This document shows, in pieces, positions 1 to 42,856 of a stretch of DNA of 42,856 bases (within the stretch, counting starts at the first letter, position 1; each line of letters begins with the position of its first letter). Under the pieces are notes generated by a model. It ran no database searches, had not been told where the DNA came from, and worked only from the letters and a program-made list of their open reading frames with translations. The translations under genes were made by a program, and so were the position numbers. Source of the stretch: a virus; the IMG/VR virus record IMGVR_UViG_3300029319_000118, positions 1 through 42,856 of that record; one strand, written 5' to 3'.

Positions 1-2
1 AT

Positions 3-68
3 GAGACAGCTGGTAGATTAGCTGCTCAAGATATAGAAAAGTGGAAAAAAATAGGAATGTATAGCTAA
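3..68 (+). CDS. C-terminal end of an upstream phage gene (5' partial)
   Basis: An open frame runs from the window edge to a TAA whose last base is the A of the next gene's ATG. It encodes 21 residues ending in WKKIGMYS. The one-base stop/start overlap (TAATG) is the same coupling seen between the following genes, which supports this as the real tail of an upstream cotranscribed gene. It is too short to identify. Confidence 0.6.
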   Translation, partial: ETAGRLAAQDIEKWKKIGMYS

Positions 69-2068
69 TGAAAGTTTCAGTACAAGAAATATATAATTAT
101 TTAAGAGAAAAAGGTCTTTCTCACCAACATGCCGTTGGTATGGTAGCAAACATAAAAGCTGAAAGTGATTTTGATCCTGGAGCAATAGGTGACAATGGAA
201 CTTCTGGTGGTTTATTTCAACACCATGATGGTAAAGATGCTACTAGATTTACAGCAATGAAAGAATTTGCTGGTGAAAACTGGAAAACAAATTGGAAAGC
301 ACAAATTGATTATGCTTTAACGGAAAAAGATACAGAGTTGTATCTTTCTAAAAACTTTAATACATCAGAAGAAGCGTCTAAATGGTTTACTATAAATTGG
401 GAAAGACCAAAAAATGCAGATATAAAAGCAACTAGAAGAGCAGAGTTAATACCAGAATTAATTCCTTATGATCGTTTTAATTTAGATACTGACAAAGAAG
501 TAACTATAAATGGTCAAAGTTATGTTTTATATAGTAAGGATGACAAAACATACGCTTTAAGAAAAGATGTTTACGATAATGAAAAAGCTAAACATGCAGG
601 TGGAGATATTTATAATCACCCTTTTGCAAAGGAGCTTCCTTACAATGAAGAACAATTAAGAAAAAAAATAAATGAAGGTAGCATTATTTATGATCCATCT
701 TTAGAAATTAATATGCTTCAAGGTTTCCAGATTTCAGAGATAACTGAGGAAGAATTAAAAAAAGCCATAATAGAATCTTCTAAAGACGAAAGCATTTATC
801 CAGAAGACGCACCGTTTCCAGCTCCTGATCAGCCTGCAAATTTAAATGAAAATAAAGATGAAATATTAAATTTATTTTTAGAAAGTGAAAAAAGAAAAGA
901 AGAAGATGCTATTTTAGCTAAAGAAGGCGAAGGCAAAGGTGGGCCAAAGCCGTATGTAGCTCCAGAAGATCCAGCTCCGCTAGGGGAAGGCTTATATACA
1001 GATGATGAAGGAAATTATTGGCAAAAGGGAAGAGATGGAAATTGGAGGGTAAAATATTCTCAGTTTGTAAATCCTGATGATGAGTTTGATAAAACAAGAA
1101 AATATGGAGAGTGGCAAAGCTTAGAGGGAGAGAAGTTTGATGCACCGCATGAACCATCCTTAAAAGCAATAGACGAAGGTACTGCTGAAAACATTTTAAA
1201 GATGTTTGAAACAGATTCAGATGGAGATGGTGTAGACGATGGTTTTACTGATATAGAAAAGGGTGATGAAAGAGCTCCTTTAAGACTTGAAAGTGCTGGT
1301 TTATTTGAAAAACTAGGTGGTATTTCTTCTTTAATATCCGCGTTATTTGCACGTAAAGGTTTAAAGGAAGCAATGAAAGATATTGATATTCCTAATACAC
1401 CAGGATTATCACAAACTTTTAAAAGATATCTTTATGAGTCAGAGCAATTAGCTAAATCTGGAATGGATCTTAACGAGCAACAGGCTGTTCAACAAAATAT
1501 AGATATAGCTTATGAGCAAGGTATTGACAACCTCGTTAGAGGTACTGGAGGGGATAGAGCTAAGTTTTTAGCTGGGTTAGGAGTTTTAGACACGCAAAGA
1601 CAATCTTCTTTATTAAAAGCTGCTGCTGTTAATGATGAAATAAAAAGAAAAAATAGAGCTGCTTATGAAAAAGCTATGTATTTCAAAGAAAACTTTGAAG
1701 CAAACAAAGCTACTGCTGAAAGAAATGAAGAGTTGCAGGCTGCTTTAGCTAAAAAAGCTGCTTATGGTCAAATGGGTTCTAATGCTTTAAAAACCATAAT
1801 GGACAATATTGCTGCAGCTAAAATGTATGGAACGGGAAGTCCTTACGATAAAATGATACAGATGAAAATGTACAACATGGGATACAATCCATCTGAACAG
1901 GGAGGTAATACGCCAAAAATTCTTCAAGATGCTTGGGGTAGTATAAAAAATATCTTTTCTAAGAAAAGTTCATTGACTCCTGATGCAGGAACTATAAATC
2001 AGGGTTATATGGGGAATCAAGATGATATTGTAGACTATGGTGGTTATGAACAACAAGATATAGGATAA
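68..2068 (+). CDS. Internal virion / tail lysozyme-type protein, 666 aa
   Basis: The N-terminal ~130 residues match the phage tail lysozyme fold (Phage_tail_lyso type). A short helical start is followed by NIKAESDF with the candidate catalytic Glu at residue 32, then the GGLFQHH segment near residues 47-53 that lines the active site in this family. The likely role is local peptidoglycan cleavage during genome entry. The middle (about 250-370) is acidic and proline-rich, apparently a linker. Residues 383-391 read DSDGDGVDD, a calcium-binding loop of the thrombospondin/dockerin kind. The last third is alanine-rich and helical. It is coupled by TAATG to both neighbours and lies directly upstream of two other long proteins. 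That arrangement resembles the internal-core genes of short-tailed phages, so I infer an ejected virion protein. The lysozyme call is fairly firm; the exact virion position is inference. Confidence 0.75.
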   Translation: MKVSVQEIYNYLREKGLSHQHAVGMVANIKAESDFDPGAIGDNGTSGGLFQHHDGKDATRFTAMKEFAGENWKTNWKAQIDYALTEKDTELYLSKNFNTSEEASKWFTINWERPKNADIKATRRAELIPELIPYDRFNLDTDKEVTINGQSYVLYSKDDKTYALRKDVYDNEKAKHAGGDIYNHPFAKELPYNEEQLRKKINEGSIIYDPSLEINMLQGFQISEITEEELKKAIIESSKDESIYPEDAPFPAPDQPANLNENKDEILNLFLESEKRKEEDAILAKEGEGKGGPKPYVAPEDPAPLGEGLYTDDEGNYWQKGRDGNWRVKYSQFVNPDDEFDKTRKYGEWQSLEGEKFDAPHEPSLKAIDEGTAENILKMFETDSDGDGVDDGFTDIEKGDERAPLRLESAGLFEKLGGISSLISALFARKGLKEAMKDIDIPNTPGLSQTFKRYLYESEQLAKSGMDLNEQQAVQQNIDIAYEQGIDNLVRGTGGDRAKFLAGLGVLDTQRQSSLLKAAAVNDEIKRKNRAAYEKAMYFKENFEANKATAERNEELQAALAKKAAYGQMGSNALKTIMDNIAAAKMYGTGSPYDKMIQMKMYNMGYNPSEQGGNTPKILQDAWGSIKNIFSKKSSLTPDAGTINQGYMGNQDDIVDYGGYEQQDIG

Positions 2069-4164
2069 TGGCAGATTACGGAATAGTAGCAAAAATGTTT
2101 GGTGATGCGTTATTTTCTGGAGACAGATTAAACCAACAAAAAGCTTATGCTGATCAGCAGTTAATGCTGGCAGAGCAAATGGAAAGAGACAATCAAAAAA
2201 ATATGCAAGCCCAAGAGGCTTTGAGAAAACAAAAAAACCTACTAATGGAAGCTGCTATGCAGGCTTCAGTAAGACATGTAGATAGACAACAATATGAAAG
2301 TTTTATAGATCAGGGTTATGAAGATTTAATGACCGATATAAAAAACAATCATCATGGAAATTTTCAATCTTGGTTAAACTTTGTAGATGGAAATGGTAAT
2401 AATGGTTATGATAAATTAGATCAACTTGTAAACAACCCAGGTATAGCAAATTGGAATGAAAGACAAGAGTCTAATGCTAAGTGGATGCAAAATTATTTAA
2501 CAGCAGCCACTGACCCTGCAAAAGCACATTTAATTAGCAGACAAGATCATTCTAAGTATGCAGCGTTTAAGCAAGAAACTAAATCAGAAAAACCCACACT
2601 GCATGAATTAGGTGCGTTTAGCGGATTAAAAGCAGAGCTAGACCATGGTTATTTAGATGAAATGACAATAGCTGATGAGGCTACATGGATGGACGCTGCC
2701 TATCATAATGGAAACGCAAAAAAAGTAGCTAGAAATATTATGTTAGATACTGGCATGAGTCAAGATCAAGTTCTTCAATTGTTTGACGGAAGCCCAGAAG
2801 GAAATCAGTTTTTAGCGACATACATGCAATCTAATTATGGACAGATAGGAGAAAGAGGAAAGAAAGAGCTTGAGCCTACTATAGCTATGGAATATGCTAA
2901 AGGTTTAAAATCTTTACCAAATCTAGGTAATGATTGGAGTGGAGATTACCAACAAATGATGGACCAATCAGGAGCATCGCTTAATTGGAATCTTTTAGGA
3001 ATGGACGAGGGCAGTAGAATGTCGTGGACAGGATTTGCTAATAAGCAAGAAAAAAGAGTAAAAGGTTCTGCTGAAATAATTACAGACAATAATTTACAAT
3101 TAAGTACACTACAATCTGTACTTGGCAATAAAGTAAGTATAAATAAAGATGGAAGTATTACTCTTACTGGAATAGACATGTTAAGAGAAGGAAATGGAGT
3201 TTATACTGAAAATGGTAACAGATTAACAACTGACGAGTTGGCTACAACATCAGGGCTTCTTACTTCAATAGGTGCTGGTGCAGGAGCTGGAGCTGGTGGT
3301 GGTGCATTAGTGGGTGGTGGTGTTTTAAGTATTCCTGCCTCAGTTATAGGGGGTGTAGTAGGCGGTGTGTCAGGTGGTCTTGCTTATTACGGGGCTACAG
3401 AGCAACAAGATATGGATCTTGAATTTAATGGTTTTTATATTGCTAATAAATGGACGCACGTTGATGATAATGGAAACACTACTGATCAATTAGCAATGGA
3501 ATGGAAAAATCCTGAAGATCCAAAAGCAAGAGATTATAACGATTTATACGGAGGAAGTACTAGTAAGCCAGTTATGGTTATTGAAATGAGAGACAAAGAG
3601 ATTTTTGATGATGTGTATTATTTAGAGATAGAGTTAAATCAATCCGTATTAGCCAATATAAATAATGCTAATAAAGATATAAATACACAATTAAAGAATA
3701 ACGCCAATGCTGGAGAAAATTTAGAGGTAAGAATGAAGCGACAAAAACGCAACATGTTAGCTACACAAAAATCTGCAGAAATGTTATCTAAAAGGTTTGG
3801 TGGTGGTGATATAACAGCAGTTGATAATATTGTTAAATATTTTGCAGAACCGATAAATACTCACGCAACTGCTTTGGGGGTTGATAAAAAAGCAATACCT
3901 TTGATTTTGGCTGAAATTATGGTGACTTCTGAAAAAGATCCAGAAGGTAATGATTATACGCCAATGCAAACTGGACAATTGATACAACAAAAAATACAAA
4001 ATTTACCAAACATATTACAACAACCTAGCTATTCAGCTTGGTTAGATGCTTTTAAGAGTGGTGATAATACAGCTATATCTCAAATGTATAATATGGGGTA
4101 TGACCAAAAGACTAAAACCGAAATTTACACATATGCTAAAATGTTTAGCAATTTAATGAAATAA
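2068..4164 (+). CDS. Putative internal virion protein with glycine-zipper segment, 698 aa
   Basis: No family was recognised with certainty. The first ~100 residues are Gln-rich and helical. Around residues 395-440 lies a long Gly/Ala/Val stretch (repeated GAGAG, GGG and GGVVGG) flanked by charged residues, a glycine-zipper type membrane-inserting segment. Such segments occur in phage internal or pilot proteins that cross the host membrane during DNA entry. The remainder is soluble and helix-rich. The start overlaps the previous stop by one base, and the giant protein follows 4 bases after its stop, so these genes are almost certainly translated as one unit. I infer an ejection protein; a minor tail protein is the alternative. 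Confidence 0.6.
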   Translation: MADYGIVAKMFGDALFSGDRLNQQKAYADQQLMLAEQMERDNQKNMQAQEALRKQKNLLMEAAMQASVRHVDRQQYESFIDQGYEDLMTDIKNNHHGNFQSWLNFVDGNGNNGYDKLDQLVNNPGIANWNERQESNAKWMQNYLTAATDPAKAHLISRQDHSKYAAFKQETKSEKPTLHELGAFSGLKAELDHGYLDEMTIADEATWMDAAYHNGNAKKVARNIMLDTGMSQDQVLQLFDGSPEGNQFLATYMQSNYGQIGERGKKELEPTIAMEYAKGLKSLPNLGNDWSGDYQQMMDQSGASLNWNLLGMDEGSRMSWTGFANKQEKRVKGSAEIITDNNLQLSTLQSVLGNKVSINKDGSITLTGIDMLREGNGVYTENGNRLTTDELATTSGLLTSIGAGAGAGAGGGALVGGGVLSIPASVIGGVVGGVSGGLAYYGATEQQDMDLEFNGFYIANKWTHVDDNGNTTDQLAMEWKNPEDPKARDYNDLYGGSTSKPVMVIEMRDKEIFDDVYYLEIELNQSVLANINNANKDINTQLKNNANAGENLEVRMKRQKRNMLATQKSAEMLSKRFGGGDITAVDNIVKYFAEPINTHATALGVDKKAIPLILAEIMVTSEKDPEGNDYTPMQTGQLIQQKIQNLPNILQQPSYSAWLDAFKSGDNTAISQMYNMGYDQKTKTEIYTYAKMFSNLMK

Positions 4165-4168
4165 TAGG

Positions 4169-7100
4169 ATGGCTATAAATTTAAATGAATTTTTTAACCA
4201 GGCAGCACAGCAATCTGCAGATCCTGGGGTAGAACAAGCTTTAACTCAATATGATGCTCCTCAAATAGGGGCATTTTCTAATGAGTCCATTAATTCATTT
4301 AACATGCTACAACAAGCACAAGCACAACAACAAGATGCTGCTGCTTTAAACGCTTTAACACAACAGGATAACTCATTTTTTACATCTTTAGTAGAGTCTC
4401 CACAACCTACAATGGGGCAAGATCCGCAAGCTTATTATACGGACCCAGAAGATGTAACTATGGATGAAGGGACAAGGGCTACAAATAGTTTAGTTGCTGG
4501 GTTTGGTCAATTATCTACACAGGTAGGTGATATGTTTACGTTTATACAATCTATAACTCCTGGCTCTAAATATTGGCTACCATATACTGATCCAATAGGA
4601 AACTTTTTTAGAAGCCCTGGAGAAGACTTAACAAATAAATTTCAAAACACATACGTTCCTAAAGAATTAGAAGAATTAACATTTTCTGATTTAGGAAATC
4701 CTATTTTTTGGACAGGTGATGTTGCTCAGCAAATACCAAACCTTATGGCTATGATGTCAGCAGGTGTGGGCGGGGCAAGGTTAATGAGTTCTTGGATGAC
4801 AAGACATGCGGCTAAACAAGTTGCAAAAGGTGCTGGTAAATCGTATGGTGTTGCTGTACAAGGTGCAAAAGGATTAGAAACATTAAATAAAGGTAAAGGT
4901 GTTTTTGGCTTACCTTCAATGTTTACTAAGGTTGGTAAAAAAGCAGATGATATTATATTAAGTGATGCTTTAGGAAAAGGTGTTGCTAGTACTGTTGGTG
5001 GTGGTTTAGGTTCTACTGTAATAGATGGAGCTATGGTTGCTGGTCAAGAATATCGCCACGCATTAGATATGGGTTTAGATCCTGAGCAAGCTGGTACTGC
5101 AGCTGCAGGTGTGTTTGTTGATAATGCTAAGTGGTTAGGAGTAAATATGCTATCATGGGGTATAACTTTTGGTAGATTGCCTGGTAGATTAGGCCTTAAT
5201 GTATTAAACAAACAAGGCTTAACTGGAGCGGCAGAGTTTGGTAGAAGAGCTGCAAAACTTACTGTTAATGTTGCTCCAAGAGTAGCTTTTGAATCACTAG
5301 AAGAAATGTATCAAGAATCTTATCAAGATTGGATACAAAAAAAGAATTTAGCGCACGTTCAAGGCAAAAGATTTACAGGTAAGAATGGGGAAGATTATGA
5401 GGGATTAGATGGTTATTTAAATTACTTTAATAGTAAAGAAAACCAAAGAACAAAATACGTCTCGTTTGCAACAGGATTACTTGGTGGTGGATTTGGTGGT
5501 ATTGTTAATTCCATGGCTAATAGACAGTCCGAGTTAGACAAACAAGAGGCTAGATTGAGAGATGGTCAAGAAGGAGATCTTGACGCACAAATAGAAAGTA
5601 TTATAATTGCTGCAGTAGAGGATGATGTGGCTCCAATGCTTATTGATTATTTAAATGAAATAAATACTGAAGGTAAGTTTGCGGATGGACAGTTAGAGGC
5701 TATGTTAGGAGCTATAGAGTATGTTCAGGAAAAGTATGATAATATTCCTGACTTTATGGATAAAGTTACTGGTGCTGGTAAAAACAGAATACTCGGAGCA
5801 AAAATTAAAATAGACAAAGCCAATAACTCTGTAAAAACTGAAGAAGAGTCTTTAAATAAATATAAGGAAGACCACAAAGGACAAGAGGAAACTCAAGAGT
5901 ACAAGGACAACGTTGCTTCTATGGAGCAAGCTTTAGAAAAAAGTAAAGAGGTTCGTGATCAAGTTGTTTCTTCTTTAGAAAAAGAAATATTACAGATTGA
6001 AAAAGAAGCGTTAGAAGAAATAGAAGCTTTTGAAAAATTAAGACCAGAGGTTGATCCTAAAGAAGTAGGAGAGTTAACACAAGAACAAAAAGAATTATAC
6101 ATTACTAAAGATGCTGAAGCTAAGGCAGAGAAAGAGGCTAAGGAGGAGACAAAAGAGGAAGAGCCTGGTGTTATAGAGTCAATAGGTAAAAAGGTTAAAG
6201 AGGTTTTTACTGGTAAAGAAAAAACAAAAGAAGAAACAAAAGAAGAAACAAAACCTAGTATAAGAGAGCAAGCTATTGAAAGAATAAAAAAACAAAAAGG
6301 AGAAAATGCGGTAATTTCTGAAGAAGAAATAGAAAACGAAATAAAAGAAATTAATAAAGAAGACAAAGTTGCGGATTTAATAACTGGGGCAGATAAAGCA
6401 AAAGAATCTATAGAAGAAGTAGATAAAAAATCAGATTCTGTACAAAAGGTAAATGAAGCTTTAAATAAAAAGTCAGCTAAAGAAGTTAAAAAAGAAATGC
6501 CTGAAGATGTAGATGCTGCTATTGATGTTGTAGCAAAAAAATATCAAGAAGGAAAAAATCTATCAAAATCTGATAATAATATATTTGACAACTACCAAGA
6601 TGAAGTAGTAGAGAGAGCTGACAAGATAGAAGAAGAAAGTAAAAAAAAAGTAGAAACTGAAGTAACACCAGAGGTTACAGAAGAGGGTGAGGTTGAGGTA
6701 AAAGAAGATGATAGTAAAATAGAACCTAAAACTCAAAAGAAAAAAGCCGATCCTAAAAAAGCAAAAACAAAACCTGAAACTAAAGAAGAAAAAGAACAGG
6801 TTGAGCAAATACAAGAGCTAGCTGACAAGTATAAAATACAATCATTATTTGGTTTTTATAGATTACAAGAAAAGCTAGGTGTTCCAATTGGTTTATTAGA
6901 CCCACAAACAAGCCCTTACGGAGCTTCTATGGCAATGGAGGTAGCTGGATCTATATGGGTTACTCCAAATTCATTATACCAAGAACAAATAGTTCACGAA
7001 CTTACAGGACACATTTATTTTAGAATAAACTATGATAAGCCGTTAATACAAGAGTTTATCAAGAAGTTTATTAAAACTAATGAATACGCGTTGCTCAAGG

Positions 7101-10100
7101 CACAGTATCCAGAGCTGTTAATGTATGAATGGTTTGGTAATGAAATGACATTACACGAGGTTGTTGGTGATATTATATCTCGTAGTACCGATGCAAGAAG
7201 TCGTTTTAGAAATCTTGAACTGATTAACGAAAACAGAAAAGCACAAGGTAAAAGACCAATTAAGAAAGGTCCTGCTAGTGAGATAAATGAGCTTATACTA
7301 CAAAAGGCTACAGAATATTATGAGAATTGGAATAATGGTGTTTACAATACTATACCAGGACAATCACAATTAATACAAGATACACAGGTTTTATCTGATT
7401 TATTTACAAGAGCTAAAATTGGTAAGGTTTTGCCAGATAGCAAGCAAAAAGGTTTACAAGAAGAAGCTTGGGCTACTTATATATCTGATCCTGGTTCTGG
7501 TAATATAGATAATAGAGCAAGAGATATATTTGCTAATTTATTTAGCGATCCTAAACAAAATAAAGAAAGAGAAAGAACTGCAAAAAGATTTTGGAATATT
7601 GTTGGTAAACAAGGAGAGCAAATAAAAGATGAAGCTAAGAGTATTTTAGAAATGGGCAACGAAGAACTTTCTGGTTTATCATTAAAAGAAATGAAAGATA
7701 AACTTAGGGAGGTGTCGTTAACTATTACCCCTGAGCAATTGAGAAGTAGAAGGGTTACACAGTCTAGGATACAAATGGCTAAAAGAGATGTGTCTTTTAC
7801 AAAGGCGCAATCTTATATGAATGCTATATCTAAAGAAACTGGAGATTATGTCTTGTCGGAGTATAATAAAAAAGGCTCTGATATTAGAAAAGCATTAGAT
7901 GCTGGTACGTTTACCAAAGATATGCTTAAGCCAAAAATTATAGAAATATCTAATAAATATGGTAAAAATAATCCATTCTTTACTTATTCTGGTATAGATA
8001 AATATGATCAGATTATTGATGGTGTTATAAAAAATGTAATAGCAAGAGTTGAGTTTTTAAGGCCTGGAACTAAAATACATCAAATAGTACAGAAAGAAAC
8101 TATTAAAGCTCTTAAAGAAGCTGGAAATGCCTTAATAAAAGATTTAGGCATAGATAATGAAGACACCATTGAAGAAATGGTAAATGCTGGTATATCTATA
8201 TCTACAGATTTAACTGCACAAATATGGGGAATAGATAATATGGACATGCAAGATATGCAGGACCATGCTAATTCTCTTAGGGCGGAAAGTGAGTTAGGCG
8301 CTAGCTCTGACAATACTCTTGGAATGTATAGTAAAGAAAGAGATGAGTTAATAACTACTCTTTCAGCTATGATGTTAGATTTTGAACGTAGCTTCTTATC
8401 TACACAAGAAGGTCAAGAAACTAGGGCTAACAGAAAGAGAACTCCTTTTATGAAGGAAAGGTCTGCTGGTGTTTTATCTACACTTTTAATAACAGCGCAA
8501 ACTTCACCAACAGCTGACGCGTTTATTAAGTCTATAAGATCTAGTAAAAACCCAGGAGTAAAAGGGTTTGTAAAATATTTAGAGGGTAAGTTTGGTAATA
8601 AACCAATGCTTGTAATGAGTAAAAACTTACAAGAGGATATGAGGAGAAGGGGCTCTACAGATATATACACAGATTACTTTTTGTCAAATGTTTGGGTAAA
8701 CATGAAGAGTAAGACTCACGAAAACTTATTTAGCACTGTTGTAAAAGATAAAGAAGGAAGAGAAAATAATACGCTTGAATTGTTTAACGAAGCTGATGTA
8801 GCTTTTGAAGAAAAACAATTAATTAATGCCGTTATAGATAGATCGTTTAATTGGTATTATAGCACAGCAAAAGACAACCCTGTATCTAAAAGAAGTAATA
8901 CAGAAGCGATAAGAAGATCTTTAATAGCTGAAGCTAAAAGAATAAAGTCTAATATTGATAATAATATTGACAAAGATGTAACTAAAGACATTATAAACTT
9001 ATTGAGCGATATGTTTGATGTGTATGCTGTTGGTTATTTCAAATGGGATACATTATATAAAAGCGGTGTTACATTTAAAGGTAAAAATTACAACCTTGTA
9101 GATTGGTTTAGCAATGAAGGTATTAAGTATTTTAGGGAAAATACAAATAGAGTTAGTGTAAAATCGTTTAAAGATTTATTAAATCAAGTAGCTGTAAACT
9201 CTAGAGCGTTCCATTATTTTACAATGCTACATAATGCAGAAAACAATCCTACGAATACAATGAATACTCGTAGTTTTATACTTGATCAAAATGAAAGAAT
9301 AAACAATATGTTTGCTTTACAGCCAGGAGAGTCTTTGGTGGATTATGATCAAAGAATAAAAAGAGAGGGTAAAGCATTTGATTTTATAAGTTCTAATAAG
9401 CAAAATGAATATGCTCACAATCATTTTATGCCTTTTGAAATAAAAAACGGAATGTTTGTGCCTAAAAAAGTAAACCTTTTCTTTAGAGGAGGGTTGATTA
9501 CAGAGCTTAGAAATAGAGGGTTAAATTACACAAGAATGACTCCTCAAGAACTCATGGTGTCAGATATGTCTGATTTCTTTAACTCATTAAAAAGAGGTAA
9601 GGATTACAATCAGGGTGTTTCTGTTTTTGCAGAAAAAACAAGAATGTATTATGTACAATCGCCTATTTTTAACAATAAAGAAATTAAGGAAAGGTTAGCG
9701 TGGTTAGAGCAATATGATAATCAAACATATTTAGATGGTCAAAAAGTGTTACCTCTTGTTTCAGGAGGTAAGTTTGATGTAGCTGCTATAAATAAAGAAG
9801 TAGAGTTAATTAAAAAACACATGCTTAATCAAAAGCATTTATATATTAACAATACAGCGTTTAATGGATTTTTTGACAAAAAAGGAAACTTTACAAAGCA
9901 AGCAGATAAACGAATTGCTTTATATGTAAAGAACTATATGATTAATTCTTTTTCTGCTCAAAGACAATTTATTGGAGACCATAGTCAGTTTAAAAGTGAA
10001 AATGATTACACTGTTCGTGCTGCAGGAGCAATAGCTAGAAAAACAACTTCTGACAATAACATTACTTTAGATGTTACTATATTAAAAGAAGATGACCAGG

Positions 10101-13100
10101 AAGACGGTCAGGGTTATATGCTGTATGAAGACTTAGCTGAAGAATCAGCGGCATTTGGGTTAAACCTTATGCGTAATGAAACAGATACAGCTAAACATCT
10201 TAAATATGTGTATTACGGCCAAGATTTAAGAGCTTATGAAGACAGATTAAATAACGATGTGTTTGGGCCTAATTCTTCTGTTTATCTTAAAGGTAATGTA
10301 ATTGCTATAACTCCAGAGATGGCTCGTAAAAGTTTACATTTAAGAAAAATAAAAGTACACTTAGAACAAAGAAAAGCTGATTTAGCAAAAAGTGGTAAAG
10401 GTAAAATAAGAGTAGTAGCATATAACGCAAGTGCTGTAAAAGCGTTTCCAATGAATATAGAGGAGTTTTCTATTGATGTTAACTCTACTAGACAAGAAAG
10501 AATGTCTGTTCTTAATAAGATGTATATAGATAATAACGGCCAATACAAAGGATTAGACGGAAATAACTTTGGGGTACAGTTACCATTAGATAAAGAAAAG
10601 TATACTGCGGTTATGGCATCGCAATCATACGCACAGCATCTTACAAACATAACATCTGAAAATGAGGAAATGAGTAGACTACTCAATATTGCTCACAGAG
10701 GTTTTGCAAGATCTATGCAATTACAATTATCAGAAACTGGAGTTCGTAGATTTTACGATATAGAAGAATACAACGATAAACAACAAGTTAAGCTAAATCA
10801 AGGTTTACTAAATAGTATTCACGAAAGTTGGGCTGGTACGCCAGTTGCTAACATGTCTTCTTACGTTAGTCCTTTCTTTCCAAAAGTTAATATGGTTAGA
10901 AATGCTATTTTAAATAAAATGCTTATTGAAACTGGTACTAAGATACAGGCTCCAGGAACAGTAGCATTTCAAATGACCGATAAAGGATTTGGATTAAACG
11001 CACATCAAAGATTGGGTGATTTAGATTATGCTTCTAAATTAGATGTTAGAGAGTTTGGAGAAGATTTAATAGTTTCAGAAGTTATTGTGCCTGCAAGTAT
11101 GAAAAAGAACTATAATGTAGGTGATGTTATTTTAGCTTCTCGTATACCTTCACACGGTAAAGCATCCCAACCAGTTTTAATTATTAAAGACTTTTTTGAC
11201 AACCAGGCTGGAAGTTTAATTTCAATACCTTACGCTATATCTAAAGTAATGGGTTCTGACCTTGATGGTGACGCTTTATTTGTGAACGGAAGACATACTG
11301 GTAGAAAGCTTAAAAAATCACAAGAAGCTTATAATAGAGGCTGGAATAGTGTAGTAAAAGTCTTAGGTAATAGTCAGTTTTTAGAAAATGAAACTAATAA
11401 AGCTATTGATCCTGATGTTGATGCGCAAATTGCTTTACAAGAGGTAGAAGATTTATATGGCAAAAGAAAAGGATGGGATACCGAATCTTCAATTATGTTA
11501 CCTATGGGTAGGCTTAGTGCATTTAATGAAAACGTACCTGCAGGTGGTATGATTGGTATTGCTGCTGTAATGCAAAGAGATTTAAATTATTTGTCACATT
11601 ACGAAGCAGAACTTGATTTTGCTATAAAAATAGGTGATAAACAAGCTTTATCTAAATTTACAGATGTAAACAACCAATTAGGATATTATAAGACCGCACA
11701 GGTTCTTAACATTATATTAGACAACCCTAAATATCAAACGGCTAGAAAGTTAGGATTTACATATCAAACTATAAAGCCTGCTATGTTAATGTTAAGAATG
11801 GGCTATACGTTAGGAGAGGTTGCTGCTATATTAAATAGCAAAGCAGCTATGAAGTATTCTAAATACGCTTCTGAAAGAACTGTTATATACAGTGATGATA
11901 AATCTTATTATACTCCAGGTCAAAAAGCTGTAATGGAATATTTATCTGATTTAGAGTCTGGATCGTTTGCTGGCACTAATATAGATAACTCAATAGATTT
12001 TATAAATGAAAAAAGTAGATTAATACCTTTTTCACAGCAAAGCTATATTAAAGAAGTTAATGAAGTTTTGAAAATAAACAAAAATGACGTTATAAGTATT
12101 GACGTTAGAGCATTAGCTGCAGACAATATTAATTCTAATATAGAAGTTATAAGATTATTAGATGCTTTAAATAAAGTTGGTACTGAAGTTTTTAATGCGG
12201 GTAGAGTTATTGGTGCTTATGGTTTGAAAATACAAAATGGATTTGAAATAGATAAGCTTCTTAACGATTACAATAAGGTGGGAACTAAAGATTCTTTATT
12301 TAAAGAGGGTAGTTTAGAAAACTATCGTAGAGATCCGTTAGTAAAACAAAATATTTCTGTATTAAATCAAATAAAAAATTTAGACAGAATTACAAACTTA
12401 CAATATTCTTCTGAGTCAGTAGCCGTTCAAAAAGCAATGAATGATTATGTTATGCCTGACATGGAAAACATATTTGAAAAATCTCCTGTTAACGTTAGAA
12501 ATTACCAACTATTTAGAATGCGCAATGAACTTAGTGTTTTAGAAGGAATGCAAAGTAAAGATTTATTGTATGCACAAATAAAATCTTTAGTAGAGCAGAA
12601 TGCTAACAAACCTGCAGATGAGCAAAATTTATTTTTAACTAGTATTAGACTATATGATGATACTAAATCTGTAAATTTAAATACCAGATTATTTGATGCT
12701 TTTATATCTCCAGAAGATATAACAAGAATACAACAACATTTTAACGAGTTAGATAATCCTAACTCTATATACAAAGGAACTCAATTAATAGAGCAGCCAG
12801 ATGGCACGTCTTTAGAAATTTTAGCTAACAATGGTAATAATAGAAAGCTGTTTATACAAATGGACTTTTTACAAAATGGATGGATAGGAAGTAATTCTAC
12901 ATCTGTTGCCTGGTCGCCTAATGTATTTGGTAGCGAGTTTAACATAAATGAAGAGCTTTCAAATATGTTGGCTGACAACGATAGAAATGTTAGTAAAGAT
13001 GAGGCTGAAAATAAAGCTGTTAGTTTTTTAGAACAATATCCATATTCAGCTCCTAAAGGTAAAATGATTAGAGATGGAGAAGTTTATTTTGTGGACAATA

Positions 13101-15880
13101 GTAATAATTTTATTTTAAAGAAATTAAGAACAAATAACAAAAAGCATGTTGCTAAGTCATACAATGCAAATACTAAGCAATATGAAATATTTGTATATAA
13201 CCCACAAATACAAAGATATGAATACAAGGGAGAAACCAAGTTTAGCCCCGTAGATGCTGTTAATCATGATAAAGCTAATAAAGTAGTTGATTATAAAAAA
13301 AGAGCTTTTATGAGCTTAGAAGAAGCTAAAGCAGCTGCAGCAAGCTTAAGAAACAACAGTAGATTAAATAAGGCAAAAGTAAAATATGTAGGTGATGTTA
13401 AGGTGGGCCGTATAGAAAACCCAGCACAATTTACCGACAGCCCTTTAAATCAAGATCAATATTTCAAAATGAAAGGCATTACTCCTTACATGAGAATGGG
13501 AAGACAGAATAGTAATGATGTTGCTGTTTTTTATAATAATCAATATAATAGATATGTTCAAGATCACGAATCAGCATTAGCCTATTATAAAGAATTTATA
13601 GAAAATGATGAATATAAAAACTTTAGTGATGCAAGACTAACTGAAGACGCTCTTATATTTTCTAGAATGGACAAAGTAGTTCATGATAATATTATGGAGT
13701 TTATTGGAATAGAATTGGCAGAAAGAATTGAAAATAAACAAATTGCCACTATTGCCCAAATTGCAAAAGAAAATAATATATCATTGATTAACAATGACTT
13801 AGGTTCTTGGGAGTCTTGGTTAATATCTAATAATTTACACCAAACAAATGCTGACGTGCAGGGTATTGTAAATAAATTAGAAAGAGACTACCAACAATTT
13901 GCAAGAGAATGGAGAAGACAGGCAAAAGACATTAAAATGTTTGCTGATGAAATTATAAAAGAAAAAACAAAAGGATTAAGTGCTTTTCATATTATGAAAC
14001 GCAAACTACAAGGTAAATATGATATAATGGTTTGGGGCGGTCTTGTTAAAAAAGATACAACTAAAGACGGTAGAACCTATGTAAGGTTAAAAACTGAAGA
14101 TGAATTAGGAAGAATATCTGATGCTGAAAAAGTTTTTTATGATGGATTTAAATCAATAATCAAAAAGTATTATCCTGAAGCATCTGAAACAATGGTTCCG
14201 CACAAATCTATCGGAGGGTTTAGTGCTTTAATGAGACATGGATTGTTTGGATTATATAGATCTGGCATTAATTCTACAGCAGATATTAATCACATTATTG
14301 TAAAAGGCGAAAGGCCTGACGGTGTTACAGATTTTATGAAGTATAAAGAATGGGAAGCTATTTATAGTCAAGGATCTAATAATATTGAAAAAGCTAAAAA
14401 TATTACTAAGCTTAATGCTTTAAGAAAAAAAGCAATAGAGGCTGGTAAGCGTGGTGTAAATGACGATGGATCTCCAATAGTTAGTGGTGTATTTGAGAGA
14501 AAAGCATTCCAAGAGTCTGATGTATTTTTTAACTTTATAGATAGCAAAAAAGTGTCTGAATCAGATTTAGGAACAATGGATTTGCAGGAAATATTATTAG
14601 GAACTTTACATTCTAATATGTATAAATATGGCCTGAGAAATAATATGGATCAATATCTTGATGAGATTAAATTAAATGATAAAGGATATAGAGATATAGA
14701 TTACAATCAATGGGCTATTTCTAAAGGTTCTAAAGAGTTTTTAGGAATGCAAGCTAATTTACCATTAATTGATGGCGCTATACACTTAAACAAAATTAGA
14801 GGAAATAAGGAAATGGTTAAATACCTTAACGAAGTATGGAGAGATAATATACTTGGAGGTAAAAAACAAAAGTCTTTTGGTGGAGAATGGGATTGGGCAA
14901 TTAATAAAGTTGTTGACTTAACTACTATTGCGTTTTTAGGATTTAAACCAGCCATTGCGGTTGGTAATGTAATTATGGGTAAATATCAACAATTACGCAG
15001 TAGAGGTGGTAAAGAATTTATATTAGGAGAAAAAAGATTTTGGCAAGGATTTATGGGTGGAGAAAGCTTATTTAAAAGAGCTGGAGAGGCTTTAGATGAA
15101 AAAAGTTTATCTAAAACATTAGGAAGAAATAAAACTGCAGCAATTCTTAATGAGTTAATGAAGTTTGAGTTTTATCAATATGAAAATGTATCAAGCGTAT
15201 CCAAAAGTAATCCTTTATTTAGAGTTGCATTATTTCCTTTAGATCAATCTGAAAAATGGATACAAGGCGCAATGTTCTTGGGTATGATGACAGAAAAACA
15301 ATGGAATTCATATGATGTAAATGAAGATGGTGATCTAATTATAGTAGATAAAAAGAACGCATTAACTTCAGCGCAAATTAGAAAAATGAGTTACGAAGTT
15401 AAAAAACAACAAGGGTTTGGATACTCTCCAATGGATCAAAGAAGATTAAGCCTTTATAGTTGGGGAAGGGCAATGGGTCAGTTTAAAAGATATTTCTTTA
15501 CTCTTGGTAGAGAGCGTTTTGGTAAAGAAACAATAGACATGTATGGAAATCCAGACATAGGTTCTTATAGAGCTTCATTTGAGTTTGTTAAAGATATGTA
15601 TCAAGGAAAGAAATCTATGAAAGATTTTGACAAATTACCAGAGCACAGAAGAAAAGCTATTGAAAGATATTTAACTGGAGTAGCTTATGCTATAGGTGCT
15701 ATGATGATTGTTGGATTAACAGGAGACGATGAAGGAGACGATAATTATGTTCAATCAAGAATTCATTCACGATCTAAGAAATTTTTAGGAGATCAGAATG
15801 TATTTTTTAATCCACAAAAACTTATGTTTATGTCTAAGCCACCTGCAGTAGGATTTGTGCAAGACAGATTAGGATATTAA
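4169..15880 (+). CDS. Giant virion protein with crAss/YonO-type two-barrel RNA polymerase core and HEXXGH peptidase-like motif, 3903 aa
   Basis: A single uninterrupted frame covers 27% of the window. Seen in sequence, in order: glycine/alanine-rich hydrophobic segments (about 180-450); a Lys/Glu-rich coiled-coil linker (about 550-890); HELTGH at 943-948, the HEXXGH zinc motif of M49-type gluzincins, with EEAWA at 1098-1102 as a possible third-ligand helix; then a polymerase core. Core signatures are DGQGYM at 1979, conserved-type lysines K2012, K2041 and K2091 (SAVKAF), RIPSHGKAS from 2325, GSDLDGD with D2364/D2366/D2368, GGMIGIAA at 2459, and a helix starting NIILDN at 2514. The order and spacing match the large RNA polymerases of crAss-like phages and the YonO family, where DxDxD binds catalytic magnesium. 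The C-terminal third is unrecognised and has hydrophobic helices near 3583-3604 and 3831-3852. By analogy with phi14:2 gp66 and N4 it should be packaged and injected. The polymerase call is strong, the peptidase call tentative. Confidence 0.85.
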   Translation: MAINLNEFFNQAAQQSADPGVEQALTQYDAPQIGAFSNESINSFNMLQQAQAQQQDAAALNALTQQDNSFFTSLVESPQPTMGQDPQAYYTDPEDVTMDEGTRATNSLVAGFGQLSTQVGDMFTFIQSITPGSKYWLPYTDPIGNFFRSPGEDLTNKFQNTYVPKELEELTFSDLGNPIFWTGDVAQQIPNLMAMMSAGVGGARLMSSWMTRHAAKQVAKGAGKSYGVAVQGAKGLETLNKGKGVFGLPSMFTKVGKKADDIILSDALGKGVASTVGGGLGSTVIDGAMVAGQEYRHALDMGLDPEQAGTAAAGVFVDNAKWLGVNMLSWGITFGRLPGRLGLNVLNKQGLTGAAEFGRRAAKLTVNVAPRVAFESLEEMYQESYQDWIQKKNLAHVQGKRFTGKNGEDYEGLDGYLNYFNSKENQRTKYVSFATGLLGGGFGGIVNSMANRQSELDKQEARLRDGQEGDLDAQIESIIIAAVEDDVAPMLIDYLNEINTEGKFADGQLEAMLGAIEYVQEKYDNIPDFMDKVTGAGKNRILGAKIKIDKANNSVKTEEESLNKYKEDHKGQEETQEYKDNVASMEQALEKSKEVRDQVVSSLEKEILQIEKEALEEIEAFEKLRPEVDPKEVGELTQEQKELYITKDAEAKAEKEAKEETKEEEPGVIESIGKKVKEVFTGKEKTKEETKEETKPSIREQAIERIKKQKGENAVISEEEIENEIKEINKEDKVADLITGADKAKESIEEVDKKSDSVQKVNEALNKKSAKEVKKEMPEDVDAAIDVVAKKYQEGKNLSKSDNNIFDNYQDEVVERADKIEEESKKKVETEVTPEVTEEGEVEVKEDDSKIEPKTQKKKADPKKAKTKPETKEEKEQVEQIQELADKYKIQSLFGFYRLQEKLGVPIGLLDPQTSPYGASMAMEVAGSIWVTPNSLYQEQIVHELTGHIYFRINYDKPLIQEFIKKFIKTNEYALLKAQYPELLMYEWFGNEMTLHEVVGDIISRSTDARSRFRNLELINENRKAQGKRPIKKGPASEINELILQKATEYYENWNNGVYNTIPGQSQLIQDTQVLSDLFTRAKIGKVLPDSKQKGLQEEAWATYISDPGSGNIDNRARDIFANLFSDPKQNKERERTAKRFWNIVGKQGEQIKDEAKSILEMGNEELSGLSLKEMKDKLREVSLTITPEQLRSRRVTQSRIQMAKRDVSFTKAQSYMNAISKETGDYVLSEYNKKGSDIRKALDAGTFTKDMLKPKIIEISNKYGKNNPFFTYSGIDKYDQIIDGVIKNVIARVEFLRPGTKIHQIVQKETIKALKEAGNALIKDLGIDNEDTIEEMVNAGISISTDLTAQIWGIDNMDMQDMQDHANSLRAESELGASSDNTLGMYSKERDELITTLSAMMLDFERSFLSTQEGQETRANRKRTPFMKERSAGVLSTLLITAQTSPTADAFIKSIRSSKNPGVKGFVKYLEGKFGNKPMLVMSKNLQEDMRRRGSTDIYTDYFLSNVWVNMKSKTHENLFSTVVKDKEGRENNTLELFNEADVAFEEKQLINAVIDRSFNWYYSTAKDNPVSKRSNTEAIRRSLIAEAKRIKSNIDNNIDKDVTKDIINLLSDMFDVYAVGYFKWDTLYKSGVTFKGKNYNLVDWFSNEGIKYFRENTNRVSVKSFKDLLNQVAVNSRAFHYFTMLHNAENNPTNTMNTRSFILDQNERINNMFALQPGESLVDYDQRIKREGKAFDFISSNKQNEYAHNHFMPFEIKNGMFVPKKVNLFFRGGLITELRNRGLNYTRMTPQELMVSDMSDFFNSLKRGKDYNQGVSVFAEKTRMYYVQSPIFNNKEIKERLAWLEQYDNQTYLDGQKVLPLVSGGKFDVAAINKEVELIKKHMLNQKHLYINNTAFNGFFDKKGNFTKQADKRIALYVKNYMINSFSAQRQFIGDHSQFKSENDYTVRAAGAIARKTTSDNNITLDVTILKEDDQEDGQGYMLYEDLAEESAAFGLNLMRNETDTAKHLKYVYYGQDLRAYEDRLNNDVFGPNSSVYLKGNVIAITPEMARKSLHLRKIKVHLEQRKADLAKSGKGKIRVVAYNASAVKAFPMNIEEFSIDVNSTRQERMSVLNKMYIDNNGQYKGLDGNNFGVQLPLDKEKYTAVMASQSYAQHLTNITSENEEMSRLLNIAHRGFARSMQLQLSETGVRRFYDIEEYNDKQQVKLNQGLLNSIHESWAGTPVANMSSYVSPFFPKVNMVRNAILNKMLIETGTKIQAPGTVAFQMTDKGFGLNAHQRLGDLDYASKLDVREFGEDLIVSEVIVPASMKKNYNVGDVILASRIPSHGKASQPVLIIKDFFDNQAGSLISIPYAISKVMGSDLDGDALFVNGRHTGRKLKKSQEAYNRGWNSVVKVLGNSQFLENETNKAIDPDVDAQIALQEVEDLYGKRKGWDTESSIMLPMGRLSAFNENVPAGGMIGIAAVMQRDLNYLSHYEAELDFAIKIGDKQALSKFTDVNNQLGYYKTAQVLNIILDNPKYQTARKLGFTYQTIKPAMLMLRMGYTLGEVAAILNSKAAMKYSKYASERTVIYSDDKSYYTPGQKAVMEYLSDLESGSFAGTNIDNSIDFINEKSRLIPFSQQSYIKEVNEVLKINKNDVISIDVRALAADNINSNIEVIRLLDALNKVGTEVFNAGRVIGAYGLKIQNGFEIDKLLNDYNKVGTKDSLFKEGSLENYRRDPLVKQNISVLNQIKNLDRITNLQYSSESVAVQKAMNDYVMPDMENIFEKSPVNVRNYQLFRMRNELSVLEGMQSKDLLYAQIKSLVEQNANKPADEQNLFLTSIRLYDDTKSVNLNTRLFDAFISPEDITRIQQHFNELDNPNSIYKGTQLIEQPDGTSLEILANNGNNRKLFIQMDFLQNGWIGSNSTSVAWSPNVFGSEFNINEELSNMLADNDRNVSKDEAENKAVSFLEQYPYSAPKGKMIRDGEVYFVDNSNNFILKKLRTNNKKHVAKSYNANTKQYEIFVYNPQIQRYEYKGETKFSPVDAVNHDKANKVVDYKKRAFMSLEEAKAAAASLRNNSRLNKAKVKYVGDVKVGRIENPAQFTDSPLNQDQYFKMKGITPYMRMGRQNSNDVAVFYNNQYNRYVQDHESALAYYKEFIENDEYKNFSDARLTEDALIFSRMDKVVHDNIMEFIGIELAERIENKQIATIAQIAKENNISLINNDLGSWESWLISNNLHQTNADVQGIVNKLERDYQQFAREWRRQAKDIKMFADEIIKEKTKGLSAFHIMKRKLQGKYDIMVWGGLVKKDTTKDGRTYVRLKTEDELGRISDAEKVFYDGFKSIIKKYYPEASETMVPHKSIGGFSALMRHGLFGLYRSGINSTADINHIIVKGERPDGVTDFMKYKEWEAIYSQGSNNIEKAKNITKLNALRKKAIEAGKRGVNDDGSPIVSGVFERKAFQESDVFFNFIDSKKVSESDLGTMDLQEILLGTLHSNMYKYGLRNNMDQYLDEIKLNDKGYRDIDYNQWAISKGSKEFLGMQANLPLIDGAIHLNKIRGNKEMVKYLNEVWRDNILGGKKQKSFGGEWDWAINKVVDLTTIAFLGFKPAIAVGNVIMGKYQQLRSRGGKEFILGEKRFWQGFMGGESLFKRAGEALDEKSLSKTLGRNKTAAILNELMKFEFYQYENVSSVSKSNPLFRVALFPLDQSEKWIQGAMFLGMMTEKQWNSYDVNEDGDLIIVDKKNALTSAQIRKMSYEVKKQQGFGYSPMDQRRLSLYSWGRAMGQFKRYFFTLGRERFGKETIDMYGNPDIGSYRASFEFVKDMYQGKKSMKDFDKLPEHRRKAIERYLTGVAYAIGAMMIVGLTGDDEGDDNYVQSRIHSRSKKFLGDQNVFFNPQKLMFMSKPPAVGFVQDRLGY

Positions 15881-15884
15881 TTAG

Positions 15885-15892
15885 TATATTTG
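15885..15892 (+). promoter_or_regulatory. Bacteroidetes-type -7 box TATATTTG
   Basis: TATATTTG followed by TAAAAAATAATAAA lies just after the giant gene's stop, with the -7 box ending 14 bases before the next ATG. It matches the Bacteroidetes consensus TAnnTTTG. I find no TTG at the usual 19-21 base distance upstream; the nearest is 27 bases away. The motif continues as TTTGTAAAAA, exactly as at the box upstream of 26317, so it may be a phage late promoter. Confidence 0.5.
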
Positions 15893-15906
15893 TAAAAAAT
15901 AATAAA

Positions 15907-16263
15907 ATGGCAAACATAGATACTTTATACAAAAACCAATTTGGTCAAATGGGATCTGTATTCACATCTGTAGATGGGGCTATAACACCTCCTACAAATA
16001 GAGTTTTTGTAGCTATAACATTCTTAGCCAACACTACTTTTGATAGTTCTGGTGGATTGGTTTCAGATACAAGTAATGACAATATAGAATTTCCAAGCAC
16101 ACAAGCTTCTGCTCATGACGCTGGAGCTGCAACTGCAATTTCTGGTACAGGTGGAGATCAAATAGATGTTAATGATTCTTTCCCTGCTGGTGTAACTATT
16201 TTTGGTAGATGGACATCTATTAATCTTGGTGCTGGAATGATAATAGCTTATATAGGGACTTAA
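15907..16263 (+). CDS. Small structural protein, GVTIxGRW family, 118 aa
   Basis: A beta-rich, Gly/Ser/Thr/Ala-rich protein with no signal peptide. Its C-terminal block FPAGVTIFGRW, then LGAGMIIAYIG, recurs in the next gene (FPTGVTIYGRW, then LNTGKCIAYM), so the two are diverged tandem paralogues. Short proteins with this ending are common in marine phages as virion components; I infer a decoration or small head/tail protein. It follows a -7-like box and may open a transcription unit that runs through the small virion genes. Confidence 0.6.
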   Translation: MANIDTLYKNQFGQMGSVFTSVDGAITPPTNRVFVAITFLANTTFDSSGGLVSDTSNDNIEFPSTQASAHDAGAATAISGTGGDQIDVNDSFPAGVTIFGRWTSINLGAGMIIAYIGT

Positions 16264-16273
16264 TAATAAAATT

Positions 16274-16654
16274 ATGGCAAACACAAACGATTTATTTTCA
16301 ATAGCAACAGGTTATTTTGGTAGTGCTTATTTAGACGCAACATCAAGTGATGAATCTGTTCAAAATTTATCAGCTTCTGGCGAGATGGCTCATCACGTTG
16401 TGGCGATAACAATGCTTCAAGAATGTACTTTTACTACATTAACAGCGTATCAAGAAGGCACTAAACATTCTGCATATATAGAAACAGGCGCAAACACTGC
16501 GTTTGGTAAAGCTATAGCAACAAGTGACACTTTTCCTACAGGGGTTACTATTTATGGAAGATGGTCTGCTGTAACGCTTAATACTGGAAAATGTATAGCA
16601 TATATGGCTCCAGCTTCAGGAGCTCACCCAGGACTTAACTCACAAGCTTCGTAA
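16274..16654 (+). CDS. Small structural protein, GVTIxGRW family paralogue, 126 aa
   Basis: It begins MANTNDLF, parallel to the MANIDTLY start of the preceding gene, and shares the FPxGVTIxGRW block and IAYM ending. Overall identity outside these blocks is low. Beta-strand-rich with no catalytic motif visible. The leader is AATAAAATT with no Shine-Dalgarno run. It is probably a virion protein of the same class, possibly used at a different position or copy number. The exact role is unknown. Confidence 0.6.
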   Translation: MANTNDLFSIATGYFGSAYLDATSSDESVQNLSASGEMAHHVVAITMLQECTFTTLTAYQEGTKHSAYIETGANTAFGKAIATSDTFPTGVTIYGRWSAVTLNTGKCIAYMAPASGAHPGLNSQAS

Positions 16655-16658
16655 TATT

Positions 16659-17897
16659 ATGCATATGGGACTACACATGGGGGTAGAAAATCCCTCGCAT
16701 CGCAAGTCCTTTGATCCTTTACATGATATAGGGGATTGTATTATGCATTTTGATTTTACAAAACACGCAACGTCTTATCAATTTACTAAAGCTACTGGAG
16801 TAAGTAGAATAAGTGGAGGTATAGCCTCTTCTGGAGCTTTAACAAATAATCAAATAAGATTAGCTTCTGGTTATTATTTTTCTATAGATACATGTCCAGA
16901 TGCAGGTGTTGTTAAAATAGACAGTGAATATTTTTCCTATTCAGGATATGATAATTCAGGAAACGATGTAACGTATTTGAATAATGTAACCAGGGCTATT
17001 AATCTTTCTTCTGAAGCATCTCACTCAGATGGAAGTACAATATTTCTAGTAGCTGGAGCATATCAAACGGCTCATCAGCACGGAGGAGGAGGAACGCCTG
17101 GCACAGGAACAGGTCTTAGAGATTTTTCTGATTGGACTACCACAGAATTAAGAATTCCAAATGAAGGTACTGCAGGAGGCTATATAACAGCACCTGAAGA
17201 CTCGGCTCTTAGACCAGCAGGCCATGTAACATCAGGTTTGGGGGCCGATCATAGACAGTTATTAGCATTTGACGGAACAAATGATAGACTGCCTCTTAAT
17301 GAACCAATAACAACAACAACTGGTGATTTTACCGTTGTTATGGTATTTAGAATGAATGGCGGCCCAAGCTCTGACTGTATTGTTGCGGGATCAAGTGGCG
17401 GTATAAATCAAATTAAAATTAATGCAAATACACTTTTATTTAGATGTAACAGTTCTGGAAGTTCAAATTCTTTTAATCAAATTAGAGCAAATAATACTAC
17501 TGCATACTCTGTAGGCAGCAGAGGGACACCTGTTGACAAAGGAGGTACTAGTAATTCTTTTTTAGATAATCAAAACGAATGTCTTATTTTAGTAAAAGAA
17601 AAAGATTCTACAGATAATAAAGAAAAAGTTTATTTGTATGATGTTAAAGATTTAATAGGTGAGGATTTATTAAATAGCTCAGGTACAAGCGGCCAAGCTG
17701 GTTATCCAGATAGCTCAGAAAACCCAAGCAACACAGGGCTTCAAATACAGCACATAGGGGCTTTTGCTAATAATAACTCTGATTACAGTGGAGAGGTGGC
17801 TGTAATATCACTTTACGACAAAGCTTTGACCGCTGACGAAATTGCTTTATTACAAGAGTATTACGATAACACATATCCAGATTTACATCATGAATAA
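16659..17897 (+). CDS. LamG/concanavalin-like adhesin, probable receptor-binding or fibre protein, 412 aa
   Basis: The C-terminal half (about 200-405) has the features of a LamG/ConA-like lectin sandwich: FDGTNDRLPL at its start, a GDFTVVMVFRM strand, and the closing ISLYDKALTADEIALLQEYY helix typical of Laminin_G_3 domains. The N-terminal half is Gly/Ser-rich and may anchor the protein to the virion. There is no signal peptide, which argues for a virion adhesin rather than a secreted protein. Several in-frame ATGs lie close together at the start (16659, 16665, 16677), and I cannot decide between them. A second, shorter LamG protein is at 20094. Probable role: binding host surface glycans. 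Confidence 0.7.
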   Translation: MHMGLHMGVENPSHRKSFDPLHDIGDCIMHFDFTKHATSYQFTKATGVSRISGGIASSGALTNNQIRLASGYYFSIDTCPDAGVVKIDSEYFSYSGYDNSGNDVTYLNNVTRAINLSSEASHSDGSTIFLVAGAYQTAHQHGGGGTPGTGTGLRDFSDWTTTELRIPNEGTAGGYITAPEDSALRPAGHVTSGLGADHRQLLAFDGTNDRLPLNEPITTTTGDFTVVMVFRMNGGPSSDCIVAGSSGGINQIKINANTLLFRCNSSGSSNSFNQIRANNTTAYSVGSRGTPVDKGGTSNSFLDNQNECLILVKEKDSTDNKEKVYLYDVKDLIGEDLLNSSGTSGQAGYPDSSENPSNTGLQIQHIGAFANNNSDYSGEVAVISLYDKALTADEIALLQEYYDNTYPDLHHE

Positions 17898-18918
17898 ATT
17901 AATTATTATAATATTTATGTTGTTTTGCGTTAATACACAAGCGCAAATTAAAAATTTATTTAAATTTTCTACTTTTTATATAGCAGCTAATGGAGGAACA
18001 TCTTTGTCTGATAAGGATGTTTTTTCTGTATCAGGACAATTGTCTAAAGATATTGTAGAAACTCCTTACGATTATAGTTTTATTGCTGGGGTTAGAAAAA
18101 TACAACGTTTTCAATACGAAGGAAACAAGCCATTTAAAGATGGAACAGAAACTTCTTATGGTGATGGAGCAACAGTTGGTAGAAATCCTTTTGAATATTT
18201 ATTTGAAATTGATTACAAAAGGCAAGAGGGTAATGAGTATATAGATCAAAATCATTTTTTAAGATACATAAAACCAAAATGGTTAGCTAAAGTAGAGTAT
18301 CTTAAAGATGGATTTGCTGATGTAGAATATTATCAAGCTTCACAAAGATTAAGGTTTAGAGGAAATAAAAAACTTTCTTTTAACATAGGTGCGTTACAAA
18401 GAATATCAGAGCCTTATGGGTACGATCCTTTAAATGAATGGTTATTATCTAACGGAAACCTTCATTATACTTATTTAGCATTAGAAGAAGGATATACTGT
18501 AGATGTGTTTAATTCTGAATATAAAGATCCTAATGGAAATATAGTTGCAACAAGTGCTGACGTTTGGAGTGAGGTTATTATACCTGAAGTATTATCTAAT
18601 TATGTTGAAAGAAAAAGAAATGAACTTCCCAATCAATGGGTATACTCTTTAGTTGCAGGGTTTGATTATTATACCTACAAGAAAAACTTTTGGCTACATT
18701 CATGGGGTAACTTTATGCCTTACCACTATAATGATGGTGGTCAATATTCGTATCATAATTTTAATAATGGAGAGCAATGGTATGATTATTCAGGGGGTAT
18801 AATATTTGGTTTGAAAATAAATAAACATTTAGGTACCTTTGTAGAAGGTAGATACAATAAATATTGGAATAGAGAATGGTACGATTTTAAATTTGGAATA
18901 AATTATATAATATTTTAG
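17890..18918 (+). CDS. Signal-peptide protein, possible outer-membrane beta-barrel, 342 aa
   Basis: The ATG at 17890 is preferred over an upstream in-frame start because it gives a clean signal peptide: Lys near the N-terminus, a run of Ile/Phe/Leu, then cleavage after NTQAQ. The mature protein alternates aromatic and polar residues throughout (many Tyr, Trp, Asn) and ends in FKFGINYIIF, a terminal aromatic residue as expected for a BAM-inserted outer-membrane strand. It overlaps the preceding adhesin gene by 8 bases. I infer insertion in the host outer membrane after infection, perhaps to block superinfection or alter permeability. No specific family was recognised. Confidence 0.55.
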   Translation: MNKLIIIIFMLFCVNTQAQIKNLFKFSTFYIAANGGTSLSDKDVFSVSGQLSKDIVETPYDYSFIAGVRKIQRFQYEGNKPFKDGTETSYGDGATVGRNPFEYLFEIDYKRQEGNEYIDQNHFLRYIKPKWLAKVEYLKDGFADVEYYQASQRLRFRGNKKLSFNIGALQRISEPYGYDPLNEWLLSNGNLHYTYLALEEGYTVDVFNSEYKDPNGNIVATSADVWSEVIIPEVLSNYVERKRNELPNQWVYSLVAGFDYYTYKKNFWLHSWGNFMPYHYNDGGQYSYHNFNNGEQWYDYSGGIIFGLKINKHLGTFVEGRYNKYWNREWYDFKFGINYIIF

Positions 18919-18920
18919 AA

Positions 18921-19196
18921 ATGGCAAAAGAACTAAACGAGGACACTGGTTTTAATATTAGTATAAAAACACTAATAGGAATAGGCTTTGCAATGGCAAC
19001 CTTAATAGGCATGTGGTTTACATTACAGTCTGATATTGCAGAAGCTAAAGAATTACCAAAACCAGATATAACTCGCATGGAGTTTGATATGAAAGATCAA
19101 AATATACGCCAATCTATTTTAAATACAGAAAAAAATGTAGAAAAATTAGAAGAGCGTATGATTAGAATGGAAGATAAAATTGACGCTTTAAGATAA
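18921..19196 (+). CDS. Small membrane protein with N-terminal TM and C-terminal coiled coil, 91 aa
   Basis: Residues 14-36 form one hydrophobic segment. The rest is charged, with heptad-like spacing from about 55 to 91, giving a membrane anchor plus coiled coil. That is the architecture of inner-membrane spanin subunits and of some holin accessory proteins. It is coupled by TAATG to the next gene, whose product carries an export signal, so a spanin-like pair is conceivable. No sequence family was recognised and the role is inference. Confidence 0.5.
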   Translation: MAKELNEDTGFNISIKTLIGIGFAMATLIGMWFTLQSDIAEAKELPKPDITRMEFDMKDQNIRQSILNTEKNVEKLEERMIRMEDKIDALR

Positions 19197-19552
19197 TGAT
19201 AAAATCAAATTCAACATGGAAAATATTTACGACATACTTATTAGTATTGCTATTATTGCTGGTTTGTGCTACGTGCTCAGCTCAGGTGACCGCGATGCAG
19301 TTTAATGCTAGCTGGAACGAACAGAATGGTGTAGAATGGTTTGAAGAGTTAGGAGATTGTGATAAAAAATCACACATGATAGATGGAAACGACATGCAAA
19401 AAAAATATAAAATAGCAGTTGTGCCAACAATAATAATATTTGACGAAGGGGAGGAGGTAAAGAGATTTCAAGCAGACCTTAGCTTTAAAATGCAGGCGAC
19501 AAGAAAAGAGATACAAGACTACATTGATGAGCTAATAATTAGTAAATTTTAA
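19196..19552 (+). CDS. Exported thioredoxin-fold-like protein lacking CXXC, 118 aa
   Basis: An N-terminal export signal (basic start, then TYLLVLLLLLVCATCSAQ) suggests periplasmic or lipid-anchored location; the cysteines before SAQ do not form a canonical lipobox. The mature part reads like thioredoxin: a MQFNASWNE strand/loop, then VVPTIIIFDEGEEV with the cis-proline strand. The redox CXXC is replaced by polar residues (NEQN), so disulfide chemistry is unlikely. It overlaps the upstream coiled-coil membrane gene by one base. It may be a binding or scaffolding fold in the periplasm. The fold call is moderate and the function unknown. Confidence 0.55.
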   Translation: MIKSNSTWKIFTTYLLVLLLLLVCATCSAQVTAMQFNASWNEQNGVEWFEELGDCDKKSHMIDGNDMQKKYKIAVVPTIIIFDEGEEVKRFQADLSFKMQATRKEIQDYIDELIISKF

Positions 19553-19553
19553 A

Positions 19554-19922
19554 ATGTACACTTATAAAGCAACCTTAGACAGAGTAATAGACGGAGACAC
19601 TATTGATGTTAATATAGATTTAGGGTTTGATATAAGTGTAAAAAAAAGAGTTAGGTTTTTAGGGATCAATACTCCTGAAAGCAGAACAAGAGATTTAGAA
19701 GAAAAGAAAAGAGGCTTAGCTGCAAAAGATAGAGTTAAATCTATACTAAATGAAAACAGCTCTTTTATAATTGAATCTAAAGAGGTTGGTAAATTTGGAA
19801 GAGTTCTTGGTGAAGTGTTTATAAATACTGTAGACACTATTGAATCTGAAGAAAATATTTCTTTAAATGAATTATTAAAAAATGAAGGCCATGCTGTAGA
19901 ATATCATGGCGGTAAAAGATAA
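19554..19922 (+). CDS. Thermonuclease (staphylococcal nuclease-like), 122 aa
   Basis: This is an SNase-fold nuclease, normally a calcium-dependent phosphodiesterase acting on DNA and RNA. Visible motifs are VIDGDTIDV (D13, D15), VRFLGINTPES (R34, T40, E42) and KFGRVLGEVF (R83), covering the calcium-binding Asp and the catalytic Arg/Glu/Arg set. Residue 39 is Asn where the Staphylococcus enzyme has Asp40, a substitution worth noting. There is no signal peptide, unlike most bacterial homologues, so it should act in the host cytoplasm or be packaged. Possible roles are host nucleic-acid degradation or entry. It is coupled to the exported protein upstream. Confidence 0.85.
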   Translation: MYTYKATLDRVIDGDTIDVNIDLGFDISVKKRVRFLGINTPESRTRDLEEKKRGLAAKDRVKSILNENSSFIIESKEVGKFGRVLGEVFINTVDTIESEENISLNELLKNEGHAVEYHGGKR

Positions 19923-19926
19923 AATT

Positions 19927-20100
19927 ATGATAAATTGGATTAACGGTTTTAAGGCTGGAAATAAAAAAGAAAAATATCAATTAGAATTTAGATTGGGAAC
20001 ATTTACTGTTTTTGAGCTTAAAATGTGTTTGTTTTGTGAGGAAGGATGCACAGCTAAAAGATTTAGATTTATGATTTTAAATATGGGATTTGAATGCTAG
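19927..20100 (+). CDS. Small hypothetical protein, 57 aa
   Basis: The start at 19927 is chosen because it follows the nuclease stop by 4 bases with an A-rich leader; a longer in-frame start overlaps the nuclease. The product has basic and hydrophobic patches with three cysteines (LFCEEGC and the terminal FEC). No family was recognised. Its stop overlaps the next gene by 7 bases, supporting translation. Confidence 0.45.
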   Translation: MINWINGFKAGNKKEKYQLEFRLGTFTVFELKMCLFCEEGCTAKRFRFMILNMGFEC

Positions 20101-20813
20101 GATTGGGGTTAGGAAATAGCTTGCCAAAAACATCAAGCGTATCTAGTTCAGTTATACCAGGTGTAAGTGGTTTACAGGCGTGGTATAAGTTTAAAACTGA
20201 TGCATCAAGTTCGCAATGGTCAGATCAGTCTGACAACGGAAATAATGCTACTCAGTCTACAGGCGCTGATCAACCCTCATACAACAGCACTACGGGAGCT
20301 TTTGGTTTTGACATTTCTACTGAATTTGATATAGGTTCTGCTTTTAATTTAGATGCTAGAACTATAATATTTGCTTTAGATTTTGCGGTAACAAAAAGCA
20401 GTGGAACTGTAAATTATCATGTATTGATGCATACAAATGGGCAGGGAATTAATGTTGGAAACGTACAAGCGTATTTGCCTGGTGATTACTTTTATAGTGG
20501 TGGTAACACAGCTTCATTAACGGCAATTGGAACTAGCGGAACTATTACAAATGGCACTAAAGTTCTTTTAACATATACTCAAACAACTCAAGACGATGGT
20601 GGTGTTTTAAAAGTTAGAAAAAATGGAACTCAAATAGCTACGGCTACAGTTAGTACCGCTGACGGAAACGGACAATACGATAGATTAGGAAGAATTGACC
20701 AAAGGGGTTTTGAAGGCAATATGTACGAAGTAGTAATATTTGACGAAGTATTATCTAGTAGTGATTTAACTGCTGTAGAAGATGAAATAATGGCTAGAAC
20801 AGGAATATCGTAA
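20094..20813 (+). CDS. LamG-like adhesin / receptor-binding protein, 239 aa
   Basis: Residues 25-235 form a single LamG/ConA-like domain: LQAWYKFKTDASSSQWSDQS at the start, a central sheet, and the ending FEGNMYEVVIFDEVLSSSDL with the canonical closing helix. A short glycine/serine-rich leader without a signal peptide precedes it. It resembles the C-terminal half of the 16659 product in architecture but is clearly diverged in sequence. The context of virion and host-surface genes suggests a receptor-binding or decoration protein that recognises polysaccharide. Confidence 0.7.
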   Translation: MLGLGLGNSLPKTSSVSSSVIPGVSGLQAWYKFKTDASSSQWSDQSDNGNNATQSTGADQPSYNSTTGAFGFDISTEFDIGSAFNLDARTIIFALDFAVTKSSGTVNYHVLMHTNGQGINVGNVQAYLPGDYFYSGGNTASLTAIGTSGTITNGTKVLLTYTQTTQDDGGVLKVRKNGTQIATATVSTADGNGQYDRLGRIDQRGFEGNMYEVVIFDEVLSSSDLTAVEDEIMARTGIS

Positions 20814-21028
20814 TGGAAATATATACAGGAACATTAAAAGAATTGCAAGAAATTATATCTGAAATAGATGCTAGAATTGGCTATCCAAATGGAAAAGGCA
20901 CGCAAACAGCTGCTGAGCCTAGAGTTTTAAACGGAGACACTTATTGGTTTGCAGCTAGACAGTTTATAAAAAATGTTTTAACTGATAGCGAAAAAGAAAA
21001 TATAATAAATCACACTTTTGAAGAATAA
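20813..21028 (+). CDS. Small conserved phage-type protein, 71 aa
   Basis: The start overlaps the previous stop by one base. The sequence has an amphipathic N-terminal helix and a polar middle containing NGKGTQTAAEP, with no Cys and no transmembrane segment. It was not recognised. Position directly after a LamG adhesin suggests an accessory such as a chaperone or cap for that protein, but nothing in the sequence proves this. Confidence 0.5.
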   Translation: MEIYTGTLKELQEIISEIDARIGYPNGKGTQTAAEPRVLNGDTYWFAARQFIKNVLTDSEKENIINHTFEE

Positions 21029-21029
21029 A

Positions 21030-24000
21030 ATGAATAAATTTACTAGATTCATATATGCATTTATAATAATAGTTGTCTTTACGATGGCTACAGCTTTTAG
21101 CCAAGATTCCTGGGTAAGGCTTCAAATACAATTAGATCAATGGTCTAACGAAGCGTCTTGGACTATATACGACAGTAATGGAGATGTTGCTTTTGAGATG
21201 TTTGATGACTATTGGGATTACCCTAATCAATTAATTGATCTTTATATGGAGATGGACTCTGGTGATTACACATTTGAGTTTATAGATTCTTATGGAGACG
21301 GTTTTTATCCTTCAGGGTATGTATTATTAACTAATGAATGCCAAGACACTTTAGCTTATGCGTTTGATCTTGGAAATAATACAGCAAATGGGTGGACTTT
21401 TCCAGGGGTATTTGATCAATCTCCAGCCATATTACTTAAATCTTTAACTATTGCACCCTGTGCTCCTCCTGCAACATTTACTTATGGGTGTGTAAACCCT
21501 GTAGCTATAAATTATGATCCTTTAGCAACATCTTCGTGGATGGAAAGTTGCCAATATGTATATGGGTGCACAAACTCTAATGCTTTAAACTTTGATCCTA
21601 ACGCTACTTATGACGATGGATCTTGTACTTTTCCTCCACCACAATTTGATACTTCTAATGTTTATCAAAACTGTAATGGGGCTCAGACTGAGCTAATATT
21701 TGAGTATCAGGCTAATGGATATGGCCCCACTACTAATGTAAATCAAATTCATTATGGATACGATTTATCTGCAACACCTTTTGTGCAAAGTCAATTTTTT
21801 CAAGGAGGTGTTCCAGTAGGAGCAACGCCACCCGTTACCTTTCCTTATACAATTTGGGAAGTAACTTACTTCGCTAATACTTTAAATCAAATAGCATTAA
21901 AAGCTGGGGGTAACTTTGTAACAGAAGAAATACCTCATTTCTTTTTTGTAAAGTTTAATGATGGTACATATAGTGATACATTATGGATCACACCTGAAGC
22001 TTGTATTGTGGGCTGTACGGACGATACATCTCCTTTATATAATCCTATGGCAACAATAGATGATGGTAGTTGTAATGTTATTGCAGCTTGCGGTCCTAAT
22101 GAAACAAATATAAGTATTATGGTAACACCAGATAGTTATCCTGGTGAAACATCATGGGAGATTGTAGATACTTTATCAGAGAATGTTATAGCTACAAGTC
22201 CTAATTATAATCAAACTGGTATACCTGTTACTACATCTATTTGCATAGACACTACAATGGCTTTAGAATTTAGGTTGCTAGATCAATTTGGTGATGGTTT
22301 ATGTGGTTCATGTTATGGCGGAGTAGATGGTGAGGTTCTTGTGATTAATCCATTATGTGGTGATACTATATTTTATTTAGCTGCTCCTAATACAAACTTT
22401 GGATATGAGATAGAACAAAATTTTACCTTATCATTTTGTCCACCACCTAGCCCTCCTTCTGGTTGTACTGATCCAGGTTATGTAGAATTTGATCCTATGG
22501 CAGTTATAGATGATAGTTCATGTGTAACTCCCGTTATACTAGGATGTATTGATTCTACAATGTTTAACTATGATAGTTTAGCAAATCAACAACAAATAAT
22601 TTCAGGATGTGATTATACATTAAAGTTAACTGATGGTCCTGGTGATGGTTGGTTTGGTTCATATATTGCATTAGTGCAAGGAGGTAATACGTATGGGCCT
22701 TATACTATTTATGATGGTTTTGTTTTAGATACAGTGCTTTCATTATCAGCAATGGAACCTGTAAAAATATATTTTTATACTCAAGGCAATTCAATTACTA
22801 CAGCAAATCAATGTGGTGTACAGCTTATAGATCCTTTTGGAAATGTAACATTTGACATAGGTGGATCACCATGGTCTCCTATATTAACCTATCCGTTTAA
22901 GTATACAACACTATTAGATTGTGGTAATAATTGTATAGAAAAAGTTTATGGTTGTATAGATGTTTTAGCTGTTAACTATGATAGTTCTGCTAATACAGCT
23001 GATGGAAGTTGTTATTATAATCCAGGATGTATGAATCCTATATATTTAGAATATAACCCTACAGCTGATTATGATGACGGATCATGTGCTACATTAATAG
23101 TATTGGGATGTATGGATAGTACAGCGTATAATTATGATCCGTTAGCAAACGTAGAATTGCCTGGTTCGTGCGTACCTTATGTATATGGATGTATGGACCC
23201 AATGATGTTTAACTACGATCCTTTAGCTACAGCTGCTGATACATGCATACCTTATATATACGGATGCACAGATCCAACAGCTTTTAATTATAATATAAAC
23301 GCTAATACTGATAATGGAAGCTGCGAACCAGTTGTGTTTGGATGTATTGATTCTACAGCTTTTAATTACAATCCTCTAGCTAACACAGATAACGGATCTT
23401 GTGAAGCATTCGTTTATGGTTGTACTGATCCAAGTGCCTTAAATTATAATCCTTTAGCTAATGTAGAAGATTTTAGCTGTATTGATTTTATATATGGCTG
23501 TACAGATCCGACTATGTTTAATTATAATCCTTTAGCAAATACTGACAATGGGTCTTGTATACCATTTGCTTACGGCTGCACTGATTCATTAGCAATTAAT
23601 TATGATATATTAGCTAACACGGACGATGGGAGTTGTATTGATGTTGTTTTAGGTTGCACGGATTCTACAGCTTTTAACTATGATATATTAGCAAATACAG
23701 ATGACGGCTCATGCATACCCGTTGTTTGGGGCTGTATTGATGGTACAGCCTTTAATTTTAATCCATCTGCAAACACAGATGATGGTTCATGTATTCCTAT
23801 AATATTTGGGTGCATTGATCCAACAATGTGGAACTACTGTGATACTTGTAATACTGATAATGGAAATTGTATACCTTATTATTACGGATGTACTGATAGT
23901 ACAGCACTTAATTATGACGATAATGCAAATACTGATAATGGTAGCTGTATTTATCCTTTGTCTGGCTGCACTGATGCAACCGCTATTAATTATAATCCGC

Positions 24001-24422
24001 TTGCTAACGTGGCAGATAGTTCGTGTTATTATAGTGCTGGTTGTAACGTTGGTGATATATATTATATTCCTAATGAATGTTTTAGCTGGGTAATTGATGT
24101 AGATAATTTTTGTTGCGATGTAGAATGGGATGCCACCTGTGAATATTTGTATGAGTATTGTGTAGACGGATGGAGTGGTCCAACAGATATTCAAAATTTA
24201 AGAAATGAATTTTTAAATATATATCCAAACCCTACAAAAGGTGATTTATATTTTACTAAATATGTAGATGTAAGAATTTACAATACAATAGGAGAGTTAA
24301 TACTTGACAAGAAGAATGTTAATTTCGTATCTTTACAAACTGCATCTGGATTATATAATTTAATTATAAAATACCAGGGAATAGATATTAAAGCTAAAAT
24401 TATTATAAATGGAACACAGTAA
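21030..24422 (+). CDS. Secreted cysteine-repeat protein with T9SS type-A C-terminal sorting domain, 1130 aa
   Basis: The ATG at 21030 is preferred over an in-frame TTG at 21018: it leaves a clean signal peptide of about 25 residues (ending ATAFSQ) and does not overlap the previous gene. The N-terminal half has beta domains containing SYGDGF, FGDGLCG and GPGDGW loops. Then come 19 units of the form GC(T/I)D..A.NY...AN.DDGSC, 14 of them in tandem at residues 641-1003. The C-terminus (about 1055-1130) contains NIYPNPTKGDLYF, VRIYNTIGELI and a final strand with KIIINGTQ, the signature of a T9SS type-A sorting domain. In Bacteroidetes such proteins cross the outer membrane by the Por system and are displayed or released. 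A phage virion protein would need neither a signal peptide nor this domain, so it is likely a host-surface moron. Its effect is unknown. Confidence 0.85.
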   Translation: MNKFTRFIYAFIIIVVFTMATAFSQDSWVRLQIQLDQWSNEASWTIYDSNGDVAFEMFDDYWDYPNQLIDLYMEMDSGDYTFEFIDSYGDGFYPSGYVLLTNECQDTLAYAFDLGNNTANGWTFPGVFDQSPAILLKSLTIAPCAPPATFTYGCVNPVAINYDPLATSSWMESCQYVYGCTNSNALNFDPNATYDDGSCTFPPPQFDTSNVYQNCNGAQTELIFEYQANGYGPTTNVNQIHYGYDLSATPFVQSQFFQGGVPVGATPPVTFPYTIWEVTYFANTLNQIALKAGGNFVTEEIPHFFFVKFNDGTYSDTLWITPEACIVGCTDDTSPLYNPMATIDDGSCNVIAACGPNETNISIMVTPDSYPGETSWEIVDTLSENVIATSPNYNQTGIPVTTSICIDTTMALEFRLLDQFGDGLCGSCYGGVDGEVLVINPLCGDTIFYLAAPNTNFGYEIEQNFTLSFCPPPSPPSGCTDPGYVEFDPMAVIDDSSCVTPVILGCIDSTMFNYDSLANQQQIISGCDYTLKLTDGPGDGWFGSYIALVQGGNTYGPYTIYDGFVLDTVLSLSAMEPVKIYFYTQGNSITTANQCGVQLIDPFGNVTFDIGGSPWSPILTYPFKYTTLLDCGNNCIEKVYGCIDVLAVNYDSSANTADGSCYYNPGCMNPIYLEYNPTADYDDGSCATLIVLGCMDSTAYNYDPLANVELPGSCVPYVYGCMDPMMFNYDPLATAADTCIPYIYGCTDPTAFNYNINANTDNGSCEPVVFGCIDSTAFNYNPLANTDNGSCEAFVYGCTDPSALNYNPLANVEDFSCIDFIYGCTDPTMFNYNPLANTDNGSCIPFAYGCTDSLAINYDILANTDDGSCIDVVLGCTDSTAFNYDILANTDDGSCIPVVWGCIDGTAFNFNPSANTDDGSCIPIIFGCIDPTMWNYCDTCNTDNGNCIPYYYGCTDSTALNYDDNANTDNGSCIYPLSGCTDATAINYNPLANVADSSCYYSAGCNVGDIYYIPNECFSWVIDVDNFCCDVEWDATCEYLYEYCVDGWSGPTDIQNLRNEFLNIYPNPTKGDLYFTKYVDVRIYNTIGELILDKKNVNFVSLQTASGLYNLIIKYQGIDIKAKIIINGTQ
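22950..24038 (+). repeat. 14 tandem ~78-bp coding repeats (26-residue Cys repeat)
   Basis: Fourteen consecutive units encode GC[TI]D-x-T-A-x-N-Y-x(3)-A-N-T-D-x-G-S-C followed by 4-5 variable residues. Each unit has two cysteines plus a conserved Asp cluster, suggesting a disulfide-closed, cation-binding loop. The DNA has diverged by synonymous changes, so the array looks old rather than recently expanded. Five more scattered units lie upstream in the same gene. Confidence 0.9.
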
Positions 24423-24597
24423 ATATTATTACGATTATACTAGAAATATGAGCCATAAAGAAGCTCAAGAATATAACGCAAATATGACACAAGATACAAC
24501 AGGAGTAGAGTATGTTAAATATGATTGTGAAAATTGTACTAAAAAATGTTCTGACTGTGAATGCGATTGTTGTAAAAACTGCAAAATAGAAAAATAG
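24409..24597 (+). CDS. Small cysteine-rich, probably metal-binding protein, 62 aa
   Basis: The first 40 residues are polar and Tyr-rich. Residues from about 41 hold CENCTKKCSDCECDCCKNC, eight cysteines within nineteen residues, like a metallothionein or compact zinc cluster. There is no signal peptide, so the cysteines should be reduced and free to bind metal in the cytoplasm. It overlaps the T9SS gene by 14 bases and precedes a run of basic mini-proteins. No family was recognised. Confidence 0.6.
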   Translation: MEHSKYYYDYTRNMSHKEAQEYNANMTQDTTGVEYVKYDCENCTKKCSDCECDCCKNCKIEK

Positions 24598-24602
24598 ATA
24601 AA

Positions 24603-24644
24603 ATGTTAAAATCTATGAAGCCTAAGCCTAAAAAGAAAAAATAA
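24603..24644 (+). CDS. Possible 13-residue lysine-rich micro-ORF
   Basis: An ATG-to-TAA frame encodes MLKSMKPKPKKKK and ends exactly in a TAATG overlap with the next real gene, the coupling used throughout this arm. Eight of its thirteen residues are lysine or proline. It could be a genuine micropeptide or only a leader that delivers ribosomes to the next start. Confidence 0.3.
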   Translation: MLKSMKPKPKKKK

Positions 24645-24931
24645 TGGCATACAAAACACCAGCTTGGCAAAGGAAAGAAGGAAAGAGTCCTTCTGGGGGC
24701 TTAAACGCAAAAGGGCGTAAAAGCGCAGGAGTTGGTGCACCTGTAACAGAAAAAAAACCAAAAGGTAAAAGAAAAAAAAGAAAAACTGCGTTTTGTAAAA
24801 GAATGAAGGGAATGAAAAAGAAGTTAACTGGTGCTAAAAAAAGAAGAGATCCTAATTCTAGGATTAATAAAGCTTTAAGAAAATGGCGTTGTTACGAGCA
24901 GGGTGGTAAACTTAGAGCACAACACGATTAG
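24644..24931 (+). CDS. Highly basic small protein, SPSGGLNAKGR family, 95 aa
   Basis: It contains SPSGGLNAKGRKSAG near the N-terminus, a block I recognise from small proteins in cyanophages, other marine phages and large DNA viruses (DUF6321-like; the name should be verified). The rest is Lys/Arg-dense, with KPKGKRKKRKTAFCKRMK in the middle and a C-terminus LRAQHD. Net charge is extremely positive, so binding to nucleic acid, perhaps packaged DNA, is a reasonable inference. It is the first of three neighbouring basic proteins that end in Q-H-D or Q-H-R. Confidence 0.7.
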   Translation: MAYKTPAWQRKEGKSPSGGLNAKGRKSAGVGAPVTEKKPKGKRKKRKTAFCKRMKGMKKKLTGAKKRRDPNSRINKALRKWRCYEQGGKLRAQHD

Positions 24932-24933
24932 TT

Positions 24934-25098
24934 ATGGCAAAAGATGCATGTTATCATAAAGTAGTATCTCGTTACGGACCTAAAACATCTGCCTATAGAA
25001 GTGGCGCAATGGCTAAGTGTCGTAAGGTTGGAGTTAAAAACTGGGGAAATAAATCTAAAAAGAAAGCTTCACAAGGTATGAGGTTTCAACACGATTAA
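24934..25098 (+). CDS. Basic mini-protein, KCRKVG-NWGN family, 54 aa
   Basis: This short gene fills the gap between two basic genes. It encodes DACYHKVVSRYG, SAYRSGAMAKCRKVGVKNWG and a C-terminus GMRFQHD. The CY.KV.SRY...SAY.SG...KCRKVG..NWGN pattern recurs in marine phages and giant viruses as a tiny unnamed protein family. Two cysteines and many lysines suggest a compact nucleic-acid- or capsid-associated peptide. Starts and stops fit tightly (2 bases after the upstream stop, 1 base before the next ATG). Confidence 0.7.
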   Translation: MAKDACYHKVVSRYGPKTSAYRSGAMAKCRKVGVKNWGNKSKKKASQGMRFQHD

Positions 25099-25099
25099 T

Positions 25100-25387
25100 A
25101 TGGCTGTACGTAAAACAAAAAAAGGAGCAGCTTTAAGAAGATGGTTTAAAGAAGATTGGACCACACCTTCTGGTAAAAAAGATTATAGTAGTGGTGAAAA
25201 TACATTTAGACCTACTAAAAAAATAAGTAAAAAAACTCCTAAGACTTGGAGTCAACTAAGCAAGGGCGAAAAAGCTGCTGCTTCTAGAGAAAAAACAAAA
25301 ACAGGAAGAGTTAGTAGATATAAAGCAGGAGGAAAAATGTGTTGCTGTAAAGCAAGAAGAGCAAGGCTTAATGATCAACATAGATAA
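25100..25387 (+). CDS. Basic small protein, DUF5872-like, 95 aa
   Basis: The pattern ALRRWFKEDW ... SGKKDYSSGENTFRPTKK ... SKKTPKTWSQLSKGEKAAA resembles DUF5872-type proteins from phycodnaviruses and phages, where a Lys-rich motif is followed by a TPKTW block; the family name should be verified. The C-terminal part has CCCK and ends NDQHR, echoing the QHD endings of the two preceding genes. No enzymatic motif. A virion-associated DNA-binding role is inferred from charge and context. Confidence 0.65.
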   Translation: MAVRKTKKGAALRRWFKEDWTTPSGKKDYSSGENTFRPTKKISKKTPKTWSQLSKGEKAAASREKTKTGRVSRYKAGGKMCCCKARRARLNDQHR

Positions 25388-25402
25388 AACACAAAATAAG
25401 TA

Positions 25403-25615
25403 ATGAATATATTTAAAGATAATAACGATTGGAACGAAAAAACCATAATAGGAGCAATAGCATTTTTTGTTATGTGCGTAGTTATGGCTTTTGATCTTTC
25501 CACAGGGTACTGGGGTTTAGAGTTAACAATAAATGAATTTGTTTATGATTCATTTGTATGGGTAACATTAGGTTGTTTTGGTATTGCTGGAGTAGAAAAA
25601 TTTGCTAAGAAATGA
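25403..25615 (+). CDS. Two-TM small membrane protein, holin-like, 70 aa
   Basis: Hydrophobic segments at about 14-31 and 48-64 are separated by a polar loop, with a charged N-terminus and basic end (EKFAKK). Size and topology fit a class II holin or holin partner. It overlaps by 4 bases (ATGA) with another membrane protein resembling GTA-type holins, so the pair probably acts at lysis. No sequence family was recognised. Confidence 0.5.
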   Translation: MNIFKDNNDWNEKTIIGAIAFFVMCVVMAFDLSTGYWGLELTINEFVYDSFVWVTLGCFGIAGVEKFAKK

Positions 25616-26004
25616 GTGTTTTAGGTAAAATATTTTCTAGTGGCGCTGGAGAACTTGTTAAAAATGTAGGAGGAGTTATAGATAATTTAACTACAACTAA
25701 AGAAGAAAAGTTAGAGGCAGAAAGAAAAATAAAAGAATTGATTGCAAACTACGAGATAGAGATGGAAAAAAATATTACATCTCGTTGGGAGGCAGATCTA
25801 AAAAGTGATTCATGGCTTAGCAAGAATGTACGTCCAATGACGCTAATATTTTTAATAGTATGCACAATGCTGTTAATTTTTATAGACGCAGGAGCATTAA
25901 GTTTTACAGTTGAGCAAAAATGGACTGACCTCTTACAGCTTACGTTAATAACCGTGATTGGAGCCTATTTTGGGGGAAGATCGTATGAAAAAGTAAAAAA
26001 ATAA
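25612..26004 (+). CDS. GTA-type 3TM-like holin, 130 aa
   Basis: A charged amphipathic N-terminal half (residues 28-58) is followed by SRWEADLKSDSWLSKNVRP (57-75). This W-x-AD-x(3)-SWLS-x-x-RP pattern is diagnostic of the GTA_holin_3TM family. Hydrophobic helices lie at about 76-97 and 105-122, and the C-terminus is basic. The protein should sit in the inner membrane and form the lesion that starts lysis. It is translationally coupled to the two-TM protein upstream. A DUF5675 putative endolysin lies about 1 kb downstream. Confidence 0.7.
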   Translation: MSVLGKIFSSGAGELVKNVGGVIDNLTTTKEEKLEAERKIKELIANYEIEMEKNITSRWEADLKSDSWLSKNVRPMTLIFLIVCTMLLIFIDAGALSFTVEQKWTDLLQLTLITVIGAYFGGRSYEKVKK

Positions 26005-26007
26005 ATT

Positions 26008-26271
26008 ATGATATTAACAGAAATAGATGGTGTTCCTTTATATTCTAGCGTTCAAGAAGCATTAGCTTATGCTGCTCAAAATGGATTATCAGGCTATCAT
26101 ACGCATAATTATAATGGTCAAACAGGATATATGGGCGGAAACACACATAGCGAGGCAACAGGAGGTGGTATGACAGCTGTTATTGATCCTGATGAAAACG
26201 TTGATATTCCAGAGGAGGTTAGCGATAATGCCCTTAATAATAATAGTAATCAGACTTATACGGGATATTAA
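26008..26271 (+). CDS. Small virion-type protein with GYHTHxYNGQTGYMGG motif, 87 aa
   Basis: The start VPLYSSVQEALAYAAQNGL suggests an alpha/beta region, followed by SGYHTHNYNGQTGYMGG, a His/Gly/Tyr pattern familiar from unnamed small proteins of marine phages. The end is acidic and disordered. No export signal. Likely a minor structural protein; the two histidines around the Thr could bind metal, but this is unproven. Confidence 0.5.
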   Translation: MILTEIDGVPLYSSVQEALAYAAQNGLSGYHTHNYNGQTGYMGGNTHSEATGGGMTAVIDPDENVDIPEEVSDNALNNNSNQTYTGY

Positions 26272-26283
26272 AATATTATTTAT

Positions 26284-26291
26284 TACTTTTG
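26284..26291 (+). promoter_or_regulatory. Bacteroidetes-type -7 box TACTTTTG
   Basis: TACTTTTG followed by TAAAAA lies in the 45-base gap before the 26317 gene, one of the few real gaps in this arm. It matches TAnnTTTG and shares the extended string TTTGTAAAAA with the box at 15885. No TTG is present at the usual -33 position. Transcription would start about 20 bases before the ATG. Confidence 0.55.
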
Positions 26292-26316
26292 TAAAAAGAA
26301 TTTAAATTAAAACAAA

Positions 26317-26706
26317 ATGGCTCAAAATTATACATTTACTGGAAGTCTAAATATGACAGCATCGTCTGCTACTGGATTTACATCTTCTGCATCACAGTCA
26401 TTTACATTAAATATTACTGGTGTAGATCAAATTGCATCAGGACGTATTGATGTAGCACATGATGGTGACGCTACTATTATGGCTGCACCTGGTTATGGTA
26501 GAGCTGTTATGGTAAGAAATTTAGATGACACTAATTATGTAACAATTTATGATGGTGCTAGTAGCGCTAACGATCCTATCGGTGTATTAGAACCAGGTGA
26601 ATTTTTATTTACTATAATTAGAGGTACAGGAACGACAACAGCACGTGCAAACACGGCTGCTGTTACAGTAGAATACTTTGCTGTTGAGATAGACTCTGCG
26701 GCTTAA
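26317..26706 (+). CDS. Small beta-rich structural protein, 129 aa
   Basis: Ser/Thr/Ala-rich, with no charge clusters. The central MVRNLDDTNYVTIYDG and VLEPGEFLFTI segments are like phage decoration or spike-base proteins whose strands hold an LxPGE turn. The next gene repeats the pattern (DLKPGEAMFSPV), so these are diverged tandem paralogues. It follows a -7 box, suggesting strong, perhaps late, expression. I infer a virion surface protein. Confidence 0.6.
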   Translation: MAQNYTFTGSLNMTASSATGFTSSASQSFTLNITGVDQIASGRIDVAHDGDATIMAAPGYGRAVMVRNLDDTNYVTIYDGASSANDPIGVLEPGEFLFTIIRGTGTTTARANTAAVTVEYFAVEIDSAA

Positions 26707-26717
26707 AACATATATTT

Positions 26718-27122
26718 ATGGCAACATTATCATCAAGTGTAGCAGTTAGTGGAAGTTTTACATTAACTGATCAAAACGGAAGCGTAGTATTTACGTTTAA
26801 TCCAAGTTTTACTTCTACATCACATACTTCAGGTCAAGCAATTACTTCAGGTCAAGTGTTAGCTGGAACAAGTGACGACACAATCAATATAGGGTTACAT
26901 AATAAAGATCGTGTATATACATTTGTTAAAAATGTAGATACAGATTATGCTATATCTGTTAAACCAGATGGCGACATTATTGCTGACTTAAAACCAGGAG
27001 AAGCTATGTTTTCACCTGTAGATATAGATGGAGCTGGAGATAGCTCTACTAACTTAGATTTAGATGCAGCAACAGCAGCACAAAAAGCTGAGTTTTTATT
27101 ATGTGATGCTTTAGACGCATAA
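26718..27122 (+). CDS. Small beta-rich structural protein, paralogue, 134 aa
   Basis: Like the upstream gene it starts with a Ser/Thr-rich strand region and carries FVKNVDTDYAISVKPDG followed by LKPGEAMFSPV, aligning with the VRNLDDTNYVTIYDG and LEPGEFLFTI segments upstream. It ends in an Ala-rich helix. No catalytic residues are apparent. A probable decoration or neck protein; the role is inferred from architecture and context. Confidence 0.6.
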   Translation: MATLSSSVAVSGSFTLTDQNGSVVFTFNPSFTSTSHTSGQAITSGQVLAGTSDDTINIGLHNKDRVYTFVKNVDTDYAISVKPDGDIIADLKPGEAMFSPVDIDGAGDSSTNLDLDAATAAQKAEFLLCDALDA

Positions 27123-27123
27123 T

Positions 27124-27600
27124 ATGAAATTAGAAGTTTTACGTTTTAGCTCAGAAGCAGACTCTACTAACGGTCTGCTTTTTGAGATTACAGATATAGG
27201 TAGAAAATTTCTTGCGTATACTTTAGAAGACGAAGCAAGGGTTCTTAAAGTTCGTGGAGAAACTCGTATTCCTGCTGGTATATACAAAGTAGAATTAAGA
27301 AAAGAAGGTGGTTTTCATGAAAGATATACTAAAAAATATCCTGGTATACATCGTGGTATGTTGCATGTCACTGATGTTCCTGGTTTTGAGTATATACTTA
27401 TTCATACTGGAAACACTGATGAACACACTGCTGGTTGTTTGCTGGTTGCCGATAGTCAAGAGAACAACCAATTATTACCTGATGGATTTATTGGTAAAAG
27501 TGTTAATGCGTATAAAAGGATTTATCCTCGTATTGCGTCAGCGATAGCAAACGGAGAAGAAGTATATATAGAATACATAGATCACGATGGCAGACTCTAG
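27124..27600 (+). CDS. DUF5675-family protein, putative peptidoglycan-active lysis enzyme, 158 aa
   Basis: The fold pattern is that of DUF5675: early strands, TRIPAGIYKVELRKEGG (48-64), then a FEYILIHTGNTDEHTAGCLL block with H94, H101 and C105. The HxGN....T.GC arrangement resembles the His/Cys centre of L,D-transpeptidase-like (YkuD) folds, and DUF5675 genes often occupy the endolysin position in phages. It follows virion genes and lies about 1 kb after the holin-like pair. Catalysis is inferred, not shown. Confidence 0.65.
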   Translation: MKLEVLRFSSEADSTNGLLFEITDIGRKFLAYTLEDEARVLKVRGETRIPAGIYKVELRKEGGFHERYTKKYPGIHRGMLHVTDVPGFEYILIHTGNTDEHTAGCLLVADSQENNQLLPDGFIGKSVNAYKRIYPRIASAIANGEEVYIEYIDHDGRL

Positions 27601-28156
27601 GGATAAATTAAGAAAGGCATACGGAGAACCAACAAAGTTTGACATTAAAGAGCCTACTCTTCCTGTTGGACCACGAATGCCTATTTCATCACGAGCTGAA
27701 TCATCAAGATCTGACGTTACAAGCTCTTCTGCTAGACCTGTATCAGAAACTGAAAGTCTTTTATCAGCAAGAGGAAGAACAAATCAATTAAGATGGTTTC
27801 CTAGATTAGGAATTAGCACAGCTTGTACACTATTATTTGATAGCACAAAGGGTGGTACTGTAAAAGATATGATTTTTTCAAATGCAGGTGGTGTAGATAG
27901 AAATATACATGTATTTATAACTAATATAGAAGCAGGAAATTGGACAAACTATCCTGATTTTGCAGGAATTAGTGACAATACTAAGGATTATGTATACTTA
28001 TTACAAGCTTTTACAGTGTCTGCAAACACTACAACAACACTTTCAAAAGCATGTGGATTATTAAATCCTATAAGTAGTGATGGAGATCCAAGAAATAATT
28101 TTTATATTTATGCTTTTACTGGTGGGCAAAGAATAGATGTAACATTAGTACTTTAA
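27587..28156 (+). CDS. Putative virion protein with disordered N-terminus, 189 aa
   Basis: It overlaps the previous gene by 14 bases. Residues 1-65 are Ser/Pro/Arg-rich and probably disordered. From about residue 70 the sequence turns into beta strands with TNQLRWFPRLG and many Asn/Thr turns, ending FTGGQRIDVTLVL. No signal peptide or catalytic motif. The profile of a flexible tether followed by a beta domain fits a head-fibre or tail-associated protein. Family not recognised. Confidence 0.5.
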   Translation: MADSRDKLRKAYGEPTKFDIKEPTLPVGPRMPISSRAESSRSDVTSSSARPVSETESLLSARGRTNQLRWFPRLGISTACTLLFDSTKGGTVKDMIFSNAGGVDRNIHVFITNIEAGNWTNYPDFAGISDNTKDYVYLLQAFTVSANTTTTLSKACGLLNPISSDGDPRNNFYIYAFTGGQRIDVTLVL

Positions 28157-28419
28157 TGAAAGAAAGATTACCAATTTTTTTAAGTACCTGGACCTTTAAA
28201 GATAAAAGAGGATCTGTAAGAAAAGCCGAAAGAGTCATAGTTAAAGGAAATCCAGACACCATTATTAACAATGAGATGTTAATAAATCGTGCGTTGAGGG
28301 GTTTAAGAGGGCTTAGAAAAAACCATACCTTCAAGCCAATCAATGTAGAACTAATATCACAACATGGATATGGACCAGACGAATCAGAAACAAAATCAAT
28401 CTTTAAGAGAAGAAGTTAA
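28156..28419 (+). CDS. Small basic hypothetical protein, 87 aa
   Basis: It is coupled to the previous gene by a one-base TAATG overlap and overlaps the next gene by about 50 bases in another frame. It is basic, with RALRGLRGLRKNHTFKP in the middle. The C-terminal 18 residues lie in the overlap and may be free to vary. No family was recognised. Confidence 0.5.
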   Translation: MKERLPIFLSTWTFKDKRGSVRKAERVIVKGNPDTIINNEMLINRALRGLRGLRKNHTFKPINVELISQHGYGPDESETKSIFKRRS

Positions 28420-29677
28420 GTCTTATTTATTAGACAATCCTGAATTACTTAACTCTAAATACGCTGAGACTGCAGCTAAATTTAATACCAATTACGAACA
28501 CGTTAGAAGCATAGCAAGATCAATAAGAAAAGATATTGAGCCAGCGAAGATAACAGAAAAAACATCATTTGTAGAAAATAAAGAAGGAGCAGTAGTTACC
28601 TGTGAAGACTCTAGCAGGGTAAAGTCATTAGAGGATTTACTAAAAGCGTGTAAAGTTAATACTGAAGAATGGGAAGTAGACAAATACGACATAGGTACTT
28701 ATGAGGTTACTGGTTTTGATAAAGAAAGAAACCCAATAACAATACCAATGTTTAGAACTAAGGCTTGGTTAAAAAAGATAGATCAGTCTAAAAACATAAA
28801 CAAGATAAGAGAGGAGCTAATTAAAGATTTGGTTCCTCTTTTTGGTTATACACCTAAACCAATAATAAGACCTTCTTCTTATAAAGATGACGATCCACAT
28901 TTATTAGAAATTAATGCGTTTGATTTACATCTTGGAAAAATAGGTATTAAAGGAGATGATTATAGCCTTAAAATAGCAGAAGAAAGAATGATGGAAGCAG
29001 TAGATCATTTAATGAAAAGGTCTAGTGGGTTTTATATAAATGAAATATTGTTTGTTGCGGGTAATGATTTTTTAAACGCTGATGGCGATTGGCCTGTGCC
29101 GAGCACAACTAAAGGAACGCCACAATTTAATACAGACAAACATTTAGAAATATATAGAGCTGGAAGAAAGCTATTAGTTAGTGTAATTAACTTTTTATAC
29201 GAAATAGCACCCGTACATGTTTCAGTTATTCCAGGAAATCATGACAGAGAATCTATGCAACATCTTGGTGACGCTTTAGAATTGTTTTATGAGCAAAACG
29301 AAAATGTTACAATAGATAATTCTATGTCAATGATGAAGGCTTACAAATACGGTGTAAACTTAATAATTAACGATCATGGAGATGGTCCAAAACTAAATGA
29401 CCTGCCAGGTATCGTTTCTCAGCGTTATAGAGACGTTTGGAGCGATGTTCGCTACGTTGAGGTACATAGAGGTCATTTACACACAAACAAAGCTTACAAG
29501 ATGCAAGCCGTAGAAGAGCTTAATGGATTAACTGTAAGAAATCTATCTTCTATGGCAGCGACAGACGAATGGCATGACATGAAAGGATTTGTTGGCAATG
29601 TTAAAAAAGCACAAGCATTTGTGTGGAGTAAATATAACGGCTTACAAGCAAAACTTAATTATAACGTAAAATTATGA
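28364..29677 (+). CDS. Calcineurin-like metallophosphoesterase with N-terminal helical domain, 437 aa
   Basis: The dimetal phosphoesterase motifs are complete and in order: NAFDLHLGK (D..H), FVAGNDFLNADG (GND), IPGNHDRE (GNHD at 291-294), NDHGDG, and RGHLHTNK (GHLH). The first ~90 residues look like a winged-helix or HTH domain, with YAETAAKFNTNYEHVRSIAR reading as a recognition helix region. Related phage proteins are annotated as Mre11/SbcD-like exonucleases or phosphatases; no SbcC partner is visible here. An alternative ATG at 28370 removes two residues. Substrate unknown; DNA end processing or phosphate removal are the main options. Confidence 0.8.
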   Translation: MDMDQTNQKQNQSLREEVKSYLLDNPELLNSKYAETAAKFNTNYEHVRSIARSIRKDIEPAKITEKTSFVENKEGAVVTCEDSSRVKSLEDLLKACKVNTEEWEVDKYDIGTYEVTGFDKERNPITIPMFRTKAWLKKIDQSKNINKIREELIKDLVPLFGYTPKPIIRPSSYKDDDPHLLEINAFDLHLGKIGIKGDDYSLKIAEERMMEAVDHLMKRSSGFYINEILFVAGNDFLNADGDWPVPSTTKGTPQFNTDKHLEIYRAGRKLLVSVINFLYEIAPVHVSVIPGNHDRESMQHLGDALELFYEQNENVTIDNSMSMMKAYKYGVNLIINDHGDGPKLNDLPGIVSQRYRDVWSDVRYVEVHRGHLHTNKAYKMQAVEELNGLTVRNLSSMAATDEWHDMKGFVGNVKKAQAFVWSKYNGLQAKLNYNVKL

Positions 29678-29928
29678 GACTATTAGGAAACAGGGTTTTA
29701 GTAGAAATTAAAAAACCTGAAGAAAAAACTAAATCAGGAATTATTATACTTGAAGATACTCAAGAACAAAAGCCAGAAGGTTTTATTAAAGCCGTAGGAG
29801 AAGGTGTTAAAGAAGACATTAAGATCGGAGACGAAGTTATGTTCCGAAACTATGGGCAAATGATAAATATAGAGGGAGAAGAATACATGCTTTTACACGA
29901 GCCTGATATTCTAGCTGTAATTAACTAG
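29674..29928 (+). CDS. groES-like: GroES-like co-chaperonin, 84 aa
   Basis: The small GroES fold is recognisable: MRLLGNRVLVE at the start, TKSGIIIL in the mobile-loop region that contacts GroEL, GFIKAVGEG, IKIGDEVMFRNYG, and GEEYMLLHEPDILAVI at the end. Its 84 residues are slightly short for GroES (about 95), mainly in the mobile loop. Phages such as T4 (gp31) carry their own co-chaperonin so the host GroEL can fold large capsid proteins. Here the 3,903-residue polymerase and other very large virion proteins are plausible clients. The start overlaps the phosphoesterase stop by 4 bases. Confidence 0.88.
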   Translation: MRLLGNRVLVEIKKPEEKTKSGIIILEDTQEQKPEGFIKAVGEGVKEDIKIGDEVMFRNYGQMINIEGEEYMLLHEPDILAVIN

Positions 29929-30010
29929 GCCAAACTACAATTATATTTTTAGGCCATATAACCACTATATTAGGGTTTTCTTTAGTTCCAGTATATAAAC
30001 ACCCATCCAT
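29921..30010 (-). CDS. Possible 29-residue peptide at the convergent junction
   Basis: A short minus-strand frame starts in a TAATG overlap with the 35-residue gene upstream and ends inside the last codons of groES on the opposite strand. It encodes a repeated hydrophobic pattern (VVIWPKN then VVWPS). The coupling supports translation, but length and position make this uncertain. No hairpin terminator is visible at this tail-to-tail junction. Confidence 0.3.
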   Translation of the reverse strand: MDGCLYTGTKENPNIVVIWPKNIIVVWPS

Positions 30011-30117
30011 TATCGTCCTCTTTGTTTGGAGTATTCTTTTGTAAGAGCATCGTTCACCTTTTTAATTTGTTTTTCCAACCATCTTTTATATCTTCTTAGT
30101 TTTTCAGAGTATGTCAT
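30010..30117 (-). CDS. Basic helical mini-protein, 35 aa
   Basis: This frame encodes MTYSEKLRRYKRWLEKQIKK and ends SKQRGR; it is strongly basic and helical. Its ATG overlaps the stop of the upstream gene by ATGA, the same coupling used by longer genes in this arm. No family was recognised. The other minus-strand genes here show the same compact packing, so this is probably real. Confidence 0.45.
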   Translation of the reverse strand: MTYSEKLRRYKRWLEKQIKKVNDALTKEYSKQRGR

Positions 30118-30308
30118 TCTTGAATTGAGTTTGGTGTTGGGTATTCTTTTGTGCTGCAAGATAATTTTGCGTTTTTCTTTGGAGGACTAAATCCAAATTG
30201 TAGTTCAAAAAGAATATCTGTGTTAATTGTTTTAGGTATTTTTATTTTTTTAATAAGCTCTCCATCTATCTCTTTATAAAAAATAATTTTTTGTCTATAT
30301 ACAGCCAT
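30114..30308 (-). CDS. Small hypothetical protein, 64 aa
   Basis: It encodes a basic protein with IIFYKEIDGELIKKIKIPK at the N-terminus and a polar C-terminus. No signal peptide or metal site. It sits between two genes with 1-base and 4-base overlaps. Not recognised. Confidence 0.5.
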   Translation of the reverse strand: MAVYRQKIIFYKEIDGELIKKIKIPKTINTDILFELQFGFSPPKKNAKLSCSTKEYPTPNSIQE

Positions 30309-30517
30309 TAGTTTACTATGTCATTATCTATATTGCCCCAGCCGTAATTTAATCGGCCTGTTGCATTTATTTCTTCTTCGCTAATAATAAACTGTAGTAA
30401 AGGAGGCTTGTCGTTTTCTATCCAATCTACGCATTGTTCGTATAGCTCTGCTACTAATAACGCCTGCAGATCTTCATGCGAATCATCATTTATTTCTATT
30501 TCCAGGCGTATCTTCAC
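30308..30517 (-). CDS. Small acidic hypothetical protein, 69 aa, GTG start
   Basis: The only suitable start is GTG at 30517 and no in-frame ATG exists nearby; the frame overlaps the upstream gene by 32 bases. The product is acidic with IRLEIEINDDSHEDLQALL at the start, a ferredoxin-like beta-alpha beginning. No family was recognised. Confidence 0.45.
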   Translation of the reverse strand: MKIRLEIEINDDSHEDLQALLVAELYEQCVDWIENDKPPLLQFIISEEEINATGRLNYGWGNIDNDIVN

Positions 30518-30776
30518 TATGATTATTAATTGCTATTTTCAAAAGTACTAAATATCCTATTAAATCGTCAACAGTATCTAAAGTATTTTTTCCTAACCCC
30601 TTGTTAGCAATTCTCATTAGCTTGTCGTCTATTCTAGCAGATAGGTTTTCTATGGCTGATCCTTTAGCAAATATGTTTGCTGGTTTTAATGCACTATCGC
30701 CATAGTTTATGTTTTTTTGTATAAGCAATTCTTTTATAGAATCGCAAGTTATTCTTATTTCAGTTCTTACGTCCAT
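30486..30776 (-). CDS. DUF1599 / nucleotide-modification-associated-like protein, 96 aa
   Basis: The pattern KNINYGDSAL, then SARIDDKLMRIANKG, then DTVDDLIGYLVLLKIA is that of the DUF1599/Nmad-type family: K..dYG, RiddKl.Ri and D.igYl. These proteins accompany nucleotide-modifying or nucleotide-pool enzymes in phages and have a MazG-like all-helical look. Acidic residues E44, D50, D51, D70 and D71 could hold a metal. It lies beside the radical SAM gene, which may be relevant if the phage modifies bases. Function inferred. Confidence 0.65.
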   Translation of the reverse strand: MDVRTEIRITCDSIKELLIQKNINYGDSALKPANIFAKGSAIENLSARIDDKLMRIANKGLGKNTLDTVDDLIGYLVLLKIAINNHSEDTPGNRNK

Positions 30777-30787
30777 TGTTTTTTAGT

Positions 30788-31645
30788 TTAAAATATATAT
30801 CTGATTGTGTTCCATGGAATTATTTTGGTATGCAAAGATATAAAATCTTTAATATAATCGCGTTTTAAGTTGTGTTTGTATCTAATATTTGTACCGCCAT
30901 ATTGAGACACTTTGTTTTCTTGATTTTCTGGAGTCCATAAAGTAGACTCTGAATCTATAACCCTTAAAAGATTGGCAATATGTTTCTTTTTATTATGTGT
31001 TAAAAATATAACCTCTGCTAAAACTTCTGATTTATATTCCACATAATTATTTAACATAATAAACAAATCAGCATAATCTTCTAGCCAGCCGTCATATACA
31101 ATAACAGGGCTAAAGTTTACATGAACATTATATCCTGCATCTATAAACGCATCAATAGCTTTTATTCTGTCAATTATTTTAGAAGTATTAGGTTCATGTA
31201 TATCCGCCATTTTTTGTGGCATCAAGCTAAATCTTATACGCATTTTACTTTTTGGATCAAACGTAGTAAGATCAGGATTTACATATTTTGTTGCAAAACT
31301 GCCCATAGCAATAGGATGATCCCTAAAGAATTCAAAGATACGTTCCCACTCATGATGCTTGGCGTGTAAAGCAAAATCTTCGTTACAGCTAATATCGTAA
31401 GTAGTAAATTGTGGGTGAGTTTGATTAGGTTTATCTACAGAAGTAAAAAAAGCATGATTGTTAATGTGTGTAAGTATTTCGTTAGTGTTAGAGGCAACGC
31501 TAAGACCCTTATCTTTATGCCTTTTCATATAACAATAACTACAATCGTATAAACAACCATAACCAAAACTAGGGCTAATAAAATCAGTAGATCTTCCAGA
31601 CTTTCTTATTTTAAAAGTCTTTCTGTTTACTATTTCTATTTTCAC
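30788..31645 (-). CDS. Spore photoproduct lyase-like radical SAM protein, 285 aa
   Basis: A radical SAM cluster motif CLYDCSYC lies at C31, C35 and C38 (CxxxCxxC), preceded by SPSFGYG, as in the SPL/SplB-like family. The rest has the TIM-barrel pattern: TTYDISCNEDF, FRDHPIAMGSFATKYVN, then MRIRFSLMPQKM, NVHVNFSPVIVYDGW and AEVIFLTHN. At 285 residues it is close to SPL-like length. SPL reverses the spore thymine photoproduct; phage homologues are uncharacterised and could repair UV lesions or act on modified bases. It belongs to the minus-strand DNA-metabolism operon. Confidence 0.75.
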   Translation of the reverse strand: MKIEIVNRKTFKIRKSGRSTDFISPSFGYGCLYDCSYCYMKRHKDKGLSVASNTNEILTHINNHAFFTSVDKPNQTHPQFTTYDISCNEDFALHAKHHEWERIFEFFRDHPIAMGSFATKYVNPDLTTFDPKSKMRIRFSLMPQKMADIHEPNTSKIIDRIKAIDAFIDAGYNVHVNFSPVIVYDGWLEDYADLFIMLNNYVEYKSEVLAEVIFLTHNKKKHIANLLRVIDSESTLWTPENQENKVSQYGGTNIRYKHNLKRDYIKDFISLHTKIIPWNTIRYIF

Positions 31646-32038
31646 TTAATCTAATTTTGATTTAAGATGGTTAATAATTTCATTCATTTTACGTTTATAA
31701 AATAAATCAAACTCTATATATTGTGTAACACCTTCTTCGTTTGTTTCTTTTGGAGAGGTTTGTTCCCACAGTCTATACAAAACACCACGCATTCTTTGAG
31801 CTGGAGTTTTAGTATCAAATTCCATATCAATACTAGCAGCTTCTACTGCATCTATTTGTTTTTGTGATATTGGCTGTGTAGATAACACAACAAATCCTGG
31901 TTGTTTAAGTACGCTGTATAAGTTTCCTACTGTTTCTGGTGATAATTCTGGTGTGCCTAATGAAACTCTTAGGCTGTTGTCTGCTAGAGTGCGAATGTTG
32001 TCAACACCGCCCTCAAACACAATTGTCTTTCTACTCAT
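31646..32038 (-). CDS. Conserved phage-type hypothetical protein, 130 aa
   Basis: The N-terminal half has alternating strands (TIVFEGGVDNIRTLADNSLR, then PGFVVLSTQPISQKQIDAV), followed by a helical C-terminus with QRMRGVLYRLWEQ and YIEFDLFYKRKMNEIINHL. That shape suggests a small alpha/beta binding protein. Its start overlaps the upstream stop by one base, and it abuts the radical SAM gene. No catalytic motif or family was recognised. Confidence 0.5.
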   Translation of the reverse strand: MSRKTIVFEGGVDNIRTLADNSLRVSLGTPELSPETVGNLYSVLKQPGFVVLSTQPISQKQIDAVEAASIDMEFDTKTPAQRMRGVLYRLWEQTSPKETNEEGVTQYIEFDLFYKRKMNEIINHLKSKLD

Positions 32039-32241
32039 TATTTATAAAAGTCGTGTTTAATTTCTGGTTGATATCTTGGTTGGTCTTTCATATCAAGATA
32101 ATTTTTGTAATAATCTTTAGCTTCATCTAAAGCTTTTTCTAAATCTTGTATATCATAATCAAACTGGCTTTCTTCCATCCATTTTGCTAATGCAAGCAAG
32201 ATAGCTTTTGATTTCTTTTTATGATTCTTATACTTAGACAT
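32038..32241 (-). CDS. Small helical hypothetical protein, 67 aa
   Basis: It has a basic N-terminus and long amphipathic helices with LALAKWMEESQFDYDIQDLE. No cysteines and no signal peptide. Coupled by one base to the following gene. Unrecognised. Confidence 0.5.
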   Translation of the reverse strand: MSKYKNHKKKSKAILLALAKWMEESQFDYDIQDLEKALDEAKDYYKNYLDMKDQPRYQPEIKHDFYK

Positions 32242-32242
32242 A

Positions 32243-32533
32243 TTAAAACATTTTTAATTGGTTATCATTTTTTTTATTTACATATTCATAATAATACAAT
32301 GTATACCTTTTGTCTCTACCGAATTTATCTTCAAAAGTTTCCTTGTGAAGCAACGGAGAATCTGGTCTAAGATAGTAATTTTCTGATTTATAAACAACTA
32401 CGGTTGGATTTTTCACCGCAAACGGCAACGCAACCAATGTTTTTCCTTTTAAACTTGGCTTTATTTTATAGCCTGGTATAAGCTTTTTTAGATGATATTT
32501 ATCGGTTTTTAAAAAGTTTGTAGTTTTATCCAT
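32243..32533 (-). CDS. Hypothetical protein, 96 aa
   Basis: Tyr/Lys-rich, with GKTLVALPFAVKNPTVVVYK strands and a C-terminal DNQLKMF. It overlaps the upstream gene by 25 bases. There is no recognised domain; the overall character is basic with mixed alpha and beta. Possibly binds DNA or protein, but the sequence gives nothing firmer. Confidence 0.5.
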   Translation of the reverse strand: MDKTTNFLKTDKYHLKKLIPGYKIKPSLKGKTLVALPFAVKNPTVVVYKSENYYLRPDSPLLHKETFEDKFGRDKRYTLYYYEYVNKKNDNQLKMF

Positions 32534-32763
32534 TTTTCTAATTGGTCTTTTGGATCTCGTGGTATGTGGTCAAACCAAAGCTGCCCTAAAAGCTTATTTG
32601 CCTCTTCTTTGGTTTCTGGTGGATTGTCTAGTATGTATTGTTTTTTATACTCATCATAAGGACAAAGATGAATAATTGATTCTATTTTATCTAACTGCCA
32701 CCACTCTACAGGTTGTTGTATTGGTTCTTCTTGATTGTTAAGTATTTTATCTAACTCATCCAT
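32509..32763 (-). CDS. Acidic hypothetical protein, 84 aa
   Basis: The ATG at 32763 (MDELDKILNN) is chosen because the longer frame uses a weak start and adds hydrophobic residues that overlap the promoter-like sequence. The protein is acidic with many Trp, including WWQLDKIESIIH and LWFDHIPRDPKDQLEKW. Not recognised. It is probably the first gene after a promoter, 34 bases from a -7-like box. Confidence 0.5.
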   Translation of the reverse strand: MDELDKILNNQEEPIQQPVEWWQLDKIESIIHLCPYDEYKKQYILDNPPETKEEANKLLGQLWFDHIPRDPKDQLEKWIKLQTF

Positions 32764-32796
32764 AATGCTGATTATCAATGTTTTATAGTTTTTGGC

Positions 32797-32804
32797 TAAA
32801 TGTA
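32797..32804 (-). promoter_or_regulatory. Minus-strand -7-like box TACATTTA
   Basis: On the minus strand the sequence reads GATTCGTACATTTAGCC upstream of the 32763 start, in the longest gap of this arm (132 bases). It resembles TAnnTTTG and shares the ATTCGTA prefix with the box at 34130. The nearest upstream TTG is 27 bases away, so the -33 element is unclear. Confidence 0.4.
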
Positions 32805-32861
32805 CGAATCCCCGTATTAAGAGAATTCGCACAACCAACCAAACAATGAAAACTATAGAAC

Positions 32862-32871
32862 AGAACGTTCT
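32862..32871. promoter_or_regulatory. Perfect 10-bp palindrome AGAACGTTCT (possible operator)
   Basis: AGAACGTTCT is a perfect inverted repeat within the 132-base gap between the 32896 and 32763 genes, about 60 bases upstream (on the minus strand) of a -7-like box. That position suits an operator or activator site. A GAATTC palindrome also lies nearby. No regulator gene can be assigned to it. Confidence 0.3.
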
Positions 32872-32895
32872 ACAAGAAAGACATTACAAAATTAA

Positions 32896-33252
32896 CTAAT
32901 TATTATCGTTAGTTGCAACTTCTTTCTTGTTTTTCTTTAACTGTTCGTCATGTTTTTTGAAAGCTTCTATTCTTTCTTTATAAGTAGGTACTAATTCTAA
33001 AATAAATTTGTGCAATTCATTTGAATAGTCATTTTTATTTTTGAGAATTTCTTTTTCATTTGGTTGATAAACCTTATAGTCCCACAAAGAAAGAACATGC
33101 TCGTAATACATAATAGCCTCTCTTTGATCTTTTAATAATCTTTCTACAAGGACAGGAACTGTTACACTAGCTCCATCAATTGTTAATTCTACAGTGCCGC
33201 TTTGCTGTGTAGCTTCTGGTTTTTGTGACTTTGGTGTTTTTCTTTTAGCCAT
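32896..33252 (-). CDS. Hypothetical protein, 118 aa
   Basis: A basic, disordered N-terminus is followed by TVELTIDGASVTVPVLVERL, then long Lys-rich helices to the C-terminus. It overlaps the DnaA-like gene upstream by 8 bases, suggesting co-translation. Many phages carry a short protein of this strand-then-coiled-helix shape beside replication genes, but I cannot name a family. Confidence 0.5.
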   Translation of the reverse strand: MAKRKTPKSQKPEATQQSGTVELTIDGASVTVPVLVERLLKDQREAIMYYEHVLSLWDYKVYQPNEKEILKNKNDYSNELHKFILELVPTYKERIEAFKKHDEQLKKNKKEVATNDNN

Positions 33253-33754
33253 AATTGATAATAGTTTTTAAATTATTTAATTGTTCTTTCAGTTTTGTGT
33301 TTTCTTTTGAAAGTTCGTTAACTCGGTTTTTAATTATTTCTATTTGCTTAAGCTCTTTTGTTTTTTCATCATAGAAATTCATAATATTGTCTTTATCTAA
33401 GATTTGGCTTATGTGTGCAGATAACACATCATACGCCTCTTTATATTCTTTGTAATATTCATAATCACCTTCGTGATTGTTTAAGTAATACAAAATAGAT
33501 GTTCTGTCTCTATTTATAAACTTAGCAACCACAGTAGGATGAAGATCATGATCAAAACAAAGAATAGTACAAAAAGCTTTTCTGCATAGAGTGAGCTCTG
33601 CTGTTCTTTTCTTTGATAATATTTGTTTTTTATTTTTTGAAAATAACAAATACAATACAGCATATAGCTCTTCGCCATAATAATCTAGAACATCTTGGCT
33701 CCAAGATTTATTTTTTTTAATTAGCGATAAGGTTTGTTCTTCTATATCTATCAT
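33245..33754 (-). CDS. DnaA domain IV-like DNA-binding protein with coiled coil, 169 aa
   Basis: Residues ~55-95 (CRKAFCTILCFDHDLHPTVV then AKFINRDRTSILYYLNNH) follow the Bac_DnaA_C pattern, where a helix is followed by the conserved GRDRSTV-like turn that reads the DnaA box. Here NRDRTSI takes that place. The AAA+ domain is absent, so this is a small stand-alone origin- or box-binding protein. Residues ~120-165 form a Lys/Glu coiled coil, suggesting dimerisation. It overlaps the RusA gene by ATGA. Likely roles are origin recognition or transcription control of the replication arm. Confidence 0.65.
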   Translation of the reverse strand: MIDIEEQTLSLIKKNKSWSQDVLDYYGEELYAVLYLLFSKNKKQILSKKRTAELTLCRKAFCTILCFDHDLHPTVVAKFINRDRTSILYYLNNHEGDYEYYKEYKEAYDVLSAHISQILDKDNIMNFYDEKTKELKQIEIIKNRVNELSKENTKLKEQLNNLKTIINYG

Positions 33755-34113
33755 AAAACTTTTATATATACCCCTGGGTTTTCTTTGTCGTATTCATATT
33801 GCTCAAATTGAGGTATCATAAATTCAGCATTATCATCTTCAATCCAACCATTCTTAACCATAAGGTCTTGAACAGTTTGTGCTGGATTTATATAATCAAA
33901 TTTATGCCTTGATCCTCTAACAAACTTAAACGACACCGTAACAGGGTATTTCTTGTTTTTGGTTTCGTTTTTAAAATGTGTTTTATACTGCAGGTAATAT
34001 CCTTTACTCTCTTTAATATAGCGCATTACAGTTTTACTGTTGATTAACATCTTTCCTGTCCAACGTTTTGAGTTTTTAGAGCTCGGGACATTACCTGGTA
34101 TAAATATTTCCAT
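33751..34113 (-). CDS. rusA-like: RusA-like Holliday junction resolvase, 120 aa
   Basis: Motifs of the RusA family are clear: IPGNVPSSKN near the start, a VSFKFVRGSRHKFDYINPAQ segment and VQDLMVKNGWIEDDNAEF. The acidic set D73, D83, D93 and D94 corresponds to the metal-binding aspartates around the usual D-x-DN...D pattern. The length (120 aa) matches phage RusA. It should cut four-way junctions from recombination-dependent replication, before packaging. It lies with SSB and Rad52-type genes. Confidence 0.85.
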   Translation of the reverse strand: MEIFIPGNVPSSKNSKRWTGKMLINSKTVMRYIKESKGYYLQYKTHFKNETKNKKYPVTVSFKFVRGSRHKFDYINPAQTVQDLMVKNGWIEDDNAEFMIPQFEQYEYDKENPGVYIKVL

Positions 34114-34129
34114 TTGAGATATAAAACCC

Positions 34130-34137
34130 CAAATATA
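34130..34137 (-). promoter_or_regulatory. Minus-strand -7 box TATATTTG
   Basis: On the minus strand AATTCGTATATTTGGGG lies in the 33-base gap upstream of rusA. It matches the TAnnTTTG consensus exactly and shares ATTCGTA with the box at 32797. A start about 10 bases before the ATG would give a very short leader. No TTG at -33 was found. Confidence 0.45.
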
Positions 34138-34146
34138 CGAATTTAA

Positions 34147-34743
34147 TTAAAATGGTAGATTTTCATCATCTTCAGAAGATACACTTGCAACACTATTATT
34201 AGAGTTGTATTCCTCTAGTAAAGTGTTATATGTTTCTTTTTGTTCTGGAGTTAATGTTTTATTGTACTTTGGATCATATTTAACATTTTCATTAGCTTTT
34301 TTTGAAAATTTATAATCCAAGGCAGTGCCAATACCTGGCTCTCCAGTTTCTCTATCTGTTCTAATATATTCTCTAGTTGTAAAACAAACGTTAATTGTTT
34401 TTCCAATACAAGAATTAAAAGCTTCAGACATATTTGAGAAATCAGTAACTCCAGCATTAATCATAAACTCTTTAAGCATCTTTCTTTTAAAGTCTGCAGT
34501 TCTTTCTTGGTCACCATCTTTAACTCCCCAAAACCTTGCTCTAGTTTTTTTACCATCTATAGTATATAAACTAAACTCAACATATGGTGAGCCAGAATAT
34601 CCTTCTACATCTGAAGAATCAGTTACTCCATTTATGGTTACTTTATAAGCACCAGGAGTTCTTAGGTATTCAACTTTTTTATACTCTTTTTTTGGAGTGT
34701 TGCTTGTTGATGTTTCTGTTTGATCTAAATTCCAATTATTCAT
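34147..34743 (-). CDS. SSB-like single-stranded DNA-binding protein with acidic tip, 198 aa
   Basis: The C-terminus ends SSEDDENLPF, the acidic amphipathic tip by which SSB proteins recruit partners. Before it lie a beta-rich core (YKVTINGVTDSSDVEGYSG then PYVEFSLYTIDGKK and RARFWG) and an unstructured linker. This layout, at 198 residues, fits phage SSB-like (DUF669-type) proteins. It lies next to Rad52-type, RusA and helicase genes. The OB-fold itself is not obvious from sequence, so the call rests on the tip and context. Confidence 0.7.
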   Translation of the reverse strand: MNNWNLDQTETSTSNTPKKEYKKVEYLRTPGAYKVTINGVTDSSDVEGYSGSPYVEFSLYTIDGKKTRARFWGVKDGDQERTADFKRKMLKEFMINAGVTDFSNMSEAFNSCIGKTINVCFTTREYIRTDRETGEPGIGTALDYKFSKKANENVKYDPKYNKTLTPEQKETYNTLLEEYNSNNSVASVSSEDDENLPF

Positions 34744-34747
34744 AATT

Positions 34748-34969
34748 TTATTTATTTAAGTTTGTTCTAATTTTGTTATTGTGTAATGATATGGTCATCC
34801 ATATTTGGCTATATATCATATCATCTTTGTCTGAGTTAGGATTAATGTTTAGTTTATTTCTTAAATAATCCATAATCTCATTGGTTAATTCGTCAGTATA
34901 TTCATTGTTAGTAAATGCATACATTGATTCTATTGCTACTAAATCTAACAATTGTTTATTGCTTTCCAT
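34748..34969 (-). CDS. Small acidic hypothetical protein, 73 aa
   Basis: Acidic and helical, with VAIESMYAFTNNEYTDELTN. It lies 3-4 bases from both neighbours, between the SSB and Rad52-type genes, so it may be an accessory to recombination. No family was recognised. Confidence 0.5.
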   Translation of the reverse strand: MESNKQLLDLVAIESMYAFTNNEYTDELTNEIMDYLRNKLNINPNSDKDDMIYSQIWMTISLHNNKIRTNLNK

Positions 34970-34972
34970 TTT

Positions 34973-35443
34973 CTATTTAAAGTATTTCCAATTAATATAT
35001 TTAGTTAAGGTTTCGCCATCAAAAATAATTTTATCTTTTTCGGCAGCATAAGGATATTCTTTACCCTTATATTCTTTGGTTGGTATTTGCTGTATTTTAA
35101 GACGATATAAGAATCTACCTATACCCCAAGATACACAAGCACGCTTAAATGCGTCAGAAGCATGTCCTTTGTCTTTTTCTACATTAGATTCAGAGCCAGT
35201 GTCTGACTTCCATACCCAATGCCCATTAACAAGTATGCCTACTTTACACATAAGCAATCCATTTGCTTCATAGTATTCAGTTGCCCAATTTCCTGGGCCA
35301 ACTACATCATCTAATAAATCTTGTGCGTCTCTTGCGTCTATATATGCTACGCAACTTGCTTTACCATAGCGTGCAGATTGTACACGCCATTTGTATGGTA
35401 ATTCTTTGGTTAAGTCTTTAAGATTAATTGTCTCTTGTTTCAT
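34973..35443 (-). CDS. Rad52/Sak-type single-strand annealing protein, 156 aa
   Basis: This matches the Rad52_Rad22/Sak superfamily: YIDARDAQDLLDDVVGPGNW (about 34-53), then a VGILVNGHWVWKSDTGSES strand pair, and GHASDAFKRACVSWGIGRFL (93-112), the hallmark helix of the annealing core. At 156 residues it is a minimal Rad52 core without the C-terminal tail. It should anneal complementary single strands coated by the neighbouring SSB, giving recombination-dependent replication with RusA resolving the products. It overlaps the upstream HU-like gene by 20 bases. Confidence 0.88.
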   Translation of the reverse strand: MKQETINLKDLTKELPYKWRVQSARYGKASCVAYIDARDAQDLLDDVVGPGNWATEYYEANGLLMCKVGILVNGHWVWKSDTGSESNVEKDKGHASDAFKRACVSWGIGRFLYRLKIQQIPTKEYKGKEYPYAAEKDKIIFDGETLTKYINWKYFK

Positions 35444-35660
35444 AATCGTTGTGATTTTTTAAAAATTTTTTGGTTGTTCTAATTGCTTTGACAATCTTAA
35501 CGAATCTCCTAATCATTACAGGAGCGTTTTTGGTTACAAGAAAGAATGCTGCTTCAACGAAAACTTCTTGTATAATTTCTTTAACAAGTGATTTGTTTTC
35601 GCCAGTTTCATAAGCAACTTCTTCATAGATTTCATCTAATTTGGATTTCTTTTTAGCCAT
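35424..35660 (-). CDS. HU/IHF N-terminus-like small basic protein, 78 aa
   Basis: The order YETGENKSLVKEIIQEVFVE then KNAPVMIRRFVKIV resembles the helical N-terminal body of HU/IHF (TG...V..v...f, then V.I..Fg.f), but the DNA-embracing arm with its proline is missing; a basic helix TTKKFLKNH follows instead. It may be a shortened DNA-bending or dimeric protein. It precedes the Rad52-type gene and overlaps it. The family link is tentative. Confidence 0.5.
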   Translation of the reverse strand: MAKKKSKLDEIYEEVAYETGENKSLVKEIIQEVFVEAAFFLVTKNAPVMIRRFVKIVKAIRTTKKFLKNHNDYETRDN

Positions 35661-35693
35661 ATAAAAATACGAAATTTTAATAAATTAGACAAG

Positions 35694-35852
35694 TTATTTA
35701 GCCATCCATTTCAGCAATTTGTAGCATACAAAACCAGCTGTTAACACAAGGAAAACAGGGCCAGCAACAGCAACAAAAAGCTTAAGAAAAAAGAGAGCAA
35801 TGACAAAAATTACTGTTATTGTAATAATGCCATACATAAAGTCCTCACTCAT
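35694..35852 (-). CDS. Two-TM hydrophobic mini-protein, 52 aa
   Basis: This short frame fills the otherwise empty stretch between the helicase and the HU-like gene. It overlaps the helicase stop by 8 bases. Residues 7-23 and 25-46 are hydrophobic, ending in the basic KLLKWMAK. A membrane protein inside a DNA-metabolism operon could anchor replication or act in exclusion. No family was recognised. Confidence 0.5.
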   Translation of the reverse strand: MSEDFMYGIITITVIFVIALFFLKLFVAVAGPVFLVLTAGFVCYKLLKWMAK

Positions 35853-37140
35853 AGTTTTCAAACTTTGTTAGTTCGGGTATGAATTTTAGGTTTACAGTTC
35901 CTACACCAATATTTCTACCTTTAGCAAAAATAATTTCGGCTAGTCCATGCGTAGCTTCTCCTGCTTCGTTTTCATATAAACCATAATATTCAGGCCTATA
36001 TAGTAAAACAACAACATCAGCAGCTTGCTCTATTTCGCCTGACTCTCTGAGGTCAGACAGGGTTGGTCTTGAGTTGGAACGCATACCCACGCCCCTACTC
36101 AATTGTGATAATGCCATAATGGATATACCAAGCTCTTTAGCTAAATTCTTTAAGCCACGAGCAACTTTTGCAACTTCTTGCTCACGATTACCTGATTTTC
36201 CAGTTCCAGCAGAAACTAACTGTAGATAATCTACCATAACAAGCTTTACTTTATTGCTATGTACATATTGTTTTATCTTAGCCATAAGATATGTTAGCGA
36301 TGTGTCGTTGCAATCGTCTATTATTAATGGTGATTTTTCTATTTGATCTATAGCATTATCAATCTTTTTTACTTCAGCAGCATCTAAAGCTCCTTTATTC
36401 ATCCAGTGTTGTTTTATACCTGACTGAATGCTTACAATACGCTGTATTATTTGGGTTGCAGACATTTCGTAAGAAAATATTGCTGTTGGTATATTAGCAA
36501 GAGTAGCATTGTATGCTAAGCTAACAGCAAAACTTGTTTTACCCATAGATGATGCTCCACCTACTATTACTAAATCAGTAGGTTGCCATCCATTTGTAAA
36601 ATCATCAAGCTCTTTATATCCTGTAGTTATGCCTGTTATTCCATCAGTAGACATTCTTTTAGAGAGCTCATTACGAAATTCTTGAAGCTGGGTTATAAAC
36701 CCCTTTTCTTGATCGGTTGAATTATGATTTATTTTATTATAAAAAGCGGTCATATAAGCCATTACATCATCAAGCTCTTTATTTTCAACAATCATGTTGT
36801 TAAGCTTTTCCATGTACCTTCTTATCATTTTGGTTTTAGATTTTTCTTCTAGACTATTAAGCATACCTTCTAGTTCTGATGGTAAAAGTATTGGTATGCT
36901 AACAACCTTAACAAGAGATCTGTTTAATTCACTTTTAGATCCAAATTCTTTACTTAGTTTTACAAGGTCTGGTTCAATTCCTTTTTTAACAAGTTTTTTA
37001 TATGCACGAAATATAAGCTGATGTTCAACATCGTCAAACATTAATTCATTCATTTTGTTGCTATATTGAAAATAGAATTTAGGATCAGCAATACAATTGC
37101 CTAATATGATTTGTTCATAGTCACTTACTAATGGATTCAT
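35845..37140 (-). CDS. dnaB-like: DnaB-type replicative helicase, 431 aa
   Basis: The N-terminal helical domain is present (residues 1-100), and the RecA-like domain has Walker A GGASSMGKTS with K201, Walker B VMVDYLQLVS, the LSQLSRGVG motif, and the C-terminal SDLRESGEIEQAADVVVLLY block that carries the arginine-finger region. All DnaB (SF4) motifs are intact, so it should be an active hexameric 5'-3' helicase. It belongs to the replication module with SSB, Rad52-type and RusA genes. No primase, loader or DNA polymerase was recognised in the window. Confidence 0.95.
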   Translation of the reverse strand: MNPLVSDYEQIILGNCIADPKFYFQYSNKMNELMFDDVEHQLIFRAYKKLVKKGIEPDLVKLSKEFGSKSELNRSLVKVVSIPILLPSELEGMLNSLEEKSKTKMIRRYMEKLNNMIVENKELDDVMAYMTAFYNKINHNSTDQEKGFITQLQEFRNELSKRMSTDGITGITTGYKELDDFTNGWQPTDLVIVGGASSMGKTSFAVSLAYNATLANIPTAIFSYEMSATQIIQRIVSIQSGIKQHWMNKGALDAAEVKKIDNAIDQIEKSPLIIDDCNDTSLTYLMAKIKQYVHSNKVKLVMVDYLQLVSAGTGKSGNREQEVAKVARGLKNLAKELGISIMALSQLSRGVGMRSNSRPTLSDLRESGEIEQAADVVVLLYRPEYYGLYENEAGEATHGLAEIIFAKGRNIGVGTVNLKFIPELTKFENYE

Positions 37141-37364
37141 TTAGTTGTTTTTTTTATAAGCCAAAGGAATAAAGTGAAAAAAAGCCCTGCTACTGCAACG
37201 CTTAGATTTCCAGTAACTCCACCTCCAAAAAACCAAAGACAGGTTACAATCATTAACCAATCTAATGCTACCCAGTTTTTTGCAATTTTTTTTCTTCCTA
37301 TTGTCTTCCAGGTTAATACTAGTATACTTAAGGCTACTAGAAAGCCATACAAAACTATTGTCAT
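37137..37364 (-). CDS. Small three-TM membrane protein, 75 aa
   Basis: Hydrophobic segments are at about 2-19, 34-47 and 53-71, with basic loops KTIGRKKIAKN and KKTTK. It overlaps the helicase start by 4 bases, so it is translated with it. Its place in a replication operon suggests a membrane-exclusion or superinfection role, but no family was recognised. Confidence 0.5.
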   Translation of the reverse strand: MTIVLYGFLVALSILVLTWKTIGRKKIAKNWVALDWLMIVTCLWFFGGGVTGNLSVAVAGLFFTLFLWLIKKTTK

Positions 37365-37373
37365 TTTTTTAAT

Positions 37374-38858
37374 TTAACAAGTTAATTCTAGGTTTTTTGA
37401 TTCAATTATTTGTATTAATTTTTGAGTTCTTTCTTCATGAATATGACTGCCATTGTAATATAATTGACCACTTAAATTCCCGCTTGTGCTTTGAACTTTA
37501 TATAGGCCGCCTAATTGTTTGTGGGTTGTAAGGCAATTTGCCTCTGGATCGTAAAATTTAAATGTATCTAACCATGGCCAATACAATTGTCTTTTTTTAT
37601 GTATTCTATCATCATAAGGCAATTCGTTACGTTTTTGATCAGAATCATATGATTTTTTAATAAATTTAGGTAATTGCACAAAACAAGCACCAATACCACC
37701 TTTTCCATTAGGTTTTACAAGAGCATTATTAGTGTATGAATTTAATTTTTTACGTATTATTCCGTTATTTTTAGCATAATTATGAAATAATATTTCATAT
37801 CTATTCTCTGTAGTATACACTCTGTCCATAACTTTGAAAGAATCTTTACGTCTACGATTGTAGCAATTTTGCCAAATTAAAGCTCTACCATATACTTCGC
37901 CATCACTATCTTCAAGAACTAATATTCTAAGACTATCGCCAAGCTTTGAATAAAATGCAACTTTATTTTGATCATCTGCACTACGCATGCAAGATCTGCC
38001 TAGGCTGCCTGGCGTGTGACCATCGCTATTGCTATAATAAGAATCACCATCGTATGCCCAAGGTACATGTTCAGAGCTATATTCTACTAATTTAACATGT
38101 AAATTATCTAAAGCGTTTAGCATAAAAGCATCTTCAAATTGATTTTCAAAACCCCTATTCCAACTTCTAAATCTTGTACACAGCTTTTCTATTGCTCTAC
38201 CAAAAGTTGTCATTGTAGCTTTTTGTTTTCTAAGAGGAAGATCATCCATGTTTTCCATTAAAGATTTAGAATGATCAAAATAATTAGTAAAACCACAAGC
38301 ATCGGATTTAAGCATTTCATAAATCTTTTTTGGTGTAAAAAAACTAATCTTGCTTTTATCGTCCATAGCTATAGATAAGGACAGAGGCCATTCTTCACAA
38401 TTGTTATTAAAACTTTCACCCTCTAATACGCCACGACTGTATTTTTCAAAGAAATCATGTAAAGAACATCTAGGAACATTGTTAAATAATTCTAAAAGTT
38501 CGGGAGAAACCCTAAACAAGCTCCAAGGCATATACAAAGCACCCATGCCCCAGGGCAGATTATCTTCTATTTTTGGGCCAGTTTGAAACATGTCTTCTGG
38601 AAAGAATTGATTAGATTTAATATACCAATTATACCAAGGTCCATCTAATTTTGAAGACTTTAATTCTAAATTCCATTTAGGAACAACTCTATAGCCTTCA
38701 AATAATTTTTCTTGCATAATAAAAAACTCTGTGTCGTTTTCTATATGACGCATAATTTGATCTGTTATATTAATTATTTGTCGCAAATTATTATTGATTA
38801 AATAGTCTCTTAAATCATCTAAACGAAACCTTTTAAATTTAACTACCTGTGTTTTCAT
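37374..38858 (-). CDS. Conserved phage protein with SCMR ... GRALIW ... MDRVYT motifs, 494 aa
   Basis: A large soluble protein of unknown function. Characteristic blocks are GRSCMR, VAFYSKLGDSLRILVLED, GEVYGRALIWQNC and MDRVYTTENRYEILFHNYA, a combination I recall from unnamed proteins in many marine phages and some giant viruses. The central SCMR Cys and the GRAL strand look conserved, suggesting a binding or catalytic site. There is no nuclease, polymerase or ATPase motif I can identify. It sits between the helicase and the zinc-peptidase genes, so a DNA- or nucleotide-related function is likely. A strong candidate for structure prediction. Confidence 0.6.
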   Translation of the reverse strand: MKTQVVKFKRFRLDDLRDYLINNNLRQIINITDQIMRHIENDTEFFIMQEKLFEGYRVVPKWNLELKSSKLDGPWYNWYIKSNQFFPEDMFQTGPKIEDNLPWGMGALYMPWSLFRVSPELLELFNNVPRCSLHDFFEKYSRGVLEGESFNNNCEEWPLSLSIAMDDKSKISFFTPKKIYEMLKSDACGFTNYFDHSKSLMENMDDLPLRKQKATMTTFGRAIEKLCTRFRSWNRGFENQFEDAFMLNALDNLHVKLVEYSSEHVPWAYDGDSYYSNSDGHTPGSLGRSCMRSADDQNKVAFYSKLGDSLRILVLEDSDGEVYGRALIWQNCYNRRRKDSFKVMDRVYTTENRYEILFHNYAKNNGIIRKKLNSYTNNALVKPNGKGGIGACFVQLPKFIKKSYDSDQKRNELPYDDRIHKKRQLYWPWLDTFKFYDPEANCLTTHKQLGGLYKVQSTSGNLSGQLYYNGSHIHEERTQKLIQIIESKNLELTC

Positions 38859-38859
38859 A

Positions 38860-40122
38860 TTAAAACGGTATTTCAGTTTGATTTGGATCGGTTGTTCTAA
38901 TCTCTATTGGTTTATAGTATAGTTTATCTTTAGCTATACTATAATAGCCTAAGAGGTTAAGGTTTGCATCTCTGACTGGATAGATTTGTTCGGCATCATA
39001 AAATGATCCTCCATTATATCCATAGTCATCCCAGAAATCCATAGTGTATTCCACATTACATTCTGTGCATTCAGGATTCACGCATATTTTTGTATTATTT
39101 ATTACACGTAAATCTGCATTACAATGGGGGCAAGCGTTTGATTGCGTAGGCTTTCTGTTAAACGACCTGTTCCAGTCATCTATTTCTACATCTTTTTCCC
39201 ATTGTTTAGCATAATTTATTTTAGGTTTATCGGTTTTAACTTTACCCCAAGATTTAGGCCAATAATTACTACCTGTATACACAGAGTAGTCTGGTGCTTT
39301 ATGTGACCATAAAGTATTACCTAGTAGTTTTGCAATATTATGCATTAGTTTTAATGTATTTTCTGCATCTTTTATTACTACATATTCTCCGTCAGTATGT
39401 GGTCTGTAATAACCAGAAGATATATTAGCCATACACACATTTATATTAAGGCCTTTAAGAGCCTTTACATCTGTTAATCCACCGTTAGGTTGAAGTTCAA
39501 AGTTGTGTATTTTAAGCAGGTTACCTATCTTTTTTTGAAACTTTTTACCTGATAAATATTTACCAGATATTTTAGTTACAAAATCTTTATTACCTCTACG
39601 ATCTGTCTGTAGAACATAGCCCACATCTTTGAAGAACTTGGTATCAGCTTTGGATGAGCCAACAGTACCCACTTCTTCAGCAGCGAACAGAGCAACCTTA
39701 CAGGCGTCTAGGTTTTGTAGTAGATTAAGGCAAGCCCAAACGCCTACTTTATCATCACCACCACAACCAGCCTCTACCTGCAGATTTGCACCTGATTCTT
39801 CATCATATTCATAAGTCCAGCCATACAATGTAGTTGCACCGTCTTTGTTTCTATTTTCGCTGATAAATAAATTATCAACAAAGTCATGCACAGTGTCGGT
39901 GTGCGCTACATAGCACGGGTAGTATTCACCTTTACCAACAGTACCTTTAGTTAGGTACATGTTAGTAATGGTTTTACCACCTGCTAGATTATGATTGATC
40001 TCGTGTAGTTTAATGTTCTTTTGTGCTTTAACCCAACGTCTTATATATTCAACCATTCTAGTTTCTTCATAAGAGTGGCTTTGCACAGCAAGAATTTCTT
40101 TTAATTCTGTTTTAATATTCAT
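38860..40122 (-). CDS. M20/M28/M42-type zinc peptidase fused to C-terminal zinc ribbon, 420 aa
   Basis: The metal-binding set of a dinuclear zinc exopeptidase is complete: HTD (H74, D76), the bridging Asp in GGDDKVG (D123/124), the catalytic and ligand Glu in AAEEVG (E149, E150), LQTDRRG (D174) and YRPHTDGEY (H242). The fold resembles peptidase T or M42 aminopeptidases. After the peptidase domain, about residues 330-365 hold CPHCNADL...CVNPEC, a four-cysteine zinc ribbon not usual in this class. The protein ends QTEIPF, loosely like an SSB tip. The gene lies in the DNA-metabolism operon. Substrate unknown: host peptides, or a non-peptide amidohydrolase reaction. Confidence 0.8.
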   Translation of the reverse strand: MNIKTELKEILAVQSHSYEETRMVEYIRRWVKAQKNIKLHEINHNLAGGKTITNMYLTKGTVGKGEYYPCYVAHTDTVHDFVDNLFISENRNKDGATTLYGWTYEYDEESGANLQVEAGCGGDDKVGVWACLNLLQNLDACKVALFAAEEVGTVGSSKADTKFFKDVGYVLQTDRRGNKDFVTKISGKYLSGKKFQKKIGNLLKIHNFELQPNGGLTDVKALKGLNINVCMANISSGYYRPHTDGEYVVIKDAENTLKLMHNIAKLLGNTLWSHKAPDYSVYTGSNYWPKSWGKVKTDKPKINYAKQWEKDVEIDDWNRSFNRKPTQSNACPHCNADLRVINNTKICVNPECTECNVEYTMDFWDDYGYNGGSFYDAEQIYPVRDANLNLLGYYSIAKDKLYYKPIEIRTTDPNQTEIPF

Positions 40123-40352
40123 TAAAAATGTTTTGGATCGTTATTTGTTTCGGGAATTATTATTTCCTCTAAGATATCTTCCGTATTATGTATGTGTATA
40201 TTCTTTTTCACAAAAGCAAGCATTTTAATAGCGTCCTCTTGTGTATAGGTTATACTATTGTCAAGATACGACCCATCTACTCTTATAAAGTAGTGCTCTT
40301 TGATACCCTCACCTGTTAGTTTAGTTGATTTAATTAATTCAATTTTAGGCAT
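40122..40352 (-). CDS. Small hypothetical protein, 76 aa
   Basis: A beta-rich start (TGEGIKEHYFIRVDGSYLDN) is followed by an acidic helix. It overlaps the peptidase by one base and the next gene by 8. It resembles small phage proteins that fold as a single sheet-plus-helix domain. Unrecognised. Confidence 0.5.
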   Translation of the reverse strand: MPKIELIKSTKLTGEGIKEHYFIRVDGSYLDNSITYTQEDAIKMLAFVKKNIHIHNTEDILEEIIIPETNNDPKHF

Positions 40353-40650
40353 TGTTTAGTTTATTTTCCATTTCTCGGTTTGCATATTCTAAGTCTTCCA
40401 TTTGTATTGGAGCTTTAGTTGTTTTACCTTTCTTATTAGGCATTGAGGTTAGTGCTATTTTCTTTAGCTTGGTAAATTTTACTAACTCGTTTGCATAGTC
40501 ATGCACTTGTTTAGCTAGTTCTCTTTGACACTTATCATGGTCATCACCATCTTGTAGCTCTGCTACTTTAGTAATGTTCCACTTGACTGATTCAAAGTTA
40601 CCAGTGTTGATTGATTGTGAATAGCTTACGCTAATTTCTTTTATTTTCAT
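40345..40650 (-). CDS. Conserved small phage protein, 101 aa
   Basis: It begins with ISVSYSQSINTGNFESVKW, then a DGDDHDKCQRELAKQVHDYA helix and a basic tail. The strand followed by a long helix is common in accessory replication proteins of phages. Coupled to both neighbours by short overlaps. Function unknown. Confidence 0.5.
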   Translation of the reverse strand: MKIKEISVSYSQSINTGNFESVKWNITKVAELQDGDDHDKCQRELAKQVHDYANELVKFTKLKKIALTSMPNKKGKTTKAPIQMEDLEYANREMENKLNNA

Positions 40651-40889
40651 CTTATTGTAAATTTAATTGCACCGTTGCTTACAGATCTATATCCTGCATA
40701 TACAGTACCTTCGGTTTGTTTTTCAACTTGGTTTATTAGTTGTTGTGCGTCAAAACCATATCCTTTTGGATAATTAAAGTTGAATCTTTCTAATCCTCTT
40801 AATGCACAATCTTCAGCCATAATAACCACTGTGTTAGCTGTGTCTATTAGCTTTCTTCGTTGTGCATCTTTGTTTACTTTAATCTTCAT
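40647..40889 (-). CDS. Small basic hypothetical protein, 80 aa
   Basis: The ATG at 40889 (MKIKVNKDAQRRKLIDTAN) is preferred over a longer frame because it leaves only an 11-base overlap with the upstream gene and starts a clean basic domain. It continues with ALRGLERFNFNYPKGYGFDA and ends GAIKFTIR. Not recognised. Confidence 0.5.
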   Translation of the reverse strand: MKIKVNKDAQRRKLIDTANTVVIMAEDCALRGLERFNFNYPKGYGFDAQQLINQVEKQTEGTVYAGYRSVSNGAIKFTIR

Positions 40890-41169
40890 CTCTATAATAT
40901 TCTTGTGCATCCTCTCGTCTGCGTTCTTGGTATTCGTGATAGTCAATCATTTCATATTCTAATTCATTTTCTTCGCATTCTGTACAGATCATATACTCAT
41001 CGGCATGTTCTTTACAGCGTGTGCATATATCTGAATTAGGATAGAATTTTGCATCACAGCAATTACTTGCACCACTTGGTTCTTGTTCTACACCACAACA
41101 GCTGGTGACTTGACCAGAGGTCCAGCCATCATCGTGTGGGTTGGATAGTTTCCATTTATCGTAACTCAT
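40879..41169 (-). CDS. Cys-rich zinc-ribbon-like protein, 96 aa
   Basis: The start at 41169 (MSYDKWKLS) is preferred because it follows the upstream stop by 2 bases. Eight cysteines fall in pairs: CC at the start of the motif, CC near NCCDAKF, ICTRC and ICTEC, enough for two zinc sites of ribbon type. The C-terminus is very acidic and helical. It could be a small transcription or replication adaptor. No family was recognised. Confidence 0.55.
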   Translation of the reverse strand: MSYDKWKLSNPHDDGWTSGQVTSCCGVEQEPSGASNCCDAKFYPNSDICTRCKEHADEYMICTECEENELEYEMIDYHEYQERRREDAQEYYRDED

Positions 41170-41171
41170 AA

Positions 41172-41777
41172 TTAACAAATTTCAAATCCCCCTGATTGTT
41201 CACAGAATTCTGCAAATTCTTTGACATTATCTATATTAAATGGATAATTAGCTTCCCATTTTTTTTGGGCTTGTAAATTATCCCAATCAGCTCTGTGTGG
41301 TTCTGGGTAGTCTGCTGGAACTAAATCACCATGCTGTTCTTTTACCCTATCTCTTAAAAGATCTATAAGAATTTGAATCTTTTTATTATGCTGTATAGCT
41401 TCATTGTATTCTTTTTGATGTCTATTATAATAATCAAAAATATCACCGCTTTTAATACGAGCACGTAATCTAGCTGCTATTCTCAAAGACTTGGTTTTGG
41501 ATATTCTATGTCCATCGTTAAACTGGCCCTTAGTTATATCCTTTTCAGTAAGTATGCCATAACAGGCAGTACATACATACATCCATAGTGGTCGCCACCA
41601 CCATACATTGTTTCTAAAGTATACACCTGGATTTTCTTTTTCCCAGGCTTCATACGCATTGTAATATTGTTTTTGAATACTTTCGTCTTCAATTTCCCAC
41701 CCAGAGTTATATTTGTTTAATATCTCTGGTTTTTCTGTGTTTTGTTTTGGCGATATGCCATGTAAATCAAATCCCAT
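41172..41777 (-). CDS. Conserved phage protein, MGFDLHGI / NNVWWWRPLW family, 201 aa
   Basis: The pattern MGFDLHGISPK ... YFRNNVWWWRPLWMYVCTAC ... NDGHRISKTKSLRIAARLRA ... FAEFCEQSGGFEIC recurs in many phages as an unnamed protein of about 200 residues. Trp-rich NNVWWW and the C-terminal SGGFEIC are its hallmarks. No catalytic residues are known to me. It belongs to the minus-strand early arm. Confidence 0.6.
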   Translation of the reverse strand: MGFDLHGISPKQNTEKPEILNKYNSGWEIEDESIQKQYYNAYEAWEKENPGVYFRNNVWWWRPLWMYVCTACYGILTEKDITKGQFNDGHRISKTKSLRIAARLRARIKSGDIFDYYNRHQKEYNEAIQHNKKIQILIDLLRDRVKEQHGDLVPADYPEPHRADWDNLQAQKKWEANYPFNIDNVKEFAEFCEQSGGFEIC

Positions 41778-41781
41778 AATT

Positions 41782-41943
41782 TTATTTAGTTATAATTACT
41801 TGTTCTTCAAGCCATTGCAGCATGAATTTTGCATAGGTTACTGCAAATTCTTCATCTTGAAATGTGAATTTGTCTTTCTTTTCTGCTACTGCTTTTTCGT
41901 AAGCTTTTCGTAGCAGCTTAACATTCTTCTGATTAATTACCAT
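41782..41943 (-). CDS. Small hypothetical protein, 53 aa
   Basis: A short frame starting MVINQKNVKLLRKAYEKAVA and ending EEQVIITK, basic in its first half, with FTFQDEEFAVTYAKFMLQWL as an amphipathic helical pair. It fits exactly between two neighbours and overlaps the stop of the upstream 37-residue frame. Similar 50-60 residue proteins are frequent in phage early regions, and it accounts for the apparent gap here. Confidence 0.6.
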   Translation of the reverse strand: MVINQKNVKLLRKAYEKAVAEKKDKFTFQDEEFAVTYAKFMLQWLEEQVIITK

Positions 41944-42046
41944 ATGACATTAGGTTTTGTATTAAAGCATATAATATAGATATAAGAATTGACATTACGC
42001 CTATCCACATTAAGATGCCTTCAATTATTGGTTGGTATTTTTTCAT
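41933..42046 (-). CDS. Single-TM mini-protein, 37 aa
   Basis: It encodes MKKYQPIIEGILMWIGVMSI, then LISILYALIQNLMSYGN: one hydrophobic segment with a basic N-terminus. Its ATG overlaps the stop of the upstream gene by ATGA, and its own end overlaps the next start by 11 bases. A small membrane peptide, function unknown. Confidence 0.5.
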   Translation of the reverse strand: MKKYQPIIEGILMWIGVMSILISILYALIQNLMSYGN

Positions 42047-42468
42047 CGGTTATTGAATTTATTTAACAAATCTTTGGTTGTGTATTTGTTAGTTGTTGAA
42101 AATGTTTTCTGTCCCATTGCAGACTTGATCTTATTCATAAAGTGATAAGATTCATAGTCATGTCCTGGTCTTGTAGTGTCTCCAAATCTGCGAGCTATGT
42201 AATAGTTCCACATACTAGACTCCTGAAGAAATTTTTCTGTTGATTTGAAGCGTTTTGTTAGCACCCAAATACTACGCTGGACTCCTTTATTGTCCTTGTA
42301 ATGTTTTTCAGAAGGGATATATCCTGGTGCTGGATCAATCTTTACTCCTTGAGGACAGATTAACCACAGGTTATTACCCTTCATTTTTTTAGGTACTACG
42401 CATTTGTTTTGAAATGCTACTGTTGCGCAAGCAGCAAAGTGCTTGTCTTGTAATTGTAAATTTGCCAT
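42043..42468 (-). CDS. Hypothetical protein, 141 aa
   Basis: The ATG at 42468 (MANLQLQDKHFAACATVAFQ) is chosen over an upstream start 7 codons earlier because its leader is A-rich; either could be used. The middle contains NNLWLICPQGVKIDPAPGY and RSIWVLTKRFKSTEKFL, and the C-terminus is basic and helical. No family was recognised. Confidence 0.5.
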   Translation of the reverse strand: MANLQLQDKHFAACATVAFQNKCVVPKKMKGNNLWLICPQGVKIDPAPGYIPSEKHYKDNKGVQRSIWVLTKRFKSTEKFLQESSMWNYYIARRFGDTTRPGHDYESYHFMNKIKSAMGQKTFSTTNKYTTKDLLNKFNNR

Positions 42469-42553
42469 TGTTTTAGTTTTAGTTGGCATGTCGGTAAATG
42501 AATACCTAACGAAATCAGTCGCTAGCTGTTGCTTTTAAGTGTGTGCTCACTGT

Positions 42554-42856
42554 TTATTCTTTTGGTAGTGGTGGTCTTTTGTGTAGCTCCCACCATTCAC
42601 TACCATCGTATTCACCTCTTGTCATCCATAAACCATTTTTAAGCCATATGGTGCCAAATAGGAATTGAATGCCATACCCTGAATTATAATTCATACCCTC
42701 TAACATTTCTAACCATTCATCAAATTCTTTGTCAGAATGTCCAGGATACAAATCTATATTATTCATTCCAATATGTTCATACTGTATTTTAGCAGCTTGA
42801 ATATTTCTTAGTGGTATATTAGCATTGGTCAATAGTTTTACTATTTCTTTCTTTGC
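42554..42856 (-). CDS. Hypothetical protein, 5' partial at window edge, at least 100 aa
   Basis: The frame stays open to the right edge of the window (AKKEIVKLLTNANIPLRNIQ at the edge), so the true start lies beyond it; the internal TTG at 42832 is not needed. The visible part holds GHSDKEFDEWLEMLEGMNYN and ends in a Trp-rich YDGSEWWELHKRPPLPKE. The family is unknown. Confidence 0.55.
   Translation of the reverse strand, partial: AKKEIVKLLTNANIPLRNIQAAKIQYEHIGMNNIDLYPGHSDKEFDEWLEMLEGMNYNSGYGIQFLFGTIWLKNGLWMTRGEYDGSEWWELHKRPPLPKE

Follow-up and report, generated by a model that had tools for sequence, protein, structure and literature searches.

A single-chain crAss-type RNA polymerase cassette, probably packaged in the virion, predicted in a 3,903-residue phage protein

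What is the function of a phage protein of 3,903 residues, and does the virion carry it into the host? These questions are raised by the giant gene of the DNA stretch analyzed here (the window), which comprises positions 1-42,856 of the IMG/VR record IMGVR_UViG_3300029319_000118, a linear fragment with no end repeats; all coordinates are counted from its first nucleotide. A sequence-only reading had placed in this gene a two-barrel RNA polymerase (RNAP) of the crAss/YonO type, likely packaged in the virion. The frame was confirmed to be intact, with an ATG start and no internal stop codon, and every motif listed in that reading was found in its place: DGQGYM at residue 1979; lysines at 2012, 2041 and 2091; RIPSHGKAS at 2325; the GSDLDGD loop, whose aspartates are residues 2364, 2366 and 2368; GGMIGIAA at 2459; and NIILDN at 2514. 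Single-sequence searches of IMG/VR and the PDB with the giant protein returned no match, and because neither Pfam nor PHROGs recognized it, the identification of its core rests on alignments built in this work. The features discussed below are collected in Table 1.

Table 1. Features of the giant gene and of the two genes upstream of it, in window coordinates.
Feature	Coordinates	Strand	Residues	Basis or remark
666-aa protein with tail lysozyme domain PF18013	68..2068	+		Pfam E 2.3e-17; position kept in relatives
698-aa protein	2068..4164	+		directly upstream of the giant gene in every relative seen
Giant protein, predicted fused virion RNAP cassette (gp67-gp66-gp65 equivalent)	4169..15880	+	3,903 aa	
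N-module	4235..5563	+	23-465	homologous to N-terminal part of phi14:2 gp67 and cr8_1 gp18 / p-crAss gp45
E/K-rich low-complexity linker	5786..6838	+	about 540-890	
Zincin-like motif HELTGH	6995..7012	+	943-948	motif only
Two-barrel RNAP core, gp66 homologue	9599..12631	+	about 1811-2821	profile, predicted model, 6vr4 match
Probable first barrel (DPBB-B equivalent)	10064..10612	+	about 1966-2148	model strand order, conservation
Probable catalytic barrel (DPBB-A equivalent)	10946..11287	+	about 2260-2373	holds RIPSHGKAS and GSDLDGD
Catalytic loop GSDLDGD	11252..11272	+	2362-2368	sequence, conservation
33-residue helix containing GGMIGIAA	11501..11599	+	2445-2477	model secondary structure
C-module	13925..15874	+	3253-3902	homologues: phi14:2 gp65 and p-crAss gp44 (C-terminus)

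A tblastn search of 50,697 phage records with residues 1901-2667 retrieved only the catalytic subunits of crAss-type RNAPs and their relatives (best E value, 1e-6). An IMG/VR scan with an alignment that took in five crAss RNAPs yielded five contigs of the window lineage (31-56% identity), along with 75 loci at a greater distance. With this clade left out, a profile built from 65 related sequences matched the giant protein collinearly over residues 2011-2770 with an E value of 4.6e-29, compared with 0.06 for the best of 200 shuffled copies. The profile of all 70 sequences matched phi14:2 gp66 (2.7e-185) and Fpv3 gp32 (2.7e-113) and left elemo gp18 and phi18:3 gp123 unmatched. In the 70-sequence alignment, R1950, K2012, K2041, G2263, R2325, P2327, D2364, D2366 and D2368 were 100% conserved, D1979, K2091 and D2518 99%, and Q2152 96%; R1950, Q2152 and G2263 are additions to the residues picked out by the sequence-only reading.

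An AlphaFold model of residues 1745-2760, built with 61 sequences, had a pLDDT of 80.8 and a pTM of 0.85. Its best match among solved structures was 6vr4, the gp66 protein of phi14:2 (E value, 2.7e-22; TMq, 0.60); plant RDR2 came next, ahead of gp96 (1.6e-4) and gp64 of phage P23-45. The solved matches of the predicted structure are the known two-barrel single-chain polymerases. A match of our profile A1 to 6vr4 is circular, gp66 being included in A1, and was excluded as evidence. The three essentially invariant lysines fall in the segment that is probably the DPBB-B equivalent, a label derived from the gp66 match, and the DxDGD loop lies before the last strand of the second strand group. The helix at 2445-2477 is a candidate for the bridge helix. 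On the basis of profile and model, we identify the core as a two-barrel RNAP of the crAss (phi14:2 gp66) type. The sequence-only reading is thus borne out as to a crAss-type two-barrel polymerase within a very long multi-domain chain; the positions it picked out (one D, three K, R-P, DxDxD and D2518) are 99-100% conserved, and its suggested comparison with gp66 speaks for two barrels, which are labelled here by strand order only. Its YonO label has to be dropped, since YonO of SPbeta was matched by neither profile.

The regions on both sides of the core also have counterparts in crAss-like phages. A clade-only profile of the N-terminal region (residues 1-480) matched phi14:2 gp67 (E value, 2.4e-8) and cr8_1 gp18 (3.4e-6), and a clade-only profile of the C-terminal region (residues 3250-3903) found phi14:2 gp65 (3.4e-7) as well as p-crAss gp44 at its C-terminus (6.2e-6). 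In the reverse direction, a profile of 39 non-clade N-module sequences gave a modest E value of 5.7e-6 for the window protein and 2e-13 for that of relative G005, and a profile of 66 non-clade C-module sequences gave 8.4e-20 for the window protein. Because the non-clade rows were recruited by an iteration that started from the clade, the reverse profiles are a consistency test and not fully independent. The model of the C-module was mostly helical (pLDDT, 72; pTM, 0.56) and had no match in the PDB. In the phi14:2 genome the order is gp67-gp66-gp65, with the catalytic gp66 between the other two, and since the N- and C-termini of the giant protein match the proteins that flank gp66, we read it as a gp67-gp66-gp65 fusion in genomic order. 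What is new, judged by these homologies, is that one chain holds the whole crAss RNAP cassette, in a lineage outside the sampled crAss families.

Four arrangements of the cassette were found across the IMG/VR loci and the isolates, in a survey that matched none of 60 decoys: three separate genes (phi14:2); an N-module apart from a fused core and C-module (p-crAss, cr8_1 and cr3_1); a fused N-module and core apart from the C-module (for example, contigs L015, L022 and L033); and all three in one. The last arrangement occurs in the window lineage, with chains of 3.5-4.1 kaa, and in contigs L021, L025, L029, L030, L050, L065 and L074, with chains of 5.1-5.6 kaa. In an RNAP tree with several long branches, the window lineage came out as a single supported clade with a long stem, and the remaining all-in-one sequences fell in other clades, so the fusion probably arose more than once. 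A split giant frame in relative G011 proved to be an assembly gap (a run of N) and not biology. The gp67 and gp65 proteins around the crAss polymerase have no known function; they are fused to the catalytic subunit in a fixed order in several lineages and would therefore be expected to act jointly with it and at the same copy number, both in ejection and in early transcription. The chain of the window lineage, from phages of about 65-67 kb, is the shortest and most compact natural form among those compared, which makes it a good subject for studying the packing, threading and refolding of an injected polymerase.

That the three parts are separate proteins in other phages, and that the stretch joining N-module and core contains an HExxH-like motif, raises the possibility that the giant is a polyprotein, cut during assembly or ejection by the zincin-like segment or by another protease. 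The segment had no profile match to crAss zincins, however. Its versions in relatives include HELGH and HEYAH, but the window and two relatives have a form with an extra residue (HELTGH or HEYTGH) that would break the HExxH geometry, so that protease activity is doubtful and we consider a polyprotein unlikely.

The terminase-portal-capsid-tail block is absent from the window fragment. In the relatives (64,742-67,431 bp), this block consists of TerL (615 aa), portal (748 aa), major capsid protein (MCP; 479 aa) and a tail protein of 1.7-2.1 kaa, in that order, followed by the lysozyme gene, the 698-aa gene and then the giant gene. We put the genome at about 65-67 kb, which is an estimate because all relatives are classed as linear; the earlier impression of a compact genome, not obviously crAss-like, arose because the window is a fragment from which the structural block is missing. 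Across 90% of its length, the TerL of the relatives is about 30% identical to those of Crassvirales, and their MCP matches Crassvirales major head proteins. Their portal matches those of Fpv3 (E value, 2.2e-74) and cr8_1 (9.4e-27), and their large tail protein matches phi14:2 gp71 (9.7e-69). The genes for TerL, portal, MCP and the gp71-like tail protein, seen in the relatives and not in the window itself, follow one another as they do in Crassvirales. In a TerL tree without Crevaviridae, epsilon and zeta, and with some long branches, the lineage branched off on its own, with Steig-/Suoli-/Intestiviridae and Fpv3 on one side and elemo/Panino/phi18:3 on the other, and belonged to none of the sampled families. 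The suggestion of a different phage group therefore holds in part: TerL lies outside the sampled named families, but both the structural genes and the RNAP cassette have relatives in Crassvirales. Environmental phages that form outgroups to the crAss-like assemblage by TerL were described by Yutin et al. (PMC7886860), and the window lineage may be one of them. The gp66-type polymerase is thereby extended to phages placed by the TerL tree outside the sampled named crAss families. No DNA match to the window was found in phage records, and a search of 84,980 genomes of bacteria and archaea gave no relative.

Several other observations were made in the window and in these phages. Elemo and phi18:3 (loci L103 and L105) share TerL and portal ancestry with the lineage, and in both a giant virion protein (3,694 and 1,935 aa, respectively) ends the structural block; these proteins were profile-tested as RNAP carriers, and no RNAP was detected. 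The 67,150-bp contig G009 (L136-L139) has homologues of window 17842-24422 at both ends, as paralogues or a partly duplicated end. Window 30788-31645 (minus strand) encodes a spore photoproduct lyase-like radical SAM protein (PF20903; E value, 4.6e-26) within the phage replication block. Window 37374-40122 (minus strand) contains adjoining genes for a 494-aa protein and a peptidase-like 420-aa protein; the former matches phi38:1 gp037, whose neighbor gp038 is a peptidase, and recurs at many places in phage genomes of 630-735 kb.

Is the giant protein carried in the virion? The GenBank notes for phi14:2 state that gp65, gp66 and gp67 were all detected by virion MS/MS, and crAss001 carries gp47, gp49 and gp50 inside its capsid; its capsid and tail cargo as a whole, gp45-gp47 with gp49 and gp50, has to unfold in part on the way out (PMC10172136). 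In all relatives the giant gene lies within the structural block, behind the lysozyme and 698-aa genes. Homology and synteny thus indicate that the giant is probably packaged in the virion and injected. The 666-aa lysozyme-domain protein is probably a co-ejected, envelope-breaching protein, and the 698-aa protein, for which no named homologue was found, is probably an ejection or channel protein, as its synteny suggests. Two-barrel RNAPs of both kinds, virion and non-virion, occur in P23-45 (PMC10770324), and the giant might instead be an active polymerase that is made during infection and stays out of the virion, like P23-45 gp64. The homology of all three of its parts to phi14:2 virion proteins and the place of its gene in the late structural block, after the lysozyme and ejection-like genes, make this distinctly improbable.

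The core shares only 15-18% identity with named RNAPs, and the fourth position of its catalytic loop is Gly instead of Ile or Val, as could be the case if the giant served in ejection or as a structural protein and its polymerase domain had lost its activity. However, every clade member keeps all family-invariant residues, and the same Gly is present in the P23-45 vRNAP (DFDGD, PMC10770324); we regard an inactive polymerase as very improbable. A chance or unrelated DxDGD can be dismissed, even though the motif is short and 14 of 2,000 shuffles of the giant protein held GSDxDxD, because the profile match is collinear over about 750 residues and the structural match to 6vr4 points to the gp66 family rather than to a different one.

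Our preferred reading, to which we assign a probability of roughly 0.85, is that the fused gp67-gp66-gp65 chain is packaged, is ejected and transcribes the first phage genes. By homology with the crAss001 cargo and by analogy with the N4 polymerase, the chain would be packed inside the capsid and leave by way of the tail, together with the lysozyme protein and the 698-aa protein, a passage in which the E/K-rich linker would suit threading; it would then refold within the cell and start transcription at once, with the DxDGD aspartates holding Mg2+. Such a protein would allow the virus to begin reading its genes the moment its DNA arrives in the cell. At TAnnTTTG promoters, the host RNAP would probably take over many other genes.

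The TAnnTTTG sequence, the Bacteroidota -7 element, was found upstream of genes 21 times, compared with 5.3 ± 2.2 in shuffles. Given this enrichment in the lineage, much of the genome is probably read by the host RNAP; in the intergenic regions no vRNAP promoter common to the clade emerged, and the host-type TAnnTTTG is what stands out. The 1,134-aa protein encoded at window 21018-24422 has a weak C-terminal match to a type IX sorting domain (PF18962; E value, 6e-4, below the cut-off) as well as marine phage tail-like matches. The enriched promoter element and the weak sorting-domain match suggest that the host probably belongs to the Bacteroidota (gut and aquatic bacteria). At window 42490-42553, a noncoding segment of about 64 nt is nearly identical to L099 15316-15381 of a relative whose neighboring proteins share only about 32% identity; it had no Rfam match and is a candidate early promoter, origin or small RNA.

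A more far-reaching picture, which we put forward tentatively as a possible but doubtful one, is that of a family-level lineage outside the named Crassvirales with a one-chain injected transcription machine, in which the N-module sits at the envelope channel and the core at its cytoplasmic mouth, transcribing the DNA inward. If true, this channel-bound transcribing chain would be a two-barrel counterpart of the N4 ejection polymerase.

The packaged and ejected fusion that we favor can be compared with several known systems. Cellulophaga phage phi14:2 (Crassvirales, Steigviridae; PDB 6vr4) has a core with all the invariant residues, the same flanking proteins in the same order, and packaging, which is probable for the giant; it differs in having three proteins instead of one chain, a DFDID instead of a DLDGD loop, and a genome of 100 kb. 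In p-crAssphage (Carjivirus communis), gp45 comprises the N-module and a zincin motif and gp44 the core and C-module, so that two proteins correspond to one. Flavobacterium phage Fpv3 (Fipvunavirus), which was earlier grouped near crAss-like phages by TerL (PMC7886860), has the core in gp32 (4,287 aa); unlike the giant, it carries the C-module on a separate gene (gp33), its N-module was not detected, and its genome is 88 kb. In the record of this F. psychrophilum phage, gp32 (L104 33939-46802) is labelled "virion structural protein" with its crAss-type RNAP core unannotated, and the C-module of the next gene, gp33 (L107 833-5623), is not annotated as such. The all-in-one IMG/VR contigs listed above likewise have the N-module, core and C-module in one frame, but in longer chains and in other RNAP clades.

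Thermus phage P23-45 gp96, in which the RNAP is fused to the tail tape measure protein, resembles the giant as a two-barrel RNAP in a giant virion protein, which in P23-45 also has metallopeptidase and membrane segments (PMC10770324). Its RNAP is N-terminal, with a flat structure without a clamp, its phage is long-tailed and its structural match is weaker, whereas the RNAP of the giant is central and flanked by crAss cassette modules, an arrangement unlike a tape-measure fusion. Coliphage N4 vRNAP (gp50) works in a way like that proposed for the giant, as a single chain with a three-part layout and two ejection partners. The N4 RNAP is a single-subunit T7-like enzyme, not a two-barrel one, and the two systems are convergent, not homologous. 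The N4 chain of about 3,500 aa consists of an N-domain, an RNAP and a C-domain and is ejected with two other proteins (PMC12633501).
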